This document shows positions 1-64,000 of a stretch of DNA of 64,000 bases, in pieces. Positions within the stretch are counted from its first letter, which is position 1. Each line of letters begins with the position of its first letter. The translations under genes were made by a program, and so were the position numbers. The stretch comes from a virus. A model generated the notes under the pieces. The model worked only from the letters and a program-made list of their open reading frames with translations. It was not told where the DNA came from and did not search any database. The stretch is from positions 1-64,000 of IMG/VR virus record IMGVR_UViG_3300036900_000256; one strand, given 5' to 3'.

Positions 1-67
1 AACACTGTGGGCCGCGCCCAACTCCGATGGGCGCGGCCAACTGTGCATCAGCGGTCGAATCTGTTCG

Positions 68-271
68 TCAGCGGTCGAATCGGCCAGCCTTCACATCGAC
101 CAGAAACATCGACAACCGACCGTCGTCGAACGCGAGGACAGGACCGGTCACATTCTTCGAATCGCGCACGGCACCCACCCCTTCAACCCTTGCGAGTTCG
201 ACGCACGACCCGCCGGACGAACCACTGCGGGTCGACTTGCGCCACCTCGCTCCTCTCAACTTCGAGGACAT
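68..271 (-). CDS. DUF397 family protein
   Basis: A 67-residue protein of the DUF397 family, usually encoded beside an XRE/DUF5753 regulator in actinomycetes. Visible family marks are R-W-R-K-S near residues 10-14, C-V-E-L-A near 23-27 and a C-terminal F-L-V-D-V-K stretch. The start has a GGGAG ribosome-binding site about 6 nt upstream. It lies 21 bp downstream of the XRE gene on the same strand, so the two form one transcription unit. In the family the pair is described as toxin-antitoxin-like; that role is inferred from family membership, not shown here. This pair is more typical of a host chromosome than of a phage. Confidence 0.8.
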   Translation of the reverse strand: MSSKLRGARWRKSTRSGSSGGSCVELARVEGVGAVRDSKNVTGPVLAFDDGRLSMFLVDVKAGRFDR

Positions 272-292
272 GCTGCTCTCCCTTGCTCGGCG

Positions 293-1144
293 TCACACTT
301 CCGCCGCTACAGTAGCGAGGAGTGTGACAGTGTCACGCGTCGACAGGGCCACATCCAGCATCTGAGCGAACGCGGCCTCGTACTTCTCGACGCGCTCTTC
401 GTCGTCCACGAAGATCCCGTCCGTCAGGTTTTCGAGGTACACCACAGTCCGTCGTCGCCCTGGTGGCGTCAGGATCGTGAAGGGAAAGCCGCGGGCGGGG
501 TGCATGCCAGCCGAGGCCTGGATGACCCGGACATCCGCCTTGCCTTGGTCAACCAAGTCAACGAGGTGCCGGAGTTGATGGCGCATCACCTTCGGGCTGC
601 CGATCGTGAGGCGCAGAGCGGCTTCGGGCAGCACAAGCGTCGGCCGCACCGGCTGCGGACCTTCGAGCCGTGCCTGCCGCGCCATCCTGGCTTGGACGAG
701 TTTGTCGACCTCGGCGGGCTTCACGATGTTGAACCCGACGACCGCGCGGGCGTAGTCCTCGGTCTGGGCCAGCCCGTGTACCAGCTCGGGGTGGTAGTCC
801 CGGACCACCTTGGCGGTTTCCTCGACGCGGAAGAAACGCTGCAACCGGGCTGGCACTGCGGCGCCCCACGGGGTCGGCGGGCGGCGCTGCCGCGCTGCCG
901 CCGCCAGTTCCTCGATCGCGCTCCGTTCCTCGCCTGCGACGCCGAAGAGATCCAGCAGTTTTTCCAGTTCGCTGTGCGTCATGGCGGATCGGCCGCGCTC
1001 GATGGTGCCGATCTTCGCTTCCGAGCAGTGGAGTTGCAGGGCGGCGTCCTTGCGGGATTTCTTCGCGTGGAGGCGATGCTCGGCGAGCACCTCACCGAGT
1101 TGAAGCTTGTAATCGGTCGGGCTCTGGACGTCCTCACTCATCAT
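293..1144 (-). CDS. XRE-family regulator with DUF5753 domain
   Basis: Transcriptional regulator of the Scr1/DUF5753 type. An N-terminal XRE helix-turn-helix occupies roughly the first 65 residues (R-K-D-A-A-L-Q-L-H-C-S-E then I-G-T-I-E-R-G-R). A C-terminal DUF5753 domain follows from about residue 85 (R-V-E-E-T-A, H-G-L-A-Q-T-E-D-Y-A-R-A, then a V-V-Y-L-E-N motif). The start at 1144, or the adjacent ATG at 1141, is preferred over an upstream ATG because AGGGGG lies just upstream. It is followed by the DUF397 gene. A 13-bp GTGACA-type palindrome in the upstream region could be its own operator. Confidence 0.85.
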   Translation of the reverse strand: MMSEDVQSPTDYKLQLGEVLAEHRLHAKKSRKDAALQLHCSEAKIGTIERGRSAMTHSELEKLLDLFGVAGEERSAIEELAAAARQRRPPTPWGAAVPARLQRFFRVEETAKVVRDYHPELVHGLAQTEDYARAVVGFNIVKPAEVDKLVQARMARQARLEGPQPVRPTLVLPEAALRLTIGSPKVMRHQLRHLVDLVDQGKADVRVIQASAGMHPARGFPFTILTPPGRRRTVVYLENLTDGIFVDDEERVEKYEAAFAQMLDVALSTRDTVTLLATVAAEV

Positions 1145-1223
1145 GGGCACCCCCTGTGTGATCGAGGACAGTTTGCACGAGACCGGCATGGGCACCACTC
1201 ACCTGATTGGGCGTCTAGACGGT

Positions 1224-1236
1224 TGTCACAGTGACA
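1224..1236. promoter_or_regulatory. Palindrome TGTCAC-A-GTGACA, possible operator
   Basis: A perfect 6+1+6 palindrome in the divergent gap between the XRE gene (start 1144) and the plus-strand gene at 1371. A further half-site, GTGACA, lies at 1244-1249. The position suits autoregulation by the XRE protein; binding is inferred. No convincing -35/-10 pair was assigned in the 1145-1370 gap. Confidence 0.4.
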
Positions 1237-1370
1237 GTTTACCGTGACAAGGCCTAAACGGTACTGGGTTCGCCCAGTGCCCGGACGGCCCCACCGCTCC
1301 GCGCCAAGGCGTCACACTTCCAGTGCGCTCACAGCGCGGAGCGGCCGGGCCCAACACGGAAGGTCGTGCC

Positions 1371-1586
1371 GTGCAGGAGATCCGTAGCCAGGTGTTGATG
1401 GACTGCCGCGACCGGGACGGCTGCGCCACGAAGGTCGGCGCCGGGCTCATCCGCGGCGGCGGCATTGTCCTGATCAGCCACGCCCACGACGGCAAAGCGC
1501 TTCTCACACAGCCCGAAGCCGCGGAGTATCTCGGGCTATTCCGGCGCCTGATCAGCGAGTCCGCACTCAGCGAGCCCACCCGATGA
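1371..1586 (+). CDS. Hypothetical protein, 71 aa
   Basis: Unrecognised small protein. The GTG at 1371 is chosen because GGAAGG lies about 8 nt upstream; an in-frame ATG at 1323 has no such site. The sequence contains C-R-D-R-D-G-C near residue 13, which could coordinate a metal, and then a hydrophobic beta-like stretch (G-G-I-V-L-I-S-H). Its stop overlaps the next ATG, so it is translationally coupled to the small membrane protein. Confidence 0.5.
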   Translation: MQEIRSQVLMDCRDRDGCATKVGAGLIRGGGIVLISHAHDGKALLTQPEAAEYLGLFRRLISESALSEPTR

Positions 1587-1906
1587 TCACTGCCTTAGCG
1601 AGTAGCGAAGCAGCCACTACCCCTCAGTTGATCGCGTTCCTGGCACTGATGCTGGTAGTGGTCCTGGCCGGGTGTCTGCTGGTCCCGCAGTACAAGGAGC
1701 GTGCCCGCGCGGCGGCCCTGGTTCGCGGCCTGCGCGCCTGGGTGCGCTCGATGTCCGCCCCCGAGCACAACCCCCTCAGGTCCCCGTCCTCTCACCGTGA
1801 CCCCCGACCGGTGTCCGGACGGCACGCGGCGGACCCAACCCGAATCTCCGCCTCCCCCCGGGCTGGGTCCGCCGCACCCACACCACATCGCAGGCGGGCG
1901 GCATGA
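1583..1906 (+). CDS. Small membrane protein
   Basis: Predicted 107-residue protein with one N-terminal membrane helix (about residues 15-36, rich in L, A and V). A basic, proline- and serine-rich hydrophilic tail follows with no visible domain. The start overlaps the preceding stop (ATGA) and the stop overlaps the next start, so 1371-2136 reads as a three-gene operon. Function unknown. Confidence 0.45.
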   Translation: MITALASSEAATTPQLIAFLALMLVVVLAGCLLVPQYKERARAAALVRGLRAWVRSMSAPEHNPLRSPSSHRDPRPVSGRHAADPTRISASPRAGSAAPTPHRRRAA

Positions 1907-2136
1907 CCGCCGTCCTGGTCCGGCCCGGTTTCTTCATCGGGATCCGCGACATGACCCGACACAAGATCGCCACCCGTGCACGGCTCACCGACTACCCCGA
2001 CCCCCCGGCCGGGCCGGGCGGCCATTTCGGGTGGGCGTTGTGCGGCGAACCCGCGTACGAAGACGATGGCGCCGCGCTGCGCCTCCGGATCGCCGAGTGC
2101 CAGATGTGTGTCGGCTTGGCGGTCGATGACGGCTGA
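1903..2136 (+). CDS. Hypothetical protein, 77 aa
   Basis: Unrecognised protein beginning by ATGA overlap with the membrane protein upstream. It has T-D-Y-P in the centre and C-G-E-P followed by A-E-C-Q-M-C near the C-terminus, giving three cysteines that might bind zinc. No domain recognised. It is the last gene of the small plus-strand operon before the convergent helix-turn-helix gene. Confidence 0.4.
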   Translation: MTAVLVRPGFFIGIRDMTRHKIATRARLTDYPDPPAGPGGHFGWALCGEPAYEDDGAALRLRIAECQMCVGLAVDDG

Positions 2137-2203
2137 GCCGTCTTCGCCGCGGTTCGGATCGGGTGCCCTGCACTACCTCGTATAGGAGGTGTGCGGGGCA
2201 CCG

Positions 2204-2422
2204 TCACGTCACGGGGTCGCCGTCGTCCTCATGGAGCTGGCGGCCATGCTCGATTCCCCAGCGTCGTACGTCTTCGGTGCGCCACACCTTGCCCATGGCC
2301 AGTTCGACTTCGGGCCGGGGGAAGTCGTCACGACTGGTCAGCTGGAACACGCGCTGGCGGCCGACGCCGAACAGCTTGCCGATCTCGGCAGCGCCCATGA
2401 GGTGTTCCATGCCGAGGATCAT
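2204..2422 (-). CDS. Small helix-turn-helix DNA-binding protein
   Basis: A 72-residue protein carrying an AlpA/MerR-like HTH: G-A-A-E-I-G-K-L-F-G-V-G-R-Q-R-V-F-Q-L followed by F-P-R-P and a wing-like W-R-T-E-D-V-R-R-W. The ATG at 2422 is chosen because a -10-like TAGGCT lies 7 nt upstream, giving a leaderless mRNA; no Shine-Dalgarno sequence is seen for this or the internal ATGs at 2410 and 2398. It is divergent from the RNA ligase gene and is the obvious candidate to regulate the shared promoter region. Confidence 0.65.
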   Translation of the reverse strand: MILGMEHLMGAAEIGKLFGVGRQRVFQLTSRDDFPRPEVELAMGKVWRTEDVRRWGIEHGRQLHEDDGDPVT

Positions 2423-2480
2423 AGGCACAAGCCTAGTAGTCAGTAGACTAGTAGTCACATGCCCACTAGGCTTGTGCCTA
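2422..2480. promoter_or_regulatory. Symmetric divergent promoter-operator
   Basis: A perfect 16-bp inverted repeat, TAGGCACAAGCCTAGT at 2422-2437 and its complement at 2465-2480. Each arm contains TAGGCT on the outward-reading strand, placed as a -10. The minus-strand copy has GTGACT exactly 17 nt upstream. The plus-strand copy (2467-2472) has TAGACT at 2444-2449, also with a 17-nt spacer. Between the arms CTAGTAGTCA is repeated at 2433-2442 and 2448-2457. One regulator bound here could control both the HTH gene and the RNA-repair operon. Confidence 0.6.
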
Positions 2481-2534
2481 CTAGACGTATGACTAGACCT
2501 CGTGCAGCGACCCGTCGATACCGCAGGAGCCCAC

Positions 2535-3698
2535 GTGTCCAAGCTCAACGACCTGTTCGATCAGAGCCTGCTCGGGGAGATGATCAGCGGCGGGTTCGTG
2601 CGTGTGCAGCACCATCCCGACCTGCCGCTTTCGATCTTCAACTACACCGAGAAGGCCGCGTACGAGCACGTGTGGAACTTGGTCACCACCACCTGCCGGG
2701 GGCTCATCACGAACCGGGACACCGGGGATGTCGTGGCCCGGCCGTTCGGGAAGTTCTTCAACTACGGCGAGCGTCTCGCGGCCGAGCTTGACCTAGCTGC
2801 ACCGGTCGTGGTGTCGGACAAGGCGGACGGAAGTTTGGGCGTGCTGTACTCCGTTCCCAGTGGATGGGCCGTCGCGACGCGTGGCTCCTTCACCTCCGAC
2901 CAGGCGCGGCACGCGACCGCGCTGTTCAACGAGCGGTACGCCGACTGGCAGCCGCCTGAGGGCGTGACTGTGCTGTTCGAGATCGTCTACCCGGACAACC
3001 GAATCGTGCTCGACTACGACGGGATGGACGACCTGATCCTGCTCGGCGCGATCGACACGGACACCGGGGGCACCGCGCACCCGCTGCTCACTGCTGACTG
3101 GCCGGGCCCGAGGGTGGAGGTCTTCCCGTACTCCAGCCTTGCTGAGGCGCTGGCCGCCGAATCCCGTCCGAACGCCGAGGGTCTGGTGGTGCGGTTCGTC
3201 GACACCGACCAGCGGGTAAAGCTCAAGCAGGCCGACTACGTGGCCATGCACCGCATCGTCACCGGGTTCACCGCTCGCCGCTTGTGGGAGCGCGCCGCGG
3301 TGCACGCGGTGTTGGCCGTGACCCCCGACGTGTCGGTGAAGCGGCTTGCCCAAAACCTGCGCCTTGATGTGGCTGACGCCGCAGACATCGTCGACGCCGG
3401 TCCTGACTGGCTTGACCAGATCCGCGAGCTCGCCCCGGAGGAGTTCCTCGGGTGGATAGACACCACCGTGGCCCGCCTACACGCCGAGGCCGCCCCAGTG
3501 GTGGCCGACGTGCTGGCGGCGGCCGATCGGCTGATGGTGCTACCTCGCCAGCAGGCCGCTGCCCAACTGGTCAGCCACCCGTATCGGGGGATGGTGTTCG
3601 CCGCCCTGGACGGGAAGGACATCACCGCGCAGGCATGGGCGTCGATCTACCCGGCCCACGAGAAGCCGTACTGGACCCGGACGGAGGACGCGGCGTGA
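2535..3698 (+). CDS. T4 Rnl1-like RNA ligase
   Basis: ATP-dependent RNA ligase of the T4 RNA ligase 1 type, joining 3'-OH and 5'-phosphate RNA ends. Motif I is S-D-K-A-D-G-S, with the adenylated lysine at about residue 96. A later E-G-L-V-V-R-F (motif IV) and V-K-L-K-Q (motif V) complete the nucleotidyltransferase core, followed by an alpha-helical C-terminal domain. The GTG at 2535 is preferred over an ATG at 2502 because AGGAG lies 5 nt upstream. Its stop overlaps the start of the kinase-phosphatase gene. In T4 this pair repairs tRNA cut by host anticodon nucleases; the same role here is an inference. Confidence 0.85.
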   Translation: MSKLNDLFDQSLLGEMISGGFVRVQHHPDLPLSIFNYTEKAAYEHVWNLVTTTCRGLITNRDTGDVVARPFGKFFNYGERLAAELDLAAPVVVSDKADGSLGVLYSVPSGWAVATRGSFTSDQARHATALFNERYADWQPPEGVTVLFEIVYPDNRIVLDYDGMDDLILLGAIDTDTGGTAHPLLTADWPGPRVEVFPYSSLAEALAAESRPNAEGLVVRFVDTDQRVKLKQADYVAMHRIVTGFTARRLWERAAVHAVLAVTPDVSVKRLAQNLRLDVADAADIVDAGPDWLDQIRELAPEEFLGWIDTTVARLHAEAAPVVADVLAAADRLMVLPRQQAAAQLVSHPYRGMVFAALDGKDITAQAWASIYPAHEKPYWTRTEDAA

Positions 3699-4600
3699 CC
3701 CGCCTGATCGCGACGCGCGGTCTGCCCGCGTCGGGAAAGACCACCTGGGCGAAGGAGATGGTGTCCGCCGCCGAGCAGCCCATGGTGCGCGTGAATCGTG
3801 ACGACCTGAGGTTGATGCTCGACGGGCAGCCGTTGCACACCCACCCCGCCGAGAAGCGGGTGAGCGTCGTGCAGCAGTCGGCCGTGGCCGAGCTGCTCCG
3901 TGAGGGCGTGGACGTGATCGTGGACGACACGAACCTGCGTGCTCGTTACCTGCGAACTTGGGTCGAACTGGCCGACCGGTGCGGTGCCGACCTCGAAGTG
4001 CGGGACTTTACCGGCGTGGATGTCGAGGAGTGTGTGCGCCGCGACAATGAGCGTGAGCGGCCGGTCGGTGTGGACGTGATCCGGTCGATGCATCGGCGGT
4101 ACCTCGCCGGGCGAAAGTTGCCGCTCGACATCCCGGTATTGCCTGCCGCCGTCCCTGGGCGTCCGTACGTGCCGAACCCGCTCTTGCCCGCCACGGTGAT
4201 GGTCGACATCGACGGCACCATCGCGATCAATGCTGGCGTGCGGGACCCGTTCGACGCGACCCGTTACCACCTTGACCATCCCAACTCGGCGGTCATCGCG
4301 GCGGTCAACTCCATGTACTTGGCGGGGCACCTGGTGGTGTTCTGCTCCGGCCGCGACGATACCTATCGGGACGTCACCCAGGCGTGGCTCGACGAGCACG
4401 TGCCCATCCCGCACTCCGGACTGTTCATGCGCGCAGCGGGCGACCGTCGTCGCGACGACGTGGTGAAACTGGAGTTGTTCGACCGGCACATCCGCGACCG
4501 GTACTGCGTCGTTTGCGTGTTCGACGACCGCGACCGGGTGGTCAAGGCGTGGCGCGGGATCGGGCTCACGGTGATGCAGGTCGCCGAAGGCGCGTTCTAG
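3695..4600 (+). CDS. Polynucleotide kinase-phosphatase (T4 Pnkp-like)
   Basis: Bifunctional end-healing enzyme of 301 residues. The N-terminal kinase has P-loop G-L-P-A-S-G-K-T-T (residues 9-17) and N-R-D-D (34-37), matching the T4 Pnkp 5'-kinase site. The C-terminal HAD phosphatase begins at D-I-D-G-T (171-175), with F-C-S-G-R and a late V-F-D-D-R-D. It would phosphorylate 5'-OH and remove 3' or 2',3'-cyclic phosphates to prepare ends for the ligase. The GTG start overlaps the ligase stop, so the two are coupled. Size and domain order match T4 Pnkp. Confidence 0.88.
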   Translation: MTRLIATRGLPASGKTTWAKEMVSAAEQPMVRVNRDDLRLMLDGQPLHTHPAEKRVSVVQQSAVAELLREGVDVIVDDTNLRARYLRTWVELADRCGADLEVRDFTGVDVEECVRRDNERERPVGVDVIRSMHRRYLAGRKLPLDIPVLPAAVPGRPYVPNPLLPATVMVDIDGTIAINAGVRDPFDATRYHLDHPNSAVIAAVNSMYLAGHLVVFCSGRDDTYRDVTQAWLDEHVPIPHSGLFMRAAGDRRRDDVVKLELFDRHIRDRYCVVCVFDDRDRVVKAWRGIGLTVMQVAEGAF

Positions 4601-4616
4601 CGGCTTCGCCCAGTCC

Positions 4617-4650
4617 CCGGTCCGGCCGCGTGGCACCACGGCCGGACCGG
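4617..4650. terminator. GC-rich hairpin after RNA-repair operon
   Basis: A 12-bp perfect stem, CCGGTCCGGCCG at 4617-4628 with its complement at 4639-4650, and a 10-nt loop, starting 16 bp after the kinase-phosphatase stop. There is no U-tract, so a terminator role is by position only. Confidence 0.45.
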
Positions 4651-4726
4651 CTTCCAACCCAAACACGCCAGAAGGGCCAGGACGTGAAGAAGATTCCGAC
4701 TGATGGGTGTGGGAGGCCAGCCGACC

Positions 4727-5095
4727 ATGACGTCTGATGTGGTGCCCCGACTCCTCAAAGCAATCGGGGCAGCGGAACAACGGGTGGCGGCCAAGAGCGA
4801 GTGGGGCCGTCCGTACGACGAGTCGTGGCACACGCTGCACTGCGGGTGGCAGCTCGGCGAGGAAATCCACGACGAATGCGAGTGCGGAGTCCCGGCCGCC
4901 GTCCTCCGCCGGTGCGCGGCAGATCGGCGACAGGTCGAGCGCCACAAGCCCATCAGCCACCACGACGGGTTCACCTACTGCGCCACCTGCGGCAGCGGGG
5001 AGCCCTATGAGTATCCGACGGATTGGCCGTGCGACACGTTGAAGGACATCGCCGAGCCCTACGGCGTCACCGACACCGCTGACTCCGATGGGTGA
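4727..5095 (+). CDS. DUF6221 family protein
   Basis: Small actinobacterial protein of the DUF6221 type, recognised by A-A-V-L-R-R-C-A-A-D-R-R followed by C-A-T-C-G and the closing P-C-D-T-L-K-D-I-A-E-P-Y. Family function is unknown. ATG 4727 is chosen; an upstream ATG at 4703 is in frame. A 17-codon reading frame (4684-4737, GTG start after AGAAGG) overlaps its start and could be a leader peptide. It is one of four DUF6221-like genes in the window. Confidence 0.65.
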   Translation: MTSDVVPRLLKAIGAAEQRVAAKSEWGRPYDESWHTLHCGWQLGEEIHDECECGVPAAVLRRCAADRRQVERHKPISHHDGFTYCATCGSGEPYEYPTDWPCDTLKDIAEPYGVTDTADSDG

Positions 5096-5327
5096 GGTGA
5101 TCCGGTTCGGCGGCCGAGGCCGTGAGCCCACACCCCCGCCGATACCCCCGGCCCCGGACCCGGATAACGGGTTGTGCGCCACGTGGGGTGAGCTGATCGA
5201 CACGTGGATGTACCTGTGCGACACGGGGGAGTACTGGACGTTGCGCGCCCAGTTGAAGGCGTGGTCGGTCGCGTGCGAGGGGATCCCGCTGCCGGACGGC
5301 GTGCTCGGCGACCCGGAGGAGGAGTAG
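5088..5327 (+). CDS. Hypothetical protein, 79 aa
   Basis: Unrecognised acidic protein with a proline-rich N-terminal third (P-T-P-P-P-I-P-P-A-P) and a tryptophan-rich centre (W-G-E-L-I-D-T-W-M-Y). It overlaps the DUF6221 stop by 8 bp and is followed after 2 bp by the next gene, so it belongs to the same operon. Confidence 0.5.
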   Translation: MGEVIRFGGRGREPTPPPIPPAPDPDNGLCATWGELIDTWMYLCDTGEYWTLRAQLKAWSVACEGIPLPDGVLGDPEEE

Positions 5328-5329
5328 CA

Positions 5330-5506
5330 GTGCAGACCAAGGACATCTCTCCCCAGGCGGCCCACCTGGACGACGACGAGCACCTCCCGGAAGGGCGGTG
5401 CCAATGCTTGTGCCTGGCGTGCACGACGCGCGACGGACGCTGCGTGTGCCCGGAGTGCGACTGCGAGGAGCCGGGGGACCACGGCGCGTGGGTGTGGGAA
5501 GCGTGA
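5330..5506 (+). CDS. Cysteine-rich small protein, 58 aa
   Basis: Starts at GTG 5330, with GGAGGAG about 7 nt upstream inside the preceding gene. The middle is C-Q-C-L-C-L-A-C, then C-V-C-P-E-C-D-C-E: nine cysteines in about 30 residues, which suggests a zinc-binding or metal-binding knuckle. No family recognised. Last small gene before the recombinase promoter. Confidence 0.55.
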   Translation: MQTKDISPQAAHLDDDEHLPEGRCQCLCLACTTRDGRCVCPECDCEEPGDHGAWVWEA

Positions 5507-5544
5507 AACGCAGCATGTCCCAGCCGCCGACAGCCGCACCCATG

Positions 5545-5573
5545 TTCGAATCGGTGTGCCACACAACTAAGAT
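5545..5573 (+). promoter_or_regulatory. Putative recombinase promoter
   Basis: TAAGAT at 5568-5573 with TTCGAA at 5545-5550 (17-nt spacer), in an AT-rich patch before the recombinase. The spacer holds GTGTG-C-CACAC (5554-5564), a small palindrome that could be a repressor or excisionase site. The -35 match is weak. Confidence 0.35.
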
Positions 5574-5594
5574 TATGTGGTTTTTGGGAGTGAG

Positions 5595-6674
5595 ATGAGC
5601 ACCGAACTGCAGGTCACCACCAGCCCGGACCTCGCCGTTGCGCAGGGTCGCGCTGTTGTGCACGACGCCGTCCGCGACCAGCTCGTCTACGAGATCGGCC
5701 GCGACCGGCTGGAGAAGCTCGACGCCGTGGTCGACCCGGCGACGTTCGACGCCGTGCTCCACTGGCTGTCCGGCGGTGAGCGGTCCTCCCTCGACACGAA
5801 GCGTCGGTACGCCGAAGACCTCACCGCGTTCGCCGAGTGGGCTGCCCTGCACCTCGGATGCCGCACGGTCTCGCTGCTGTCCGTCCTCACCTTCGAGACG
5901 ATCACCACCTGGACCATCTACGCCCGCTCGCAGGGGCTCGCCGCGCGCAGCCAACGCCGGATCCTGTCCGCCGTGTCCAGCCTGTTCAAGCACACCGCAC
6001 CCCGCGGGTGGTCCTCCCCCAACCCGGTGTCCTTCAGGTCCCACGCCCCGAAGGTCGGCACCTCGACCACCGGACGGCCTGCCGGGGCGACCCGCGTCCT
6101 GCCCGCCGACGAAGCAGTCCGCATGGGGAAGGCAGCGCGCACCGCAGAGGAGCGCCTCACGTTCGACCTGCTCTACCTGCAAGGGCTCCGCGAGTCCGAG
6201 GTGGTCAACCTCATGGCGGAGAACGTCGACCGCAACCAGTCCCCCGCGGTCCTGAACTTCCAGCGCAAGGGCGGCCAGTGGAAGCAACGCATCCTGCCCG
6301 CGGCGACGTTGCGGCACCTGGACGACCTCCTCGACGTCCGCGATGACGGGCCGGTGCTGATCGACCCGAAGACCGGCGGTGCCCGCAACCGCCACCAGTT
6401 GATCGACCTGACCCGCAGGCTCGCCCGCCGCGCCGAGATCCCCAACCCGCAGGGCGTCACCCCGCACGTTCTCCGCGCTGCGGCCATCACCGCGCTGCTC
6501 AACGGCGGCTCCCCGCTGCAGCAGGTCCAGAAGTGGGCGGACCACGCGCACGCCACCACCACCCAGGGGTACTGGGAGCGGTCGAACGGCCTGCAGCGCG
6601 ACGCCGAGCTGACGGGCAGCCTCGCGTCCATGCTGTCGGACGAAGACGGCCCGCTGCTCGGCGGCGGCGAGTGA
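5595..6674 (+). CDS. int: Tyrosine recombinase (integrase)
   Basis: Site-specific recombinase of the phage integrase family, 359 residues. An N-terminal SAM-like core-binding domain (about 50-150) is followed by the catalytic domain. Catalytic residues are visible: R199 in L-Q-G-L-R-E-S-E, K225 in the beta-hairpin Q-R-K-G-G, H291-x-x-R294 in H-V-L-R, H317/H319 in D-H-A-H-A, and nucleophile Y326 in G-Y-W. ATG 5595 is chosen because GGGAG lies upstream. It shares a 4-bp overlap with the endonuclease VII-like gene. It would integrate and excise the element; no att core could be identified. Confidence 0.88.
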   Translation: MSTELQVTTSPDLAVAQGRAVVHDAVRDQLVYEIGRDRLEKLDAVVDPATFDAVLHWLSGGERSSLDTKRRYAEDLTAFAEWAALHLGCRTVSLLSVLTFETITTWTIYARSQGLAARSQRRILSAVSSLFKHTAPRGWSSPNPVSFRSHAPKVGTSTTGRPAGATRVLPADEAVRMGKAARTAEERLTFDLLYLQGLRESEVVNLMAENVDRNQSPAVLNFQRKGGQWKQRILPAATLRHLDDLLDVRDDGPVLIDPKTGGARNRHQLIDLTRRLARRAEIPNPQGVTPHVLRAAAITALLNGGSPLQQVQKWADHAHATTTQGYWERSNGLQRDAELTGSLASMLSDEDGPLLGGGE

Positions 6675-7351
6675 CGCGGATCTGCGGCAGGACAACGCGA
6701 AAGAGACTCGCGTGCAAGCTCCCCGTCTCCCGGATCTATCGGTGGCCGCACGGTGACGACTTCGCCCCAGCGTGCGCGGCCCACCTCACTCCCGACGAGA
6801 CTGCTGCGTTCGATGCGCTGCGGACCGCAGACGCGGACGCACTCGCCGCAGCGCACCGTCAACCACCGGCGTGCCACTCATGGTCACTGATCGCGCCGGT
6901 CGAGCCTGATCAGGTCGAGTTGGACATTGGCGTCCGCTACGGCGGGCGGATGGCCGAAGCGCTCCGCCTGTGCCGCCAACTCCTGACCTGGCAGGCGGAC
7001 CGGTGCGCCATCTGCGGCGAACTCGGCGGCGACGTCGAGGACCACTGCCACCGCAGCGGCCTGTTCCGAGGCTGGCTGTGCCACAGCTGCAACATCCGGG
7101 AAGGACTGTGGGACACCACCACGTTCCGGCTCTACCGCGAGCGCCCACCTGCGGTGATCCTCGGCTACACCTACCAGTACGACGGCTATGGCTGCTCGGA
7201 CGGCGCCGAGCCGGAGCAGTGGGTGGTGGACGCACTTGGGCCACGGCCGCCCGATCACTCCCCCGAGGCCGCCGCGTACCTGGCGGCAGCAGCGACGCTG
7301 GACAAGCCACGTCAGCGACCGGACAACCCGCTGAAGAAGATGGGCCTGTGA
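6671..7351 (+). CDS. Endonuclease VII-like recombination nuclease
   Basis: 226-residue protein with a T4 endonuclease VII-type zinc/HNH fold: C112-x-x-C115, then D124-H-C-H127, R133-G-W-L-C137-x-x-C140-N141. T4 endonuclease VII resolves branched DNA before packaging; standalone versions also act as nicking or homing nucleases. The N-terminal 100 residues include further cysteines and no known domain. The GTG start overlaps the recombinase stop, so the two are co-expressed. Confidence 0.8.
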   Translation: MTRICGRTTRKRLACKLPVSRIYRWPHGDDFAPACAAHLTPDETAAFDALRTADADALAAAHRQPPACHSWSLIAPVEPDQVELDIGVRYGGRMAEALRLCRQLLTWQADRCAICGELGGDVEDHCHRSGLFRGWLCHSCNIREGLWDTTTFRLYRERPPAVILGYTYQYDGYGCSDGAEPEQWVVDALGPRPPDHSPEAAAYLAAAATLDKPRQRPDNPLKKMGL

Positions 7352-7521
7352 CGATGCCGGAGCAGATTAGCAAGGGCGCCTACAAGCGCCAGGTCCAAGC
7401 GCTTGCGGACGGATACGAGATCCCGAAGGCGGCAGCACGGCGGATCATCGACGCCACCTTGGAGGGGGCAGACCTGGACGTGGCGATCCAACGCGAGCTG
7501 TCTCCGCGCGAGCAGGCGTGA
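7348..7521 (+). CDS. Hypothetical protein, about 57 aa
   Basis: Small helical protein (K-R-Q-V-Q-A-L-A-D-G-Y-E-I-P-K-A-A-A-R-R) that resembles a short DNA-binding or regulator fold but matches no family I can name. GTG 7348 overlaps the upstream stop; ATG 7354 is an equally good start. Tightly packed with both neighbours. Confidence 0.5.
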   Translation: MTMPEQISKGAYKRQVQALADGYEIPKAAARRIIDATLEGADLDVAIQRELSPREQA

Positions 7522-7778
7522 CCGGGGCGCACGGCGGCGGCACGCTGCGCACGGAGTACGGGGTGCGGTGGGTGCGACCGGACGGACAGGAGCACATCGC
7601 CGAGTTCGGCCACCGCATTGAGGACCGACGCCGCGCCGAGTACGCGCTGGCTGCGCATCCGGAGCTTCCGAAGTCCGAGCTGGTACGCCGCACGGTCCGA
7701 GTGTCCGGGTGGGAGCCTGTGCCCGGCGAGTTGGCCGGGTACGAGAAGCAGCCGAGGAAGAGGACGAGGAAGCACTGA
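7518..7778 (+). CDS. Hypothetical protein, 86 aa
   Basis: Starts at GTG 7518 overlapping the upstream stop. It contains T-E-Y-G-V-R-W-V-R-P-D-G, then R-R-A-E-Y-A-L-A-A-H-P, and a basic C-terminus (K-Q-P-R-K-R-T-R-K-H). Proteins of this style recur in actinophage early regions, but no function is known to me. Confidence 0.5.
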   Translation: MTGAHGGGTLRTEYGVRWVRPDGQEHIAEFGHRIEDRRRAEYALAAHPELPKSELVRRTVRVSGWEPVPGELAGYEKQPRKRTRKH

Positions 7779-8140
7779 TGAACGAGCTGATGAGCCGCTT
7801 GGTGGCTGCGATCTACGTGAAAGCGTCGCTGGCCAAGGAGGCGCAGGGCGGACCGTGGGGAAACGAGGACGAGCCCGGCGAGGTACGCGAGGTGCCGAAC
7901 GGTGGCACAGTCGCGTTTACGCCGCGGCAGGAAGACGGCCAATTCATCGCTGCCAACGACCCGCAGGTCGTCCTTCGACGCTGCGCGGCGGACCAGCGGT
8001 TGGTGAAGCTCTGGCGAGTCGTGAATACCGCGTCGAACGCGTCGCCCGACATGCGGACGGTGATGGACGAAGTGATGCGCCACCTCGCCGACGGCTACGG
8101 AATCACGTCAGCGGGCACGCTCCAGGAGCAAAGCCAGTGA
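7778..8140 (+). CDS. DUF6221 family protein
   Basis: 120-residue DUF6221-like protein: an N-terminal helix, then P-Q-V-V-L-R-R-C-A-A-D-Q-R, and a closing M-R-H-L-A-D-G-Y-G. It shares the L-R-R-C-A-A-D core with the protein at 4727. ATG 7778 overlaps the preceding stop (TGATG). Function unknown. Confidence 0.6.
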   Translation: MNELMSRLVAAIYVKASLAKEAQGGPWGNEDEPGEVREVPNGGTVAFTPRQEDGQFIAANDPQVVLRRCAADQRLVKLWRVVNTASNASPDMRTVMDEVMRHLADGYGITSAGTLQEQSQ

Positions 8141-8355
8141 GCGACATCGTCCAGCCAGTCGCAGTTGCCGACACAAGCCGCGCCTACCAGAGGTACGTGC
8201 CAGGCAACGAGCCGTACGGCAACCTCGATCAGCTGTCACAGAAGCCGTGGAGCGTGGTCCACCGCGAGTTCGGCCCTGAGGTGGCCGATGTGCTGACCAG
8301 GAAGCTGGAGCAGGCCGTGGTCGACCACATCACGAAGGGCGGACAGCGCCAGTGA
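8137..8355 (+). CDS. Hypothetical protein, 72 aa
   Basis: Starts at GTG 8137 within the preceding stop. It has Y-V-P-G-N-E-P-Y-G-N-L-D and a helical C-terminus (V-A-D-V-L-T-R-K-L-E-Q-A). No recognised domain; part of the tightly overlapping operon 5595-8905. Confidence 0.45.
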   Translation: MSDIVQPVAVADTSRAYQRYVPGNEPYGNLDQLSQKPWSVVHREFGPEVADVLTRKLEQAVVDHITKGGQRQ

Positions 8356-8585
8356 CCGAGCCGAACCCGCTGAGCGACGCGCTCGCGAAGGCCGTTGCCG
8401 GGATGAAGCACGCCGGGGACATCCTGACGACGCAGGCCGCGATCGCCTGGGTCTACAAGGGCGACCTGGTGAAGGCCCGCGAGGTGTTGGCCAAGCTCCC
8501 TGCGGACAAGCTGGTCGAGGTGTCCATGGCCGCCGCTGCGTTGTCCTCGCTCGCAGACGAAGTAGCCGCTGAGAAGCGCCCATGA
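8352..8585 (+). CDS. Hypothetical protein, 77 aa
   Basis: All-helical acidic/basic protein (A-K-A-V-A-G-M-K-H-A-G-D, then K-A-R-E-V-L-A-K-L-P-A-D-K). GTG start overlaps the upstream stop and the stop overlaps the next ATG. Function unknown. Confidence 0.45.
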   Translation: MTEPNPLSDALAKAVAGMKHAGDILTTQAAIAWVYKGDLVKAREVLAKLPADKLVEVSMAAAALSSLADEVAAEKRP

Positions 8586-8905
8586 GCGCCTCAACCCTGC
8601 AAGACGCACTGGCCGCGCCTGCCGCACAGGCCCGCGCCCGGTTCGGTGGCCACAGCAATGGCTACCTCGACGGGTCGCTCGTCGTGCATGCCGTCCGCCT
8701 GCAGGACTGGCTCGGCCTCCCCGTGCCCGGTCCTGGTTGTCACGTCGGTACCGGAACCTGGGACTTCACCCGGTTCAAGCCGACCCAGTCGCCGGTATCG
8801 TGCGGGCGGTGCACGAAGGCCGGGCTACAGCGCCCGGAGCCGAGCGGTGACCGGCCCGGCCAGCTCTTGCTTGACGTCGACCTGACAGACGCCGGGCCTG
8901 TCTAA
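8582..8905 (+). CDS. Hypothetical protein, 107 aa
   Basis: Unrecognised protein with a single C-G-R-C pair (S-C-G-R-C-T-K-A-G) that could be half of a zinc site. It ends the recombinase operon; the GntR gene begins 13 bp later behind its own promoter-like sequence. Confidence 0.45.
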   Translation: MSASTLQDALAAPAAQARARFGGHSNGYLDGSLVVHAVRLQDWLGLPVPGPGCHVGTGTWDFTRFKPTQSPVSCGRCTKAGLQRPEPSGDRPGQLLLDVDLTDAGPV

Positions 8906-8912
8906 GTAGGCT
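8882..8912 (+). promoter_or_regulatory. Putative promoter of the GntR gene
   Basis: CTGACA at 8882-8887 and TAGGCT at 8907-8912 (19-nt spacer), with the ATG only 6 nt further on, so the transcript would be leaderless. The same TAGGCT hexamer forms both -10 elements at 2422-2480. Confidence 0.4.
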
Positions 8913-8918
8913 AGCCGT

Positions 8919-9335
8919 ATGGCACTGGACCCGGACGACTCCCGCCCGCCATACGTGCAGGTCGCGGCCGCGCTGCGCGCCGAGATCCTGGTCGGGCTCC
9001 TCAAGCCGGGGGCACAACTCCCGTCGCGCGTGGAGCTGGCGAAGAAGTACGAGGTCGCTCCGATGACCGTGCAGAGCGCCCTGCGCGAGTTGCGCGACGA
9101 CGGACTGATCGTGTCCCGGCAGGGCAGCGGCGTGTTCGTCCGTAACCGTTTCCACATCGACGCAACCACCCGGATCCGCGCGGCCCGGCGAGCGCTCGAC
9201 GAGATCCACGCTCCGATGAGTGCTGCGGACAGGCGGTGCCGCGAGTGCCGGGACGCACTCGGGCGCAACCTCCCGTGGCCCTGCCGCACGTGGCAGCAGA
9301 TCGCGCCCGTGCTGGACGATCAGGACGAGACCTGA
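8919..9335 (+). CDS. GntR-family regulator
   Basis: 138-residue regulator. The N-terminal winged helix-turn-helix (about 10-78) is typical of GntR: Y-V-Q-V-A-A-A-L-R-A-E-I, P-S-R-V-E-L-A-K-K-Y-E-V, and V-S-R-Q-G-S-G-V-F-V. The C-terminus is short, has C-R-E-C plus a third cysteine, and lacks a full FadR/UTRA effector domain. Such truncated regulators are common in actinomycete mobile elements, and it may control the recombinase operon or the opposed modification cluster. Its 3' end overlaps the convergent gene at 9320. Confidence 0.75.
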   Translation: MALDPDDSRPPYVQVAAALRAEILVGLLKPGAQLPSRVELAKKYEVAPMTVQSALRELRDDGLIVSRQGSGVFVRNRFHIDATTRIRAARRALDEIHAPMSAADRRCRECRDALGRNLPWPCRTWQQIAPVLDDQDET

Positions 9336-9556
9336 CGCCGGACGTCACTCATCAGCACCGCGTTCGCCTCGTTGCCGTCCGGCCAGATTTCCTCGACCGC
9401 GATGCCCGCGATGGTGAGCGCCATGTGGTCGATCGGCTCGTCGACGGACTCGACCGGCATCCACCCGCCGAGGACCCACCGCGCGACGATGGTCGGCACC
9501 ACGAGGCAGTACACGCCGAGGTTGAGCACCGCGAGCAGGGCGTAGGTAAGGCTCAC
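9320..9556 (-). CDS. Small membrane protein
   Basis: 78 residues with one N-terminal membrane helix (about 4-26: A-L-L-A-V-L-N-L-G-V-Y-C-L-V-V) and an acidic tail. The GTG start overlaps the glycosyltransferase stop (GTGA), which supports it as the last gene of the minus-strand modification cluster. It may anchor or accompany the cluster's enzymes. Its stop overlaps the convergent GntR gene. Confidence 0.5.
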   Translation of the reverse strand: MSLTYALLAVLNLGVYCLVVPTIVARWVLGGWMPVESVDEPIDHMALTIAGIAVEEIWPDGNEANAVLMSDVRRQVSS

Positions 9557-10254
9557 CACGGCCGAAACCCCCACTTGTCGACGAACGTGGCCATGTCCTT
9601 GCCTGTCTGCTCCTGCAGCACCGGGTTGGCCGCGGTGGACTGGTCCGGGTGGCGGTGCCGGATCGCACCGTCCGGGAATGGGACGCGGACCGTACCGCCG
9701 CGCTGGAGTGCCTGCTGTTCGATGTCGTCGTCCCCGCACCACCAGCGCATCCGCTCGTCTGCGCGGATGCCTGAGTGGCCGCGCACCACGAAGCAGAACC
9801 CCGTCATCCTGTCTGCCAACCCGACCGGGCCCTTGTCGACGTTGGCCCTGAACGTCGCACCGGGGAACGCGACGTCGGCTGACCAAACCTCGAACGCCCT
9901 CGACATCACGTCGAAGAAGTCGGGCGGCAACACGACGTCGTCGTTGAGCACCGCCACCGCGTACTCGGCCCCGGCGGCAAGCTCCGCAGCCCAGTCCAGG
10001 CCGATGTTCCACAGCCGGGACAGGTTCGGTGGCTGCTCCTCATCGCGCACCACACGGATCCGGCGACCAAGGAACTGGGTGAATTGGTCGCCCCTGAGTC
10101 CTGCGGCACCGCAGATGGACGGGTCGCTGGCATTGTCGATCACCAGTACCGAGACCTCGGGCGGGATGGACGCCAGCAACTCGGTCAGCTCGGCGGGGCG
10201 GTTGTGGGTAGGGATGACCGCGAACATCACGAGCGGCTGGATCCACGCGCTCAC
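9553..10254 (-). CDS. Glycosyltransferase family 2-like
   Basis: 233-residue GT-A fold transferase: F-A-V-I-P-T-H-N-R-P at residues 10-20, V-L-V-I-D-N-A-S-D for the sugar-nucleotide site, and V-L-N-D-D-V-V-L-P in place of the D-x-D metal motif. W-C-G-D-D-D-I-E follows as a likely catalytic segment. It starts at GTG 10254 inside the methyltransferase stop. Third enzyme of the modification cluster. The acceptor (virion protein, cell surface or DNA base) is not evident. Confidence 0.75.
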   Translation of the reverse strand: MSAWIQPLVMFAVIPTHNRPAELTELLASIPPEVSVLVIDNASDPSICGAAGLRGDQFTQFLGRRIRVVRDEEQPPNLSRLWNIGLDWAAELAAGAEYAVAVLNDDVVLPPDFFDVMSRAFEVWSADVAFPGATFRANVDKGPVGLADRMTGFCFVVRGHSGIRADERMRWWCGDDDIEQQALQRGGTVRVPFPDGAIRHRHPDQSTAANPVLQEQTGKDMATFVDKWGFRPW

Positions 10255-10760
10255 GAAATCCTCCGGGCCCACGCGTAGACGTCGCCGGGGATCGGGTTGT
10301 AATGCACGGCGCTCACCGCGAACACCTGGTCGAGCAGCACCTCGATCGGCCCCGGAGGAACGTTCGCGTACCACTCCCCTGGTGCTGGGTCCATCTCGCC
10401 TCGTGCACCGTGGGGGCGACGCCCGTCGCTGGCGCAGGTGAGGATTAGGTGGCCTCCTCGGCGCAGCGCCCACCACGCGGTGAGAACGCACTTCTGCCAT
10501 TCCTCGACGTGCTCAAGCAGTTCGGTGCACAGCACCAGGTCGTAGGTCCGGTCGGGTTGCCAGGTGCAGGCATCAGCCACGAAGTCGACCCCTGGGCCGG
10601 GCTCCGCGTCGAGACCGAACCAGGTGGCGCCGGGAAAGTGTGCTCGGGCGGTGCCGTTGATGTCCGCGCCGCCGAGGTCGAGCGCGACGCACCCCGCGCC
10701 TGCCCCGATGCCCGCGGCGTCGCGCATCGTCGCGACCGCTTCGTACGCCTCGGTGTGCAT
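10251..10760 (-). CDS. Class I SAM-dependent methyltransferase
   Basis: 169-residue Rossmann methyltransferase. Motif I is V-A-L-D-L-G-G-A-D, the acidic second strand gives F-G-L-D-A-E-P, and the motif D-L-V-L-C-T-E-L-L-E-H-V matches small-molecule and sugar methyltransferases. There is no DNA target-recognition region, so the substrate is likely a sugar or small molecule. The ATG at 10760 overlaps the oxygenase stop (TGATG). Confidence 0.75.
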   Translation of the reverse strand: MHTEAYEAVATMRDAAGIGAGAGCVALDLGGADINGTARAHFPGATWFGLDAEPGPGVDFVADACTWQPDRTYDLVLCTELLEHVEEWQKCVLTAWWALRRGGHLILTCASDGRRPHGARGEMDPAPGEWYANVPPGPIEVLLDQVFAVSAVHYNPIPGDVYAWARRIS

Positions 10761-11422
10761 CAGGCCATCGCCTCGGGTTGCCACACCGTGGAGTGCGCGT
10801 CGCTGATGTCCGCGCGGAGCGGCGCGTAGAAATAGCAGGCCAGCGACTTCCGCAGGTGGTCGCCGAGGATCGGTTCGGGGTGCCCGTGCCAGGACGCGTC
10901 CGAGGTGGCGAACAGGACGGTGCGGTTGAACTCCGGCAACACCTCCACCTCGCGGTGCTCGCCGAGGAACAGGGTGCCGCCCCACTCCGCCCGCCAGTCG
11001 CGGTTGAGGAACACCATCAGGTTCAGACGCCGCTCCAGCGGCAGGTCGGGGTGGACGTTGAAGTCGACGTGGCTGGCCAGCCTGCCGCCTTCGGAGGTCA
11101 TGTGCATCCCGCCGCCGACGGTGTCCGCGGTGAGCGGCCCGATCCCGGTCGCCTGGGCGAGCGCGGCGCACACCTCGGGCGAGCGGACGTGGTCGAACCA
11201 GGCGCTCGTCTCCGGCCCCCAGCACGCGTCGCCCCCTGCGCGTTTGCCCCATTCCTTGGGGTCTGGGTAGGTAACCCAACGGCGGTCGTCCGGTGCCGGG
11301 AACTCTGCGGCGATCGCGTCCAACCAGGCCGGGTGCCACAGCCCGTCGAGTACCACGTGTGGGAACGGCGCGGCACCGGCGAACCGGTCCGCGTCCACGT
11401 TGATGCTGGTCAGATCACCCAT
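10760..11422 (-). CDS. 2-oxoglutarate/Fe(II)-dependent oxygenase
   Basis: 221-codon gene for a 2OG-Fe(II) oxygenase of the prolyl-4-hydroxylase/PKHD type. Iron ligands are seen as H-V-D-F and a distal S-W-H-G-H, with R-K-S-L-A-C-Y-F-Y supplying the 2OG-binding arginine; W-G-G-T-L-F-L precedes them as in the family. It would hydroxylate a protein, sugar or base. It sits between glycosyltransferase and methyltransferase genes with overlapping stops, implying a shared pathway. Confidence 0.75.
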   Translation of the reverse strand: MGDLTSINVDADRFAGAAPFPHVVLDGLWHPAWLDAIAAEFPAPDDRRWVTYPDPKEWGKRAGGDACWGPETSAWFDHVRSPEVCAALAQATGIGPLTADTVGGGMHMTSEGGRLASHVDFNVHPDLPLERRLNLMVFLNRDWRAEWGGTLFLGEHREVEVLPEFNRTVLFATSDASWHGHPEPILGDHLRKSLACYFYAPLRADISDAHSTVWQPEAMA

Positions 11423-11786
11423 GACGCTGCTCCAGGGGCAGGGCGATCGCGACCTGACCGAAGACCTTCGACGCGCGTGCGAACATCCCGCCGAGCCGGT
11501 AGAACGCGGCCTGCGCCTCGCGCGACGGCACACCGGGCACGAAGGCGTGGCCGGTCTCGACGAGCGCGTCCGACATGTCGCGGAGCAGAGCGCCGACGTT
11601 GACGATCTCCTGCTGCGGCGTCTCGTTGTCGACGACGTCGGCAGCGACAGGTGGGGTGAACGACTGCCCCCAGGTACGCTGGCAACCTGGGCAGATCCAC
11701 TGCTGGCCGGGGAGGATGTCGCTCGGCGGCGCGCACCGATGCTCGGGCTTACTGTCCGGCTGGGCCACATCGGGCTGATCGGTCAT
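11415..11786 (-). CDS. Hypothetical protein with zinc-ribbon-like motif
   Basis: 123 residues. An upstream C and W-I-C-P-G-C-Q-R-T-W near residue 31 suggest a zinc knuckle; the remainder is helical (A-L-L-R-D-M-S-D-A-L-V). It overlaps the GT4 gene by 4 bp and the oxygenase start by 8 bp, so it is embedded in the modification operon. Function unknown. Confidence 0.5.
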   Translation of the reverse strand: MTDQPDVAQPDSKPEHRCAPPSDILPGQQWICPGCQRTWGQSFTPPVAADVVDNETPQQEIVNVGALLRDMSDALVETGHAFVPGVPSREAQAAFYRLGGMFARASKVFGQVAIALPLEQRHG

Positions 11787-12808
11787 GACGCCTCCTTGCG
11801 GGTCACGGCGGTGGTCAGGTTCGACAGCAAGGCGTCTTCCCACAGGTGCCCGTTGCCTTCGATCGTGTGCTGGGCGGCTAGGTGGCGGGCGGCGGCGCTC
11901 ATCTCGGCCCGCATCGATGTGTCGAGCACGAGGTCGGTGAGTGCCTTCGACCACTCGTGCGGGCGGGTCACGAGCAGCCCGGTCTCGCCGTGCCGCACGA
12001 ACGCTGGGTAGGGGCCGACGTCGGAGGCGACGATCGGGAGCCCCCGCGTAGCCGCTTCTAGCGCCTTCAACCAGGACTTGGACTGGTTGAACACGTGCGG
12101 GTGCAGCGGAGCCAGGGCGATGTCGAACGCGCCGAGCGCCTCGTAGTAGTCCCAGATGCCGTCGACCCACCCGGTGACGCGGAGCCGGTCGCGGGGGAAC
12201 TTCCGCTGCGACGGGAAGGTGCCACCGATCGCGTGGTAGACCGCCGCGGGGTTGCGTTTGAGCCAGCGCGCCAGCTGCGGGGCGGCTTCATCCCAGTCCA
12301 TCGCGTGGGTCGAAGACCCTGCCCAGCCGACGACGAACCGGTCGTCGGCGCGCTCCGGCGCGGGCAGGTCGAGGACCCCGGCCGGGATGAAGTTCGGGAT
12401 CACGACGACGTTCGGGTTGATCGGCCGGACGATGTCGGCCAGCGGCTCCGTCGACACTGTCACCAGGTCGGCCAGCCGCAGGTTCGTGCGCAGGTTCTGG
12501 CCGACGCCGGGCTGCGAGAAGAACGCATGCGACTCCTCTGAGCTGGGCGGCACCTGCCACAGGTCGTCGTCCAGCTCGAACACCATCAGCGGCCGCTTCG
12601 GGTGCTGGGCGATGCGCTGCCACCGCACGCTCGGGTCGTACATGCACACCCGCTGCCCGATCACCACGTCCGCAGTGTCGAGCCACTCGTCGGGCATCTG
12701 CATCGAGGTGAGCACCTCGTGCCCGCGGCGGCCGAGCTCGTCGGACGGCATCTGCATCCGGTACCAACCGCAGCCGCTGCTGTCCGCGCTCCAGCTGAAG
12801 ATCTTCAC
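11783..12808 (-). CDS. Glycosyltransferase family 4-like
   Basis: GT-B glycosyltransferase, 341 residues. The N-terminal S-W-S-A-D-S-S-G-C-G-W-Y-R is typical of phage and exopolysaccharide GT4 enzymes. The C-terminal nucleotide-sugar domain has V-G-W-A-G-S-S-T-H, R-V-T-G-W-V-D and the E-A-A-x-x-G-L-P-I-V-A-S-D signature. GTG 12808 is chosen because the family N-terminus begins there; an ATG at 12916 adds 36 unrelated residues. First gene of the minus-strand cluster, divergent from the tail fibre, so sugar addition to virion proteins is a reasonable inference. Confidence 0.8.
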   Translation of the reverse strand: MKIFSWSADSSGCGWYRMQMPSDELGRRGHEVLTSMQMPDEWLDTADVVIGQRVCMYDPSVRWQRIAQHPKRPLMVFELDDDLWQVPPSSEESHAFFSQPGVGQNLRTNLRLADLVTVSTEPLADIVRPINPNVVVIPNFIPAGVLDLPAPERADDRFVVGWAGSSTHAMDWDEAAPQLARWLKRNPAAVYHAIGGTFPSQRKFPRDRLRVTGWVDGIWDYYEALGAFDIALAPLHPHVFNQSKSWLKALEAATRGLPIVASDVGPYPAFVRHGETGLLVTRPHEWSKALTDLVLDTSMRAEMSAAARHLAAQHTIEGNGHLWEDALLSNLTTAVTRKEAS

Positions 12809-12889
12809 GGCTGGGGCCCCACCGGGGAAACGTCCTGGATCGGCATGCGCGCTCCCGTGGTGGCCGGAAATCTTCCCGTTGAAATGGTA

Positions 12890-12904
12890 GATGACCGAAG
12901 AATC
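12890..12904. promoter_or_regulatory. Late-region motif GATGACCGAAGAATC
   Basis: In the 193-bp gap between the GT4 gene and the tail fibre. GATGACCGAAGAA recurs exactly at 17582-17594 before the portal gene, and CCGAAGAATC recurs at 15181-15190 (reverse) and 15209-15218. This is a shared word upstream of three late genes, possibly a regulator site. Confidence 0.4.
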
Positions 12905-13001
12905 CGCCGAGACCATGCCCGATCACGGTGCATGCTTACGGTGTTCCTCGTGCCGACGCCACGGCCGGACCGCCGCATCCTCGCGCCCTAAAGGAGCCCC
13001 G

Positions 13002-14534
13002 ATGCCACTCCCCCCGGCCGTCGGCACGGTCACGATCGACTTCGACATCCGCCACCCGCAGACCGGCACACCGGGCAACGGCACCGTGCTGGTCACGCTG
13101 CCCTACGCCCTGCGGGACACCACGGATCACGTGATCCTCGGCGCGGGCACCATCACTGCGCTGTGTGTCGACGGCGTCGGCTCGGTCACCATCCCGGACC
13201 CGAATGACACCGATGTCAGCCCCCAGGGTTGGGCACCGCACATCAGCGTCCTGACCGACGTTTACGCCGCCGAGTACGACATTGTCATCCCGGACGGCTC
13301 GGCCGGTCTGACCCTGCACCTGTCGAACCTCGCCCCCGCCGAGACCCCGCCTCAGGTGTTCGCCTACGCGCTCGTGTCACAGCTCGCCGGTTACCTGCCA
13401 CTCACGGGCGGCACGCTGTCCGGCCCAGCCTCGTGGAACGGCACCCCGTCCGCGTCCGGGCACCTCACCACCAAGGCCTACGTCGACAGCCTCATCGTCT
13501 CGGGCGGGGTCCCCGACGCGACCACCAGCAGCAAGGGCGTCGTCCAGCTCGCTGGAGATCTCGGCGGTACTGCAGCCGCGCCCACGGTTCCAGGGCTGGC
13601 CAGCAAGTACGTCAAGCCCGGCTCAGGAATCCCCTTGGGTGACCTGACTGCTGCCGTGCAGACCAGCCTGGGCAAGGCAGACACGGCCGTCCAACCAGGC
13701 GCACTCGCGGCGGTGGCCACGTCCGGCGCGAAGGCCGACGTCGGCCTCGGCAACGTCGACAACACCAGCGACCTGGGCAAACCGATCTCCACCGCGACCC
13801 AGACCGCGCTCGACGCCAAGGTCGCGAAGGCCACCCTCACGGCCAAGGGCGACCTGTACATCGCGACCGCCTCGGGCACGGTCGTCCGGCTACCGGTCGG
13901 CACCGACGACCAGGTGCTGACGGCCGACTCCGCCCAGACCGCGGGCGTGGCCTGGGCAACCCCGTCGGGCGGCACCGTCGACATCCCGTCCACCGCCGCC
14001 CAGCAGGGTTTCGTCGGCTGGACCGGCGACCTGCTCACCTGGACGACCAGGTCAGGTGTCGGCGACGGCGACGTCTCCCTCGTCCGCCTGCCTCTACCAG
14101 CAGGTAAGGCCGTCACCACACTGTGGGTCGCCGTCAGCACCGCGGGCACCTACTCCGCGACCGGGAAGCCCAACCAGCTCGGCATCTGGGACGACGACGG
14201 GACCCTGCTGTCCCTCACCCCTGACGACTCGACCCTGTACACCAGCAACGGGTGGCGCTCCGGCACGCTGACGACCCCCGTCGCCTCGTCCGGGACCCTC
14301 CGGTACTGCTACGTCGGTTTCATCGTCGGCGGCCAAACCGGGCTACAGCTCTACTACCCCACCGCGGCCAACCTCGTCGGCTCCACATCCGAGGGGAACG
14401 TCCTCAACGGGGGGCCGATCACCCGACGACGCGCCGTGTACCTCACCGGCCAGTCCGCGCTGCCCAGCAGCTTCAACCCGACCACCGTCGGCACCGTCAC
14501 TGCCTACATGCCCCTTCTCGCGATGTCCGCGTAA
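13002..14534 (+). CDS. Phage tail fibre / receptor-binding-type protein
   Basis: 510-residue protein with tail-fibre character. An N-terminal beta-rich domain (1-125) is followed by [12 protein letters not shown] and T-T-K-A-Y-V-D-S fibre repeats (about 125-165). A shaft of short repeats comes next ([14 protein letters not shown] and A-L-D-A-K-V-A-K), then a beta-rich, glycine- and threonine-rich tip. It starts at ATG 13002 with AGGAG at 12992-12996. It is placed upstream of the terminase rather than with the other tail genes, which suggests a separately exchangeable adsorption module. Confidence 0.75.
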
Positions 14535-14547
14535 CCACCACACAAAG

Positions 14548-14561
14548 GCGCTGATCAGCGC
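14548..14561. promoter_or_regulatory. 14-bp perfect palindrome
   Basis: GCGCTGATCAGCGC, loopless, in the 45-bp gap between the fibre gene and the small-terminase candidate. It could be a dimeric protein-binding site or a cos/pac-associated site; nothing distinguishes these. Confidence 0.25.
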
Positions 14562-14579
14562 GAACAGTTGGAGCCGAAC

Positions 14580-15125
14580 ATGACCACCACACCGGCTGGG
14601 ACCGAAATCGTGCGGTTCGCCTACGACGAGCCGCGCAACACGGCAGACATCGCGCGCGAGCAGCAACTGTGCTTCCGCTTGCGCATCGAGCACTTCACGA
14701 TCCGGCAGATCGCTGAGCTGACCGGGCTCGGCGTGGCCACGGTGCACAAGCGCATCACGGACGAGATCACCGAGACGGTGGCCCCGTACCGGGAGCAGTA
14801 CAAGTCGATGGCGCGGGAGCGGCTGGACAACATGTCGCGGAAGGTGCTGGACCTGATGTCCCAGCCCCGCTACCTGGTGCATGAGGGCAAGGTGGTGAGG
14901 GTCGACGGGGCTCCGGTCCTGGACGCGGAGTACCAGTTGCGGTGCCTGGACAGGTTGATGGCGATTGAGCGGCAACGGGCGCAGATGGAGGGCTATAACG
15001 CGCCGGTGAAGGTGGACGCGACGGTGACTGAGGTGACTCAGGAGGACATCGAGGCGGCGGCGATGATCCGGGAGGCGAAGGCGCGGGCGGCGGCGCAGCG
15101 GGAGCGGTTGCAGGCTGAGGCGTGA
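14580..15125 (+). CDS. terS: Probable terminase small subunit
   Basis: 181-residue HTH protein. I-R-Q-I-A-E-L-T-G-L-G-V-A-T-V-H-K-R-I (about 40-60) is a helix-turn-helix, followed by a helical oligomerisation region and a coiled-coil, highly charged C-terminus (A-K-A-R-A-A-A-Q-R-E-R-L). Size, HTH and location before the large subunit fit a DNA-recognition small terminase. Four small genes separate it from the large subunit, so the call is by context. Confidence 0.6.
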   Translation: MTTTPAGTEIVRFAYDEPRNTADIAREQQLCFRLRIEHFTIRQIAELTGLGVATVHKRITDEITETVAPYREQYKSMARERLDNMSRKVLDLMSQPRYLVHEGKVVRVDGAPVLDAEYQLRCLDRLMAIERQRAQMEGYNAPVKVDATVTEVTQEDIEAAAMIREAKARAAAQRERLQAEA

Positions 15126-15175
15126 GCACCGGCGAGCGTCGATACGGGAGATCCTCCTGCACAATGGGTGTTTCA

Positions 15176-15223
15176 CCGCAGATTCTTCGGCCACCTCGCG
15201 GGGTTGAGCCGAAGAATCTGCGG
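15176..15223. promoter_or_regulatory. 16-bp inverted repeat with CCGAAGAATC arms
   Basis: CCGCAGATTCTTCGGC (15176-15191) and its exact complement (15208-15223) around a 16-nt loop, ahead of the gene at 15248. No U-tract follows. The arms carry the word found at 12895 and 17587, so a protein operator or mRNA hairpin is more likely than a terminator. Confidence 0.5.
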
Positions 15224-15247
15224 CCCGCCTCGCAGGAAGGCCCGATC

Positions 15248-15523
15248 ATGGACAGCCCCAAACTCGGCACCGACGTCCTCTACACACTCAACGAGGGCGA
15301 CATCGAAACGATCCGGCAACTCGTACCCCGCATCAACTCGGCAGCCGGACAGAACCTCAACCAACCCACCGCAGGCGAGCAGTACCCCGCCAAGGTCGTC
15401 CGGTGCTGGCCCAACTCGTCAGCCGCGAACCTGAAAGTCTTCCTCGACGGTGGCGCGACCGCCGAACTGTGGGCCACCTCCCGCGTCGAGGGCACCGGGC
15501 CGGGCACCTGGCAGCGGCCGTGA
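15248..15523 (+). CDS. Hypothetical phage protein, 91 aa
   Basis: Unrecognised protein: an N-terminal helix (E-G-D-I-E-T-I-R-Q-L-V-P-R-I), then a beta-rich part with Y-P-A-K-V-V-R-C-W-P and K-V-F-L-D-G-G. An AGGA lies 9 bp upstream of ATG 15248. It is coupled to the next membrane protein by GTGA overlap. By position it belongs to the packaging module. Confidence 0.55.
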   Translation: MDSPKLGTDVLYTLNEGDIETIRQLVPRINSAAGQNLNQPTAGEQYPAKVVRCWPNSSAANLKVFLDGGATAELWATSRVEGTGPGTWQRP

Positions 15524-15681
15524 ACCCGCCGCTCCTCGCCGCGATCACACTGCTCGCCCTGCTGTGCTGGGGCTTGGCCAAGGTGACCTCGGAGCAGGTT
15601 GGGCGCGTCCTCAACGTGCTCGCCGTCGCCCTTGTGGCAGCGGCGCTGGCCGTCCTCCTGTACACGACCGTGACCCTGTAG
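15520..15681 (+). CDS. Small membrane protein, 53 aa
   Basis: Two hydrophobic segments (about 4-18 and 30-50) separated by W-G-L-A-K-V-T-S-E-Q-V-G. GTG 15520 overlaps the preceding stop. Possibly a membrane accessory protein; no family recognised. Confidence 0.5.
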   Translation: MNPPLLAAITLLALLCWGLAKVTSEQVGRVLNVLAVALVAAALAVLLYTTVTL

Positions 15682-15693
15682 ATCGGAGACGAC

Positions 15694-15903
15694 GTGGCGG
15701 CTGACTACGGGCATCGCACCGCCGAGGAGGACCTCGCGGAGGCTGAGTCCGCGCTGCGCCTGGCAGGCTCCGGCGGCCAGACCACCCCACCGGAGGCCAT
15801 GGCGCTCGTCGGGATCGGGTACGCCCTGACCGCCCTTGTGCGCAGGCAGGGCGAGTTCTACCGCGAAGTGGTCGACGTGCTGGATCAGGCCAGAGGCGAC
15901 TAG
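15694..15903 (+). CDS. Hypothetical phage protein, 69 aa
   Basis: Helical protein with A-E-E-D-L-A-E-A-E-S-A-L-R-L-A and a second amphipathic helix (G-I-G-Y-A-L-T-A-L-V-R-R). GTG start after GGAGA. It ends 3 bp before the large terminase gene; such small helical genes often sit here in actinophages. Confidence 0.5.
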   Translation: MAADYGHRTAEEDLAEAESALRLAGSGGQTTPPEAMALVGIGYALTALVRRQGEFYREVVDVLDQARGD

Positions 15904-15906
15904 TCG

Positions 15907-17535
15907 ATGGCCGCCGTCCAGGACCCCGAAACCCCCGCCCCCTCCGAGGAGGAGCGCGGGGGTTTCGACCTGGACGCGTACCTCTGCCAGTTCGACCCCC
16001 GGATGCTGGAGATCCCCGAGTGCAGGCGCGAACTCTGCCGCTACGAGCCGCTCCTCTATGCGCTGCTCTATTTGCCGCACCACCTTCGTGGCAGCGAGGA
16101 CGGGGCGCGGATCACCCTCTCGGAGTTCCACATCGAACTCGCCGAGGCGGCGAAGAGGTGGGCGCTTCCTACCATGGAGCCGCGCGCTGATCGGGACGCG
16201 TACGTTTGCCCGCGCGAGGCGGGGAAATCAACTTGGTTGTTCCTGATCCTGCCGCTCTGGGCTGCTTCGTTCGGCCACAAGAAGTTCATCGGGGCATTCG
16301 CCGATGCCGGGGCGCAGGCGGAGATGCACCTGCTGTCGTTCAAGCAGGAGCTGGACAACAACCTGTTATTGCGTACGGATTTCCCCGACTTGTGCAGGCC
16401 GGGCCGCCGTCCGGGTGGCATGACCGAGTCCGACACGAAGCACATGTACATCGCTGGATCAGGGTTCGTATTCGCGGCGAAGGGTGTGGACGCGAAGGCG
16501 TTGGGCATGAAGGTCGGCGCGCGGCGTCCGGACCTGCTGATTCTCGACGACGTCGAGCCGGACGAGTCGAACTACAGCGACTACCAGAAGGACAAGCGGC
16601 TCGCGACGATCCAGAACGCGATCCTGCCGCTCAACATCCGGGCGCGCGTGGTCATCGCCGGGACGGTGACCATGCCCGGCTCGATCATCCACGACCTGGT
16701 CAAGACCGTGTCGATGCCAGGCGAGCCGCCAGCGCAGTGGGTGACCGACGAGAAGATCCGGGTGCATTACTACCGGGCGATCGTCACCGACGAGGAGACC
16801 GGGGCACGGCGGTCGTTGTGGCCGGAGAAGTGGCCGTTCGAGTTCCTGGTCAGCATCGAGCACACCCGCGGCTACAAGCTGAACTACGACAACAACCCCA
16901 TGGCCAGGGACGGCCAGTACTGGAACGAGACGGACTTCGTCCACATCGAGCTGCCCGCGCTGACCGCGATGCTGCTGTCCATCGACCCGGCGGTGAAGTC
17001 GAAGAAGACGTCGGACTTCACCGCGCTGGCCGTGATCGCCTACTCCGCGCACCACCGGCGGTGCATCGTCCTCGACGCCTGGGCAATCCGGGTACCGCCC
17101 GGCGCTGCACTGCGGAAACGGGTGCTCGGGATCCTGGAGCTGCACCCGGAAATCCGGGGCATCGTCGTGGAGGACAACCAAGGCGGCGAAGTGTGGGACG
17201 CGTCCGTGCTGCACAACATGCCCGTGAAGGTGCGGACGGTGGGCCAGCACGAACCCAAGGAAGTGAGGGCAGCCCGTCTTCTGGGGTTCTACCAGAACCG
17301 CCCCCGCCGCCTGCCCGGCAGACCGGCAAGCCCGATCGACGACCTGCCGTTCGTGGTGCATGCCCGCCCGCTACCCGCGCTTGAGGAGCAGATGGTCGGG
17401 TTCCCCAAGGCCGCGCACGACGACTTGGTCGACGCGGTGGGGACCGGTGTGGACATGTTCTTGAAGAAGCGGAAGCGCAACGGCGTGGAGCGGATCATGC
17501 CGGGCATGGACGATGAGGACGATCTAGCATCCTGA
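15907..17535 (+). CDS. terL: Terminase large subunit
   Basis: DNA-packaging motor of 542 residues. The ATPase has a Walker-A-like C-P-R-E-A-G-K-S-T (101-109) and Walker B L-L-I-L-D-D-V-E-P-D-E. The C-terminal RNase-H-like nuclease shows L-L-S-I-D-P-A, V-V-E-D-N-Q-G-G and A-H-D-D-L-V-D-A-V as its acidic triad regions. Followed by hairpins and then the portal gene. It translocates and cuts the phage genome into the procapsid. Confidence 0.9.
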   Translation: MAAVQDPETPAPSEEERGGFDLDAYLCQFDPRMLEIPECRRELCRYEPLLYALLYLPHHLRGSEDGARITLSEFHIELAEAAKRWALPTMEPRADRDAYVCPREAGKSTWLFLILPLWAASFGHKKFIGAFADAGAQAEMHLLSFKQELDNNLLLRTDFPDLCRPGRRPGGMTESDTKHMYIAGSGFVFAAKGVDAKALGMKVGARRPDLLILDDVEPDESNYSDYQKDKRLATIQNAILPLNIRARVVIAGTVTMPGSIIHDLVKTVSMPGEPPAQWVTDEKIRVHYYRAIVTDEETGARRSLWPEKWPFEFLVSIEHTRGYKLNYDNNPMARDGQYWNETDFVHIELPALTAMLLSIDPAVKSKKTSDFTALAVIAYSAHHRRCIVLDAWAIRVPPGAALRKRVLGILELHPEIRGIVVEDNQGGEVWDASVLHNMPVKVRTVGQHEPKEVRAARLLGFYQNRPRRLPGRPASPIDDLPFVVHARPLPALEEQMVGFPKAAHDDLVDAVGTGVDMFLKKRKRNGVERIMPGMDDEDDLAS

Positions 17536-17547
17536 CCGGCCAGCCAC

Positions 17548-17578
17548 CCATCCGGCAGGAGGATCCCCTGCCGGATGG
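17548..17578. terminator. Hairpin after terminase
   Basis: CCATCCGGCAGG (17548-17559) pairs perfectly with 17567-17578 around a 7-nt loop, 12 bp after the terminase stop. No U-tract. Could attenuate transcription between packaging and portal genes. Confidence 0.45.
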
Positions 17579-17581
17579 CGT

Positions 17582-17615
17582 GATGACCGAAGAAGCTTCG
17601 GCGTGCGGTTATTCT
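17582..17615 (+). promoter_or_regulatory. Portal upstream region: CCGAAG-AAG-CTTCGG and TATTCT
   Basis: The palindrome CCGAAGAAGCTTCGG (17587-17601) carries the recurring late-region word. TATTCT at 17610-17615 is a possible -10; no good -35 is seen. The portal start is at 17644. Confidence 0.35.
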
Positions 17616-17643
17616 GACGACAACACATCCGGGAGGCCGCCGC

Positions 17644-19293
17644 GTGAATGCCCCACTGGCCATGCAGGAGTCCGTCGACAAGATCCTCGGCGTACTCGAA
17701 GCCGAACGCGCCACCAACCCGGACCTCCAGCACGGACTCGACGAGCTAGAGAACGCCGCAGAGGCCTACCACAAGGCCGAAAGGTACTTCGAGGACACCG
17801 TGCCCGAGGTGTTCGCCTCACTGCGCCTGCGTCGCGCGATGCAGGCCACCGGCACAGACTTCCGGATCAACTTCGCGAGGATCCCCGTCACCTCGGTGGT
17901 CAACCGGCTGGAGATTTCGTCTACCGCGTGCCCCACCGACGACGAAGCCACCGCGTGGATCCAGCAGCAGTGGGAGGGCAACGACCTCGACCTCGAAGCC
18001 CCCAACTTCCACCTGCGGGCGTGCGAGTACGGCGACTCCTACGCCATCGTGTGGCCACAGCCTGACGACGAGGACACCGAGGACACCGCCAGCGTCGAAG
18101 CCATGGGCGAACTGGATCGCGGATCGGAATCCACAGACCGTATCGACGTGGGGATCAGCTACAACAGTCCGCTGTGCTGCCGGATCATCTACGACCCCGA
18201 GCACACCCGACGCAAAGCGTTCGCGATCAAACGGTGGGACATTCCCGGCGGCGCGGTACGAGTCGACCTGTACTACGCGGACAGGTTGGAGCGGTACGTC
18301 ACGAAACCGAAGACGAACAACCCGGAGGCCGGGGACTTCTACCGGTTCCACGACGACGACATCGACGACGTGTGGCCTGCCCCGAACCCGTACGGCGAAG
18401 TCCCCGTGTTCCATTTCCGGAACGACCGCCCGTACGGCACCCCCGAGCACAAGGGGTTCTACGGCACCCAGAACGCGCTCAGGAAGCTGTTCATCAGCCA
18501 CATGGCCACGGTCGACTACCAAGCGTTCCAGCAGCGGTATGCGCTCACCGCAGGGGAGTCCGATACCAGCGAAGCGGCGGCTGGTGACGAGGACGAGTTC
18601 TCGTTCGGCGACGACGCGACCGGGGCCACCAAGACCACCGGCGGGTCGTCCCGATCCCAACTCAACGCCGGGCCCGGCGAGCTGTGGTGGATGCGTGGCG
18701 TCACCCAGGTCGGCGCCTTTCCCGAGGCCGACCCCGACGTGTTTATGAAACCGGCCAAGGACTACCTGCGGTTCGGCGCCCAAGCCACCGATACCCCGGT
18801 GCGCCTGTTCGACGTGCTGACTGGGCAGCAACCGTCGGCCGCGTCGCAGAAGGAAGCCGACGGCCCGCACACCAAGAAGGTCCGCAACCGTGCGCTGTCG
18901 TTCGGTGGGACCTGGCGGGGCATCTGGGAGTGCGCGCTACGCATGGCCGGGTTCCCCCGCCTGCGCGTGGTCGTCAACTGGGCGCCACCCGAGCACGTGT
19001 CCGGCCTGGAGGGCTGGCAGACCGTGCTCGCCCAGATCGAGGCCGGTGTGCCGCCGCGTGTCGCGCTGCACGAGGCGGGCTACACCAACGAGCAGATCGT
19101 GTCCTGGTTCGGTGAGGAGGACGACGACCTCCCGGCCCAGTTGGAGATGCTTAAGGAGATCGCGCTGGTGCTGCAGGCGCTCGGCGCGGCCAGCGCGTTC
19201 GACGTGATTGACGCCGTGCAGCTGCGCACCCTGATCGCCTCGCTCCTCGACCGTGCCACCAAGGTCGAGACCACGGATGAGGCTGACGAGTGA
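17644..19293 (+). CDS. Phage portal protein (SPP1 gp6-like)
   Basis: 549-residue portal protein forming the dodecameric vertex for DNA entry and tail joining. Typical features are the N-terminal helical stem region, F-R-I-N-F-A-R-I-P-V-T-S-V-V-N-R, D-E-A-T-A-W-I-Q-Q-Q-W, and V-P-V-F-H-F-R-N-D followed by N-A-L-R-K-L-F. An acidic, serine-rich linker (E-D-E-F-S-F-G-D-D) lies around residue 320. GTG start. The stop overlaps the MuF-like gene by 4 bp. Confidence 0.88.
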   Translation: MNAPLAMQESVDKILGVLEAERATNPDLQHGLDELENAAEAYHKAERYFEDTVPEVFASLRLRRAMQATGTDFRINFARIPVTSVVNRLEISSTACPTDDEATAWIQQQWEGNDLDLEAPNFHLRACEYGDSYAIVWPQPDDEDTEDTASVEAMGELDRGSESTDRIDVGISYNSPLCCRIIYDPEHTRRKAFAIKRWDIPGGAVRVDLYYADRLERYVTKPKTNNPEAGDFYRFHDDDIDDVWPAPNPYGEVPVFHFRNDRPYGTPEHKGFYGTQNALRKLFISHMATVDYQAFQQRYALTAGESDTSEAAAGDEDEFSFGDDATGATKTTGGSSRSQLNAGPGELWWMRGVTQVGAFPEADPDVFMKPAKDYLRFGAQATDTPVRLFDVLTGQQPSAASQKEADGPHTKKVRNRALSFGGTWRGIWECALRMAGFPRLRVVVNWAPPEHVSGLEGWQTVLAQIEAGVPPRVALHEAGYTNEQIVSWFGEEDDDLPAQLEMLKEIALVLQALGAASAFDVIDAVQLRTLIASLLDRATKVETTDEADE

Positions 19294-20342
19294 CCGGCCC
19301 GACGCCTCCCATCCCGCCGTCGGAGGACGTCTCTCCAGCGATGGCGCAGGTGCTCGTCCACGCGGCCGAGCTGTACCTGCTGGAGCAGGCCGCGGTCGCT
19401 GCGGTCGCGGGCCCGGTGCGCGCCGCGGTGCGGTCGCTCCTCGGCCGGTTCAGCCGCCGGTGGATCGCCATGTTCGGGTCCACCACCACGGCGGCGGACC
19501 CGCTGCGGTTGCGCTCTTACCTGACCGACCTGCAGGGCGACCTCAAGCAGTTGCCCGGCCGGTTGCAGCGGTCCCCCGCGCAGGTGCTGCTGGAACACGC
19601 GCTCGACGCCCTGGACCTCGGGGTGCACCAGGCCGCCGACGAGGTCGCGCTCGACGTCGACGTCGAGTCCGCGATCGACCGGGGGCTGTCCGACGACGTG
19701 CTGGCCGCGATCGGCGAGTTGGACGACGCGATCACGGCGAAGCTCGACGCGGCGGCGCGCGCGGCCGAACGGTTCGAGGACGACCGGTTCGAGCAGGTGC
19801 TGACCCAGATCCTCGCCCCCGCCCAGCAGGCCGCCACCACTGCGGAGCGCACCACCACGTGGGTGGAGAACAAGGCGGCGAACGATGGCATCGCGTCCGT
19901 GGCCGGCGATCTGCTCGCCCCGCTGCTGTGGGTGGCTGAGCGCGACGCGTGCGTGCACTGTCTCGGCTTGTCCGGCGAGGTCAGCGCCGACGGCGCGTTC
20001 GACGGCACCAAGACGTTCGGGAAGAAACCGCTGGCGGTGTGGCCGGGCCCGGATCTGACCGGCCCGCCACGGCACCCGAACTGCCGGTGCCGCGTGCAGC
20101 CGTGGCTCGGCACCGAGGCGACCGAGGTCGACTTCCCCGCCGCGCTCAAGCGCGAGGCCGCCCGGTCGATCCTGACCGGCTGGCGTCTGCCATCCGAGTC
20201 CGAGCACGTCCGGCTCGACGCCGCCGAGCGGCTGCTCCAACGCGGCACCACACTGCCCGCGTCCGTGCAGGCCCGCGCCCGCGCCGCGGTGAAACGCCGC
20301 CGGTTCGCAACGTTCCCACGCATCAAGACCACCACGAGATGA
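19290..20342 (+). CDS. MuF-like head morphogenesis protein
   Basis: 350-residue minor capsid protein. The C-terminal third has the MuF motif set: A-E-R-D-A-C-V-H-C-L-G-L-S-G, then G-P-P-R-H-P-N-C-R-C-R-V. The N-terminal part is helical. MuF proteins are packaged in small numbers next to the portal. GTG start overlaps the portal stop and the stop overlaps the scaffold region. Confidence 0.82.
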   Translation: MTGPTPPIPPSEDVSPAMAQVLVHAAELYLLEQAAVAAVAGPVRAAVRSLLGRFSRRWIAMFGSTTTAADPLRLRSYLTDLQGDLKQLPGRLQRSPAQVLLEHALDALDLGVHQAADEVALDVDVESAIDRGLSDDVLAAIGELDDAITAKLDAAARAAERFEDDRFEQVLTQILAPAQQAATTAERTTTWVENKAANDGIASVAGDLLAPLLWVAERDACVHCLGLSGEVSADGAFDGTKTFGKKPLAVWPGPDLTGPPRHPNCRCRVQPWLGTEATEVDFPAALKREAARSILTGWRLPSESEHVRLDAAERLLQRGTTLPASVQARARAAVKRRRFATFPRIKTTTR

Positions 20343-20350
20343 GGACCGTC

Positions 20351-21148
20351 ATGCACGACAACGACGATCAGAACCTGCCGGTCCACCCGGTGTACGGGCC
20401 CGCGCTCGCCGTGCTGGACGGTGTCCCGGTGTGGCTGCAGTGCGGCGCGGCGGACGACGATGACGACGGCGCGGAGATCGACCTGACCGCCGCTGATGGC
20501 AAGCCAGCGGCAGTGAAGAAGCAGTCGGACATCCTCGACGACGAGCCGGACGAGGACGACGAGCCCGAGGACGAGTCGGACAAGGACGACAAGGCACCGC
20601 CCGCGAAGAAGCCCGCCGGGCAGGCACCGGCCCATACTGCGGAGGACTTCGAGCGCCTGGAGAAGGCGCTCACCGCCGAGCGGGCGATGCGCAAGAAGCG
20701 CGAGAGCATGATCGCCGAGTTCCGGAAGGCTGAGCGGGCGGCTGCCACGTCTGGCGACGATGCGGCTGCCCAGCAGGTGAGGGACGCGGCCGACGCCGCG
20801 GCGGCGAAGTACAAGCCGGTGGCGATTCGGTCGGCGGCGAAGGCGGCGCTGCTGGAGGCGAACTTCCAGAATCCGACTGACGAGCGCATCAAGAAGATGA
20901 TCAAGCGGCTCGACATCGACGACATCGACGTCGATGACGACGGCGACATCATCGGCCTGGAAGGGCAGATCGAGTCCCTGGTCGACGACTTCCCCGAGCT
21001 GTTCACCGCGCCCACCGCCGCCGCGCCGACCGTGCCCGCCAAGGTCAAGCCGCCGAAGATCAGCACGGCGAACAAGCCACCCGCCAAGGTCGAATACGCC
21101 ACGACCGGCGAGCGCCTGGCGGCCAAGATCACCGCTGGCGAGGAGTAG
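20351..21148 (+). CDS. Probable scaffolding protein
   Basis: 265-residue, strongly acidic and lysine-rich helical protein. There is a D/E-rich stretch at about 60-85, a predicted coiled coil at 100-160 (E-R-L-E-K-A-L-T-A-E-R-A-M-R-K-K-R), and a basic C-terminal tail. This is the usual profile of a procapsid scaffold. ATG 20351 has TGAGGA upstream; ATG 20339 overlaps the MuF stop and is also possible. Unusually, the major capsid gene is 4.7 kb downstream rather than next to it. Confidence 0.7.
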   Translation: MHDNDDQNLPVHPVYGPALAVLDGVPVWLQCGAADDDDDGAEIDLTAADGKPAAVKKQSDILDDEPDEDDEPEDESDKDDKAPPAKKPAGQAPAHTAEDFERLEKALTAERAMRKKRESMIAEFRKAERAAATSGDDAAAQQVRDAADAAAAKYKPVAIRSAAKAALLEANFQNPTDERIKKMIKRLDIDDIDVDDDGDIIGLEGQIESLVDDFPELFTAPTAAAPTVPAKVKPPKISTANKPPAKVEYATTGERLAAKITAGEE

Positions 21149-21151
21149 CCG

Positions 21152-21268
21152 GTGGGCACATGGGTGGTCGACCCCTCAGCGTTGCTCGACACGGCGATGT
21201 TCCTCCTCGCGGTGGCGCTGTTCGGGGTGCTCGCGTCGATCCGCGCAAACCGGCGGCGGCGCCGGTGA
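21152..21268 (+). CDS. Very small membrane protein, 38 aa
   Basis: GTG at 21152 with AGGAG 6 nt upstream. The product has one membrane helix (L-L-D-T-A-M-F-L-L-A-V-A-L-F-G-V-L-A) and a basic end (R-A-N-R-R-R-R-R). It is 3 bp after the scaffold gene. Function unknown. Confidence 0.5.
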   Translation: MGTWVVDPSALLDTAMFLLAVALFGVLASIRANRRRRR

Positions 21269-21322
21269 GGCCGACATCAGCCCGATCCGAATCCCCAACC
21301 GCAGGAAGCTGAGGACACCACC

Positions 21323-22021
21323 ATGGGCGACACCAGCCCGTCCACCGTTGAAGACCAAGCCCCACCCAAGGACGAACTACACGGGGCTGTGATCCGCGAC
21401 CAGAACAATGTGCCGTCGCTGGTTTCGGACGGCGGCGAGATCATCGTCGGCACGCGGGCCGAGTTGCGCGCGGCGTTCGGGGGCTTGGTCGTCACCACCG
21501 CCCGCCTGCCCGACGACACCGAGCCGGTGCTGAGCATCCGAAAGTGGATGTCGCCGGACGAACTGGATCTCATCGTGCAGCGTCTCGACGACAAGACCGA
21601 GGGCACACCGTGGCCACCCGCACCGCTGGTGGCTGGCTTCGAACCCGAACTGGTGGAGCACGCCCGGCGTGAGCTGGCCCTGTTGGGCGAGAACGACGAG
21701 TGGTTCGTGGAGTCGATCGTCGCTGCGATGCGCGGGTTCCTCGGGTGCGGCCACTCCGGCGGCTCCGCACCGATCGCCATCGACTATCTGACGCGCCTGC
21801 TGTCGCGTGAAGCGTTGACCTCGCTCACCAACGACCCTGCCGAGTGGGTCGATCGTTCCGAGATGAGTGGCTACCCGCTGTGGCAGAACGCCCGTGACTC
21901 GCGCGCGATGTCTGAGGACGGCGGGAAGACGTACTGGATGGTCGACCAGGTGCCGGAGGGCGAGACGTCTGCATCGGCCACCCGGTACGTGTCCGCCGAG
22001 CCGGTCACCGGAGGCGTGTGA
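21323..22021 (+). CDS. Hypothetical protein, 232 aa
   Basis: Unrecognised protein: V-I-R-D-Q-N-N-V-P-S-L-V-S-D-G-G-E, a central helical region (E-L-V-E-H-A-R-R-E-L-A-L-L) and a C-terminal W-M-V-D-Q-V. No membrane helix or signal. First larger gene of the accessory insert between scaffold and capsid, with a stop overlapping the next start. No function assigned. Confidence 0.55.
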   Translation: MGDTSPSTVEDQAPPKDELHGAVIRDQNNVPSLVSDGGEIIVGTRAELRAAFGGLVVTTARLPDDTEPVLSIRKWMSPDELDLIVQRLDDKTEGTPWPPAPLVAGFEPELVEHARRELALLGENDEWFVESIVAAMRGFLGCGHSGGSAPIAIDYLTRLLSREALTSLTNDPAEWVDRSEMSGYPLWQNARDSRAMSEDGGKTYWMVDQVPEGETSASATRYVSAEPVTGGV

Positions 22022-23103
22022 TGCGCTGGCACACCACGGACTACCGGAAGCGGGACAAGCGCGAGGCGCGCGGAACCCTGATCAACCGGGGGTTCTGGTT
22101 GACGCTCCCTCGGCTGATGTTGCTGTGCCGAGTGTTCGGCCACAAGGCCGTGGTGGACGGTTACGACAACGCCCACGACGGCGGATCCCGGTGGGTCGCA
22201 TGCGACAGGTGCGGGGTGCGGCCAGACACGCAGGGCAGGCTCGACCCGAAGCTGTGGCAGCGTGGGCAGCGGTACAACGGCGAGCGCGCGGCGACACCGC
22301 TGGACCGGTCCGCGCTGAAGACGCTGAAACTGGGCGGCAAGGTTCCCCCGGAGCCGCCGTTCTACCTGCCCGGCCCGTGGCCACCTGCAACGACAGGTGT
22401 GATCGGCGGCCAGCTCATCATCGGCAAAACCCACGGCCTGTTCAACGTTGGCGTCGAACTCGGCCATGCGGGTGCCGACCACGTCCTGGCCGGGCACATC
22501 CAGATCAACCCGCTCGGCGCGCTATACCTCCACACCGAGGGGTTCGGCACCTGGTGGCAGCGGCGGCTCAACTCGGTCGGCTACGACTCCCGCGAAATCG
22601 GTCTGAGCGCCCACGACGGCAGCGTCTACTGGAAGCTTTGGGCGAAGGACGGCTCGTGGTCCAACACCGATCCGAAGTGGTGGCTGGGTTCGTTCCGGTA
22701 TGACCTGCGGGACATCGTTTTCGGCGACCTGAAGTACTCGTACGAGGACGTCGCCGGGCCGGTCACCGCTGTGGTGCGGATGCCGCACGGTGACGACCAC
22801 GTCGTGGTGCTGAGGTTGCGGCGCGAGACTCGCGCCCGGAAGCGTGGCCGCCCGAAGGAGCAGGGCTGGTCCGTCAACTGGAACTGCGACGACGGCATCC
22901 CGACCAAGGGGCTATACCGCGGCCGGGTGTGCGGGTCTGCTGTGAAGGTGACAGACGAGGCGGTAGAGAACCGCAGTTGGCCTTTCGCGGCCACCGCAGC
23001 GATCGCCGCGCGGCTGACGAGCGACCGCGTCCGCCACGGGTACCGGCACCCGGTCATCGTGCCCGTTGACGTGGACGACCCCGAGCCTGCCATGGAACTG
23101 TGA
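22021..23103 (+). CDS. Hypothetical protein with DUF1660-like zinc ribbon
   Basis: 360 residues. The N-terminus has L-C-R-V-F-G-H-K, later W-V-A-C-D-R-C-G, the C-x-x-x-G-H ... C-x-x-C arrangement of phage DUF1660-type zinc ribbons. The remaining 290 residues are tryptophan-rich (T-W-W-Q-R-R, D-P-K-W-W-L-G) with no named fold. GTG 22018 is an alternative start. It may be a virion or regulatory protein; position in the capsid interval gives no firm clue. Confidence 0.55.
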   Translation: MRWHTTDYRKRDKREARGTLINRGFWLTLPRLMLLCRVFGHKAVVDGYDNAHDGGSRWVACDRCGVRPDTQGRLDPKLWQRGQRYNGERAATPLDRSALKTLKLGGKVPPEPPFYLPGPWPPATTGVIGGQLIIGKTHGLFNVGVELGHAGADHVLAGHIQINPLGALYLHTEGFGTWWQRRLNSVGYDSREIGLSAHDGSVYWKLWAKDGSWSNTDPKWWLGSFRYDLRDIVFGDLKYSYEDVAGPVTAVVRMPHGDDHVVVLRLRRETRARKRGRPKEQGWSVNWNCDDGIPTKGLYRGRVCGSAVKVTDEAVENRSWPFAATAAIAARLTSDRVRHGYRHPVIVPVDVDDPEPAMEL

Positions 23104-23369
23104 TGACCACCGGCCACGCGAACGACGAAGACGACATCGAAGCGCGCAGGGGGGCAGCTCTTCAGCGCGCTCTCGACACTCCGATCCCAAGTGAGCTGAA
23201 GCAGCGGCTCGCAGACGAGATCGAACCCCACACGATGAACGCGGGCATCAAGCACGGCGAGGTGATGATCGCGGTCCAGATCGCCTATCCGCTGATCGTC
23301 GACATCGACGTCGAAGCCCTGCACATCGAATCTCTGGCCGCTGACCCCGAGCCCGAATTGGAGCTGTGA
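23103..23369 (+). CDS. Hypothetical protein, 88 aa
   Basis: Acidic protein with E-D-D-I-E-A-R-R-G-A-A-L-Q-R-A-L and a C-terminal beta strand (Y-P-L-I-V-D-I-D-V). ATG 23103, overlapping the previous stop; GTG 23100 is also in frame. Unknown. Confidence 0.5.
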   Translation: MTTGHANDEDDIEARRGAALQRALDTPIPSELKQRLADEIEPHTMNAGIKHGEVMIAVQIAYPLIVDIDVEALHIESLAADPEPELEL

Positions 23370-24136
23370 TGGTCGACGACTGGATGACCGACGAACACAA
23401 AGCCGCCGCGCTGGAAGGGTTCCGCGCCAACCCCGTGGCGGTGGCATACGCGAAGCAGCAGACGACAGGTGCCCGGACGACTGGGCATGCGATGGCGGGC
23501 TACAACAGCGCCGGGTCTACGCGGATCTGGTTCGGGGAAGCCAACGGTTGCACCGCCACGTTGTCCACCAAAGCCCCCGAACACGGCGGACCGGACATGG
23601 TGTTCGTCCGCCCGATCCTCACCGCCACGATGCGCGGGGTCGAACTCGTCGACATCGATGGCGTCCAACTCGTGCACAACGTCGTTGCACAAGAAGGCGC
23701 ACCGACGGCACCCGAGCCCGATACGGGCTTGGTGACGTGGCTGCGTGAGCAGATCGCCGAGACGGTCCGCATCGCCCAAGCCGCCAAGACGAGCGTGGAC
23801 GCTTGGGCTCCGGGCCTGCCGCCTTGGGAGTCGGCACGCTATCTGGGCAAGTTCGCCAGCTACTTCGACACGTTCGTCGCACGCCAGAATCCGGACGCCG
23901 TGCTGGCCCAGTGCGACGCGCACACCGCGATCCTCGACGCCGTCCAACGAGGACTCGACGGACATCCCGGCCCCTGCGTCAACGTGCTCGGCGACGACCC
24001 TGCGAACTACTCCCAGTACGACTCGTGCGCCCTGCACATCGAGTGGAGCGAGACCGCGCTCAAACCGTTCGCCGCACGACTCGTCGCGCTGGCCTACCGG
24101 CATAACCCCGGCTACCGCGAGGAGTGGCGGCCGTGA
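23369..24136 (+). CDS. Two-part protein with C-terminal DUF6221 region
   Basis: 255 residues. The first about 120 form an unrecognised beta-rich domain (A-M-A-G-Y-N-S-A-G-S-T-R-I-W-F). From about 125 the sequence follows the DUF6221 plan: a helical lead, A-V-L-A-Q-C-D-A-H-T-A-I-L-D, a cysteine, and the ending L-A-Y-R-H-N-P-G-Y-R-E-E-W-R-P. This looks like a domain fusion. ATG 23369 overlaps the upstream stop. Confidence 0.6.
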   Translation: MVDDWMTDEHKAAALEGFRANPVAVAYAKQQTTGARTTGHAMAGYNSAGSTRIWFGEANGCTATLSTKAPEHGGPDMVFVRPILTATMRGVELVDIDGVQLVHNVVAQEGAPTAPEPDTGLVTWLREQIAETVRIAQAAKTSVDAWAPGLPPWESARYLGKFASYFDTFVARQNPDAVLAQCDAHTAILDAVQRGLDGHPGPCVNVLGDDPANYSQYDSCALHIEWSETALKPFAARLVALAYRHNPGYREEWRP

Positions 24137-24570
24137 GCGACGAGCTTGCTGACGCAGTCATGGCGGTAGTCCGTCGGCTTCGCGCGCTGTGCGAAGCGGA
24201 TGTCCTAGCCGCTCTGAGCGTCCACCTCGACAACCGCCGACCACCCAGCACTCAGCCAGCTGGCGTGGCGCCCTTGCCGCTGGAGTGGCACCCCTGGTAC
24301 CGGGGCAAGACCGGGCTTCTGGATTGGCTGGAGAGCGATGACCGGGTCGTCCGGGTCCCGGTGTCCCGTGCGCGCACTTCGGCATTCGGCCCGGCGAGCA
24401 TCGCGCCTGGAGAATTGAGCTTCTTCATCGCCACATTGACGAAGCGGAGGGCGGTCGCGCCTGCCCCGTACGTCGGCGATCCGTTCGCGTACGTCTGGCA
24501 CGTCGGGACCGACCAGCACGGCCGCTCGATCGCGGGCGACGCCCGGATCGTCCACTTGGAACGGGGCTGA
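24133..24570 (+). CDS. Hypothetical protein, 145 aa
   Basis: GTG 24133 overlaps the DUF6221 stop. An N-terminal helix (A-V-M-A-V-V-R-R-L-R-A-L-C-E) precedes a tryptophan-containing beta-rich portion (E-W-H-P-W-Y-R-G-K, A-Y-V-W-H-V-G). No domain recognised. Confidence 0.5.
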   Translation: MSDELADAVMAVVRRLRALCEADVLAALSVHLDNRRPPSTQPAGVAPLPLEWHPWYRGKTGLLDWLESDDRVVRVPVSRARTSAFGPASIAPGELSFFIATLTKRRAVAPAPYVGDPFAYVWHVGTDQHGRSIAGDARIVHLERG

Positions 24571-24572
24571 TC

Positions 24573-25052
24573 GTGGAAGGGATAGACCTGCGGTTGCTCG
24601 GCACCGCGCGGTACTGCTGCTCTGTCGATACGTGCGAGTGGCACATGGATGAGCCGAACCCGTACTTCATCCCGGACGGGGGCCCGTACCTCACGATCGA
24701 CGACTTCACCCGCGCGATGGCGCTCCAGCACGCCGAGCGCATCGAAACCGCCCTGAAGGATCACTTCGAGTCGCACACCGCAATCGAGTACCTGGGCACG
24801 ATCCAGCGCCTGAACGCGGAGTACGCGATCGCGCGCAGCACCCAGCTCGGCTACCACCCGCCGCTGACCGCCGCTCAGGTCGACAACGCTGGACGCGCCT
24901 TGTGCGAGCTAGCCCTAAGCTGCCACGGGCCGCCCTTTCCGAACCAGTCCACGTGGGACAGCTCGCCAGAGCTGCGCGACATCTTCCGCCCACAGGCAAT
25001 CGCTGCCCTGCATGCCGCTGGCCTGACCATCGCGGGTGGTGCCGCGTGCTGA
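24573..25052 (+). CDS. Hypothetical protein, 159 aa
   Basis: GTG 24573. It has a short cysteine set near the N-terminus (R-Y-C-C-S-V-D-T-C-E-W-H), then acidic helical segments (A-E-R-I-E-T-A-L-K-D-H-F). It overlaps the JAMM gene by 7 bp. Unknown. Confidence 0.5.
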   Translation: MEGIDLRLLGTARYCCSVDTCEWHMDEPNPYFIPDGGPYLTIDDFTRAMALQHAERIETALKDHFESHTAIEYLGTIQRLNAEYAIARSTQLGYHPPLTAAQVDNAGRALCELALSCHGPPFPNQSTWDSSPELRDIFRPQAIAALHAAGLTIAGGAAC

Positions 25053-25450
25053 AGATCCCCCGGCGGCTCGTTGACGCGATGGTTGCGCACTGCCGCGCCG
25101 AGCACCCGATCGAAGCCTGCGGGGTCCTGCCGGGCCCGGTCGGTGGCGACGTGCCGGACCGGATCGTGCCGATGGCCAACACCGAGCAGTCGCCGAGCCT
25201 GTACCGGTTCGACGCCGACGAGCAGCTGGCCGTGTGGGTGTCCATGGCCACCAGGCAGGAGTGGCCGGTGGTGATCTACCACTCGCACACCAGCTCGCGC
25301 GCGTACCCGTCGAAGACCGACGTGGCGTTTGCGTCGCTGCCCGAGGCGCACTACGTGGTCGTGTCCACACGGGACCCCGAGGCGGCTGAGGTGCGGTCGT
25401 TCCGGATCCTCGACGGCGAGGTCGAGGAAGAGCCGATCGAGGTTGCGTGA
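25046..25450 (+). CDS. JAMM/MPN metalloprotease-like protein
   Basis: 134-residue JAB1/MPN (M67-type) protein with a complete JAMM zinc site: E23 in P-I-E-A-C-G, then H79-x-H81 in Y-H-S-H, S89 and D92, giving H-x-H-x7-S-x2-D. Bacterial relatives cleave isopeptide or sulfur-carrier linkages, and phage relatives occur in tail-tip K-type proteins. Here it stands alone between head genes, far from the tail tip, so a tail-assembly role is less obvious. GTG start. Confidence 0.75.
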   Translation: MLKIPRRLVDAMVAHCRAEHPIEACGVLPGPVGGDVPDRIVPMANTEQSPSLYRFDADEQLAVWVSMATRQEWPVVIYHSHTSSRAYPSKTDVAFASLPEAHYVVVSTRDPEAAEVRSFRILDGEVEEEPIEVA

Positions 25451-25532
25451 AGACAGGGGCGGTGGAGCACTGGTCCACTGCACGGCCTGGGCCTTACGGC
25501 TTGCAGCGCCCCCGTCGCATCACGCGATAGGT

Positions 25533-25673
25533 GGTCGTCGCCTGGATTCGAACCAGGGTCTCCGCGACCGGGGCCACTCCCTTGTCAGGGTTCGCGGGGA
25601 CCTCTCGGGATTCCCGCTGGGGACTTGATCCCCACGGCAGCGCGGCGTCTTAGACCACTGAACTACTGACGAC
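25533..25673 (-). tRNA. Oversized tRNA-like element, anticodon uncertain
   Basis: Read on the minus strand, 25673-25667 (GTCGTCA) pairs with 25540-25534 (6 of 7 pairs). A D-arm-like TTCAGTGGTCTAAGAC follows. Near the other end a perfect T-arm, CCTGG-TTCGAAT-CCAGG, is preceded by a 4-nt variable loop. CCGCG and CGCGG make an anticodon-stem pair, but the enclosed loop is about 70 nt instead of 7. Inside it lies TGGGG-ATCAAGT-CCCCA, itself shaped like an anticodon arm with CAA. No CCA is encoded. It may be an insertion-bearing or degenerate tRNA; the 25451-25901 gap has no gene otherwise. Confidence 0.4.
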
Positions 25674-25766
25674 CATGGAGTTGATGATAGCCATCGTAGC
25701 CGGACGATCCTGCGCCCGGCGACACATCGACTGAAGGATCGTCGGCACAACCGGCCAAATGGCGTG

Positions 25767-25888
25767 TATTCTCCGCTCAAGTGGACAGCCCGTGATGGGC
25801 ATCCACCGCATCCGGTGATCGGAACCAGCAAGACCCTCCGACCCGCGTGCCCGTGATGGGGCGCAGGTGATTCCGCCTCCCCATCACG
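25767..25888 (+). promoter_or_regulatory. Capsid upstream region: direct repeat and hairpin
   Basis: TATTCT at 25767-25772 is a possible -10 (no clear -35). GCCCGTGATGGG occurs twice, at 25788-25799 and 25849-25860. The second copy forms the left arm of a 10-bp hairpin (25852-25861 with 25879-25888). The hairpin ends 13 bp before the capsid start and could influence capsid mRNA stability or translation. Confidence 0.4.
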
Positions 25889-25901
25889 AAGGGCCACACC
25901 C

Positions 25902-26951
25902 GTGGGCACCTCTCTGCTCGACACCCAGATTTTCGACGACTCCGTCCCCGAGCACGACACCGGCGACGTCCTGGGCCACAACCCCGACGGCTCCCCCATC
26001 CCACTGCAGGGTGGTTCCGCCCGAAACACGTACGAGGCGTGGATCTGGGAAGAGTTCGGCGCCGACGTCATCACCAAGGTCAAGCAGATGTCGGCCGTCG
26101 AGACGTACGCCCAGCGCGTCCCGATGAAGACCCAGACCCGGTCCACGCCGCGGTCCGGTGGTGTCGGCATCGAGATCATCGCCAAGGGTGGTGCCTACGG
26201 CGAGGACACCAACACCAACGACGACGTCATCCTCTCCGCGCAGAAGTTCGGCAAGGCCGTACGGATCGCCGAAGAGGACATCGACGACTCCCTCGCGGAC
26301 ATCCTCAACACGAAGCTGTCCGACTGGGCCACCGCCTACGCGAAGGGCCTCGACAACGCCTGCCTGGCGGTCACCGCGGCGAAGGCGACCACGGGCTGCA
26401 AGTTCGACTCCCTGTACTACCAGTTGTCGCAGACCAACACCCCCACCGGGTACACGGCGAACACGAACATCACGAAGTCCGGCAGCGCGGGCACCACCTA
26501 CGACGGCTTGTCCACCACGGCCGGGCTGGTGGAGACCGGGGACTTCTTCGACGAGGGCAGCGCGCTGTGGATCTGCCACCCCGCGTTCAAGAAGAAGCTG
26601 CGCGGCATCAAGGACACCGCCGGGCGCCCCATCTTCATGGAGTCCAGCAACGGCACCGCCGGTGGTGCGCAGAACGTCCCGGACACGATCATGGGCTACC
26701 CGGTCAAGTGGTCCCTCGGCGCGCGCACCAGCGCCACCCCGACCGCCACCCCGACCGGCAACCCGCTGGCGATCTTCTGCATCCCGCAGTTCCTGCTGCT
26801 GGGTGTCCGCTCCGGTCCCGAGTCGGTGTTCATCGACGGCCGCTCCGGTGTCAGCGCGCTGACCGACGAGTCGATCCTCAAGATGCGTGCCCGCCGCGGT
26901 TTCAACATCGGCATCGAGCACGCGTTCGCGGTCTACGAGGACAACAGCTGA
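25902..26951 (+). CDS. Major capsid protein (HK97 fold)
   Basis: 349-residue capsid subunit. HK97-type features are the N-terminal arm, a long spine-helix/E-loop region (about 40-110: T-Y-A-Q-R-V-P-M-K-T), V-R-I-A-E-E-D-I-D-D, a central A-domain and the C-terminal P-D-T-I-M-G-Y-P-V, then R-A-R-R-G-F-N-I-G-I-E. There is no N-terminal prohead protease region, consistent with a separate scaffold. GTG start. It is bracketed by hairpins. Confidence 0.88.
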   Translation: MGTSLLDTQIFDDSVPEHDTGDVLGHNPDGSPIPLQGGSARNTYEAWIWEEFGADVITKVKQMSAVETYAQRVPMKTQTRSTPRSGGVGIEIIAKGGAYGEDTNTNDDVILSAQKFGKAVRIAEEDIDDSLADILNTKLSDWATAYAKGLDNACLAVTAAKATTGCKFDSLYYQLSQTNTPTGYTANTNITKSGSAGTTYDGLSTTAGLVETGDFFDEGSALWICHPAFKKKLRGIKDTAGRPIFMESSNGTAGGAQNVPDTIMGYPVKWSLGARTSATPTATPTGNPLAIFCIPQFLLLGVRSGPESVFIDGRSGVSALTDESILKMRARRGFNIGIEHAFAVYEDNS

Positions 26952-26965
26952 TCCACCCCCTGATC

Positions 26966-27003
26966 AGCGGGTGTGCGGCTCGTGGTGGGGCCGTGCACCC
27001 GCT
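26966..27003. terminator. Hairpin after capsid gene
   Basis: AGCGGGTG (26966-26973) pairs with CACCCGCT (26996-27003); the 22-nt loop has further G-C pairing potential. It starts 15 bp after the capsid stop, without a U-tract. It may set the ratio of capsid to downstream messages. Confidence 0.35.
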
Positions 27004-27030
27004 CCCCAGGACGACGAACAGGGAGAGATC

Positions 27031-27513
27031 GTGTCCGACCAGACCAGTGAGATCGAGTTGCAGGACGACGGCCCGGACCTGCCGGTCGCCAAGGTGACCG
27101 AGCAGTTCCCCGCAGCGAAGGGCACCGAAGCGGGCCGTGCCGAAGAGGTCGCCGCGCGGTCCGCTGACGGCCACCAGGGGACCCGGTTCGTGAAGGTGTT
27201 CACCGTCGACCGGCTCGGGGTGGACAAGAACGACGCCATGCACGAGGCGAACAAGGCACTCGTGTTGCAGGAGGCCATCCAGCGCGGGTTGCACCCGCGC
27301 GGCGAGGTGCGGTTCGACGGCGCGAAGGACCACGTCCCCGAGGTGGAGCCCGGCCGCCGTTCGTTCGCGTCCGCCGAGCTCACCTACTCCGTGGACACCG
27401 TGCCCGCGTCGGTCGACCACGCACCGTCCGAGACGACCACCCCGAGGGACGCCGCCGAGAACACCGACACCGCGGCCGCGCCGAAGCGCCTCACGACCCG
27501 CCAGAAGAGGTGA
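27031..27513 (+). CDS. Hypothetical head-region protein, 160 aa
   Basis: GTG 27031 with GGGAGAG upstream. The sequence has a charged N-terminus, a central K-V-F-T-V-D-R-L-G-V and H-E-A-N-K-A-L-V-L-Q-E-A, then a disordered T/A/P-rich tail. Encoded between the capsid and the first connector, where decoration or small head proteins are common. Role not established. Confidence 0.55.
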   Translation: MSDQTSEIELQDDGPDLPVAKVTEQFPAAKGTEAGRAEEVAARSADGHQGTRFVKVFTVDRLGVDKNDAMHEANKALVLQEAIQRGLHPRGEVRFDGAKDHVPEVEPGRRSFASAELTYSVDTVPASVDHAPSETTTPRDAAENTDTAAAPKRLTTRQKR

Positions 27514-27518
27514 TCTAG

Positions 27519-27968
27519 ATGACGCAGCCGTCGCGGACGACGTGGGCCACGACGGCTGACGTCCTCGCCCTCACCGGTAGCACCGTGACCGACGCGGATG
27601 TGGTGCGGGCCAACGCGATGGTCGAAATCTTCGCCGGTCGCCTCTACACGATGGCGGCCACGCGCACAGGCGCGCGGGACGCGGAGTGGATGCGTCGCGC
27701 GGTCGCGTTCCAGGTGCCGTGGATCGCGGCCCAGCCGGACCTGTTCGAGCGGCTCGACCTGGCCACCATGGAGGGCCTGGAACTCAAGGAAACCGGGCTC
27801 GTGCTCGCCCCGTACACCAAGGCCGCGCTGAACAAGCTGTCGTGGCGGCGCACCCGGTCGCTGCACATCGGCTCCGCGTTCGTCGACGGGCCCGGTGCCC
27901 TGTCGGCGGATCCGCTGTCCGAAGTGAACGACCGCGCCGAGCAGTGGTCGCCGATGGGCGGTGGCTGA
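27519..27968 (+). CDS. Probable head-tail adaptor
   Basis: 149-residue protein with W-A-T-T-A-D-V-L-A-L-T-G and V-R-A-N-A-M-V-E-I-F-A-G, a helical layout typical of gp6/gp15-type adaptor proteins binding below the portal. First of the connector genes after the capsid. Its stop overlaps the next start. Confidence 0.6.
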   Translation: MTQPSRTTWATTADVLALTGSTVTDADVVRANAMVEIFAGRLYTMAATRTGARDAEWMRRAVAFQVPWIAAQPDLFERLDLATMEGLELKETGLVLAPYTKAALNKLSWRRTRSLHIGSAFVDGPGALSADPLSEVNDRAEQWSPMGGG

Positions 27969-28308
27969 TGTGTACGCCGTCGCCACCTGTCGCGGCTCGG
28001 TGCTGCGGGGCACCGCCGAAAACACCTTTGGCGACGACGTGGCCACTGGCGCCGTGCACTCCACAAACCACCCGGCCCGGATCAAGCCCCGCACCCACAC
28101 CGTGTTCGACCCGACCACGCAGGCCCGCCGCATCGTGTCCAGCCACGACATGCGAATCCAGTCCGACACCGACATCCAGCCCGGCGACCAATTCCGCGAC
28201 GACACGCACGGCATCACCTACGCGGTGATCGACGCCCACCAACCCGACCAGCAAGGCCGGGAGTCCGACCTCCTCATCCAACTCCGACTGGTCACCGCAG
28301 CCTCGTAG
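27961..28308 (+). CDS. Probable head-closure (stopper) protein
   Basis: 115 residues, mostly beta: R-G-S-V-L-R-G-T-A-E, then D-T-D-I-Q-P-G-D-Q-F-R-D and I-T-Y-A-V-I-D-A. This barrel-like pattern and the gene order fit SPP1 gp16-type stoppers. GTG 27961 or 27970 are possible starts. Confidence 0.55.
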   Translation: MADVYAVATCRGSVLRGTAENTFGDDVATGAVHSTNHPARIKPRTHTVFDPTTQARRIVSSHDMRIQSDTDIQPGDQFRDDTHGITYAVIDAHQPDQQGRESDLLIQLRLVTAAS

Positions 28309-28366
28309 AGAGGCCCGACCAGCAAGGGGTGTCCGCGCCGTAGAGGCGAGGAAGGCAGGTGCACGC

Positions 28367-28711
28367 ATGGCGAACGACTTCGCCGAGGCGTCCGGTTGGC
28401 GCGCGCACGTCGAACTCGCCGAGATGGGCCTGCTCGACCGGGATATCGGCACTCCAATTTTGGCCGACATGGTCGCTGGGTGTCCGGTCGATACGGGTGA
28501 CCTCGTCGGGTCGCTGGACAAAGAGGTCTTCACCAGTGTCCTCGGCCCGACGTTGCGGGTCGGTTCGCGCGATAAGGACTACAGCCTGTACGTCGAGGAA
28601 GGGCACCTCAGCGCCTACGCGGGGCCTGGTGGGATCACGGTCTACACGGGCGGTTTCGTCGAACCCCAGCCGTTTATGAAACCTGCCCTGTTCCGGCAGC
28701 GGGGTGCCTGA
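28367..28711 (+). CDS. HK97 gp10-like tail completion protein
   Basis: 114-residue protein with C-P-V-D-T-G-D-L-V-G-S-L, Y-S-L-Y-V-E-E-G-H and the C-terminal P-Q-P-F-M-K-P-A-L of the gp10/tail-completion family. AGGCAGG precedes ATG 28367. The stop overlaps the tail-terminator candidate. Confidence 0.75.
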   Translation: MANDFAEASGWRAHVELAEMGLLDRDIGTPILADMVAGCPVDTGDLVGSLDKEVFTSVLGPTLRVGSRDKDYSLYVEEGHLSAYAGPGGITVYTGGFVEPQPFMKPALFRQRGA

Positions 28712-29187
28712 TGCCGACCACTGTGAAACGCGCCAACACGACCCTGGTCGCCATCGCCTGGCTCGGTGGTGTCGAGGGGCTCACGCCGAGCATGGTCGCC
28801 TCGTCGCTCCCTGCCGACAACAGCTCTTGGGCTGCGTCCGGGTTCGTCACCGTCCGACCGACCGGCGGCACGTCCTCGGTGGACAACCCCGTGCGGCGGC
28901 CGGTCGTCACGGTCGACACCTACGCGGTCAACCCGCTCTCCGACTCGCGCGCCCCGATGGGGCAGGCCAACAACCTCGCCGAACTGGTCGTCAACGCCTG
29001 CTGGCAACGAACCCGCGCGGAACGCCTCGCGGTGCAACGCCTCCTCACCCTCCCGCACGGGCACCCGGCCGCGCGGGTACTGGCCGCGATCGTCCGCACC
29101 GAACCCCGGCCCGCGTACGGCGAACTCGGCCGGTACGCGCACTTCGTCACCGACGTCGAGCTCGACTGGATCGAGGTACCGGCATGA
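28711..29187 (+). CDS. Probable tail terminator
   Basis: 158 residues: a P-V-V-T-V-D-T-Y-A-V core followed by helix A-E-L-V-V-N-A-C-W and late H-F-V-T-D-V-E-L, in the slot for gpU/gp17-type tail terminators. ATG 28711 in a TGATG overlap. Assigned mainly by gene order. Confidence 0.6.
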   Translation: MPTTVKRANTTLVAIAWLGGVEGLTPSMVASSLPADNSSWAASGFVTVRPTGGTSSVDNPVRRPVVTVDTYAVNPLSDSRAPMGQANNLAELVVNACWQRTRAERLAVQRLLTLPHGHPAARVLAAIVRTEPRPAYGELGRYAHFVTDVELDWIEVPA

Positions 29188-29420
29188 CCGGCCGCCTGTT
29201 CGCCTACGACCTCCCGGTCGCGCAGAGCCTGATGACGCTCAACGGCCTGGTGCTGGTGCACGACAACGAGCACGAGATGGGGTTCCTCCTCTCCGGCGGC
29301 CGCGTGGTCGATCTGCCGCCGTGGGTGAAGCCCGAGGAGCAGTTGCGCCTAGCCAACCACCCCCAACTGTCGAGCGTCCGTTTCCCCTTGGACCGGAAGG
29401 ACTTCCGCGATGCGAGTTAG
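29184..29420 (+). CDS. Hypothetical tail-region protein, 78 aa
   Basis: Unrecognised beta-rich protein (L-V-L-V-H-D-N-E-H-E-M-G-F-L-L-S-G-G) with acidic C-terminus. Overlaps both neighbours (ATGA at start, 11 bp at end). Conserved position between tail terminator and major tail protein suggests a minor structural or assembly role. Confidence 0.5.
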   Translation: MTGRLFAYDLPVAQSLMTLNGLVLVHDNEHEMGFLLSGGRVVDLPPWVKPEEQLRLANHPQLSSVRFPLDRKDFRDAS

Positions 29421-29628
29421 GACCACGTTCCGGCCCGACCAGGAGGTCGAGGTCGACCAGGCCGAATACGAGGACCTGAAGCAGCAGGGGGTCCTCCTGC
29501 CCGGCCTGGTGTCCGAAGCCGACGACGCCACGAACACCGACAACAGCGGCGGCGCACCTGGTGGGACCGGGTCGACCGACGAGACCGAACCCGGCACGCC
29601 CGGCGGCACAACCAGGAATAGGAGCTGA
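29410..29628 (+). CDS. Hypothetical protein, 72 aa
   Basis: Short SH3-like start (R-V-R-T-T-F-R-P-D-Q-E-V-E-V-D) followed by a disordered G/T/D-rich tail. It ends 2 bp before the major tail gene. Unknown. Confidence 0.45.
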   Translation: MRVRTTFRPDQEVEVDQAEYEDLKQQGVLLPGLVSEADDATNTDNSGGAPGGTGSTDETEPGTPGGTTRNRS

Positions 29629-29630
29629 TC

Positions 29631-30188
29631 ATGGGCGTCACCACGACGAACTTCATCCAGGGCCCGGCAACCCTGTACGACGGCGCGTACGGCGCGGCCG
29701 AGCCCGCAGACGCCGACGTCAACGCCACCCCAGCCGCGTCCGCGTGGACGGACCGTGGCGGCACAGACGGCGGCGTGAAGCTGGTCGTCGACCAGAAGTG
29801 GTCCGAACTGACCTGCGACCAGATCGTCGACCGGGTCGGCTCCCGGCTGACGAAGCGCGACTTCATGGTCTCCACGAACCTCGCCGAGGGCACCCTGGAG
29901 AACCTGTCCATGGCGCTCAACGGCGGCACCGCGGCGTCCGGAACCGGCTTCAAGTCGTGGGAGCCCAACGCGGCCAGCTCGGCGACGCAGCCGAACTATC
30001 GGGCGTTCCTACTCGACGGCATCGCACCGAACTCCCTGGTGCGCAAGGTGGTCCTGCGTCGGGCCGTCAACGTCGCCAAGGTCGAAATGGCGTGGATGAA
30101 AGACAAGCAGCTCCTCATCCCGTGCGAGTTCACCGGGCACTACGTATCCCCGTCGATCCGGCCCATCCGGCTCATCGACGGCACCTGA
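29631..30188 (+). CDS. Probable major tail protein
   Basis: 185-residue tube subunit candidate: N-F-I-Q-G-P-A-T-L-Y-D-G, G-G-T-D-G-G-V-K-L, A-L-N-G-G-T, and a C-terminal strand (C-E-F-T-G-H-Y-V). This matches the plan of actinophage major tail proteins placed before the gpG/gpGT genes. AGGAG lies 6-7 nt upstream of ATG 29631. Confidence 0.75.
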   Translation: MGVTTTNFIQGPATLYDGAYGAAEPADADVNATPAASAWTDRGGTDGGVKLVVDQKWSELTCDQIVDRVGSRLTKRDFMVSTNLAEGTLENLSMALNGGTAASGTGFKSWEPNAASSATQPNYRAFLLDGIAPNSLVRKVVLRRAVNVAKVEMAWMKDKQLLIPCEFTGHYVSPSIRPIRLIDGT

Positions 30189-30271
30189 TCGGCGGCTGCC
30201 GGGTCGTGCCCCCCGACCCGGCAGCGCCTCACCCCCGTTCCCCGCCAGCCTCAACCACCAGAGGAAACGCC

Positions 30272-30685
30272 ATGGCCACCACCACGACCCGCGCACCCCG
30301 CAAGCCGCGCACCACTCCGAGGAAGGCAACCGTGCGGTCGGTCGCCGTCCCGACCGGCGGCATCGAGCCGTTCCGGTTCGTCACGCCCGACATCGAGCCC
30401 GAGGTTGAGCTCGTCGAACTGTTCTCCATCGACGACCGCTCCTACTTCATCCCCAAGGAGATCTCGCCGTCGGTGTCGCTGCGGTTCATGCGGGCCGCCC
30501 GGTCGACCGGTATGGAGATCGCGATGGCGGATCTCCTGGAGTCGATGCTCGGCGAGGAGGCCTTCGAAGCACTGGCCAACTACAAGCACATCACCACCCA
30601 GCAGTTCGCCGACCTGATGGATCTGGTGCGCCGCCACGCGATGGGTGCGATCACCGGCCCAAAAGGCAACTCGAAGAGCGCGTAG
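30272..30685 (+). CDS. Tail assembly chaperone (gpG-like)
   Basis: 137-residue protein with a basic N-terminus (R-K-P-R-T-T-P-R-K) and a helical chaperone part (S-L-R-F-M-R-A-A-R, E-A-F-E-A-L-A-N-Y-K). It precedes the tape measure as expected. Near its 3' end C-CCA-AAA (30658-30664) in frame is a -1 slippery heptamer. Most ribosomes would stop at 30685; some shift to make the longer gpGT-type product. Confidence 0.8.
   Translation: MATTTTRAPRKPRTTPRKATVRSVAVPTGGIEPFRFVTPDIEPEVELVELFSIDDRSYFIPKEISPSVSLRFMRAARSTGMEIAMADLLESMLGEEAFEALANYKHITTQQFADLMDLVRRHAMGAITGPKGNSKSA
30658..30664 (+). other. -1 ribosomal frameshift site CCCAAAA
   Basis: Heptamer X-XXY-YYZ in the gpG frame (C CCA AAA). Slipping back one base gives AGG CAA CTC GAA as the next codons and opens a frame that runs without a stop to 30996. 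Placement before the tape measure gene is the classic location. Confidence 0.8.
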
Positions 30686-30996
30686 CCGAGCTGTCGTGGG
30701 TGCTGGACCACCTGGATGACCTGCACGCGGACTTCCTGGCCATCTGGGGAATCGACCTCCACCGCGACACGACCCTCACCGGTCCCGAGTTCTTCGAACT
30801 GGCCACCAGGACGTTCGCGTTCGAAGGGGTGATGGCGGCCCGGCTCCGCGCGGAGGACGAGACCAACGGGTACAGCGCCCCGTCAGCCCAGCCGGAGCGG
30901 ATCTCTTCCACCACAACGGAAGCACCACCCACCGGAGCACGCGAGGTGGAGGTGCGCCACATGCGGATGCTCCACCCGGACCTGATCGACATGTGA
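30664..30996 (+). CDS. gpT extension made by -1 frameshift
   Basis: The downstream frame encodes a helical chaperone extension (E-E-R-V-A-E-L-S-W-V-L-D-H-L-D-D-L, then W-G-I-D-L-H-R-D-T). It is expected only as a fusion to gpG, giving about 241 residues (30272-30996). A GTG at 30700 is available but lacks a ribosome-binding site. In other siphophages the fusion recruits tape measure and tail subunits. Confidence 0.75.
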   Translation, partial: RQLEERVAELSWVLDHLDDLHADFLAIWGIDLHRDTTLTGPEFFELATRTFAFEGVMAARLRAEDETNGYSAPSAQPERISSTTTEAPPTGAREVEVRHMRMLHPDLIDM

Positions 30997-31015
30997 CTGA
31001 GAGGAGGTGGGCAGC

Positions 31016-31549
31016 ATGGCCAGCAAGTCAGTCAACCGCGAGCGGCATGTAAGCCGCGCGCCCGTCGCGCGCTGCTTCGGCTGCTTCGAGTTCGGTGTCG
31101 AAGGTGCCGAGATGCGTGTTGCGCACCTTCGCCTTCCAGCGGCCGGAAGCTGCCCGACTGACTCCCCGGTACATCGAAGTGAGCGCCGCGCCAGTCGAGT
31201 GCACCGTGTGAACCCGGTTCTGTGCCTGGCTCCTGGCCGGAATCACGCGCAAGTTCGCCCTCGTGTTGTTGAGCGGGTTGCGGTCGATGTGATCTGCCGT
31301 GGACGGCGCACCGTGTGCAAGGCACAGCAGCTGGCGAGCCATCAGCACTGTCTTCCGAGCTGGCCGTGGTGTGCACCGGGCCGCATAGCCCTCATCGGTC
31401 AGGAACCACCGATGTTGGTTCAGCGCCTCGAAATCGACCGCATCAACCTCGGTGTAGGCCACAACCTCGCCATGCCAACGGCCACCTCGCCACAGCGGAA
31501 TCTGCATGAACCCACGGTACCGCTTGGGATCGGGGTGTTTCAGCCATGA
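31016..31549 (+). other. Open frame antisense to the HNH gene, coupled to tape measure
   Basis: AGGAGG (31002-31007) lies 8 nt before ATG 31016. The frame stays open for 177 codons across the opposite-strand HNH gene and stops by ATGA overlap with the tape-measure ATG at 31546, which itself has no ribosome-binding site. The encoded sequence resembles nothing. It may be a passenger frame that lets ribosomes reach the tape measure start. Confidence 0.35.
31028..31507 (-). CDS. HNH endonuclease with AP2 domain (homing type)
   Basis: 159-residue nuclease. An HNH core D-H-I-D-R-N-P-L-N-N at 72-81, followed by N-L-R (85-87), is joined to a C-terminal AP2 DNA-binding domain at about 112-155 (Y-R-G-V-S-R, G-R-W-K-A-K-V, L-G-T-F-D-T-E-L-E-A-A). 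Free-standing HNH-AP2 proteins are mobile homing endonucleases. It lies antisense between the gpG/gpT and tape-measure genes, the only minus-strand gene in the structural operon, so it looks like an insertion. Confidence 0.85.
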   Translation of the reverse strand: MQIPLWRGGRWHGEVVAYTEVDAVDFEALNQHRWFLTDEGYAARCTPRPARKTVLMARQLLCLAHGAPSTADHIDRNPLNNTRANLRVIPARSQAQNRVHTVHSTGAALTSMYRGVSRAASGRWKAKVRNTHLGTFDTELEAAEAARDGRAAYMPLAVD

Positions 31550-34500
31550 GCGAGGGCTTCAAGATCGCCTCAGCGTTTGTCGAGGTGACGCTGAAGGACA
31601 ACACCGACGCGGACATGGACAAGCTCCGTGAGCGCATCCGCGCGGCGAGACCGTTCGAGCTGCCCACCACCTACAAGGCGCCGGAGGGGCCGCCGCCGAA
31701 ACCGCGCCGCCAGGACCCGGTCGAGATCCCGACCAAGCTGAAGGACCCGGTCGACGAAGCCTTCAGGCAGCAACTCAACAACGACCTCCGCGCGGCCGCC
31801 CGTCAGCTCGCGAAGCTCCCGATCAACGCCGACACCGAGAACCTGCGCTCCGAGGTGGCCGCTCGTGTCCGGGAGATCAGCGACACCCTGAAGGCCGACA
31901 TCCCCGTCGACCTGGCCGACGCGACCGCGTGGCGGGAGAAGGTCCGCGCCGAGGTCGACGCGGTCTCCGACCGGGTCCGGTCGCAGATCGAGGACAAACC
32001 GCCCGCGCAGGTGCCGACGAAGCTGTCGGACCCCGTGAACGAGGCGTGGAAAGCACAGGTCAACGCCGATTTGCGTGCGGCGGCGCGGGACCTGGCGAAA
32101 CTCCCGGTCGACGCGGACACAGAGCACCTGCGACGCCAGGTCGCCGAGTCCATCCGGCAGATCGAGCAGACCCTCAAGGCCGACATCCCGGTGGACGCCG
32201 GTGACGCGTCGGCGATGCGGGCCAAGGTCCGGGCCGAGGTCGCGGCGATCTCCCGCGCGGTGAAGGTCGACGTCCCGGTGGACGTCGACACCTCCTCGCT
32301 GGGGCGGGCGCGCGGGCAGATCGTGTCGGCGGCGAACGACATCGAGTCCCGTGTCGGCGGGTCCGCGAGCCGGGCCGGGGCGCACCTGGGCACGATCGGC
32401 CGGTACGCGGCGATCGGATTGGGCGGTATCCCCCCGCTGGCCGCGGCGGGCGCTGGTGCGATCGCCGCCATCGGCCCGGCGGCGATCGGGGCGGCGGGGG
32501 CGATCGCGACCATCGGGTTCGCGTTCGGCGGCGTCATGGGCGCACTCAAGGGGTACACGGCGGACCAGAACGCGGCGGGTGCCGCGTCGGCGGGGTCGGC
32601 GGCGACGCAGCTGTCCAACGCCACGGCGATCCGGGACGCCACACGCGGGATCGCAGAGGCCGAGAAGGACAAGGCCCGCGCCTATCAGGACGCCGCCGAC
32701 CAGATCACCGGGGCCGAGCGGCGGGTCGCGGACGCCCAGCAGACCGAACGGCAGGCGCAGCTCGCCCTGACCGACGCCCGACGAGCCGCCGCCGACCAAC
32801 TGGAGGACCTGAACCGGCGACTGGAGGACACCGCCCTCAACGAGGAAGGTGCCGCGCTGGCCGCTGAAGCCGCCCAGGAGCGGCTGCGGAAGGTCATCGC
32901 GAACCCGCTGTCGACGGACCTGGAGAAGCGGCAGGCCGACTACGAGGTGCGGCAGGCCCTGGACCGGCTGGCGGACCTCAAGGCCGCTGACGAGCGGATG
33001 CGCCGCGACGTCGAGGAAGCCAACGCGCGCGGTGTCGAGGGTGACCGGCAGGTCGTGTCCGCGAAGGAACGCGTCTCCCAGGCCACCCAGGGTGTGACCG
33101 ACGCGCAGACCGAGTTGGGGCGGGCGCACGCGGACGCGGCGGAGAAGATGGCGGACGCGGACGAGCGGGTCGCCCGCGCGGTGGAGCAGTTGGCCGATGT
33201 GCAGGCGCAGCAGGCTGCCTCGGCGGCGGGGGCGGCTGGTGCGACGTCGAAGTACGCGGAAGCGATGGCCAAGCTCTCGCCCGCCGCACGGGAGTTCGTC
33301 GAGCAGCTGATCTCCATGAAGCCGTTGGTGGACGACCTGTCCAAGACGGCGCAGACGGCAATGCTGCCCGGTTTCACGCAGATGCTCAAGGACTCCACGG
33401 TCCTGTTCCCGATCTTCAAGCAGGGCATCGCGGACATCGGCGGGGTGCTCGGCGACACCGCACGGCAGGCCGGGGCGCTGTTCCAGTCCCCGGTGTTCCA
33501 GCAGCAGTTGGGCCAGAACTTCACCAACGCCCTACCGGTGATCCGGGCGGCGTCGGAGGGGTTCCTCGAACTCTTCCGGATGATCATCGAGTTGGGGTCC
33601 AAGGCCGGGCCGGTCATGGACGCCATCGCAGGCGGCATCACCGCCCTCGTCGGCGGCCTGGGTGACTTCTTCCAGGCCATCGGCCCCGCGATGGGCCCCA
33701 TCGGGGAGATCCTCACCGCCGTGTTCCAGGCGGTGGCGTCGCTGCTCGGGCCGCTGGGCCAACTGGTCGCGATGATCGTCACCTCGTTGGCGCCCGCGTT
33801 CACCGCCCTCGCCCCGGTCGTCGCCCTGTTCGCCCAGGTGGTGCTCGCCCTGCTCAAACCGGTCATCGAGGCGCTCGGCCCGATGCTGGAAACCGTGGTC
33901 GGCGCACTGAACGGTGTACTCGAAGCACTGCTGCCGGTCATGCCCGCCGTCGGCGAGTTCTTCGCCGCCCTGGGCCCGCTGATCGGGTTGCTGGCCCAGT
34001 TCGTCGGCCAACTCCTTGAGGGCCTGGCGCCGGTGCTGCAGACGGTCGCCGAGGCGTTGACCCCGGTCGTGGAGGTCCTCACCGATTCCCTCGGCCCGGT
34101 GCTGCCGCTGATCTCGGAGGCGTTCGGCGAGTGGTGGAAGGCGTTGTCGCTGCTCATCGAGCCGATCACGACGCTGATCACGACGTTGCTGCCGCCGTTG
34201 TCGGAGATGCTGACCCGTTACCTGGAGGCGTTGCAGCCGATCTGGCCCGAGATCCAGAAACTGGCGGAGGCCATCTCGGGGGCGCTGACGCAGGCATTGT
34301 TGGACTTGGCGCCGAAACTGCCGGAGATGATCGACAGCTTCATGAAGCTGTTCGAGGCGGTTGCCCCGCTGATGCCGGATCTGATCAAGTTGGCGACCCT
34401 GTTCGCCGAGACGGTGCTCCCGGCGGTTCTGGGGTTGATCGTCGGGGTGCTGTCGTTGGACGCCACGATCATGGGTGGTCTCGCGGACGCGATCCGGTGG

Positions 34501-35235
34501 TGTGTCGATCACATCGGACCGGCGTGGGAGTTCATCAAGAACACAGTGGCCTTTCAGATCGACCAGATCAAAATGGTGATCAACTGGTTTTCCGAGTTGC
34601 CGGGGATGATCAGCGACTGGTTCGGGCGCGCGAAGGACGGCGCAGTCGACAAGTGGAACCAGCTCGTCGACTGGGCGCGCGGTATCCCCCGAATGATCAC
34701 TGACGCGCTCGGGAACCTCGGCAACACCCTGTGGGACGCGGGCACGGACCTCGTGCGCGGCCTGTGGGGCGGCCTGCAGTCCATGGGTGGCTGGCTCACC
34801 AGCCAGGTGTGGTCCTGGATCAAACGGGTCATCCCCGGCCCGATCAAGGACGCGCTCGGCATCAGCTCGCCATCGAAGGTCGCCGAAGAACTGTCCGCCG
34901 AGGTGCCCGCGGGCCTGGTCGTCGGCATGGACGGCGGCACCCAACAGGTGCAGGCGGCGTCGCTGCGGCTGGCCAGCGGCATCCGGTCCGGCCTCGCGGG
35001 CGGGCTCGGCGGAGACGGCGCGGCACTCCCGCTCGGACTCGCCCCTGGAGGCGCAGTCGACGTACCCGGTCAGCAGCCGTTGGGCAGCGCCGGTCTCACC
35101 GTGCAGGGCGACATCGTCGTGCACCTGCACGGGATCGTCGACCTCACCGACCCCACCTCCATGAACGCCGCGGCCCGCGAGCTGGTGGAGCGGATCCGCG
35201 ACGCGATCCGCGTAGTCGAACGGAGCACGACGTGA
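31546..35235 (+). CDS. Tape measure protein
   Basis: 1229-residue tail-length ruler. N-terminal residues 61-141 and 156-236 are a tandem duplication (each with I/V-P-T-K-L-x-D-P-V, L-R-A-A-A-R-x-L-A-K-L-P, and T-L-K-A-D-I-P-V-D). A hydrophobic, glycine-rich segment follows (about 285-330), then long coiled coils to about 590 and repeated hydrophobic helices (L-L-G-P-L-G-Q-L-V-A, A-L-L-P-V-M-P) to about 1000. The C-terminus has S-S-P-S-K-V-A-E-E. It is the longest gene in the window, in the expected slot. Confidence 0.9.
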   Translation: MSEGFKIASAFVEVTLKDNTDADMDKLRERIRAARPFELPTTYKAPEGPPPKPRRQDPVEIPTKLKDPVDEAFRQQLNNDLRAAARQLAKLPINADTENLRSEVAARVREISDTLKADIPVDLADATAWREKVRAEVDAVSDRVRSQIEDKPPAQVPTKLSDPVNEAWKAQVNADLRAAARDLAKLPVDADTEHLRRQVAESIRQIEQTLKADIPVDAGDASAMRAKVRAEVAAISRAVKVDVPVDVDTSSLGRARGQIVSAANDIESRVGGSASRAGAHLGTIGRYAAIGLGGIPPLAAAGAGAIAAIGPAAIGAAGAIATIGFAFGGVMGALKGYTADQNAAGAASAGSAATQLSNATAIRDATRGIAEAEKDKARAYQDAADQITGAERRVADAQQTERQAQLALTDARRAAADQLEDLNRRLEDTALNEEGAALAAEAAQERLRKVIANPLSTDLEKRQADYEVRQALDRLADLKAADERMRRDVEEANARGVEGDRQVVSAKERVSQATQGVTDAQTELGRAHADAAEKMADADERVARAVEQLADVQAQQAASAAGAAGATSKYAEAMAKLSPAAREFVEQLISMKPLVDDLSKTAQTAMLPGFTQMLKDSTVLFPIFKQGIADIGGVLGDTARQAGALFQSPVFQQQLGQNFTNALPVIRAASEGFLELFRMIIELGSKAGPVMDAIAGGITALVGGLGDFFQAIGPAMGPIGEILTAVFQAVASLLGPLGQLVAMIVTSLAPAFTALAPVVALFAQVVLALLKPVIEALGPMLETVVGALNGVLEALLPVMPAVGEFFAALGPLIGLLAQFVGQLLEGLAPVLQTVAEALTPVVEVLTDSLGPVLPLISEAFGEWWKALSLLIEPITTLITTLLPPLSEMLTRYLEALQPIWPEIQKLAEAISGALTQALLDLAPKLPEMIDSFMKLFEAVAPLMPDLIKLATLFAETVLPAVLGLIVGVLSLDATIMGGLADAIRWCVDHIGPAWEFIKNTVAFQIDQIKMVINWFSELPGMISDWFGRAKDGAVDKWNQLVDWARGIPRMITDALGNLGNTLWDAGTDLVRGLWGGLQSMGGWLTSQVWSWIKRVIPGPIKDALGISSPSKVAEELSAEVPAGLVVGMDGGTQQVQAASLRLASGIRSGLAGGLGGDGAALPLGLAPGGAVDVPGQQPLGSAGLTVQGDIVVHLHGIVDLTDPTSMNAAARELVERIRDAIRVVERSTT

Positions 35236-36440
35236 CCGACTACGGGCTTGTCAATGTCGGCCGCCTCGCCCTGCGGGAGGCCATCAGGGCGTTCGACGAC
35301 AAGGTGAACGCCACCACCAGGGCGCGCACCGCGACGATCAGCGGGCAGGAATCACTTCCGCCGCTCACCGCCGCCCAACTCGCCGCGCTCCAGGACGACA
35401 TCCCCGCTCTGATGGACTCGTTCGTGCCGGTGACATTCACGAACAAGTCCGACCGCAACGGCTACTACCTGGTGCGCGATGCCGGCGCGAAGTTGTTGTC
35501 GTGGACCGGGGAGCTGGTCACCTGCGACTGGGACCTCGCGCTGGAACGACAAGGCACCGACACCGAGGTCGACATCGAGTCGCGGCTGTCCGGGTCGGCC
35601 ACCCGCAACAACTCCTTCGCCGCGACCGGTGACCGGTGGCACGCCCCACCGATCGGGCACTACGCGTATTACACCGGCTCCACCCAGCCGTCCACTGTGG
35701 TGCGGACCGGCGCAGACGGGGCAATGACCGTGTACCGGGGTGTGCCGGTCACGGTGAACCCGCGGTGGGGTTGCCCGGTCGGGTCGTACCTGACCGGGCG
35801 GTGCCGGTACCTCGACCCGAACGGCATCGAACGCGCCGGGACGAACACCTCCACGGCGGCGTCCGGGTGGGAGGTCAACAACGCGCTCGTGCGCGTCCGC
35901 CCGCTCACCGCGTCCGGTGTGCTGCAGGTGTCCGCCTATACCGGCGGCGCGTGGCAGACGAAGAACTGGGACATCCAGTCCGGCGGGGTGTCGATCGGCG
36001 TGTTCGACTCGGCGACGGTGTTGCAGAACGAACCCGAAGCGGTCGTCGTGCGCCTGCTGCGGTCGCAGTCGTCCGGCCGGTACGTCGTGGACGTGACGCT
36101 GCGCCGCGGCTCCCGGTTCGCCGAGCTGTACGTGCAGGCCTCCTACTCGGCCACCCTGAAGGTCGTCAGGGGCACCACCGAGGCAGGTACCGCCGCCACC
36201 GGGTACGTCCGCGCGACGGCGAACGACGCTGCGGGGAACCGGTACATCGTCGGCTCGACGCTGACCCACACCGCGGATACCACGAACGGCGGCCTGTCGC
36301 TCGCCGCGACCACCACCCTGGACGCGTTCATCGGTGTGCTCGCCGCCGGATCCGGGGCCGTCGCCGGGGACCAGGCCGCTGATCTCTACGCCCAGTACCT
36401 CGGTGCCCCCTCCGAACTCGTGCAGGCGGTGCGCCGATGA
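35232..36440 (+). CDS. Minor tail protein
   Basis: 402-residue beta-rich protein. The N-terminal helix A-L-R-E-A-I-R-A-F-D-D-K-V is followed by W-T-G-E-L-V-T-C-D-W-D-L and many short strands, as in distal-tail/tail-tip proteins encoded after the tape measure. GTG start overlaps the tape-measure stop; the stop overlaps the next gene by 4 bp. Confidence 0.65.
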   Translation: MTDYGLVNVGRLALREAIRAFDDKVNATTRARTATISGQESLPPLTAAQLAALQDDIPALMDSFVPVTFTNKSDRNGYYLVRDAGAKLLSWTGELVTCDWDLALERQGTDTEVDIESRLSGSATRNNSFAATGDRWHAPPIGHYAYYTGSTQPSTVVRTGADGAMTVYRGVPVTVNPRWGCPVGSYLTGRCRYLDPNGIERAGTNTSTAASGWEVNNALVRVRPLTASGVLQVSAYTGGAWQTKNWDIQSGGVSIGVFDSATVLQNEPEAVVVRLLRSQSSGRYVVDVTLRRGSRFAELYVQASYSATLKVVRGTTEAGTAATGYVRATANDAAGNRYIVGSTLTHTADTTNGGLSLAATTTLDAFIGVLAAGSGAVAGDQAADLYAQYLGAPSELVQAVRR

Positions 36441-39184
36441 CCGTCCAGGAGAGCCTGCAGAAGCTCGGCCAGTGGTCGCTGAAGCTCGACCCTGGCACCC
36501 CGCGCGACGTCCTGGGCCGTATCGGCTACTTCGGGCACATCGCCATCAGCACCGGCCGCACGGACCCGCGGGTCGCGAAGGACTCCCTGCTGCGCTCGGC
36601 CCGGTACGTCGGGGTGGTGCGCGGCATCTCCCTCACCGACGAGAACAGCGCGGCCGCGCCGACAATTTCCGGGCCTGGCATGGCGATGTGGCTCGGCGAC
36701 GAGGACAAGAAGGGGTCGGTGCTGGAGAACGCGACCCCGTTCGCCTCCGGGTCGTTCACCTCCGTCGTCCGCGCGCTGCTCCCCTCCTCGGGCTCGGTCA
36801 CCGAGGGCACCCTGTACTCGGTCGCAGGTGTTTATACCGGCACCCACCAGTTCCAGGACCCACGCACCGCGATCGACTACGTGTGCGAGACGTTCACCTC
36901 ATCGGACACCGACCCTGTCGGGTGGCGGGTCAACGGCGACGGCACGCTCGACGCGGGCAAGGCGTCCCAGCTGTTCACCACCAGCCCAAGGTGCGCGATC
37001 ATCCGGCGCGGCGCCGGGGTCGACCTGTCCATGCGGGCTCTGCGTGGCAAGGCGCAGCTCGCGAAGGACGTCGACGACTTCACCACGCGGGTGGTGCTGA
37101 TCGCGTCCGGCAACGGCGCCTCGGTGGCCACCGGTACGGCGGACATCGCGCCCGGCCTCAACACGTTCAAAGACGTGCACGGCAACACCGTGGTCATGAC
37201 CCGGTTGGTGTCCGAGTCCGCCACGGTGCAGGGCAACGCCGCGGCGCGCGCCCAACTCGCGCTCAATCAGTTCACCGCGGATCGCCGCTCCGTCCGGCTG
37301 ACCACCGACGAGGTCGACATCAAGGGCACTGCCGCCGTCGGCGACTACGTGTGGGTCCACAACGACGCCGTCGGCCTGGTCGACCCGGCCAACGAGGTCG
37401 TGTTCCGCGGCATGCGCCTACAGCCGGTTCAGTTGCGGCTGATCGAGATGACCTGGCCGATCGAGACCGGTATGTCGGTGGCCTACCGGGATCAGGCCGG
37501 GGTGTGGACCGATCTCACCGACTATGTGAAGTTCGAGTCCGGGCAGACCAGCCTCACCGTCGGCGGCTACCAGCGCACGCTCACCAGCGGCGGTGAGGCA
37601 GTCGGGTCGCGGCCGGTGGCGGACACCAGCATTCCGGCTGCGCCGACGTTCGTGACCCCGTTCCGGCAGGCCGTCTACCAGTCCGGCACGACCGGCACGA
37701 CGAAGGCCCAGGTCCAGGTCGAGTGGGTCAAGCCCGCTAACACCGACGGCACGCTGGTGCTGGACGGCGACCGCATCGAGATCCAGTACCGCACCGGGTC
37801 GACGCCGATCTTCCCCGCGACGCACTCCCAGATGTCTGCCTACACCCACGCGCAGCTCGCCGCGGGCACACACGACCAGCCGATCACCTACACACCCGGC
37901 CCGTGGCAGTCCACTTACACCAGCTTCGACGACACCAGCCAGCTGATCCAGGAGCTGACCCCAGGCATCCCCTACGACGTGCGGGTGCGGGCCTACGACT
38001 CGTCGAGCCCGCCGAACGTCGGCGACTGGTCAGCCACGACCACCGTGCAGACGGTCGGCGACACGATCGCACCCTCCACCCCGGCACCACCGACCGTGGC
38101 GGCGTCACGGATCGCGGTGCAGATCATCCACAACCTGGGGCGGTCCGACGGTGGCACGTTCAACCTCGAACCGGACCTGAACCACCTGGAGATCCACGCC
38201 CAGTACACGCCGTCGTATACCCCGGACGACACCACGCGCATCGGGAAGCTGCTCGCTACCAGCGGGATGATGCTCGGCGAGATCCCCGCCGTCGGCACGT
38301 TCCCGGTCGAGTTCACCGACCACGTCTACATCAAGGTCATCGCGGTCGACGACGCAGGCAACAAGTCCTCGCCGTCCACCGCAGCGGTGTCGACCATTCT
38401 GCTCATCGACGACGCCCACATTTCCGACCTGACCGTCACCAAGGTCACCGCAGGCACCATCAGCGCTGACTGGCTCGTCGCTGCCACGATCATGGCCGGA
38501 ACAGCGGGAGCCGGTCGCGTGCAATTGGTGCCGACTGGCCTTGAGGCTTACAGCCCAACAAATGTAAAAACTGTTGATATTAAGACAGACGGAACCATCT
38601 TGATCACCGGGAAGCTTCAGACCGGGGTTAGTTCTGTTGCAGATCGTGTCGTGGTAGACCCGGCATTGATCACTACCGGTGGCATTAGCGTTCCTGCGGT
38701 TGCATGGTATGACGACGGTGACCCCAATAACTACGTACGAGCTTCAACACTCAATACCAACTATATCCTTGGGGTTCGAAGCAAGACTGACGAGACCCTT
38801 CGCGGTGGTAATGTCTATTTCGACCTTCCCGCCGGAGGCGGCTCGGCTTATTTGGGATACACAACACCATCCACAGACTGGTACTACCAGATCGGTTCAG
38901 ACGGTGCCCACCACTTGAAGGGGATCTTCCGGAAGACTGAAACTTTGGGAGGGCTTGGCGCACTACATGTTGACCAGGTCGGAGCATCCGGTTCGAGCAT
39001 GAGTTATTCGTACGGCCCGACATACGCTTCGACACCTCTTCCATTCGTGGAGATTCAGGGAACCAGTGGAAGTCCTCCTACGGCCAGTTCTCACGCATTG
39101 ACTGCCAGGTCTGCTTCGGGATTCAGTATCCAATATCCTGCCGGAAACTGCGATGTTTTGGTGTGGGCGGTGCGCTATGGCTGA
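36437..39184 (+). CDS. Minor tail protein / tail-tip hub with chimeric C-terminus
   Basis: 915-residue protein. Residues about 20-390 resemble a tail hub (gp27/Tal-like). A fibronectin-III-like domain follows near 395-540 (V-Q-V-E-W-V-K-P, P-Y-D-V-R-V-R-A-Y-D), then a second FnIII-like repeat to about 655 and a T-A-G-T-I-S-A-D-W-L linker typical of tail adhesins. From about residue 700 (base 38540) base composition drops sharply and the sequence becomes a fibre-like tip. The tip and the following gene appear to be a replaced cassette. Confidence 0.75.
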   Translation: MTVQESLQKLGQWSLKLDPGTPRDVLGRIGYFGHIAISTGRTDPRVAKDSLLRSARYVGVVRGISLTDENSAAAPTISGPGMAMWLGDEDKKGSVLENATPFASGSFTSVVRALLPSSGSVTEGTLYSVAGVYTGTHQFQDPRTAIDYVCETFTSSDTDPVGWRVNGDGTLDAGKASQLFTTSPRCAIIRRGAGVDLSMRALRGKAQLAKDVDDFTTRVVLIASGNGASVATGTADIAPGLNTFKDVHGNTVVMTRLVSESATVQGNAAARAQLALNQFTADRRSVRLTTDEVDIKGTAAVGDYVWVHNDAVGLVDPANEVVFRGMRLQPVQLRLIEMTWPIETGMSVAYRDQAGVWTDLTDYVKFESGQTSLTVGGYQRTLTSGGEAVGSRPVADTSIPAAPTFVTPFRQAVYQSGTTGTTKAQVQVEWVKPANTDGTLVLDGDRIEIQYRTGSTPIFPATHSQMSAYTHAQLAAGTHDQPITYTPGPWQSTYTSFDDTSQLIQELTPGIPYDVRVRAYDSSSPPNVGDWSATTTVQTVGDTIAPSTPAPPTVAASRIAVQIIHNLGRSDGGTFNLEPDLNHLEIHAQYTPSYTPDDTTRIGKLLATSGMMLGEIPAVGTFPVEFTDHVYIKVIAVDDAGNKSSPSTAAVSTILLIDDAHISDLTVTKVTAGTISADWLVAATIMAGTAGAGRVQLVPTGLEAYSPTNVKTVDIKTDGTILITGKLQTGVSSVADRVVVDPALITTGGISVPAVAWYDDGDPNNYVRASTLNTNYILGVRSKTDETLRGGNVYFDLPAGGGSAYLGYTTPSTDWYYQIGSDGAHHLKGIFRKTETLGGLGALHVDQVGASGSSMSYSYGPTYASTPLPFVEIQGTSGSPPTASSHALTARSASGFSIQYPAGNCDVLVWAVRYG

Positions 39185-39755
39185 TCCTGTGACGCTGGTT
39201 CGCGTTACTCACGGAGAGGTGACAGAACAGGGGGACAACTGGAAAGTTGACCGATTCAAAACGATGTCTGATGGAAGCGTGGAGGAGGGATGCCACATCA
39301 TATCCAAGGAATGTTTGGAGTGGCGCGCAGCGGAATACGGGATTCCGCAGCAAGACCTCAATACCCTTCTGGATATCGTCCTGGCGGAGCCGTATATGAC
39401 AGATGAGGATTGGGCCACCGGCCCTAATCTGCACACAGCTTCGTCTGTCGCCGAGGCACGAGATGCACATTTGGCCAGGGTGATTGCAGTGAAGCTCCGG
39501 CTTCGAATCAGCACCCAGTCGAAGGATCCGAACAAGGTGTATGCCGTAATCAAGGCTAAGAAGCCTGGCGCCAAGGACGAGGTGATTACTTTTCTGGACA
39601 TTATTCGCGCGGGATCTCCTATAGAAGACGAGACCCTTGATGCGAAGCGGGAAATGGTCAAGAGTTCGCGAAGGTCAGTTAGGGAAGAAAACAACAAGGC
39701 CAAGCCTACTCGTCGTGAGCGTTTTCGCCGAGAAGTAGAGAAGCGCAAGGAGTAG
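38540..39755. other. Low-GC host-range cassette
   Basis: About 1.2 kb of visibly lower GC (roughly half A+T), with AT-rich codons such as AAA, GAT and ATT, inside DNA that is otherwise near 70% GC by eye. It covers the C-terminal quarter of the tail-tip gene and all of the following gene, then switches back just before 39761. The open frame crosses the left edge intact. Confidence 0.65.
39177..39755 (+). CDS. Hypothetical protein in the low-GC cassette, 192 aa
   Basis: Overlaps the tail-tip stop by 8 bp. It is hydrophilic, with K-V-D-R-F-K-T, a central helical stretch (A-E-A-R-D-A-H-L-A-R-V-I-A-V-K-L-R-L) and a strongly basic C-terminus (K-P-T-R-R-E-R-F-R-R-E-V-E-K-R-K-E). It shares the low GC of the adjoining fibre tip, so it probably moved with it and may be a fibre chaperone. 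No family recognised. Confidence 0.55.
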   Translation: MADPVTLVRVTHGEVTEQGDNWKVDRFKTMSDGSVEEGCHIISKECLEWRAAEYGIPQQDLNTLLDIVLAEPYMTDEDWATGPNLHTASSVAEARDAHLARVIAVKLRLRISTQSKDPNKVYAVIKAKKPGAKDEVITFLDIIRAGSPIEDETLDAKREMVKSSRRSVREENNKAKPTRRERFRREVEKRKE

Positions 39756-39760
39756 CCCTG

Positions 39761-40750
39761 ATGTCCAGCACGACTGCCCGCATCGGCCTGGTCAAGGAGG
39801 TCGGGAGCGAGAACTACAGCGTTGTCACGGTCGACAACAACCTCGACCTCGTCGACGCCGCCGCCGGGTTCCAGGCCTGCACCTCGTCTACCCGCCCGTC
39901 CGCCCCGTACAACGGCAAGGGCATCCGGGAAACTGACACCGGGTCGTACTACATCAGCAACGGGTCGGCGCCCGCGTCGGGCAGCTGGCGTCCCATTTGG
40001 GGCGTGGACGGCCCGGTGATCGTCGGCGCGGTCGGTGCGTCGGCACCCCTCCGTGGGGAAACCACCTCCACCATCAGCGGCAACCGGTTCATCGACACCC
40101 GCAAATCCGGTGAAGCCCAATCGGGTTGGATCGTTGACTTCGACGGCAAGATGCAGTGGGGTCCAGGCGGTTCAACGAACCCCGACACGAACCTTTATCG
40201 ATCGGCGGCGGACACCCTTCGTACCGACGACAACCTCTACGTCGGCGGTACGCTGACTGTAATCGGCGCAGTCACTGGTTCGGTCGCGCGCGGGGTCATC
40301 GGTGGTCGGCGGATCACCGGCGCCAACAACCTCGGGTCCGCGATCGGTGCTACCGAGACAATGCCGACGAACCTGAACTCCGGTGCAGTCGCCCTCGGTG
40401 CGAACCGGCGACTCCTGATTCATACCCGATTCAAGTGCCAGGGTTCCGTGTCCACCGACTCGTGGCAGATCCGTGTGAAGGAAGACCCCAGCGCCGCCGG
40501 TACGGGCGGAAACACAATCCGGCAGTTCGTCATCCAGACCATCGACTCCAGTCTCGGATTCACCTATGACGTGTGGGCCGACTACGAAACCAGTTCGGCT
40601 GTGACCCGGTACTTCAGCGTCACCTGCAACCGGGTAGCCGGTACCGGAACGTTGCAGTTCTCGGGCGGTGAAGTCACCAGCACCAACCTCGTCGGTGTCG
40701 TCGTCTACGACATGGGCGTCTCCGGTCTGCTGACCACCACAGCGAGCTGA
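39761..40750 (+). CDS. Tail fibre-like protein
   Basis: 329 residues. The N-terminal I-G-L-V-K-E-V-G-S-E-N-Y-S-V and N-N-L-D-L-V-D-A-A-A-G is a common actinophage fibre start. I-R-E-T-D-T-G-S-Y-Y-I-S-N-G, a G/T/V-rich shaft and a beta-rich end follow. High GC resumes here. It follows the cassette and would contribute to adsorption. Confidence 0.65.
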   Translation: MSSTTARIGLVKEVGSENYSVVTVDNNLDLVDAAAGFQACTSSTRPSAPYNGKGIRETDTGSYYISNGSAPASGSWRPIWGVDGPVIVGAVGASAPLRGETTSTISGNRFIDTRKSGEAQSGWIVDFDGKMQWGPGGSTNPDTNLYRSAADTLRTDDNLYVGGTLTVIGAVTGSVARGVIGGRRITGANNLGSAIGATETMPTNLNSGAVALGANRRLLIHTRFKCQGSVSTDSWQIRVKEDPSAAGTGGNTIRQFVIQTIDSSLGFTYDVWADYETSSAVTRYFSVTCNRVAGTGTLQFSGGEVTSTNLVGVVVYDMGVSGLLTTTAS

Positions 40751-40775
40751 CCACCAACAACCACGGGAGTCCAGC

Positions 40776-41075
40776 ATGGAATACCACCAGAAACGGCAGC
40801 GCTACCAGGTCGTCACCTGGGACGGGACGAACCAGGCAGAGATCGAAGCATTCGTGACGTCACGCCTCCCGAACGACGACACCGCCGAATTCATCCTGGA
40901 CGACGACAACGTTCTCCTGGTCCGGGTGAACGGGATCCGCCGCTACCCGGTCCCGCTCGGCCAGTGCCTCGTGTTCGGCCCGTACTGGTCGTCGGATTCC
41001 ACAACGGGAACGCTCAATGTCATGTCGACCGCCGCATTCGCCGATCGCTTCGAAGAGGTCCCCGTCGGGACGTGA
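40776..41075 (+). CDS. Hypothetical tail-region protein, 99 aa
   Basis: Compact protein: Y-H-Q-K-R-Q-R-Y-Q-V-V-T-W-D-G-T, V-L-L-V-R-V-N-G-I-R-R-Y-P-V-P-L-G, and V-M-S-T-A-A-F-A-D-R-F. This layout recurs in small actinophage proteins near fibre genes. Function unknown. Confidence 0.55.
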   Translation: MEYHQKRQRYQVVTWDGTNQAEIEAFVTSRLPNDDTAEFILDDDNVLLVRVNGIRRYPVPLGQCLVFGPYWSSDSTTGTLNVMSTAAFADRFEEVPVGT

Positions 41076-41118
41076 CCCGGTCCGTGCGGAACTGGTAGCC
41101 GAGCGAGAAGGACACCCC

Positions 41119-41151
41119 ATGACGACCCTCGACCCGAACCAGGAGGTGTGA
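41119..41151 (+). other. 10-codon leader-like reading frame
   Basis: ATG 41119 after AGAAGGA encodes M-T-T-L-D-P-N-Q-E-V and stops immediately before GTG 41152. Its 3' end contains the AGGAGG used by the next gene. It could couple translation; the peptide itself may have no role. Confidence 0.3.
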
Positions 41152-41580
41152 GTGGATGGCCTGGCACCGATGCTCACACACGCCATTGGTTCCCAGGCGG
41201 CCGACCCCGCTGTGGTTGTGGGTACCCCGTGGTGGGTCGCCGCTCTCCTCATGGTCGCTCCGGTCGTCGGGACTGTGCTCGTCGCGAGAGCCCCTGTGTG
41301 GGTCGAGAAGGTCAAACAGCGCGGCAAGCAAGACCCACCCGCAACACCCCAGGCTGCCCCGTCCGTACCGGCGGCAGCCGACGCCCGCGCGGACGCCGCG
41401 TTCGACCTCGCCGAGAAAACCCTCCGCGACGCGTGGCGCGAACGGGACGCCGCGAACCGACGGGCCGAGCGCTTGCAGAACCAACTCGACGCCGAGCAAG
41501 AGCAAAACGGGGAGCAGGCCGTGACCATCGCGGAACTCCGGGCAGAGATCGCATCAATGAGGGGACGGCGCACGCGGTGA
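41152..41580 (+). CDS. Membrane protein with coiled coil, 142 aa
   Basis: GTG 41152 just after AGGAGG. One membrane helix (about 25-46: W-W-V-A-A-L-L-M-V-A-P-V-V-G-T), a proline-rich linker, then a coiled coil (A-E-K-T-L-R-D-A-W-R-E-R-D-A-A-N-R-R-A-E-R-L). The N-in/C-coil plan and position ahead of the lysis genes suggest a lysis accessory (spanin-like or holin-regulating) role, unproven. Confidence 0.55.
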   Translation: MDGLAPMLTHAIGSQAADPAVVVGTPWWVAALLMVAPVVGTVLVARAPVWVEKVKQRGKQDPPATPQAAPSVPAAADARADAAFDLAEKTLRDAWRERDAANRRAERLQNQLDAEQEQNGEQAVTIAELRAEIASMRGRRTR

Positions 41581-42443
41581 CCCAGCCACCAGAAGACGAC
41601 ACACAGCCCCTCACCGACGCGCGGTCCGAGGTGCACCAGGCGATGAACGGCGGCGCCCCGGAGCAGGTGGCCGCGGCAGCCGCGACGGAGGGGCGCCGTT
41701 GGTTCAGCCGGTCGGTGCTGGCCGCGTGCCTGGTGTCGATAGTGGTGTCGGCGTGTTTCAGCCTGGCTGCGTTCATCATCGCGGGCCGGACAGGGAAGCT
41801 GGTCGACGAGCAGGCGGTAAAGGTGGCCACCGTGCAGAAGTTGGCCGAGGATGCCAAAGCTCAGGGCGACTTGGCGAACCAGATGTTGTCGCAGCGCGGT
41901 CAGGCGACGGTGCCGATCCCGAAACCCAACCCCGACGACAACTCCGAGGTGCTCGTCGCGTCCGCCACCGCACAGGTACTCGCGTCTCTCCCTGATACCC
42001 GGCCAACCGCTGTGCAGCTCGGCGAAGCGGTCGCTCTGTTTGTGGCGGCGCACCCGATCGAACCGGTCGGGCCGTCCCCGCAGCAGATCGCCGAAGGCCT
42101 TGCCGGGTACCTCGCGGTGAACCCGCCCCCGGCTGGGCCGACCGGGGCGACTGGGGTTCCGGGCAGGGACTGTGACCCCGTTGCCATACCGGAGTGCAGG
42201 GGTCCTCAGGGTGACAAGGGGGACCCGCCGACGGCGGCCGAGATCCGCGCCGCGTTGGACCGGTACATCCGCGCTCACCCCGACATGCTGTGCCCGAACG
42301 GCGGAACTTTCACCGCGTTGAAGGTGCAACTGGCCGACAAACGGGGCACTGCGGATACCTGGCAGTGCGTGGTGGCCGTGTCGACACCACCGTCCACAAC
42401 GGACCCAACACCTCCCGGCCTCCCGCTGCTACCCACCAAGTAG
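41577..42443 (+). CDS. Membrane-anchored protein with collagen-like segment
   Basis: 288 residues: a cytoplasmic N-terminus, one membrane helix (about 47-72), a helical stalk (V-A-T-V-Q-K-L-A-E-D-A-K), two short A-x-L-P repeats, a collagen-like G-P-T-G-A-T-G-V-P-G, and a C-terminal part with paired cysteines. GTG 41577 overlaps the upstream stop. Located before the endolysin; may act at the envelope during lysis or be a surface fibre. Confidence 0.5.
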   Translation: MTQPPEDDTQPLTDARSEVHQAMNGGAPEQVAAAAATEGRRWFSRSVLAACLVSIVVSACFSLAAFIIAGRTGKLVDEQAVKVATVQKLAEDAKAQGDLANQMLSQRGQATVPIPKPNPDDNSEVLVASATAQVLASLPDTRPTAVQLGEAVALFVAAHPIEPVGPSPQQIAEGLAGYLAVNPPPAGPTGATGVPGRDCDPVAIPECRGPQGDKGDPPTAAEIRAALDRYIRAHPDMLCPNGGTFTALKVQLADKRGTADTWQCVVAVSTPPSTTDPTPPGLPLLPTK

Positions 42444-42450
42444 GTGACTC

Positions 42451-43443
42451 ATGATCTTCGGTGTCGACGTCAGCAACCACCAAACGCACTTCGACTTCGC
42501 CGCAGCCGCGCGAGAGGGGTTCGACTTCGCGTTCGTCAAGTGCAGCCAGAACGACAACTTCCGAGACGGCCGGTTCGTCCAGCACGCCAACGCTGCCCGC
42601 GCGGCCGGACTCCTCGTGGCCGCCTACCACTACCAGGGCACCGCACCCGTCGCCCGCCAGCTGTCCACCATCAAGGCCATGGCCGGGACGGACATCCCGA
42701 TCATCCTCGACGTCGAGGACGGGTCCGGCGGGATCGACATCACCCGCGCCCTGGTAGCCGCACTGCGCGCCGAGGGCTACCAGGTGCCGCTCACGTACTT
42801 ACCGCGCTGGTACTGGTCGGGGCATCTCGGCTCACCGAACCTGTCCGGGCTGCCGCCGCTGTGGGTGTCCTGGTACCCGGACTACACGGTGCGGCGCAAG
42901 GAGTCCGGGATCGACACAGTGCCGAACTCCGTGTGGAACGGCTACGGCGGCCTCGACGTCGCCGTCGTGCAGTTCACCAGCTCGGGCGCGGTGGCGGACT
43001 ACCCCGGCGGCTCGATCGACCTCAACGCGTTCGCGGGCACCCGCGCGCAACTCGTAACCCTCCTGGAAGGAGAAGACGACGTGAACCTCAGCGACCCGCT
43101 ACCCACGTACGACGACAACAGCACCACCGTGGAGGAGACCCTCTTCGGCGCGCATTACCACGCCAAGCAGGCCGATCAGCGAGCCGCACGAATCGAGGTC
43201 CAACTCGCCGCGCTAGGCGGCGCACTGTCCGACGCCGAGACGCACATCCTCGCCGCGAACAGGGAATCCGACGAGAACAGCACGGCAGCCGTGCTCGCGG
43301 CCATCCGCGCCCAACCGACCGGCGGCCAGGTCGACGTCCCCGCGCTCGCCGCCGCACTCCGCGTCGGCCTCGGCGACGAGATCGCCGACGACCTGGCCGA
43401 CGAACTCGGCCAGCGATTGACCGGTACCCAGGAGGAAATCTGA
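42451..43443 (+). CDS. Endolysin, GH25 lysozyme
   Basis: 330-residue muramidase. The GH25 domain covers about 1-205, with D6 in G-V-D-V-S-N-H-Q and the D87-V-E89-D catalytic pair. The rest (about 205-330) is an acidic, helical region without a recognisable wall-binding repeat. No signal peptide, so it needs the holin encoded next (ATG inside its TGA). It cleaves peptidoglycan glycan chains at lysis. Confidence 0.9.
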   Translation: MIFGVDVSNHQTHFDFAAAAREGFDFAFVKCSQNDNFRDGRFVQHANAARAAGLLVAAYHYQGTAPVARQLSTIKAMAGTDIPIILDVEDGSGGIDITRALVAALRAEGYQVPLTYLPRWYWSGHLGSPNLSGLPPLWVSWYPDYTVRRKESGIDTVPNSVWNGYGGLDVAVVQFTSSGAVADYPGGSIDLNAFAGTRAQLVTLLEGEDDVNLSDPLPTYDDNSTTVEETLFGAHYHAKQADQRAARIEVQLAALGGALSDAETHILAANRESDENSTAAVLAAIRAQPTGGQVDVPALAAALRVGLGDEIADDLADELGQRLTGTQEEI

Positions 43444-43814
43444 TGGGCAAGCTCTTCGGGCGTGAGCCCGCGTACTTCATGGCGTTGATCAGCTCGGCGA
43501 TCGCGCTGGCCACCGGCCTCGGACTGGACCTGTCGATCGACCAGCAAGGCGCGCTCAACGCGTTCGTCGCCGCGGTGTTCGCCGCGGTCACCGCGTGGAA
43601 GCTGGCCCGCAACGGGTCAGTCGCCGCGCTGGTCGGTGTCGGCAAGGCGGCGATCGCAATCGCCTTGGCCTTCGGCTTCCACCTGTCCCCGGAGTTGCAG
43701 TCCAGCACCATGCTGTTCGTTGAGCTGTTGCTGACCGGGCTCCTGGTCTGGCCGAACGTCACCGCGCCGATCAGGGAAGACGGCGTCGTGCTCGGATCCC
43801 GCCCGACCAACTGA
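43443..43814 (+). CDS. Holin-like membrane protein
   Basis: 123 residues with three to four hydrophobic segments (about 11-30, 37-54, 57-77, 88-104) and short loops, directly coupled to the endolysin by a TGATG overlap. AGGAGG-like sequence precedes it. This profile and location fit an actinophage holin that permeabilises the membrane. Confidence 0.75.
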   Translation: MGKLFGREPAYFMALISSAIALATGLGLDLSIDQQGALNAFVAAVFAAVTAWKLARNGSVAALVGVGKAAIAIALAFGFHLSPELQSSTMLFVELLLTGLLVWPNVTAPIREDGVVLGSRPTN

Positions 43815-43828
43815 TCCCGCCCCCTAGA

Positions 43829-43884
43829 CCTGCCGTGGCGTCGGCAGGGCCGGGCCCGGACCAGCGCCCTGGTCTGGGCCCGGC
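43829..43884. terminator. Tandem hairpins after the lysis genes
   Basis: Two abutting stems. CCTGCCG/CGGCAGG (43829-43835 with 43842-43848) is followed by a 16-bp stem (43849-43864 with 43869-43884; one G-U pair, 4-nt loop). No U-tract. The second is among the strongest hairpins in the window and is a good candidate for ending the late transcript. Confidence 0.6.
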
Positions 43885-43912
43885 ATCCACACCACCACCT
43901 GAGGAGATTTTG

Positions 43913-44518
43913 ATGGACATCGGTGTCGTCATCCCTACCCACCCGGCGCGGATCACCAACGGGATGACTGCGCGCGCGGTGCAGTCGGTGTGGGCGCAGA
44001 CGCTCCCGGCCGCCGAGGTGCACGTCACGGTCGACCTGATCGGCGGCGGCGCGTGGACGACGCGCGACCGCGGACTCCAGGCCGTCCGCGCGGAGTGGGT
44101 GGCGTTTCTCGACTCCGACGACGAGCTGATGCCGCACCACCTGGAGGTTCTGACGCGCGGTGCGCAGGAGTCCGGGGCGGACTACGTGTACAGCTACTAC
44201 CAGGTGCGCAACGCCTACGGGCAGGACATCGACTGTGACCCGCTCGGCCACTTCGGCAAGGTGTTCGACCCTTCCAACCCGTTGCAGACCACGATCGTCA
44301 CCCTGGTCCGGACCGAGCTGGCGCAAACGGTGGGGTTCCATGCCCCGCCGATGGACTCGAAGGTCGGCGGCCAGCGTTACGGTGAGGACTACGCCTTCAC
44401 CTTGGGGTGCGTCGCGGCCGGGGCGAAGATCGTGCACATCCCCGAGCGCACCTGGTTCTGGGTCCATCACGGCCGGAACTCCTCCGGGATGCCGGGCCAG
44501 GGCGACGCCGCGGCCTGA
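43913..44518 (+). CDS. Glycosyltransferase family 2-like
   Basis: 201-residue GT-A enzyme: I-G-V-V-I-P-T-H-P-A-R at the N-terminus, a D-S-D-D metal motif (V-A-F-L-D-S-D-D-E-L), then G-E-D-Y-A-F-T-L-G as the usual E-D acceptor motif. GAGGAG lies 6 nt before ATG 43913. It follows the lysis genes, where phages often carry lysogenic-conversion or virion-glycosylating genes, and is the third glycosyltransferase in the window. Confidence 0.75.
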   Translation: MDIGVVIPTHPARITNGMTARAVQSVWAQTLPAAEVHVTVDLIGGGAWTTRDRGLQAVRAEWVAFLDSDDELMPHHLEVLTRGAQESGADYVYSYYQVRNAYGQDIDCDPLGHFGKVFDPSNPLQTTIVTLVRTELAQTVGFHAPPMDSKVGGQRYGEDYAFTLGCVAAGAKIVHIPERTWFWVHHGRNSSGMPGQGDAAA

Positions 44519-44594
44519 CGATGCCCGGACATAGACCGACCCCCGGCGATGAGACCAGGGGTCGGCATGACCTATTTTCGCACTGCTGTTCGAC

Positions 44595-45095
44595 TCAGCC
44601 GATCGTGGCCAGCGCAGTCTCGTATTCCTTCGCCTGCTCCGGGGTCAGCAACCCGGACACCCTCACCAACACGGGCCCCTTGGTGTAGTCGTACTCCTGG
44701 GCCAGCAGACCGCCGAGGTTCTTCAACTTCGCCTGGATGTCGTCCGCGCGTGCCTGGGCAGCCGCTTCGTCGGCGAACACTTCCACCCCGCCGCCGCGCT
44801 CGGTCGCCGTCTCGCCCTCGGGCACCTGATCGGCGGGCACCCGCGTGTCGGCGAACGCGGTCTTCGACAGGTAGCCGTTGGGCCGACCGAGCAGATGATT
44901 CGGGTCGTCATCCGCGTTGAACGTCTTGGTGAACCGCATCGTGGAGACCTTCGCCCCCAGTGCCTTCGTGATGCTGTCGGCGGTCTTCGGCGGGTCTGCG
45001 GTTGTGCCGGATGACGACTGGCCGCTGCACCCGGTGAGGAGTGCGACTGCCAGGAGCAGGACACCGCCGAGGGCGGTCCGCAAGTAGTTACGCAT
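44595..45095 (-). CDS. Lipoprotein
   Basis: 166-residue protein with a lipoprotein signal peptide: basic start, hydrophobic core and lipobox L-L-T-G-C (cysteine 23), then a serine/threonine-rich linker. The mature part has D-D-D-P-N-H-L-L-G-R-P-N-G-Y and a helical A-A-A-Q-A-R-A-D-D-I. Similar host lipoproteins are annotated only as hypothetical. On the opposite strand to the late genes it could be expressed from the prophage and affect superinfection; this is inference. Confidence 0.75.
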   Translation of the reverse strand: MRNYLRTALGGVLLLAVALLTGCSGQSSSGTTADPPKTADSITKALGAKVSTMRFTKTFNADDDPNHLLGRPNGYLSKTAFADTRVPADQVPEGETATERGGGVEVFADEAAAQARADDIQAKLKNLGGLLAQEYDYTKGPVLVRVSGLLTPEQAKEYETALATIG

Positions 45096-45125
45096 GGTGG
45101 GAATGTCGCATGGTTCCGCCGCTTG

Positions 45126-45371
45126 TTACCCCTGCGGCGTGTTGGGCACCTCGGGCATCACCCGGGCCAGCACGGTCAGTTTCGACGCCTCGACCCCATG
45201 TCCACACTGCATGCTCAACACCAGGGTCACCCACCACCCGCCCTCCGGGCAGGGTCGCCGCGGGTGCCTGTCTCCTTCGATGACGACCGTGTCAGGGCAT
45301 TTCAGCAGGTGGCAGTCGGGTTCATGCTCCCGCAGGAAGGCGAACGCATACGCGCGGGCTTCCTCAGACAT
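45126..45371 (-). CDS. Hypothetical protein, 81 aa
   Basis: Starts within the upstream gene's last codons. It has A-R-A-Y-A-F-A-F-L-R-E-H-E-P-D-C-H-L-L-K-C and further histidine and cysteine (M-Q-C-G-H-G), a possible metal site. Forms a two-gene unit with the DNA-binding protein. Confidence 0.45.
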   Translation of the reverse strand: MSEEARAYAFAFLREHEPDCHLLKCPDTVVIEGDRHPRRPCPEGGWWVTLVLSMQCGHGVEASKLTVLARVMPEVPNTPQG

Positions 45372-45663
45372 CGCGCTCCTCCGTGAAAGTAGGCCAGGTT
45401 CGGTTGCGGTTGTCCCTGTGCCACTCCCGGATCTGCTTCGCGATTCCCCCGGACACGAACACCACGTTGCGCACCCGGTGCGTCGGGATCTTCCCCGCGC
45501 GTGCCTGCTGGTGGAGCGCGGACATGGTGAGTCCAAGCTGATCAGCGAGGTCCCGGAGCGCTACGTCGGGCAGGTGTTCGTTCTGCATGGTCGTGGAGTA
45601 TTCCCCGGGGTACGCGCCACGCGGCGGAGCCGGTGGATCTTGTAGCGCGATTGGGGGTGGCAT
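45364..45663 (-). CDS. Excisionase-like DNA-binding protein
   Basis: Contains a helix-turn-helix: V-A-L-R-D-L-A-D-Q-L-G-L-T-M-S-A-L-H-Q-Q-A-R-A-G-K-I-P, followed by V-V-F-V-S-G-G-I-A. The ATG at 45663 has TACGAT 7 nt upstream and no ribosome-binding site, consistent with leaderless translation. An internal ATG at 45588 would drop the proline-rich N-terminus. Divergent from the NUDIX gene across a palindromic operator; may be a lysogeny regulator or excisionase. Confidence 0.6.
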   Translation of the reverse strand: MPPPIALQDPPAPPRGAYPGEYSTTMQNEHLPDVALRDLADQLGLTMSALHQQARAGKIPTHRVRNVVFVSGGIAKQIREWHRDNRNRTWPTFTEERDV

Positions 45664-45685
45664 GGCAGTAATCGTAACCCATCTA

Positions 45686-45701
45686 CTACACTCTCGTGTA
45701 G
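45686..45701. promoter_or_regulatory. Palindrome CTACAC-N4-GTGTAG
   Basis: Perfect 6-bp arms in the gap between the DNA-binding protein (minus) and the NUDIX gene (plus). It overlaps the expected -35 of the minus promoter (TACGAT -10). A likely operator for the adjacent regulator. Confidence 0.5.
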
Positions 45702-45751
45702 GATCAGGACCTTAGCGCATCGTGACCGTTTACTCACGAGGAGACACGCCC

Positions 45752-46168
45752 ATGACCAGCGGAACCAAGACCACCGACGCGCACCTCGTCACCGACATCG
45801 TCATGCTCGCCACCCACAACAACACCCAACACGTGCTACTCATCCAACGCGGATGGCCACTCCCCGGCGGGTACGTCGACCAAGGCGAGACGTTCGAACA
45901 GGCCGCACGCCGTGAACTCGCCGAGGAAACCGGGCTCGTCGCTGCCGACCTCACCCGGATCGGAATCTACGACGAGCCGGACCGCGACCCGCGCGGCCGT
46001 GTGGTCAGCGTCGCCTACGTCGCCCAACTCGACCACCTGCCTGCCGTGGTCGCCGGGGACGACGCCCGTGTGGCCCGCTGGGTCCCAGTCGCCCAGCTCC
46101 GCGGGCTCGACCTGGCGTTCGACCACGAACAGGTCCTGGTCGATGGGCTCCTCACCCCCCGCTCCTGA
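45752..46168 (+). CDS. NUDIX hydrolase
   Basis: 138-residue NUDIX enzyme with a complete box: G40-x5-E46-x7-R54-E55-x-x-E58-E59-x-G61. The downstream R-D-P-R-G-R-V-V-S-V-A-Y segment resembles ADP-ribose pyrophosphatase-type members. ATG 45752 has AGGAG upstream, favoured over an ATG/GTG at 45722. It might degrade nucleotide signals or ADP-ribose in the infected cell; substrate not determinable from sequence. Confidence 0.8.
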   Translation: MTSGTKTTDAHLVTDIVMLATHNNTQHVLLIQRGWPLPGGYVDQGETFEQAARRELAEETGLVAADLTRIGIYDEPDRDPRGRVVSVAYVAQLDHLPAVVAGDDARVARWVPVAQLRGLDLAFDHEQVLVDGLLTPRS

Positions 46169-46205
46169 CCCGCAGACCACCACCAGCACCCGGAAGGACA
46201 CACCC

Positions 46206-46325
46206 ATGGCAGAGCAGCAATCCTCGTCTCCCGCCCGGCGGGAGCGGGAGAGGAACGGCGGGTGGACCGACGCCGAACTGGCAGCCGAGGTCGCGGCCAA
46301 GGCCAGGCAGGCACGCGAACGCTGA
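46206..46325 (+). CDS. Hypothetical peptide, 39 aa
   Basis: ATG 46206 preceded by GGAAGGA. Charged sequence (R-R-E-R-E-R-N-G-G-W-T-D-A-E-L-A-A-E-V). Small charged genes of this kind precede transfer genes in actinomycete integrative elements. Unknown. Confidence 0.4.
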   Translation: MAEQQSSSPARRERERNGGWTDAELAAEVAAKARQARER

Positions 46326-46368
46326 CCCGACCGCAGACGCACCCACCTACATCCGGAAGGACACCACG

Positions 46369-46599
46369 ATGAGCGCGACCAGAGTCGACACCCCCGCGAC
46401 GCTGCGCGCCGAGCTGGCCGGCGACGCGCTGATCGCCGCCTGGGTGCGGGCAGGTTGGACCGGCGAACGGATCGTCGCGACGTTGCGGATGGGTCGCTCC
46501 AAGGTGCTGCCGAAGGTCGCGCAGGTCCGTGAGGAGTTGGCCGCGATCGGGTGGCGGCCGCCCGTTCGGCTCGACGAGATCGGCCGCCGCACCCGCTAG
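46369..46599 (+). CDS. Hypothetical HTH-like protein, 76 aa
   Basis: Helical, with A-A-W-V-R-A-G-W-T-G-E-R-I-V-A-T-L-R-M-G-R-S-K-V, a plausible helix-turn-helix. GGAAGGA upstream of ATG 46369. Followed by a long inverted repeat. Might regulate the transfer-type genes. Confidence 0.5.
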   Translation: MSATRVDTPATLRAELAGDALIAAWVRAGWTGERIVATLRMGRSKVLPKVAQVREELAAIGWRPPVRLDEIGRRTR

Positions 46600-46601
46600 C
46601 C

Positions 46602-46651
46602 CCCGGTCGGGGCGGGAGGAATCCCGCGAAGAAGACCCCGCCCCGACCGGG
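46602..46651. terminator. 15-bp inverted repeat before transfer module
   Basis: CCCGGTCGGGGCGGG (46602-46616) and its exact complement (46637-46651), 20-nt loop, 3 bp after a stop codon. It separates the NUDIX-side genes from the transfer-type genes. No U-tract. Confidence 0.45.
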
Positions 46652-46680
46652 CCCCAACCCAGCCATCACAAGGAGAAGCG

Positions 46681-46815
46681 ATGACGACCGACTGGTCCGA
46701 CATGACCCCCGAAGAGCGTGGCAACGCGTTTCGCGCGCACCACATCGACGGCATGCCTTACCCGTCCGAGACGGACGTCGACGAGGAACTCGAACAGCTC
46801 TTCGACGACAACTGA
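46681..46815 (+). CDS. Hypothetical peptide, 44 aa
   Basis: ATG 46681 with AAGGAG 6-7 nt upstream. Acidic peptide (P-S-E-T-D-V-D-E-E-L-E-Q-L-F-D-D-N) with a W-S-D-M-T-P-E-E-R start. Unknown. Confidence 0.4.
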   Translation: MTTDWSDMTPEERGNAFRAHHIDGMPYPSETDVDEELEQLFDDN

Positions 46816-46846
46816 CCCGACCATCACCTGACTGGAAGGTCCCACC

Positions 46847-46915
46847 ATGCTCCCGGGCACGCACACCCTGGGCAACACGGCCCGCACCTCCGCGATGGCG
46901 GGGAGCGCGCCGTGA
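46847..46915 (+). CDS. Leader-like peptide, 22 aa
   Basis: ATG 46847 after GGAAGG. The stop overlaps GTG 46912 of the next gene, so it may serve translational coupling. No other feature. Confidence 0.3.
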   Translation: MLPGTHTLGNTARTSAMAGSAP

Positions 46916-47193
46916 CCGGCCTGACGATCCTCGCCCGCCGCCTGCTGTGGTCGTGCTCCTACCACGCCCACCTGGCCGCCCTCGCGGTCCTCGACACGGT
47001 GCGTTACCTGCTCACCGCCGCCACCCTGCTCACCCACCGGGCACATACCGCGGTCGCCGAGCACGGCGGAACCGTCGCCGACGTCCTGGACGACGGCCGC
47101 GCCTGGGCCGACCGGGCCGAGTTCGACCGCGCCAAGTACCTGCGGCTGGTCGACCAGCTGCTCAACGGAATCGACCTGAAGGAGAACCCGTGA
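46912..47193 (+). CDS. Small Spd-like protein, 93 aa
   Basis: The N-terminal half is hydrophobic (A-A-L-A-V-L-D-T-V-R-Y-L-L-T-A-A-T-L-L) and the C-terminal half helical and charged. Immediately upstream of the translocase operon, where Streptomyces-type plasmids and AICEs carry small spread/transfer genes. The call is by context. Confidence 0.45.
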   Translation: MTGLTILARRLLWSCSYHAHLAALAVLDTVRYLLTAATLLTHRAHTAVAEHGGTVADVLDDGRAWADRAEFDRAKYLRLVDQLLNGIDLKENP

Positions 47194-47552
47194 CCACCGC
47201 CGCCGAGAGGGTGTCGGAGCTCGCCGACGCGGAGCTGTTCACCTCGACCGCCCTGCACGACTTCGTGATCAAGGTCCGGGACCTGTGCCGGGACGTGGCC
47301 TACATCCTGCAGTTCCAGGCCGACACGCTGCAGGCGTCATTGGCGACCCTGCCCGTCGTGGGCTCGAAGTACGGGTCGCTGGCCTCCAGGGTCCGCGCCC
47401 GTTCGGTCGCGTGGTGCATGCGGTCCGCGGCCGAGGCGATCCAGCACGCCGGGAAGTTGACCGTGAAGGCGTGGTCCCTGTTCCAGAAGTACTACGTCGC
47501 CGAACAACAGAAACCGGCCGCCGGGAAGAAGCAGTTCCAAGTCAACTCCTGA
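47190..47552 (+). CDS. Hypothetical protein, 120 aa, in transfer module
   Basis: GTG 47190 overlapping the upstream stop. Helical, with F-V-I-K-V-R-D-L-C-R-D-V-A-Y-I-L-Q-F and a basic C-terminus. Directly precedes the TraB-like gene. Function unknown, presumably linked to transfer. Confidence 0.5.
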   Translation: MTTAAERVSELADAELFTSTALHDFVIKVRDLCRDVAYILQFQADTLQASLATLPVVGSKYGSLASRVRARSVAWCMRSAAEAIQHAGKLTVKAWSLFQKYYVAEQQKPAAGKKQFQVNS

Positions 47553-47569
47553 TCCGGAGGGAAGCAGCA

Positions 47570-49540
47570 GTGACGAAGAAGCATCTGGCGAAGGCCGCGC
47601 AGGAGCGGGCGGTGGCCCAGGCCACCAGTCGCGGTTCCGTGCTGGTGCGCCCGACGATGGCGCTGGTCGGCGAGCTGGGGCTGTCGGTGGCGCTGTGGTG
47701 CGCCGCGTCGCCGGAGTCGCTGCCGTGGATGACACCCGCCCTGTCGCTGTCCACGGCGGCGCTGACCGCGCTGGTGTGGCACACGGGCCGGGACCAGACC
47801 CCGGTCGGACGCATCCTCGGGGTGGGGTCCACCGTGCTGACCGGGGCGCACCTGGTCACCGCGACCATCCTGGGCCCGTTCACGTCGCCGCTGTGGGGGG
47901 TGTGGTGCTGGTTGGGCGGCACGACCGCGGCGGCGTGGATGTACCGGCTGTGGATCGCCCGTGACGACGCCACTGTCGAGGGCGCCAAGCGGCGCGTGTC
48001 GATGTGGGACGAGGCGGCGGAAAGGGCCGGTGGGGCGTTGGAGGGCTCCCGGTTCCGGGCGAAGGAGGCCACCGCCGACCGGATGGCCGGGCCGCTGGAG
48101 TTGGAACCGGGGCAGACGGTGAAGGACGCGCAGATGAGTCTGGCCGCGTTGGAGAGCGTGCTGGGCCTGCCGCCCGGTGGTGCCCGCCTGACCCGCGACC
48201 CGGGCCATGCCGCCCGCGGCGAGCTGACGTTGGTGCGGTCGAACGTGCTGAAGGAGGACCTCGGCTACCGGGGTCCGTCGGCGCTGGGCGGTACCCCGGC
48301 CGCGCCGTACCGGGTGGGTCGTTACGAGCACGGCCGGGACGCGGTGCTGCCGTTGCAGGTCCCCGGCCGCGGCGAGGTGCATCTGATCATCCAGGGGATG
48401 ACCGGCAGCGGGAAGACCAAGGGCGCGCACCAGCTGTTCGCCGAGGAATTCACCCGCGTCGACACGTACACGATCTACGTGGACACGGTGAAGGGCGCCC
48501 AGTCGTTGGGCCCGCTGGCGCGGGGGATCCGGTGGGCGATGCGGACCGAGGCCGAGGCGCACGCGCTGATGAAGGTGCTCAAGGCGCGGGTCATCCCGGT
48601 GCTGGCCCAATACCTCGGGTCGCGTGGGCTGGAGAACTGGGAGCCGGGCTGCGGTTATCCGCGTATCCGGATCCACGTAGAGGAGGGCGCCGGGCTGTTC
48701 CTGGGCAACGACGCGTTCATCCGGGTCATGGAGCGTGCCCGGTCGGTCGGTGTGCAGGTCACGCTGTCCGCGCAGCGGTTCTCCTACACCACTCTGCCGG
48801 TGGCGGCGCGCTCCCAGTTCGGCGCGGTGCTGGCCTTCGGGGTCGCCGAGGTCGAGGACGCGAAGTTCGCCATGCCGGACAAGGTGTTCGAGGCCGGTGC
48901 GGACCCGTCGCAGTGGGGCAACAACATGCCCGGCCTCGCCTACCTGGTCGCCCCCGGTGTGGAGGAGAACGACTATGTGGTGCCGCTGCGGGTGGAGAAG
49001 ATCGCGCGTGCCGAGTTGGAGGTTCTGGCCGAGTACGCCCGCGTGCACGGTGCCGAGTTGCCGTCGTTCGTCGCGGAGGCGTTCGGCGAGTTGTACACGT
49101 CGCGGGTTCCGGTCGAGCAGATGCTCGCCGAGGGCGCGGTCGTGTTCGCGGCCGACGAGGACGAGGACTGGGACGACGAGGAGGACGAGGAGGACGAGGA
49201 CATGCGGGAACCCCCGTGGCAGCCGTCGGAAGCCGACCCGGAGCCGGACGTGCAGCCGGACATCGACGACCCGATCACCGCGGTGCCGGAGATGCAGTTG
49301 GGCGACCGGCCGGTGAAGCTGCCGCCGGTGCAGGCGCGGGAGATGTTCGAGGCGCGGTTGCGCAGTCTGCAGGAGTCGGGCGCGTCGGCGGTGACGGTGA
49401 AGGATCTGACGCCGGTGGCGTTGGAGGCGGGGATGACCGCGGCGTGGTTGTACAAGTTGCTGCGGGAGCGGGTCGACTCGGGTCATCTGGAGCGCACAGA
49501 CGCGGGGTGGCGGTTCGCCCGTGCCCTCACCAACGCATGA
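47570..49540 (+). CDS. TraB/FtsK-like DNA translocase
   Basis: 656 residues. Three or four N-terminal membrane segments (within 30-125) are followed by an FtsK/SpoIIIE-type ATPase with Walker A G-M-T-G-S-G-K-T (276-283), a Walker-B-like I-R-I-H-V-E-E-G and T-L-S-A-Q-R-F, then an acidic linker (D/E run near 520-545). The C-terminal winged helix (V-K-D-L-T-P-V-A-L-E-A-G-M-T) resembles the gamma-like DNA-reading domain. This is the architecture of actinomycete conjugation proteins that move double-stranded DNA between hyphae. GGAGG precedes GTG 47570. A repeat array follows the stop directly. Confidence 0.85.
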   Translation: MTKKHLAKAAQERAVAQATSRGSVLVRPTMALVGELGLSVALWCAASPESLPWMTPALSLSTAALTALVWHTGRDQTPVGRILGVGSTVLTGAHLVTATILGPFTSPLWGVWCWLGGTTAAAWMYRLWIARDDATVEGAKRRVSMWDEAAERAGGALEGSRFRAKEATADRMAGPLELEPGQTVKDAQMSLAALESVLGLPPGGARLTRDPGHAARGELTLVRSNVLKEDLGYRGPSALGGTPAAPYRVGRYEHGRDAVLPLQVPGRGEVHLIIQGMTGSGKTKGAHQLFAEEFTRVDTYTIYVDTVKGAQSLGPLARGIRWAMRTEAEAHALMKVLKARVIPVLAQYLGSRGLENWEPGCGYPRIRIHVEEGAGLFLGNDAFIRVMERARSVGVQVTLSAQRFSYTTLPVAARSQFGAVLAFGVAEVEDAKFAMPDKVFEAGADPSQWGNNMPGLAYLVAPGVEENDYVVPLRVEKIARAELEVLAEYARVHGAELPSFVAEAFGELYTSRVPVEQMLAEGAVVFAADEDEDWDDEEDEEDEDMREPPWQPSEADPEPDVQPDIDDPITAVPEMQLGDRPVKLPPVQAREMFEARLRSLQESGASAVTVKDLTPVALEAGMTAAWLYKLLRERVDSGHLERTDAGWRFARALTNA

Positions 49541-49564
49541 TCAACTCTGAGTCGGTGGTCGGCG

Positions 49565-49739
49565 CCGTGACAACCCGCAGACCTGTCACGGGCGCCGAGA
49601 CGGACACAGAGTCCCTGCTCAGGGCCGTGACACCGCCGTGACACCGCCCGTGACAGCCGACGTGACAGCCCGTGAACGGCCGTGACACCGCCGTGAATCG
49701 GCCCGTGACAGCCGTGACAACCCCGTGAATCCCGTGACA
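49565..49739. repeat. Phased CCGTGACA array (possible clt/TRS or iteron site)
   Basis: CCGTGACA occurs exactly at 49565, 49625, 49636, 49648, 49680, 49703, 49712 and 49732, and inverted at 49584-49591. Degenerate copies (CCGTGA or CGTGACA) fill 49660, 49670, 49691 and 49723. From 49625 the unit spacing is 9-12 bp, one helical turn. It is non-coding and starts 24 bp after the translocase gene. In plasmids of the pSVH1 type, TraB binds 8-bp repeats in a locus placed like this. Confidence 0.75.
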
Positions 49740-49779
49740 GCCGCCCAGTCACGGCCGTGACCAGCAGAAAGGCAACCCC

Positions 49780-51177
49780 GTGACCACCGCCCCCACCGCG
49801 CCCGAAGGCGGCTGGACGAGCCGACGCGCCCGCCACCGGGCGGAGCGCGCGCACGCCATGAACCTCCACACCGACGCCCGCAAGAAGCGCGCCGCCCAGA
49901 CCGCGACCGAACGCGCCGCCGGGCACGCCGAGGACCCGATGAGCTGGCCGCTGCGGATCCTCGCCACCGCGGTCGCCCTGGTCGTACTCGCCGTCGCGGT
50001 CGTGATCGGCGTCGTCGTCATCGGCGCCCAGATCGGGTTCTACGAGACCAACCTCACCGTCAAGACCATCAGCTTCGCCGCGCTCGGCATCGACACCCCG
50101 CTCGACCTGCCGACCTTCACCCCGCTCGCGACCGAAGGCGTCGTGTGGGCGACCACCCTGCTCGCGGTGGTGATGGTGCTGCTCAACCGGACCGCGACCC
50201 TGTGGACGCGGTCGATGTGGTTTTTCGCGTCGATCGCCGCGTTCGTGAACACGTGGCACGCGGTATTCGAGGAAAAGGATCTGTTCGGCGGTGTGCTCCG
50301 GGGCGGGCTTTCCCTCGCGGGTCCTTTCCTGGTGCATCTGTTCATTTTGTGGTGCCGTCATCTGCGGACCGGCCGGACGCTGGCGCAGGCGCGTATCGAC
50401 ACGGCTGTCCGCTGGGACGGAATCCGTTCGGTCCTATTGGCGCTGGGGCTTCTGCTCGGCCGTCATGTGGCGCACCCCGTCATCGCGGCCCGCGCGTTGG
50501 GTTACCGGCTCGGCGTGGGCAACTGGTCCTACACCGACGCGTGGGCGGCCGCGTCGGTCGGTTACCGGCGTCGCGTGCAGGCCCGGCTCGACGGGGCGGA
50601 CACCAACCGGCCCGGTCGCCTCCGGAGTGCGCGACCGGAGGCGACCGGCAGCGGCGACACCGACGACCGACCGACCGACCCGGCCGCCGTGGTCGAGGAC
50701 CCGCCTCCGCCGGTCGGCCTGCGCCCGGCGTTCACCGACGAGGAGGCCGAGTTGCTGGTCGCCCGGCTCATGGACCCGACCTTGACGGTCGCCGCGTTCG
50801 ATGACCAGCCCGAACCGGCGACCGGAACAGGCGACCGAGAGGCGACCGAGAGGCGACCGGACGCGACCGACGCAGCGACCGGACCGGCGACCGGCACGCG
50901 ACCGAAGGCGACCGAACGCACGACCGACACCAGGGCGGGAGGCGACCGGTCGCGACCGGTCGGCCGCGACCGGAGGCGACCGACGACACGACCGGACACG
51001 ACCGGAGTCGACGTCTCGGACCTACTCCCGGTCGCCCGCGAGGTGGCGACCGAACTGGGCGACCGGCTCAGTCGGGACGCGCTCTTGGAGGGGCTGCGGT
51101 TGCGGGGCCTGTCGGTCGGTGGTCTGCGTCGGGCCGCGATCTACAACGCCGTGAAGGACGAACGGGGAAAGGCATGA
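49780..51177 (+). CDS. DUF2637/Spd-like membrane protein carrying an internal repeat array
   Basis: 465 residues. A basic N-terminus precedes four membrane segments (about 58-80, 112-130, 148-168, 170-190), as in DUF2637/SpdB-type proteins that accompany TraB in plasmid spread. From about 280 the protein is a low-complexity T/R/D/P/A linker, and the end is a helical domain (R-E-V-A-T-E-L-G-D-R-L-S-R-D-A-L) like a small winged helix. The linker DNA (50818-50982) is an iterated GCGACCG array, described separately. GTG start. Confidence 0.7.
   Translation: MTTAPTAPEGGWTSRRARHRAERAHAMNLHTDARKKRAAQTATERAAGHAEDPMSWPLRILATAVALVVLAVAVVIGVVVIGAQIGFYETNLTVKTISFAALGIDTPLDLPTFTPLATEGVVWATTLLAVVMVLLNRTATLWTRSMWFFASIAAFVNTWHAVFEEKDLFGGVLRGGLSLAGPFLVHLFILWCRHLRTGRTLAQARIDTAVRWDGIRSVLLALGLLLGRHVAHPVIAARALGYRLGVGNWSYTDAWAAASVGYRRRVQARLDGADTNRPGRLRSARPEATGSGDTDDRPTDPAAVVEDPPPPVGLRPAFTDEEAELLVARLMDPTLTVAAFDDQPEPATGTGDREATERRPDATDAATGPATGTRPKATERTTDTRAGGDRSRPVGRDRRRPTTRPDTTGVDVSDLLPVAREVATELGDRLSRDALLEGLRLRGLSVGGLRRAAIYNAVKDERGKA
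50818..50982. repeat. Phased GCGACCG array inside a coding sequence
   Basis: Thirteen exact GCGACCG copies at 50818, 50831, 50842, 50853, 50863, 50875, 50887, 50898, 50908, 50942, 50952, 50966 and 50976, mostly 10-14 bp apart; further copies at 50631, 50641, 51046 and 51059. They fall in all three codon phases, so they read as A-T, G-D-R, R-D-R or R-P. The repetition is therefore a property of the DNA, not of a peptide repeat. Confidence 0.75.
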
Positions 51178-51208
51178 CCGGGCCGTTGAATTGACACGAT
51201 CGAATGCA

Positions 51209-51243
51209 AAGGCCCCCGCTCTCTTCGCCTGAGCGGGGGCCTT
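51209..51243. terminator. Bidirectional rho-independent-type terminator
   Basis: AAGGCCCCCGCTC (51209-51221) pairs perfectly with 51231-51243 around a 9-nt loop, between convergent transcription units. On the minus strand the stem ends in CCTTTGC; on the plus strand in CCTTCTG. Confidence 0.75.
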
Positions 51244-51275
51244 CTGCGTGTCCGGCTCACAAGCTCGCCGGGAAT

Positions 51276-51779
51276 TCAGCCTCGGCTTCGTGATCCCGCG
51301 CCGGGCCGGTGCCGCTGCCACGCGTTGATCACGTCGGTGTCCCACACCGCCGCACCCGACCCGAAGTCGAACCCGATCCGTGCCGGGGCCTGTCCCCGCG
51401 CGACGTAGCCCTCGAACGTGGACCGCTGGCACCCGGCCAGTTCGGCGCACTGGTCCGCGGTGAGGGTCGGCCGCTGCCGCAGCGCGGTGTCGTCGTCGTG
51501 CACGATGCGGGCGAGCAACGCGTCATAGGCGGCACTCAGCGCCTTCCATCGGGGACCGGGATCGAGCAGCAGCAACAGGTTCATCCCGGCCATGTCCTCG
51601 TAGAACGTCTTCGTCCTCAGCGCGTCGACCATGCGCAGCGTGGGGTGTCGCCGGTGCATCTCCTCGCGGACTGCCCCGTCCGTCATGCCTCCGGCGCGGA
51701 CGAAGTCGCGTAGCTGGTCGTCGGTGTGGGTGACCAGTTCGCGGGCGGTGGGGAAGTCGCTGTCGTAGTCGTCGATCAC
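51276..51779 (-). CDS. Protein with C-terminal MerR/excisionase-like HTH
   Basis: 167 residues. A helical N-terminus (R-E-L-V-T-H-T-D-D-Q-L-R-D-F-V) is followed by a C-terminal L-T-A-D-Q-C-A-E-L-A-G-C-Q-R-S-T-F-E-G-Y-V-A-R-G-Q-A-P, a MerR/Xis-type HTH, then V-W-D-T-D-V. GTG 51779 has AAAGGGA upstream. Last gene of a two-gene unit behind the 52217-52245 promoter. May regulate transfer or excision. Confidence 0.6.
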   Translation of the reverse strand: MIDDYDSDFPTARELVTHTDDQLRDFVRAGGMTDGAVREEMHRRHPTLRMVDALRTKTFYEDMAGMNLLLLLDPGPRWKALSAAYDALLARIVHDDDTALRQRPTLTADQCAELAGCQRSTFEGYVARGQAPARIGFDFGSGAAVWDTDVINAWQRHRPGAGSRSRG

Positions 51780-51790
51780 AGGGTTCCCTT

Positions 51791-52210
51791 TCAGTCGTCG
51801 CAGGCGGAGCAGGGGTCGGTGAACCTGACGTCGTGGCGGCAGCGGTCGTCCTGCTCGACGACGATGCGGGCGGGTGGGGCGAGCCGGTGGTGTTCGTCGC
51901 GTAGCGCGACCGCGATGTGCCATTTGCTCCACAGCGGGGCCATCGGGTCGGCCCATTCCAGCGGGTCGGCCTCGGCGGCGTCGACGGCGAGGCGGAGCAG
52001 TCGGGCCAGGACGGGGCGGGTCTCGTCGGCGAGTGCGGCGTCGAGTGCGTCCTGGTGGACGCCGGTTGTGGTGGTGTGGCCGTTGAGCGCGGCCCACCGG
52101 GCGGCGGTGATGGCGTGCCAGACGTCGAGGGCCTGCTGGGGGTCCTCGTTGAGCCACACGGACTCGCGCTTCTGGTTGCGGGCGGTGGGGGGTTTGCTGA
52201 TCTGCGCCAT
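51791..52210 (-). CDS. Hypothetical protein, 139 aa
   Basis: Unrecognised helical protein (A-L-D-V-W-H-A-I-T-A-A-R-W-A-A-L-N-G) with C-R-H-D-V-R-F-T-D-P-C-S-A-C-D-D at the C-terminus, a likely zinc site. It starts at ATG 52210, only 6 nt after TAAGGT, so the mRNA is probably leaderless. Confidence 0.55.
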   Translation of the reverse strand: MAQISKPPTARNQKRESVWLNEDPQQALDVWHAITAARWAALNGHTTTTGVHQDALDAALADETRPVLARLLRLAVDAAEADPLEWADPMAPLWSKWHIAVALRDEHHRLAPPARIVVEQDDRCRHDVRFTDPCSACDD

Positions 52211-52216
52211 GCCCCA

Positions 52217-52245
52217 ACCTTACAGGTCTGACCTGTAGTCAGCAA
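52217..52245 (-). promoter_or_regulatory. SigA-type promoter with 17-bp palindromic operator
   Basis: On the minus strand TTGCTG (52245-52240), 17-nt spacer, TAAGGT (52222-52217), then 6 nt to the ATG at 52210. The spacer contains TACAGGTC-T-GACCTGTA (52221-52237), a perfect palindrome overlapping the -10. Repressor control of a leaderless transcript is strongly suggested. The rest of 52211-52318 shows nothing else. Confidence 0.7.
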
Positions 52246-52318
52246 GGGGACGCCGGAAGCGGTGGAACATGGCGCTGCCCCTGGGCCGACGAAAGAACCC
52301 AGGGGCAGCAGTCAGTGG

Positions 52319-52573
52319 TCAGGCGGTGCTGCGAGCCCGGGTCCGCGCGTTACGGCGCTTCAACGACCGACGCTCCTCCTCCGACGTCCCACCGAACACA
52401 CCCGAGTCGATCCCCGCATCCAACGCGAACGCCAGGCAATCGCTGATGACGGGACACCGCCCGCACACGTCCTTCGCCAGGTCGATCTGCACCAGCGCGG
52501 GGCCGGTCGAACCGACCGGGTGGAACAACTCCGGATCTTCATCCCTGCACGCGGCTTCATGTCGCCAGTCCAT
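52319..52573 (-). CDS. WhiB-family regulator
   Basis: 84-residue iron-sulfur regulator with the four conserved cysteines C9, C37, C40 and C46 (C-x2-C-x5-C after the first), the G-V-F-G-G turn at 58-62 and a basic C-terminus (K-R-R-N-A-R-T-R-A-R) for DNA contact. GGAGGG precedes the ATG. Phage WhiB proteins can act on host sigma-factor-dependent promoters. Second from the 3' end of the early-type operon. Confidence 0.85.
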   Translation of the reverse strand: MDWRHEAACRDEDPELFHPVGSTGPALVQIDLAKDVCGRCPVISDCLAFALDAGIDSGVFGGTSEEERRSLKRRNARTRARSTA

Positions 52574-52585
52574 GGTGTTCCCTCC

Positions 52586-53131
52586 TCAGATCAGTGCGGT
52601 GAGCAGGGCCGACACGAACAGTGCGGCCACATGGGCGGTCTGGTCCAACGCATATCGGCCGGTGCCGAGCACGTCACGGTCAAGCGGCACCATGCGCGTC
52701 TCCCCCCACTCCTCGCCGCCGCCGCCCGGTGTGCGCGCCGGGACCAGGCGGTGGGCCAGCACGGTGAACCCGCGCCGAGGGGCACCCAGGTCGTGGAACT
52801 CCTGCTTGCCGAGTCGGGCCGCTGCCCAGCGCACCGTCCACCGGCGGTCGATGACGTAGTGGGAGACGAACATCCACACCTGCCCGGCGATCAGCCCCGC
52901 CCAGGAGACGTGCGCGCCGAGCAGACCGACGGTTGCGGCGAGGAACGGCACGGCGGTGACGACGTGCACCGCGCAGTGGCGAGCGCACGCCCACTGGCCC
53001 GGCCGGTCGTGGTCGCCCTTGTGGATGGCCTGGTGGTCGGTCTGGAACCAGTGGTCGGCCAGGCCGTGGGCGGCGAGCAGGGCGGCAAAGACGATCGCCG
53101 CGGCGAGACCGGGGTAGGGGTCGGGCATCAT
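52586..53131 (-). CDS. DUF3307-like membrane protein
   Basis: 181-residue protein with hydrophobic segments near 8-25, 50-75, 80-95 and at the C-terminus. H-G-L-A-D-H-W-F-Q-T-D and H-Y-V-I-D-R-R-W resemble the histidine/aspartate signatures of DUF3307-type proteins in actinomycetes. ATG 53131 or 53128. Function unknown. Confidence 0.6.
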   Translation of the reverse strand: MMPDPYPGLAAAIVFAALLAAHGLADHWFQTDHQAIHKGDHDRPGQWACARHCAVHVVTAVPFLAATVGLLGAHVSWAGLIAGQVWMFVSHYVIDRRWTVRWAAARLGKQEFHDLGAPRRGFTVLAHRLVPARTPGGGGEEWGETRMVPLDRDVLGTGRYALDQTAHVAALFVSALLTALI

Positions 53132-53216
53132 GGGTTTGCTCCGTTCGCGGGGTGTGGTGGGGCCGGGTCCGGCGGGTGGCTGTGCAGGCATGCCCGCCGG
53201 GCCAGGTCAGGTGGGG

Positions 53217-53669
53217 CTACTTCGCCTGGACGATGACCGGCGACCCCTGCGGGATCGGGATCACCTGGACCTTCCCGTCCTTGATGGCCTGGTTGATCGC
53301 CTGCTGCTGCTGGTACGCCTGGTACCCGGCGAGGCCGCCGGGGAAGTTCACCGCCGCCAGCTTGTCCACCTCGGCCGCCTGGTTCCGCAATTCGGCGGCC
53401 TGCTTGTCGGTGAGCCCCTGCACCAACGACGGTTGGATGCTCGGCTTCTGCAACAACACCGCGTTCACGGTGATCAGGTCGACGCCCTGGGTGAGGGTCT
53501 TCAGGATCGCGAGCAGCAGCTCGCGGTCGGTGTCGCTGGTCGCGTTCGACGCGACAATGCGCGCCGCGGCCCGTTCCAGGCGGGCGAGCCGCGCCCGGTC
53601 TTTCTCGGCGGTGTACGCGGGTTTGACCAGGGTGGCGCCACCGCCGCCGAGCACAGCGTCGGCACCCAT
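53217..53669 (-). CDS. Hypothetical protein, 150 aa
   Basis: Helical region D-R-A-R-L-A-R-L-E-R-A-A-A-R, then glutamine-rich Y-Q-A-Y-Q-Q-Q-Q-A-I-N-Q-A-I and a short strand-rich end. ATG 53669 overlaps the RuvC-like stop (TGATG). No domain recognised. Confidence 0.5.
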   Translation of the reverse strand: MGADAVLGGGGATLVKPAYTAEKDRARLARLERAAARIVASNATSDTDRELLLAILKTLTQGVDLITVNAVLLQKPSIQPSLVQGLTDKQAAELRNQAAEVDKLAAVNFPGGLAGYQAYQQQQAINQAIKDGKVQVIPIPQGSPVIVQAK

Positions 53670-54178
53670 CACGCCACCACCTTGAGAACGGGCCACACCG
53701 GTTTGTCCAGCCGGGCACGCTGGGCAGCGGGCAGGTCGAACAACGGTTCGCCGAGCCGGTCGAGCCCGGCCGCGCGCAACCAGTAGGCGTCGCACTGGTT
53801 GTCGTCGGCGAACTCCACCCCGGCCCGCTTGTACGCGGCCAACGCCATACCGGTCTTGTCACCGCTGCCACTGCCCGTGGCGTACGCCTTCAGCGTCGCC
53901 GGGGCGATCAACACGTAGGGCACGCCGTGCTCCAGCAGCACCGCCCGCACCACCCCGTGGACCATGCCCGTGATCCCCGCGCTCTTCGCGTGGGTGGGCA
54001 GATCCTCGATCACCGCCAGCGTCGTACCGGTTCCGGCTGCGAGAGCGACTGCTTCGGCGATGTGGAGCAGGCGCCGGTCGCCCTCGGCGGGCCGGGTCTT
54101 GACGGTGGCGGTGGACCCGTCGGCGTAGGCGATACCGGTGCCGGTCAAGGACAGGTCGAGCCCGATGACGGTGATCAT
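53669..54178 (-). CDS. RuvC-like Holliday junction resolvase
   Basis: 169-residue RNase-H-fold nuclease. It has G-L-D-L-S-L-T-G-T-G (first catalytic Asp), V-I-E-D-L-P (Glu), a K-T-G-M-A-L-A-A-Y helix and D-D-N-Q-C-D-A-Y-W-L (final acidic pair) in the order of RuvC. Phage versions resolve branched replication intermediates. Overlaps both neighbours in the minus operon. Confidence 0.85.
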   Translation of the reverse strand: MITVIGLDLSLTGTGIAYADGSTATVKTRPAEGDRRLLHIAEAVALAAGTGTTLAVIEDLPTHAKSAGITGMVHGVVRAVLLEHGVPYVLIAPATLKAYATGSGSGDKTGMALAAYKRAGVEFADDNQCDAYWLRAAGLDRLGEPLFDLPAAQRARLDKPVWPVLKVVA

Positions 54179-54426
54179 GTCTGCTCCAGGAGTCCGCGGC
54201 GGTGGGCAGTAAGCACGGCCTGCGCGGTGGTGTTCGCGCCGAGCGTGGTCTTGGCGTCGGCGATGACGTGGGTGGCGGTGCCGTAGGGGATGTCGGTGTG
54301 GGTGGCGGCTTGCTGCAGGGTGTCGCCGGCGGCGAGCCTGCGGAGGAGGTCTAGCGCGCGGGGTTCGGGGCGGGGCAGCAGCGCGTAGGCCTCGATTTCG
54401 GCGATGGCCAGTCTGAGCGCGTTCAC
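54175..54426 (-). CDS. LuxR-type helix-turn-helix protein
   Basis: 83 residues, essentially a LuxR C-terminal HTH: L-R-R-L-A-A-G-D-T-L-Q-Q-A-A, then T-A-T-H-V-I-A-D-A-K-T-T-L-G-A-N-T-T-A-Q-A-V. There is no receiver domain. GTG 54426 overlaps the DUF4326 stop. Probable regulator of the phage early region. Confidence 0.7.
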   Translation of the reverse strand: MNALRLAIAEIEAYALLPRPEPRALDLLRRLAAGDTLQQAATHTDIPYGTATHVIADAKTTLGANTTAQAVLTAHRRGLLEQT

Positions 54427-54869
54427 CCGGTCACCTCCGGGTTTGCCAGGCGGAGCAGGGGGTCTCCGTGGCACGCCTGGTCCAGGGCGCACCAGCAGGC
54501 GACGTCCTTGCCGACGAGGTCACCGCGCAGCAGGGCGGCCTTCAGGGCGACGTGTTTGACGATCAGGAGGTTCGACCACAGCTTCGGGTCCAACGTGTCC
54601 TGCGTGGCCCAGTCCGCGAAGCACTGTGTGGCCGTCGTCGCGGCTGCCGTTTTGGTGGGGTGGTAGGAGTGCACGGGTCCGGCGTCGGACCAGAACACCA
54701 CCCACGGGTTGGTCAGGCCGCCGTCGTGCTCGACGATGAACGGGTTGCCGTACACCGAGGGGCGGGAGACGACCACCGCGCCTTCCGGCTTCCGCCACCC
54801 TTTGACTCGGCGGAGCTGGATGCGTTGGGGGTTCGTGGCCGGGGTTGGGGTGTTCGGGTCCTCACCCAC
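54423..54869 (-). CDS. DUF4326 protein
   Basis: 148 residues matching DUF4326: I-Q-L-R-R-V-K-G-W-R-K-P, V-Y-G-N-P-F, and the C-terminal V-G-K-D-V-A-C-W-C-A-L-D-Q-A-C-H-G-D. The conserved C-W-C ... C-H set suggests metal binding. It is widespread in phages, with unknown biochemical role. Confidence 0.8.
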   Translation of the reverse strand: MGEDPNTPTPATNPQRIQLRRVKGWRKPEGAVVVSRPSVYGNPFIVEHDGGLTNPWVVFWSDAGPVHSYHPTKTAAATTATQCFADWATQDTLDPKLWSNLLIVKHVALKAALLRGDLVGKDVACWCALDQACHGDPLLRLANPEVTG

Positions 54870-55185
54870 GACGGGCCTCCCCGCGAGTCCACTTCGCCAA
54901 CTGGAACAAGATCGGCTGACTGCGGCGGGAGAACTCCGCCTCGCCGGACTCGAACATCCCGGCCGCGCGCTCGCAGTCCTCGCGGGTTTCGTAGCCCAGG
55001 CCGTGGCAGTTGTCGACGCCGCGCAGCTCCTCCTGGAAGTCGACGACCGTGTACAGCACGGTGTCGCGCGCTTTGAACGGCCTGGTCGCGACGACCCATC
55101 TCCGGTTGCTGCTGACGGCCTGGACGGTGTAGCTCTGGCGTTCGTCGCTGAAGGTCAGTTTGTCGCCGGGCTGGATGCGGATCAT
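54862..55185 (-). CDS. Hypothetical protein, 107 aa
   Basis: The beta-rich start (Q-P-G-D-K-L-T-F-S-D-E-R-Q-S-Y-T-V-Q-A-V) resembles a small barrel; it is followed by C-H-G-L-G-Y-E-T-R-E-D-C-E. Overlaps both neighbours. Unknown. Confidence 0.5.
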   Translation of the reverse strand: MIRIQPGDKLTFSDERQSYTVQAVSSNRRWVVATRPFKARDTVLYTVVDFQEELRGVDNCHGLGYETREDCERAAGMFESGEAEFSRRSQPILFQLAKWTRGEARRG

Positions 55186-56936
55186 CGGCCGGTCTCCTTG
55201 TCGGTGTAGGTGGTGCCCGCGACCCGGTCGGCCTTCGCGCGGGCGGCTCGGGCTTGGTGGCGGGTGACCGAATCGACTGGGGTTGGGGTGGAACTAGCCT
55301 GCGGCGCGACCCTGGGCCCGTCGTACTCGTTCCGTGACCACTGGATGGCGAACGGGTAGCCGACGGACTTGGTCGCGTCAGTGCGCGGCGTGTGGCTGCC
55401 GCCGTGCCAAGAGTCATGGCCGGGCGCGAGTTCGCAATCGACGCCCGTCGCGCCCTCGGTAGCGCTGCACTCGTCGCGGAGTTTCGCCCGGAGTGCCGTC
55501 AGGCCCGGTTCATCCCTGCGGGCGTCGGGCGTATCAGCCTCGGCGTCCAGCCAGATCCGCACCCAGTCACAGCCGGACGCGTGCCACACACGCCCCATGC
55601 CTTGGTGTCCGCAGTCGCAATCAGGCGTGTCGATGCCACTGTGTGCGCCGTCGCGGGCCATGCGCCTGCCCAACTCCGAGTCGGCGTCGACCTCCACGAC
55701 CGTGGCGGCTGCGGTGTGCTGGTCCGCCCAGTCCTCCACCTCCGACCCGGTCCCCCGATGCCTTGCCTTGCACCCGGAGCAGAACGCCTGCCACCCGGAC
55801 TCGTCCGATGACAACGTGACGAGGTGCTCGACTGTGGCTGATTCGTCTACGGGTACCGGGACAGCGACCCGTGAGTGCGCGGCCCGGTTCTGCCCGCACT
55901 CGTGGCACAGCTCGGTCGCGACGTACGGGTGGGCAACGATGAGGAACGGGTCCTCGTCGGGGCCGTCGTCCAACTCGCGCGCCGGGTCTACGGGTACCGG
56001 AACAGCAGCGGGAGCGACGGCCAACAGACGTTCAAGCGCCTGAGCTGCCAGACGCCACGTGAAGTGCTGGGCCGACGCGTGGCACTCGGCGGGAGAATCG
56101 CACTCGTCTACGAACTCCTCGCCGTCGTCGAACGACGCGATGGACTGCTCGGCGCGCTGACGGAAGTCGGCCGCGAGGTGCGCTGCAGCATCAGTCAGAT
56201 TCCGCTTCTGCAGGAACGCGACATCACGCTCCAACCACCGGACACTGCCCCGCAACGCGCGGTTGGCGGACACCAGGCGGCGGTTCTCCGCCAACACCCG
56301 GTCGTGCTCGGCGCGGAGTTCGTGGTGCTCGACACGGACGCCGGACAGTGTGGACAAGGTGGCGTCAAGGCTGCTCTGGAGGGCGGCACCGCGACGGGCC
56401 GACTCGGCGAGCTTGGAACACAGAGACCCGATGGTCGCCTTGTGCTCGCCGATCACCCGTGCCCGCGCAGGGACAAGGTTGTCCGCATACCGGAGTTCCC
56501 GCCGGTACGCGGCGACCTTGCGGGCCATGCCGCGCAGCATCAACAACAGCGCATGCCGCTCCACCTGCAGGCGCATGGCTTCCAGTGCCCAGTCCTGACG
56601 GGACGACCGCTCACGGTCCCGATCGGCCAGCAGCGATGCGTTGTCGTCCTCCAAGCGCTGGTTCAACGTGACGCTGTTCGCCAACTGCGCGCGTGCTTCG
56701 TTGCGCTGCTCCCGCACCCTGCGGAAGTCGCCCGTCAGGTTCTCGACGGAGCCGCGGGCTTGGTCGAGGTCGGCACGCAACCCCGACAGCACCGGCTCCA
56801 CCACAGCCAGCGCGATATCGGCAGCCGCCGCATTGTCGACGTCATAGCCGCCGAACTCGTTGGGGTGGACGAATTCCGACGGCAACCCGTCGAACTCGCG
56901 GATGAGCTGGGCGCGGAGGTCTAGGGGGTCGGTCAC
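55182..56936 (-). CDS. Large coiled-coil protein with zinc-like motifs, 584 aa
   Basis: Residues about 50-260 form long coiled-coil helices (A-D-L-D-Q-A-R-G-S-V-E-N-L, R-E-Q-R-N-E-A-R-A-Q-L, E-H-D-R-V-L-A-E-N-R-R-L). The C-terminal half has spaced cysteine/histidine groups: C-H-E-C-G, C-S-G-C-K-A-R-H, and D-C-D-C-G-H. An A-V-P-V-P-V-D phrase occurs twice (about 320 and 365). No known domain; possibly a DNA-associated scaffold protein. The largest early gene here. Confidence 0.55.
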   Translation of the reverse strand: MTDPLDLRAQLIREFDGLPSEFVHPNEFGGYDVDNAAAADIALAVVEPVLSGLRADLDQARGSVENLTGDFRRVREQRNEARAQLANSVTLNQRLEDDNASLLADRDRERSSRQDWALEAMRLQVERHALLLMLRGMARKVAAYRRELRYADNLVPARARVIGEHKATIGSLCSKLAESARRGAALQSSLDATLSTLSGVRVEHHELRAEHDRVLAENRRLVSANRALRGSVRWLERDVAFLQKRNLTDAAAHLAADFRQRAEQSIASFDDGEEFVDECDSPAECHASAQHFTWRLAAQALERLLAVAPAAVPVPVDPARELDDGPDEDPFLIVAHPYVATELCHECGQNRAAHSRVAVPVPVDESATVEHLVTLSSDESGWQAFCSGCKARHRGTGSEVEDWADQHTAAATVVEVDADSELGRRMARDGAHSGIDTPDCDCGHQGMGRVWHASGCDWVRIWLDAEADTPDARRDEPGLTALRAKLRDECSATEGATGVDCELAPGHDSWHGGSHTPRTDATKSVGYPFAIQWSRNEYDGPRVAPQASSTPTPVDSVTRHQARAARAKADRVAGTTYTDKETGR

Positions 56937-57325
56937 GATGCACGCTCCCGGCGCAGAGCCTCACGGCGGTCGATGGCTTCGATGTGCGCCACAGCCACGG
57001 CGGCGACCTGCACCAGCTCCGCGCGGAGCGCCCCCGGTTCCTCCTCGGCGAGCGCTTCGAAGACCTCCTCCAGCAGGATCCCGTCCCAGGCGGCGTTGCG
57101 ATCGGACGGCGTACCGAGGATGTTCCCCACCTCGACCCGGTTGGCGTTCTTCTGCTTCCAGTAGGACGCCATGGCCGCGTAGTGCGCTCGGTCCCGGCGG
57201 TTGTCATCGAACACGTCGGGGTGGTTCTGCTCGCCCCACTTGGCGTCCTGGCGGAGCCGCTCGGCGTGGACCTCGGCGAGCACCGCCCGCGTCGCCGGTT
57301 GGGTGGGTACAGACTCGCTGCTCAC
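56933..57325 (-). CDS. MazG-like nucleotide pyrophosphohydrolase
   Basis: 130 residues opening with V-L-A-E-V-H-A-E-R-L-R-Q-D-A-K-W-G-E-Q-N-H, the start of phage MazG-like all-alpha NTP-PPases. The later L-L-E-E-V-F-E-A-L-A-E-E-E and A-E-L-V-Q-V-A-A-V carry the acidic metal ligands. It may remove modified or signalling nucleotides such as (p)ppGpp, as proposed for phage MazG proteins. Confidence 0.75.
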   Translation of the reverse strand: MSSESVPTQPATRAVLAEVHAERLRQDAKWGEQNHPDVFDDNRRDRAHYAAMASYWKQKNANRVEVGNILGTPSDRNAAWDGILLEEVFEALAEEEPGALRAELVQVAAVAVAHIEAIDRREALRRERAS

Positions 57326-57489
57326 GGCGTCAACTCCTTCCGGACGGCCTTCAGCACGGCACGCACTTCTTCCTCGGTCGGCTCCATGCCCTCGGCTCGC
57401 AGGACATGCCGCACGTCGTACTCGTCGACACCGTCGGCGATGTCGTCGAGCACCAACCGAACGGCCTCCTCACGATCAATCCCGGTCAC
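57322..57489 (-). CDS. Hypothetical protein, 55 aa
   Basis: GTG 57489 overlaps the upstream stop. Acidic helical peptide (E-A-V-R-L-V-L-D-D-I-A-D-G-V, then E-E-E-V-R-A-V-L-K-A-V). Unknown; operon position only. Confidence 0.45.
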   Translation of the reverse strand: MTGIDREEAVRLVLDDIADGVDEYDVRHVLRAEGMEPTEEEVRAVLKAVRKELTP

Positions 57490-57923
57490 GACTTCGCTCC
57501 GTTCAACGCGTCGGCGATGGTCTTCCTCACGTGACACACCACCGGGTCCTCACCCCGGTGCCAGTGGTGGTGTTCCCGGCACTCCATGGACTGCTCGCCC
57601 TGCTCCGCACAGCACAGCTGGCACACCGTCCCCAGCAGGTTCTCGTCGCACGCGGGGTTCGTGCCCTCGTAGCCAGGGGCCACCACCGCAGGGTCGCCGT
57701 CGGCATGATCGTGGGAGCACTCCCCGTAGATCCGGAGATTCGCGTGGTCGACCAGCAGCGCCTCCACTGCGGCGCCGAGCGCCCCGGCGTCGTTAAAGAG
57801 CGGGTCCACCGAGTCGTCAAACGACGCGCCGATGTGCTCCGTCATGTGCAAGCGCACCAGATCCAGCCGTGCCCGGATCGACTCCACCGTGTGGTCGACC
57901 TCGGGGGCGGAGATGGCGGTCAT
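57486..57923 (-). CDS. Cysteine/histidine-rich protein, 145 aa
   Basis: The first half is helical and the second contains C-S-H-D-H-A-D, C-D-E-N, C-Q-L-C-C, C-R-E-H-H-H-W-H and C-H. This number of Cys/His residues indicates one or two zinc sites. No family recognised. Confidence 0.55.
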   Translation of the reverse strand: MTAISAPEVDHTVESIRARLDLVRLHMTEHIGASFDDSVDPLFNDAGALGAAVEALLVDHANLRIYGECSHDHADGDPAVVAPGYEGTNPACDENLLGTVCQLCCAEQGEQSMECREHHHWHRGEDPVVCHVRKTIADALNGAKS

Positions 57924-58285
57924 CCCGACACCGCCTCACGCGCCAGAACGTCCGCGAGCGTGACGCCGTTGACGGTCATCAGCGGAGCGACGCGTTTCGC
58001 CAACGCCAGCGCGGTCTCCAGGTCGAACCGGTGCCGCGCCTTCCACTCGGCCTCGCGCTCGGAGGGCAACGGCTCGAAGGCCCATTCGCCGTCCTTGTCG
58101 AGCACCGAGAACCCGTCGCTCACCGAGTACAGGCCAGGGCTGCGCTCCTCTACTCGCACGGTGAAGTGGCGGGCGCTCCGGTGGTCGGCGGGCAGGCACG
58201 AGACGGCGTAGACCGTGGCTCGCACTGTCGGTTCCGGAGTGCCGGAGGCCATCGGCGAAGCCGCCCGAGCATTGGGTGTGATCAT
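57920..58285 (-). CDS. Hypothetical protein, 121 aa
   Basis: A strand-rich centre (H-F-T-V-R-V-E-E-R-S-P-G-L-Y-S-V-S-D-G-F) precedes a helical end (E-T-A-L-A-L-A-K-R-V-A-P). Overlaps the previous gene in the operon. Unknown. Confidence 0.5.
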   Translation of the reverse strand: MITPNARAASPMASGTPEPTVRATVYAVSCLPADHRSARHFTVRVEERSPGLYSVSDGFSVLDKDGEWAFEPLPSEREAEWKARHRFDLETALALAKRVAPLMTVNGVTLADVLAREAVSG

Positions 58286-58353
58286 CGGTCCTCCTGGGGG
58301 TCACGCCGCAACAGCGGCGGAAGCGACGGGCGGGAAGAAGCAGTGCCGCGGGC

Positions 58354-59403
58354 TCACCCGGTACCGCCACGCAGATCGGTCGCCTGGGCAGCCGTAAGCA
58401 GGCCCTGCTCAACCCAGTGGTCGAACAGATCAATCTGGCCGACCACCTCGGGAGCGCACCTGGCGCACAACCGCCCAGGCGCGGAAGCCGGGGCGTCTTT
58501 CGGTCCGGCACCGTCCTTACCGGCCCCCCACCTGCACCACGGGATGTCCGTGGCCTCGACCTGGTCCTCAAGGGCGCGGATCTTCGCTGCGACCTCGGGG
58601 TAGAAAAGCTCGATCGCCGATAGTTCTCCCGGCTTGGCGTAGGCCCCGCAAAGGCAGTCGCCGGACATGTGCAGGTTGATCGACACCTCGGACTTCGGCA
58701 GAGCGCCGGGGTGGCACAGCATGTGCCGGGCGTGCTCGTGGTGCTCCTGGCACTGGAAGCGCTCGCGGTACTCCCGCATGTGCCCTTCGGTCCAGTGCAC
58801 GATCGGGGACACCCAGATCACCGCGCCGTCCTCGTCCAGCTCGGACGCGTTGCGGTGGCGGCGGTCGGACTCCGACCAGCGGGTGCCCGCGACGAACGCG
58901 ATCTGCCCTGCGCGACCGCGGGGACCGACCAGGTTGCGGCGGACCGTGTCGAGGGCGCGTTCCTTGAGTCGCTGGTACATCACGTCGTGGGCGCCGGATC
59001 CGGGGAACCCACGCCACGCGATCTGCCCGTTCTTGACGGTGCGGACCTCGCCGAGGACCAGCTGCTCATAGGTGTGCGGCGGGACGGCCGACACGACCGG
59101 CAGCGTCCACTCGGCGCACACGGCGGTCACGTACTGCGCGGTCTGCGGGATGCCGATCGAGGTGAGGATGTGCACGGCGCAGTCCATGCGGTCCTTCACC
59201 AAATGGGCGAGCAGGCTGGAGTCGCTGCCACCGGAGAACAGCAACAGGAACTTCTCTGGTTCGTACCGCTCGGCGGCTTCGTCAAGCAGAGCGTGGCTGC
59301 GAGCGATCGCCTCGTCGAGGGTCAACGCTGCGTACTCGCGGGCCTTCGGCGGCGCGACGGCCAGCGCGTCGGGGAAGCCGGGAATGATGTCGAGTTGGCT
59401 CAC
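58354..59403 (-). CDS. PAPS reductase-like PP-loop ATPase
   Basis: 349-residue protein of the adenine-nucleotide alpha-hydrolase/PAPS reductase superfamily, with P-loop S-G-G-S-D-S-S (57-63) and H-I-L-T-S-I-G-I-P after it. A C-terminal cysteine set (C-Q-E-H-H ... C-H ... C-L-C-G, with later C-A-R-C) could hold an iron-sulfur cluster. Relatives include sulfate-assimilation reductases, the DndC-type DNA sulfur-modification enzyme and uncharacterised phage proteins. No dnd/ssp partner genes are visible, so the function is open. Confidence 0.75.
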   Translation of the reverse strand: MSQLDIIPGFPDALAVAPPKAREYAALTLDEAIARSHALLDEAAERYEPEKFLLLFSGGSDSSLLAHLVKDRMDCAVHILTSIGIPQTAQYVTAVCAEWTLPVVSAVPPHTYEQLVLGEVRTVKNGQIAWRGFPGSGAHDVMYQRLKERALDTVRRNLVGPRGRAGQIAFVAGTRWSESDRRHRNASELDEDGAVIWVSPIVHWTEGHMREYRERFQCQEHHEHARHMLCHPGALPKSEVSINLHMSGDCLCGAYAKPGELSAIELFYPEVAAKIRALEDQVEATDIPWCRWGAGKDGAGPKDAPASAPGRLCARCAPEVVGQIDLFDHWVEQGLLTAAQATDLRGGTG

Positions 59404-59588
59404 CCGGTACCGCCTTGGGCGTCGGTTCTGGCGTCACACGCAACGGACACGAGGTCTCCGGCGACCGACATGATCAGCGTCGTGATCCGGCCGGTGTTCT
59501 CGAAGCGCTGCCGGAACGTTGTCCACCAGTCGATCCCGCCTTGCGTGGCGTAGATCCGGCACTCGTTCACCTCGACGGCGGCGGTCAT
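59400..59588 (-). CDS. Hypothetical protein, 62 aa
   Basis: Small protein with G-G-I-D-W-W-T-T-F-R-Q-R-F-E and a strand-rich end. Overlaps the PAPS-reductase-like start and the upstream stop by 4 bp each. Unknown. Confidence 0.45.
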   Translation of the reverse strand: MTAAVEVNECRIYATQGGIDWWTTFRQRFENTGRITTLIMSVAGDLVSVACDARTDAQGGTG

Positions 59589-59800
59589 CCGGCACCGCCA
59601 GTGCTCTCCGGGGAGGAGGGCAGCACGACGTGTGCGGCTTCCCCGTCGCGGACAAACCACTCCAACGGCGGCGGGGACAACGGGGAGAAGTGGCTTGGGT
59701 GCGCGGCCACGTACGCGGCCTGGCGGGCGACGAGGACGAGGATGTAGTCCTCGCCTCCGATCGGGGCTGTGATGATCGTGGGCCCCTGCGGGGTGCTCAT
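59585..59800 (-). CDS. Hypothetical protein, 71 aa
   Basis: Contains G-E-D-Y-I-L-V-L-V-A-R-Q-A-A-Y-V-A-A-H-P and a proline-rich middle. ATG 59800 overlaps the upstream stop. Unknown. Confidence 0.45.
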   Translation of the reverse strand: MSTPQGPTIITAPIGGEDYILVLVARQAAYVAAHPSHFSPLSPPPLEWFVRDGEAAHVVLPSSPESTGGAG

Positions 59801-60276
59801 GACCCACCACCCGACACGGCAGGAACCTCGGACAGTGCGCGGAGGTGACGGGTGTAGACGCGGTTCTCGCCGCCTTGGTCCCACGACACGACAGCGGTGC
59901 GGCCGTCGACCGCTGACACCGTGCCAGGCGCCCCAGCGGGGACCGTGCCGAGCGTCAGGGTCCACGCGACGCGGTCTCCAGGCGCTGGCCACTGACGGGA
60001 CGCTGGAGAGTCGTTCGCGGGGACCGGGACCACCATGCGCTTCGGGTCGTCGAACACGTCCCACCCCCGGCTCAGCGCGGGCAGGCACGGCCACGACACC
60101 GTCTCGCCCTCCACCCAGCACACCGAGCAGATGAACGCGCCCGGCGTGGAGTCGGACCACACCGGAGTGTGGAAACGGGCAGGCAGAGCGGCCTTCTGCT
60201 CCATCGTGAGGTCGGTCAGCGCCTCGTAGGTGGGCTGGTCGGAGGGGAGCGTGATGAACGGGCGCTCGTCAGCCAT
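59797..60276 (-). CDS. Hypothetical protein, 159 aa
   Basis: The N-terminal part has I-C-S-V-C-W and a nearby W-P-C (metal-site candidate). The C-terminal part, P-G-D-R-V-A-W-T-L then G-T-V-S-A-V-D-G-R-T-A-V-V-S-W-D, has the look of a KOW/SH3-like barrel. No assigned function. Confidence 0.5.
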   Translation of the reverse strand: MADERPFITLPSDQPTYEALTDLTMEQKAALPARFHTPVWSDSTPGAFICSVCWVEGETVSWPCLPALSRGWDVFDDPKRMVVPVPANDSPASRQWPAPGDRVAWTLTLGTVPAGAPGTVSAVDGRTAVVSWDQGGENRVYTRHLRALSEVPAVSGGGS

Positions 60277-60820
60277 GGCTGGGCTCCTCGGCGGGCAGGG
60301 TCGCGGCGATCTTCTGCGCCGCGCGCTGGCACTTCGAGCACTCCGGGGTGCCGGACAGCCACCCCCTGCGGCCGTCCCACAGCACCGTCGCCCGCCCGCA
60401 CAACGCGGCCGGGCGTCCGGCGCCCCACATCGGGCCCCCGGTGTAGTCGCCGGGCACCAAGTGCTTCCTGTTCCGGCTGCGGGTCTGGCCCGTGTCGATG
60501 CACCACCCGTGGCCCTCCGGGACCGACGTGCGGTGTACACCCCACGTCGGGGTGTGCGGGCAGTCCATGACCAGCCGCTCCTTGACCTCGGCCCGGAGGC
60601 CGAGCCGCATGCTGAACCCGGCGGCGCGCTGCTGCTGCCGTAGAACCCGGTTGGGCTGGTAGTCGGCCCAGGCCTGATCTTCGGTGGCCAGCAGGGTTTC
60701 ACCGCCCATGTGCAGGGTGAGGGTGACGCCGGAGCAGCACCCGCACGGGGCGTGGCAGTACCAGGACGCTTGGTCGGGGTCGACCAGTTGGCCGTTGATC
60801 TCGAACTTGATCGCGCTCAC
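60269..60820 (-). CDS. Hypothetical cysteine-containing protein, 183 aa
   Basis: C-H-A-P-C-G-C-C-S-G near residue 22 and C-S-K-C-Q-R near the C-terminus suggest two half zinc sites. The middle has F-S-M-R-L-G-L-R-A-E-V-K-E-R-L. Overlaps both neighbours. Unknown. Confidence 0.5.
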   Translation of the reverse strand: MSAIKFEINGQLVDPDQASWYCHAPCGCCSGVTLTLHMGGETLLATEDQAWADYQPNRVLRQQQRAAGFSMRLGLRAEVKERLVMDCPHTPTWGVHRTSVPEGHGWCIDTGQTRSRNRKHLVPGDYTGGPMWGAGRPAALCGRATVLWDGRRGWLSGTPECSKCQRAAQKIAATLPAEEPSHG

Positions 60821-61287
60821 CCGGTCACCGCCGCAAGCTCCCGCAGAACCGCCACGTCCACCGCGATATCCGCGTGGTCCTCCGCATCGGACAGGCCAGG
60901 GACCACAGTCAGCGCGGTGTGGCCGGTCCCGAGCGAGATACCGAGCTTCATCGGCTGCCCGCGGTAGGAGCCGCGCAGGGCCAGCGAGACGGCGGTCTCG
61001 CCGTAGTAGTCGAACCGTTGGGCGGTGAGGTGCGCTCCCTCGACGGTGCCCACGAGGCCGACCAGGTCGGCGACGGTGGAGGGGTGGCGGAGGTGGACGT
61101 CCGCCACCTCGGCGCTGACGCGGTAGATCTCGGTTGGGCAGGTGACGTGGGCGTCGAGGTAGTCGGCGACCAAGCGCAGCCGATCGGCAGTGGTCAGCTC
61201 GGCAGGCGACGCTTTGGTGGGTGTGCCGGTGATTTCGGCGACGGCTTCAGCGGACAGGGCACGGGCGGTATCGAGGTCGGTGCTCAC
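60817..61287 (-). CDS. Hypothetical protein, 156 aa
   Basis: GTG 61287 preceded by GGGAG. T-A-D-R-L-R-L-V-A-D-Y-L-D-A-H then a beta-rich half (F-D-Y-Y-G-E-T-A-V-S-L-A-L-R-G-S-Y). Similar small proteins occur in actinophages with no known role. Confidence 0.5.
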   Translation of the reverse strand: MSTDLDTARALSAEAVAEITGTPTKASPAELTTADRLRLVADYLDAHVTCPTEIYRVSAEVADVHLRHPSTVADLVGLVGTVEGAHLTAQRFDYYGETAVSLALRGSYRGQPMKLGISLGTGHTALTVVPGLSDAEDHADIAVDVAVLRELAAVTG

Positions 61288-61340
61288 TTGTGCTCCCTCA
61301 GGGGATCGGCGGCGCGGGACGGCGGGCGGGGTGGAGTCGG

Positions 61341-61463
61341 TCACTTCCACCTCGGTTCGGAGATCGGCTCGCGGATGGCCGCCGCGACGGACGCGGCCTT
61401 GGCCGGGGGTTCCGCCAGCAGGCGCACCTTGAGTCGGGCGATGAGCGCGGCAGGCGTGGTCAT
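61341..61463 (-). CDS. Small protein, 40 aa
   Basis: ATG 61463 in a TGATG overlap with the membrane-protein stop. Basic helical peptide (A-L-I-A-R-L-K-V-R-L-L-A-E-P-P-A-K-A). Its overlap pattern supports it as real. Confidence 0.45.
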   Translation of the reverse strand: MTTPAALIARLKVRLLAEPPAKAASVAAAIREPISEPRWK

Positions 61464-61855
61464 CAGTCGGTGTCCTCTCCGGCCCCGTCCGGGCCGGTCG
61501 GTTCGGTGGCCGTGACCGGGCCGAACTCACGGGCGATGTCAGACAGGTGCCAGTGCTGCAAGCACCCGTCGGAGTTCACGGCCCGGATCGCATAGGTGCC
61601 GTCGGTGTTGCGGTCCCAGGCGTCGCGCTGCCGGTCCCACACCACAGGCGGGGCGACCTCGTCGCGGCTGGTGTCCCAGACCGTGTTCGCCCTCGCGATC
61701 TGGGCCGCGATCACCGTGGCGACCCAGGCACCGAACGGGATCGCGCACAGCGCGGCGATCACGCTGACCGTCACACCCCACCCGAACGTGTAGGCAAGGG
61801 AACCCGCGAACGCGGGGAGCCACAGGAACGCCCCCAGAACGCGCAGCGCCTTCAC
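61463..61855 (-). CDS. Membrane protein with two helices, 130 aa
   Basis: Two membrane segments (about 5-24 and 28-50), then a soluble domain with W-D-R-N-T-D-G-T-Y-A-I-R-A-V-N. Overlaps both neighbours. Might be a phage membrane-located accessory; no family recognised. Confidence 0.55.
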   Translation of the reverse strand: MKALRVLGAFLWLPAFAGSLAYTFGWGVTVSVIAALCAIPFGAWVATVIAAQIARANTVWDTSRDEVAPPVVWDRQRDAWDRNTDGTYAIRAVNSDGCLQHWHLSDIAREFGPVTATEPTGPDGAGEDTD

Positions 61856-62070
61856 CGGGCCACCGCCCGGCGGGCGGCCAGTTCGCGGGCGAGGTATTGC
61901 TCGACGACCGCGATGTCATGGGTGCGCTGTGCCAGCTGCTCCAGCTCGGCGGGCGAATGCGGCTCCCATGTCCGCCCCTGCAGCGCCTCCAGCGTGGCGT
62001 GCTCGGCACGGACCTTGGCGGCCAGGAAAGCAGCGACCGGGTCGGGGTCGGGGATGGTGGGAGTGCTCAT
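61852..62070 (-). CDS. DUF6221-like short protein
   Basis: 72 residues resembling the N-terminal helices of DUF6221: P-V-A-A-F-L-A-A-K-V-R-A-E-H, W-E-P-H, and H-D-I-A-V-V-E-Q-Y-L. It lacks the C-terminal P-Y motif, so it is a truncated or minimal member. ATG 62070 overlaps the upstream stop. Confidence 0.5.
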   Translation of the reverse strand: MSTPTIPDPDPVAAFLAAKVRAEHATLEALQGRTWEPHSPAELEQLAQRTHDIAVVEQYLARELAARRAVAR

Positions 62071-62585
62071 CGGGCACCGGCCAGCACCATCGGGGTGTGG
62101 GCCGGGCGGACGTAGATACCCCAGCAGCCCTTGGCCCCGCAGTACGGGTCCCACCCGTACCAGCAGTCGCAGTCCTCAGCGGACGGATCAAAGTACTTCG
62201 AGCCCTTGGTGCGTGCGTCGGCGAGGTTCGCTTCGCTGTACTCGTCGTGCGACAGCAGGTGTACGGCGTCGGGGTGTGCGGAGTCGTAGGCGGCGATGGT
62301 GATCCGCTCGATCCCGGCCTTGGTGATCTCGGCGGTGACTTCGATGACTCTGGTTCCGCCGTGGCGGGTGCGGGTGGTGGCGACGATCTCGCGGATGACG
62401 TCGACCCCGGTGGTGGGCAGGGCGAGTTCGGCGGCGAGACCTTCGAGGTCATCGCCTTGGTCGAGCTGGGCGCGGAGGCCGTCGACCCGGTGCTCTGCGG
62501 ACAGGTTGTCGGCGGCGTCGGAGCTGGCGGCCAGTTCGTCGAGGTAGTCAGAGATCAGGATGCCGAGCAAGTTGGTGGTGGACAT
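62067..62585 (-). CDS. Hypothetical protein, 172 aa
   Basis: Acidic helical N-terminus, a strand-rich centre (R-V-I-E-V-T-A-E-I-T-K-A-G-I-E-R-I-T-I) and C-terminal C-D-C-W-Y-G-W-D-P-Y-C-G-A-K-G-C-W, a four-cysteine cluster. Unknown. Confidence 0.5.
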   Translation of the reverse strand: MSTTNLLGILISDYLDELAASSDAADNLSAEHRVDGLRAQLDQGDDLEGLAAELALPTTGVDVIREIVATTRTRHGGTRVIEVTAEITKAGIERITIAAYDSAHPDAVHLLSHDEYSEANLADARTKGSKYFDPSAEDCDCWYGWDPYCGAKGCWGIYVRPAHTPMVLAGAR

Positions 62586-62627
62586 GCTGTGTCCTCTCTG
62601 GGCGGACGTTCGGGCGTCGCAGGCAGG

Positions 62628-63029
62628 TCAGGCGTAGGTGCGGGTCTCGGCGGCGGTGAACCCCGCCCGGTCGAGCAGCGCCTCGGTGGTGACCTGGTCT
62701 GCGGCCTCCTGCCACACGGCGTGGTAGGTGGTGGTGTCCGGGTCGTCCGGGGTGGTGTCCGAGGTGAACCGGTTGCGGTCGTGCTCGAACTGGACGGTCA
62801 GGCCGCGCTTGCGCCATGCCGACACGAGGAACGGGCGGATCAGGTCGTAGGCGGCCTGGTCGAGGAGTTCGCGGTGTGCGCTGACGAAGCCGCGGTCGAG
62901 GCTGTAGACGGCGGCCTGGTCGGACTCGTCCCAGGCGTAGCCGGGGTTGTCGGCCACGACGGGCATCCGATGAGGCGTGGTCTGCGGTTCACGAACCGCG
63001 ATCCACTCGGGGCAAAATGAAACGCTCAT
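62628..63029 (-). CDS. Hypothetical protein, first gene of the early operon
   Basis: 133 residues: N-P-G-Y-A-W-D-E-S-D-Q-A-A, then A-Y-D-L-I-R-P-F-L-V-S-A-W-R-K-R-G and an acidic middle. It is the first gene after the strong minus-strand promoter, with a leader of about 45 nt containing CGGAGGAC near the ATG. Unknown function. Confidence 0.55.
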   Translation of the reverse strand: MSVSFCPEWIAVREPQTTPHRMPVVADNPGYAWDESDQAAVYSLDRGFVSAHRELLDQAAYDLIRPFLVSAWRKRGLTVQFEHDRNRFTSDTTPDDPDTTTYHAVWQEAADQVTTEALLDRAGFTAAETRTYA

Positions 63030-63080
63030 GCCGTCCTCCGAGGGTTCGCCGATCCGGCGAGTAGGGGGTGTGTTGACACG

Positions 63081-63109
63081 ACACTATGCCTGCACCGCAG
63101 GCATGTCAA
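63081..63109 (-). promoter_or_regulatory. Consensus promoter with operator in spacer
   Basis: On the minus strand TTGACA (63109-63104), a 17-nt spacer and TAGTGT (63086-63081): the best sigma-70-type promoter seen in the window. The palindrome ATGCCTG-N5-CAGGCAT (63086-63104) fills the spacer exactly and touches both hexamers, so a bound repressor would block the polymerase. It drives 63029 and downstream genes. The HTH gene at 63154 is divergent. Confidence 0.75.
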
Positions 63110-63153
63110 TAGGCCAGCTTGTACGGCTACCGCGATCGTGCGACCATGCTGCC

Positions 63154-63375
63154 ATGGAAGACAACCTCGCCCGTATCGCAAGCACGTACTGGCGTGCGAA
63201 AGCCCGAGCCGACACCCTCCGCACGGACCTCGTGGACGCAGTCGTCCAGGCGTACCGGGACGGCGGGGCCACCATGGACATCGCGCGACGCGCAGGCATG
63301 GACCGCGAGTCCATCCGACGTATCCGCAAAGCAGCCGAGGAAAGGGGGGACCTGCCGATGAGCAACAAAGCTTGA
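63154..63375 (+). CDS. Small helix-turn-helix regulator
   Basis: 73 residues with an HTH: L-V-D-A-V-V-Q-A-Y-R-D-G-G-A-T-M-D-I-A-R-R-A-G-M-D-R-E-S-I-R-R-I. It is the only plus-strand gene in this region, divergent from the early operon and next to its operator, so it is a candidate repressor. No ribosome-binding site seen before ATG 63154. Confidence 0.6.
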   Translation: MEDNLARIASTYWRAKARADTLRTDLVDAVVQAYRDGGATMDIARRAGMDRESIRRIRKAAEERGDLPMSNKA

Positions 63376-63798
63376 CTAGTGCTGGCCACGAGTCACCCGT
63401 CTGATCTCGCGTCGGGCATTACGTATCAAGCCGCGAACCTGCTTCGTCGTCAGGACCACCACCGAGTCGTACACCCCGATCACCCGCGCAGAAGTGACCG
63501 ACCACGACGGCACCGGGTCGTCGATGTCGGTCGTTTCAACCATGTCCCCGATCGGATCCACCCGGTACAGACCACCGCGCGGGTATCCAGCGGCATAGAG
63601 GCGGGCGTACTCCCGGTCGGTGGTGATGTAGACCCGTGTCGGGTCGAGACTGTCTGTTGCCAGCGGTGTGGCCGCGCGGCGTGCCTCGCAGGTGGCGCAC
63701 CCGTCGACAAGATGCGCGTTGTCACCAAGTGGTCGGGGTGTCACCAGGTCGCCGATCGTGAGGCCGGGTGCGCCGCCGTGCCAGTAGCGCGGGTTCAC
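63376..63798 (-). CDS. Arr-like ADP-ribosyltransferase candidate
   Basis: 140-residue protein whose layout recalls rifampin ADP-ribosyltransferases: Y-W-H7-G-G then L-T-I-G-D-L-V-T-P, R-V-Y57-I-T-T-D, G-G-L-Y-R-V-D-P, D-I-D-D at 91-94, and late S-A-R-V-I-G-V-Y. H7, Y57 and an Asp near 91-93 would be the H-Y-D triad. An insert with C-A-T-C sits between motifs. Fold assignment is from motif order only; the target is unknown. Confidence 0.45.
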   Translation of the reverse strand: MNPRYWHGGAPGLTIGDLVTPRPLGDNAHLVDGCATCEARRAATPLATDSLDPTRVYITTDREYARLYAAGYPRGGLYRVDPIGDMVETTDIDDPVPSWSVTSARVIGVYDSVVVLTTKQVRGLIRNARREIRRVTRGQH

Positions 63799-63986
63799 GT
63801 TTCGCCGCCGACGGGCAGTTGGCCGATGCCAGGGCAGGTGCCGAACCGGTAGCCCTGTCGGGTGCGTCGTTTGTGCTGGCCGAGGACACCGCTGGCTCGG
63901 AGTGCGTACTCGTTACCGCACACGGGGCAGACACCGCGTGGGAGCGGACCGGGTGCCCGGCCACGGCGCGGGCGAATGTCAGCCAC
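63795..63986 (-). CDS. Zinc-finger-like small protein, 63 aa
   Basis: GTG 63986. C-P-V-C-G-N-E-Y-A-L-R-A-S-G-V-L-G-Q-H-K-R and a later C suggest a C2H-C type finger with a basic arginine-rich start. Overlaps the ADP-ribosyltransferase candidate by 4 bp; a further upstream gene may lie beyond the window end. Confidence 0.5.
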   Translation of the reverse strand: MADIRPRRGRAPGPLPRGVCPVCGNEYALRASGVLGQHKRRTRQGYRFGTCPGIGQLPVGGET

Positions 63987-64000
63987 CGTTGGCCTCCTCT

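Follow-up and report, generated by a model that had tools for sequence, protein, structure and literature searches.

Phage-plasmids that join transfer genes to phage genes are already known from Streptomyces, namely pZL12/phiZL12 (NC_013420) and the pair pCQ3 (NC_013449) and pCQ4 (NC_019307). The study of pZL12 reportedly described plaques and virions. As related in later papers, pZL12 has a transfer locus as well as a plasmid/lytic phage cycle (Zhong 2010, via PMC3583192, PMC5431353), its transfer requires a tra gene and two neighbouring genes (via PMC3583192, PMC5431353), and PhiNon1 of Nonomuraea, which has been likened to pZL12, occurs both integrated and as a circle (PMC5431353). In the complete, circular 85-kb plasmids pCQ3 and pCQ4, traA-traB lies directly upstream of phage genes, coding for terminase, portal, capsid and tail proteins in pCQ4 and for capsid and tail proteins in pCQ3.

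In the small conjugative plasmids pWTY27 (14 kb) and pJV1/pSN22 (pSN22 being an 11-kb plasmid without annotated phage genes), the gene of an FtsK-like Tra protein adjoins a clt locus made of short repeats. The clt of pWTY27 consists of TGACACC repeats within 159 bp next to the tra gene; the Tra protein binds them, and deletion of the locus lowers transfer about 1000-fold (PMC3583192). The clt of pJV1 has the motif CCGCACA(C/G)(C/G) (PMC3583192), and TraB of pSVH1 uses helix 3 of the winged helix to recognise repeats of 8 bp (PMC3583192, PMC4170104).

Here we analyse the first 64 kb (bases 1–64000, hereafter the window) of a 74,452-bp IMG/VR virus record, together with the piece carrying the remainder of the record past the window (L002). 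Genes were called with a codon-usage script of our own rather than with a standard caller. An earlier note on this DNA had called a unit unusual that can both make virions and move double-stranded DNA between hyphae; the combination of a transfer module with a tailed-phage genome is not unprecedented, since pZL12 and pCQ3/pCQ4 precede it. What is new is the form that it takes here: a phage whose terminase is of the Yara/Zuko lineage, and which bears an integrase and an attP, carries a divergent TraB and a clear clt-like array, with the module in a position of its own.

Phage gene set and putative integration site

A GC-rich hairpin of 31 identical nucleotides occurs at both ends of the record (38/40 bases if extended; positions 10–40 of the window and 14422–14452 of L002). 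Identical ends suggest a circular or circularly permuted genome, and the hairpin may be a bidirectional terminator where a circle was broken during assembly. The host is probably of actinomycete type. The record opens with the gene of an XRE-DUF5753 regulator of the Sco1979 type, a type common on Streptomyces chromosomes (293–1189, minus strand).

Head, tail and lysis genes span 15.9–43.8 kb (Table 1), and a minor tail protein also matches its phage family strongly. The early operon, on the minus strand past 51.3 kb, contains RuvC-like, YqaJ and RecT genes, so that the transfer module sits between these two blocks, as the earlier note had it. Farther on come a repressor-type HTH gene (71410–71928) and a tyrosine integrase gene (72516–73706), and the 30 bases just past the latter are identical at 28 positions to the 3′ end of a Streptomyces tRNA-Asn. 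No complete tRNA gene was found in the record, and we take this segment to be an attP-like core. Judging from these structural, lysis, integrase, repressor-type HTH and attP features, the record outside the module is that of a temperate tailed phage (Caudoviricetes). The second, XerC/D-like recombinase is encoded far from the attP-like core and could be a dimer resolvase. No plasmid replication or partition gene (ParA/ParB, Rep) was seen among the genes annotated here, which make up part of the gene set; an HTH_36 protein (65996–66682) gave a weak match only. An AICE combines Int and Tra with a replication gene of its own type (RepSA, RepAM or Prim-Pol); Int and Tra are present in the record, and searches for RepAM, run without a positive control, and for Prim-Pol, with working controls, were empty.

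Several other genes deserve mention. Within the head-gene region, the protein encoded at 21323–22021 (plus strand) matches Tad3, an inhibitor of type I Thoeris (PF25185, E 9.5e-30), so this is likely an anti-defence gene. The gene of a T4 Rnl1-like RNA ligase adjoins that of a polynucleotide kinase-phosphatase (2535–4600, plus strand), the two being a likely tRNA/RNA repair pair directed against anticodon nucleases. On the minus strand lie a phosphoadenosine phosphosulfate reductase-like gene (58354–59403) and a WhiB-type regulator gene (PF02467, 52319–52528), the latter 58% identical to a WhiB gene found just upstream of traB in linear Streptomyces plasmids.

Table 1. Features of the window discussed in the text
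Feature	Position	Strand	Basis and remarks
Second tyrosine recombinase, XerC/D-like	5595..6674	+	PF00589 E 3e-17; XerD 1.6e-22
Terminase large subunit	15907..17535	+	phrog_38 E 2e-64; 54% to Streptomyces phage Yara
Portal protein	17644..19293	+	phrog_104 E 5e-59
Major head protein	25902..26951	+	phrog_10 E 2e-22
Tail tape measure protein	31546..35235	+	phrog_4197 E 6e-84
Endolysin	42451..43443	+	phrog_3084 E 4e-44
Holin	43443..43814	+	phrog_9752 E 3e-23; directly after endolysin
Nudix hydrolase, candidate Pif-like conjugal immunity gene	45752..46168	+	NCBIfam Nudix E to 3e-15
Small tra-operon gene	46681..46815	+	Gene call; no NCBIfam match
Small tra-operon protein with a single hydrophobic stretch	46912..47193	+	Gene call; no family match
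TraA-like plasmid transfer protein	47190..47552	+	NF041213; phrog_38590
TraB, FtsK-type dsDNA translocase, 656 aa	47570..49540	+	NF041214, tree, winged-helix model
clt-like array	49560..49765	+ (13 units), 2 inverted	CGTGA(C/A) units directly after traB
Multi-pass membrane protein	49780..51177	+	Hydrophobic segments; helices in weak model

A divergent TraB and its neighbours

The 656-residue open reading frame is present exactly as the earlier note had claimed, and its description as a membrane-anchored FtsK-like ATPase with a C-terminal winged helix is borne out. The protein matches the NCBIfam profile NF041214 (plasmid_TraB) over residues 33–652 with 370 bits (E 2e-110), short of the equivalog cut-off of 800. 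Aligned with plasmid TraBs, the sequence shows the Walker A motif GMTGSGKT and a Walker-B-like RIHVEEGAG; it also contains two hydrophobic stretches (residues 24–42 and 82–100). A structure model gives the C-terminus the topology of a winged helix (helices 586–602, 610–619 and 624–636, strands 640–643 and 646–649) with a local pLDDT of about 62–84; the whole model is poor, and neither this model nor that of the membrane protein encoded after the array was good enough for fold searches.

In tblastn searches, this TraB matched 51 plasmid records, mostly of Streptomyces, with identities of about 25–32% among the matches listed, and none of 50,697 phage records; its identity to other TraBs is about 26–34%. 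It also matches PHROG 24831 (2e-94), labelled function unknown in PHROGs, which means that the family has been met in some (pro)virus before, though unnamed. In a 22-row tree, the split between TraB and host FtsK was supported by 100/100 and 200/200 bootstrap trees, with the window protein on the TraB side, its exact place among the TraBs not being fixed. The ATPase thus does not group with the host septal FtsK/SpoIIIE proteins; such a grouping is what the earlier note had named as counting against its reading, and this check came out in favour of the reading. Profile and tree together identify the open reading frame, at the level of homology, as a TraB of full length but divergent sequence, TraB being the protein that on its own translocates dsDNA in the transfer of Streptomyces plasmids.

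Three small genes lie upstream of traB, and the last of them codes for a TraA-like protein that matches NF041213 (plasmid_TraA; E 1.2e-10, 41.7 bits, below the cut-off of 80) and phrog_38590 (5.9e-7). The latter family is also labelled function unknown, so that phage annotation based on PHROGs misses both TraA and TraB. Downstream, the membrane protein announced by the earlier note is there, with a low-complexity linker followed by a helical C-terminus, but the DUF2637 label was not confirmed: no significant match to a DUF2637-type profile or to any other family was obtained. In Thermobispora, the gene after traB codes for a protein built in the same way, and DUF2637 proteins follow traB in linear plasmids; the window protein is a positional counterpart of the Spd/DUF2637 proteins and resembles them in architecture and position only. 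Finally, the Nudix protein encoded ahead of the tra operon is 45–50% identical to those encoded downstream of traB in Amycolatopsis, pFRL2, NBC_00122 and S. virginiae plasmids. As Pif of pSAM2 is a NUDIX protein that blocks redundant transfer (PMC3218068), an immunity role is, by analogy, a reasonable guess for this gene.

A clt-like repeat array downstream of traB

The TraA–TraB homology supports the earlier assignment of the module to the transfer sets of Streptomyces-type plasmids, and a repeat array, which had been missed, adds a putative cis-acting partner. The 239 bp gap between traB and the next gene holds all the CGTGA(C/A) units counted in Table 1, with 11 of them spaced at 9–12 bp, about one helical turn, between 49626 and 49733. 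The motif can be written CCGTGAC(A), mostly in one direction. CCGTGAC occurs nine times in the 239 bp, whereas no 7-mer exceeded five occurrences in 5000 Markov-shuffled versions of this stretch; GTGACA likewise occurs nine times, against 0.06 expected per 250 bp. By its sequence, the locus has the short direct repeats near traB that characterize clt. A second dense cluster, made of GGCGACCG repeats at 50.6–51.0 kb, was rejected as a clt because it lies inside the low-complexity coding linker.

Arrays directly 3′ of traB are present in most of the other TraB loci and plasmids that we checked, with GTGACACC in pNon2 and Thermobispora, CTGACA in pCQ3, pCQ4 and Amycolatopsis, CGCACA in pSN22 and GCGCACC in linear plasmids. 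Across these loci, the array motif varies together with the presumed recognition helix of TraB. The window array belongs to the type seen in pNon2 and Thermobispora, and the presumed recognition helix of the window TraB is closer to theirs than to the helices of the CTGACA group. The arrangement recalls pWTY27, whose clt occupies the same position and has a related motif, and pJV1/pSN22, although the motif of the latter, CGCACA, differs from the GTGACA seen here. The array is thus a likely DNA loading site (clt) for TraB, and by analogy we infer that the window TraB binds it. Note that a scan of viral contigs with the clt pattern returned at least 80 loci, with no TraB among the 80 checked.

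Comparison with related elements

Like the window, pZL12 combines a plasmid transfer locus with a tailed-phage gene set, but its FtsK-like Tra (gp71) gave no TraB match and it carries ParA/ParB. pCQ3 and pCQ4 share with the window TGACA-type repeats after traB and a tyrosine recombinase. In contrast, their terminase and capsid genes are unrelated or very distant, their TraBs belong to another subgroup (about 31% identical to the window TraB) and their tra genes lie upstream of the packaging/capsid genes rather than between lysis and early genes. On the phage side, the terminases of the Streptomyces phages Yara, Dryad and Zuko are 44–54% identical to that of the window. Isolated relatives such as Yara lack the tra module: Yara gave no TraB match and has no annotated integrase in the part covered (18–67.5 kb). 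The phage plasmid phiM2, considered for its related terminase, is also without TraB. A 145-kb plasmid of Thermobispora bispora encodes TraB, a phage major capsid protein and a prohead protease, and from these genes it is possibly another plasmid-phage.

Two relatives carry TraB together with phage genes homologous to those of the window, in one record or on one contig: IMGVR_UViG_2865671049_000004 (78,758 bp), in which no tyrosine integrase was found, and contig 32 (54,890 bp) of Streptomyces spinosisporus 7R016. In both, the terminase, capsid, tail tube, tape measure and minor tail genes are homologous to those of the window, with identities of 53% for the terminase, 54–59% for the capsid and 57–65% for the tail tube. 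Their TraBs, however, are only 28–30% identical to the window TraB, are encoded upstream of the terminase and fall on the pCQ-type side of the tree rather than in the subgroup of the window. At least two relatives therefore pair the same capsid and tail genes with a TraB of another subgroup at another place, which means that the association recurs. The simplest reading of these sequences is that the module has been taken up more than once, or replaced, in one lineage of tailed phages.

No close relative was found, so that a single assembled record underlies the layout. Neither the window TraB nor a TraB alignment (A2), used in scans that detect close relatives only, returned a viral relative. 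In searches run without a positive control, 393 genomes from the genus to which a Streptomyces centre genome belongs gave no match to the window TraB at E 1e-80, and 395 genomes of its class gave none at E 1e-75; the att core had no exact match in 395 genomes.

Proposed explanation and alternatives

On the genes and their arrangement, the homologies, the repeats and the recurrence in relatives, we consider it probable (roughly 0.7) that the record is an actinomycete temperate tailed phage that has acquired a Streptomyces-type one-protein conjugation module and would move both by TraB/clt and in virions. TraA, TraB and the accessory membrane protein would be produced from the prophage or excised circle, and TraB would use its winged helix to bind the array just downstream of traB, with its CCGTGACA-type repeats. 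Having formed a ring there, TraB would translocate the element as double-stranded DNA into the neighbouring hypha or septal compartment, after which the integrase would insert it at tRNA-Asn. Upon induction, the element would be packaged into virions by its own terminase.

The module might serve to spread or maintain the phage DNA within its own mycelium, through the septa, rather than between strains. Such a role agrees with the presence of an accessory membrane protein gene after traB and with the spread of Streptomyces plasmids in the mycelium via spd genes, SpdB2 of pSVH1 interacting with TraB (PMC4170104). However, the array matches the pWTY27 locus that is required for mating transfer (PMC3583192), and the Nudix gene is suggestive of an immunity that acts between donors; we therefore regard a purely intramycelial role as unlikely, while noting that the two roles are not mutually exclusive. 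It is quite improbable that the tra genes are a fragment of a separate ICE or plasmid lodged in a prophage, a passenger so far outside phage biology, even though they form a self-contained plus-strand operon between two minus-strand blocks and other phages of the same structural lineage do without them. No boundary of a nested ICE was found: the region 45.7–51.2 kb is flanked neither by an integrase nor by a direct repeat longer than 13 nt, and the sole integrase beside an att-like site lies at 72.5–73.8 kb, not near 45 kb where the earlier note had placed a possible limit. Prim-Pol was not found in searches whose controls worked, and two relatives have a TraB as well, in a different location, which is more than a single accident would give.

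Two further readings carry very little weight. One might suspect a chimeric assembly that joins a plasmid to a phage, as we have one record from a virus collection and found no near-identical second copy; it is very improbable given that base composition shows no break at the module and that the same combination occurs in the complete circular pCQ3/pCQ4, in IMGVR_UViG_2865671049_000004 and in S. spinosisporus. Weak matches of the ATPase to phrog_1358 (FtsK/SpoIIIE, E 0.0014) and to PADLOC mad8 could point to a phage FtsK-like moron that acts on host chromosome segregation or superinfection rather than in transfer, but the full-length TraB match, the TraA partner, the clt-like array and the split from host FtsK make this reading scarcely credible.

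Phage infection and conjugation are usually viewed as separate transfer routes. The genome described here may, from its gene content, spread by both, in virions and by TraB-mediated transfer, and the recurrence of the pairing with a different TraB suggests that it is selected for in mycelial hosts, where intramycelial spread pays. A broader picture, in which a chromosomally integrating temperate phage also moves as naked dsDNA by TraB/clt, its integrated clt could make the host a donor of chromosomal DNA, and its lineage took up the module more than once, is more tentative, and we would put it at clearly less than even odds. If both routes are used, transfer by contact would evade resistance based on phage receptors, virions would remove the need for contact, and a clt carried in the chromosome could mobilise host genes.

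Follow-up and report, generated by a model that had tools for sequence, protein, structure and literature searches.

A cluster of CCGTGACA repeats in the 239-bp non-coding gap between the stop of a traB-like gene (49540) and the next start (49780) is, with high likelihood, the clt (the locus that acts in cis in transfer) of a temperate phage's TraB-type conjugation module; by analogy with plasmids, TraB would dock there through its winged helix, load as a hexamer and pump double-stranded DNA. The window referred to throughout is the whole stretch of 64,000 nucleotides that was analysed, positions 1 to 64,000 of the virus record IMGVR_UViG_3300036900_000256, and coordinates are those of the window unless another record is named. 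Judged from sequence comparisons, the array is very probably a docking site recognised by the DNA-reading domain of the adjoining pump, which resembles the pumps by which Streptomyces plasmids pass from cell to cell. Our best reading is further that its word is one not found among the published clt words and that the module is exchanged by phages.

The repeat array

Eight exact copies of CCGTGACA, an 8-bp unit, are present on the plus strand (49565, 49625, 49636, 49648, 49680, 49703, 49712 and 49732), the first of them 24 nt past the traB stop, and one exact copy is found on the minus strand (49584-49591). Degenerate copies are ACGTGACA at 49660, CCGTGAAC at 49670, CCGTGAAT at 49691 and 49723 and CCGTGACC at 49755, together with a degenerate inverted copy, CCGTGACT, at 49747-49754. 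A preliminary description of this DNA had counted eight direct, one inverted and several degenerate copies at 9-12 bp spacing in a non-coding gap, all of which were recovered in our recount; it had placed the array at 49565-49739, where the start is right but the end is not, as degenerate copies reach ~49762. From 49625 onward the spacings are 11, 12, 12, 10, 10, 11, 12, 9, 11 and 9. The proposed helical phasing also holds up, with a Rayleigh R of 0.75 at 10.5 bp (best period 10.8), a value that 2.9% of placements drawn at random under an equal minimum spacing also reach.

The nine exact copies in 239 bp should be compared with an expectation of ~0.01-0.02 (P 6e-22 to 9e-25). The rest of the 74,452-base record holds 2 exact copies vs 2.8-5.7 expected, so that the word is enriched in the gap and occurs elsewhere only in chance number. 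Over the entire record, the search for 7-mers that cluster locally returned the CCGTGACA array, an array of GCGACCG 1 kb downstream of it and a single weak cluster rich in GC, and nothing else.

In TraB-type conjugation the clt/TRS is bound through helix alpha3 of the winged helix and is required in cis for transfer. Of the characteristics of such a locus, the CCGTGACA array has the short direct repeats adjoining traB and the unit of ~7-9 bp repeated near one helical turn, and the predicted winged helix would be its reader.

The translocase and its neighbours

The features of the module are collected in Table 1.

Table 1. Features of the module and viral records that pair a TraB relative with phage genes
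Feature	Position	Strand	Evidence and remarks
Small upstream gene	46912..47193	+	Overlaps the 47190..47552 gene; probably same operon, going by open reading frame and overlap only
Small gene directly before traB	47190..47552	+	Kept beside traB in G001 and L097 (46% identity)
traB-like FtsK/SpoIIIE-type dsDNA translocase, 656 aa	47570..49540	+	tblastn, phrog_24831, FtsK motor profile
Walker A, GMTGSGKT, in traB-like gene	48395-48418	+	
C-terminal winged-helix domain, ~residues 586-650	49325..49519	+	AlphaFold model
Predicted recognition helix AAWLYKLLRERVDS, residues 624-637	49439..49480	+	Third helix of model; residues co-vary with array word
CCGTGACA array	49565..49762	+	8 direct exact, 1 inverted exact, ~6 degenerate, 9-12 bp; proposed clt/TRS-type TraB docking site
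spd-like gene	49780..51177	+	Membrane N-terminus, repeat-rich linker and C-terminal HTH-like end, judged from sequence
GCGACCG array inside spd-like gene	50631..51065	+	16-19 copies in all three frames, spaced mostly 10-14 bp
TraB relative + portal gene	G003, G012, G013, G016, G017		Loci L078, L087, L088, L091, L092, in the same order
TraB relative + terminase gene	G014, G015		Loci L089, L090

By tblastn the window TraB matched 51 plasmids, with coverage of up to 92% at ~30% identity. The plasmid matches come from Streptomyces, Nonomuraea, Thermobispora and Amycolatopsis, and the TraB proteins of pSN22 and pJV1 are ~30% identical to it. The protein matches phrog_24831 (function unknown) with 318 bits, and the TraB family profile finds FtsK motor structures with E 1e-17. 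The Pfam search with the window TraB gave no match, nor did tblastn against the INPHARED phages; a viral scan with the single protein likewise found nothing, and the alignment query alone reached the relatives. The last 70 residues were modelled by AlphaFold as a winged helix in the order H-H-H-b-b, with a core pLDDT above 90. The fold search (Foldseek/VIA) returned generic winged helices only, and the absence of FtsK gamma from its list is uninformative either way. By its sequence the protein belongs in the TraB family: it has an FtsK-like motor, a Walker A motif, an apparent membrane N-terminus, a predicted C-terminal winged helix and full-length homology.

Arrays next to traB in other elements

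A set of 105 distinct TraB loci was gathered, to which plasmids, genomes and viral contigs all contributed. In 84 of the 104 relatives the traB stop is followed by an array built on one of seven core words, against 13 of 1273 (1%) random control segments, the seven-word panel having been picked from the same loci in which the arrays were counted; in the other 20 no word was recognised. The first copy lies at a median of 14 nt past the stop, and the units are for the most part spaced 8-13 bp, a further peak lying near 23. The arrays include that of pJV1 itself (L010), where the published clt repeats were recovered after traB, and arrays of the CTGACACC type contain the pWTY27 clt word TGACACC. 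The clt-like position next to traB that the preliminary description had claimed is kept in most of the relatives; of the outcomes which it had named as refuting, absence of enrichment and loss of the array in relatives were looked for and did not occur.

The orientation of the arrays relative to traB varies. The window's word is found inverted (TGTCACGG) after traB in L014, L021, L023, L026, L029, L031 and L035, together with a helix of the form xxAWxYKVL; whole arrays can be flipped relative to traB. As for the new recognition specificity suggested earlier, CCGTGACA is indeed not among the published clt words found, but the inverted word is shared with relatives in Actinomadura and Streptosporangium.

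The pJV1 clt has nine published repeats, CCGCACA[C/G][C/G] (PMC3583192), and pWTY27 has TGACACC repeats at the 3' end of its translocase (TraA) gene, which are footprinted by the protein and lie in a region needed for transfer (PMC3583192). The Streptomyces systems of pJV1 and pSN22 resemble the window in full-length TraB homology and in direct repeats right after traB; they differ in that the window has the word CCGTGACA, a helix AAWLYK instead of DRSWVS, ~30% protein identity and a phage genome. pWTY27, which was matched by its published word, shares the position of the repeats by the 3' end of the translocase gene, whereas its word is TGACACC and it is a theta plasmid without particle genes, unlike the window phage. 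The TraB of pSVH1 with its 8-bp TRS is a close known system, likened here by description.

The array word and the recognition helix

The residue two positions past an invariant W in the helix goes with the class of word. It is Y, Q, M or H at 36 of 37 loci with GTGxC-type words (the GTGAC, GTGGC, TTGCA and GGTGA classes), S at 39 of 44 loci with CTGAC or CGCACA words, and R at all 4 loci with GAACAG. When motor clusters are drawn at 40% and 50% identity, 94-98% of the pairs inside them show agreement of helix with word vs 66-73% after shuffling, a level reached by 0 of 1000 shuffles; in clusters of 60% identity the test is weaker, as 12 of 1000 shuffles reach the observed value. When relatives with at least 40% motor identity are excluded, the word is predicted correctly by the nearest helix in 45% of cases and by the nearest motor in 18%, with 8% expected by chance. 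The global Mantel test is weak (partial rho 0.16, reached by 0 of 500 permutations) because distant pairs carry little signal. On the tree of the TraB body the word follows clades; its class changes only ~5 times and there is one independent pair, so that the association rests on few independent events. In these comparisons the array word co-varies with the recognition helix and follows it better than the motor domain, with few independent changes on the tree.

The closest relatives offer one such case. TraB of L076, the locus in the viral record G001, is 66% identical to the window protein, and that of L097, from a cellular genome, ~65%. In the body tree the window and L097 are joined with support 96/96 and a grouping of L076 with L097 is rejected (p-AU 0.014). 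The winged helices of L076 and L097 are 82% identical, those of the window and the others 48-52%, and L076 and L097 have the word GGGTGA in common where the window has CCGTGACA; the L076 counterpart of CCGTGACA is GGGTGACA. The winged-helix tree does not discriminate between groupings of the trio (p-AU 0.34), and either domain exchange or fast change on the window branch may lie behind the pattern; the C-terminal branch leading to the window is 0.80 long vs 0.09 and 0.15 for the other two. By whichever of these routes, helix and word have moved together in this trio.

Other explanations of the array

An operator is the first alternative to be weighed: the array would bind a transcriptional regulator, either the GntR protein encoded at 8919-9335 or a host factor, controlling the spd-like gene. 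It does lie immediately before the start codon of the spd-like gene, a codon that itself falls inside a CCGTGACC copy, and besides the GntR gene in this record there are GntR repressors near traB on plasmids. We nevertheless consider an operator unlikely, as the array stays after traB while the downstream genes differ, its word follows the TraB helix, its 9-15 units are far above the usual operator number, and the arrays of pJV1 and pWTY27 act as clt.

Helically phased direct repeats are typical also of replication iterons and of partition centromeres, either of which the phage might use in a plasmid state. This is very improbable in view of the neighbours, which are a translocase and a membrane protein, with no replication initiator or ParA/ParB gene recognised adjoining the array, and of the fact that the array is kept with traB in relatives. 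Slighter still is the probability that the copies are KOPS-like sites which orient a segregation translocase and do not form a transfer locus. An FtsK-family protein with a C-terminal winged helix would suit such sites, but the copies are packed in one gap, the 2 outside it in 74 kb are at chance level and form no genome-wide polar set, and in relatives whole arrays may face either way with respect to traB. That the repeat has no function, being decayed or a low-complexity product of chance, is hardly credible, even with the background raised by GC-rich actinobacterial DNA and GTGAC start-codon contexts, given a P below 1e-20, an array kept in 84 of 104 relatives and its persistence with a coherent different word in L076 and L097, where the gap has been rewritten.

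A phage carrying the module

The record, an IMG/VR virus of 74,452 bases, is a temperate siphophage with packaging, capsid, tail, lysis and integrase genes. The window contains terminase, portal, major capsid, tape measure, endolysin and integrase, and the record past the window encodes RecT, a YqaJ nuclease, an HTH repressor and a second integrase; the capsid protein is ~50% identical to Streptomyces phage capsids. This full set of phage structural genes sets the record apart from an actinomycete integrative conjugative element (AICE), which has Int, Rep and Tra modules but lacks such genes. The traB module is situated between the lysis genes and a leftward-read block of small genes, and hence inside the phage, not beside it; the preliminary description had been made without knowledge that the element is a phage.

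Some further features of the record may be mentioned. The two tyrosine integrase genes, at 5577-6674 of the window and ~72516-73706 of the record (L004:17517-18707), are different. A 31-bp direct repeat, itself a GC-rich hairpin, is found near both record ends (G000 10-40 and 74422-74452) and may reflect circularity or a repeated terminator. A WhiB-family regulator is encoded near the module (52319-52573), and a 62% relative of it comes just after the spd-like gene of G001. The tRNA search in the window and the record tail found none.

The two ends of the L076 record (G001) share a 127-bp overlap, and the record encodes an integrase, helicase, capsid, portal, tape measure and endolysin of its own. 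Its spd-like gene after traB is 67-86% identical to that of the window, while its particle genes are not recognisably related to those of the window except for a 22% capsid match; a related module among unrelated particle genes makes it appear that the module has moved between phages. Among the 17 related viral records, 7 besides G001 pair a TraB relative with phage genes (Table 1), so the association recurs. Several of these seven carry array words of their own (GAACAG, CTGACT, TTGCAC and GTGGCA).

Plasmid-phages with tra function are known: pZL12, whose transfer needs a tra gene (PMC3583192), and PhiNon1, described as similar to pZL12 (PMC3583192, PMC5431353). In view of this precedent, the presence of such a module in a phage is unusual, not unprecedented. 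Compared by description only, both are like the window phage in being phage genomes of actinomycetes, with a plasmid way of life besides, and differ in that an array of this kind is not described in these papers (PMC3583192, PMC5431353).

The spd-like gene and a second array

The spd-like protein had no match in Pfam or PHROG. The GCGACCG word within its gene is kept also in the spd-like gene of G001 (L093:629-908), and in L097 the gene after traB has CCCGACC (/ACCCGA) in all three frames, replacing GCGACCG. The frame independence of GCGACCG points to selection on DNA, and a likely reader would be the HTH-like C-terminus of the same spd-like protein.

Similar clusters were seen in other elements. 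In L083 (11012-11311) there are ~21 CGCTCG at 11/23 bp spacing ~1.2 kb after traB, mostly outside long ORFs and with a tandem 34-bp unit. Elements of Sphaerisporangium and Herbidospora have, upstream of traB, frame-independent arrays of GGTCGC, the reverse complement of GCGACC (L051:2062-2339, L085:1805-2082 and L061:2226-2492). The apparent second arrays of the pSN22 type and the first spd-gene cluster of Thermobispora do not count as DNA arrays, since their copies keep frame and reflect protein repeats.

A model for transfer and its implications

The model postulates that the C-terminal winged helices of TraB dock on successive CCGTGACA units, which are about one helical turn apart and thus on about one face of the DNA. 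The docked protein would be loaded as a hexamer on the phage genome at the array, and the FtsK-like motor would then pump double-stranded DNA across a membrane or hyphal septum, with the spd-like membrane protein encoded downstream helping it to spread between compartments. For binding, loading and transfer we infer this from work on pSVH1, pJV1 and pWTY27 (PMC3583192, PMC4170104); the cargo would presumably be the phage genome in a circular or plasmid-like form.

A wider version of the model can be put forward tentatively, and we regard it as possible but doubtful. It says that a complete module for dsDNA conjugation, free of any relaxase, is part of temperate actinophages, is swapped among otherwise unrelated phages and has two phased arrays, one for docking of TraB, with a word that changes with the winged helix, the other in the spd gene and read by the C-terminal domain of its own product. 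If this were true, such phages would spread as particles and also by conjugation. The main reading by itself adds the genomes of temperate phages to the plasmids and AICEs in which TraB/clt conjugation is known. The ~85 array/helix pairs, with the trio in which motor and winged helix are discordant, make a natural data set for reading the TraB recognition code. That code has to do with why elements living in one cell mobilise each other in some cases and not in others, and with the question whether conjugation can move phages.
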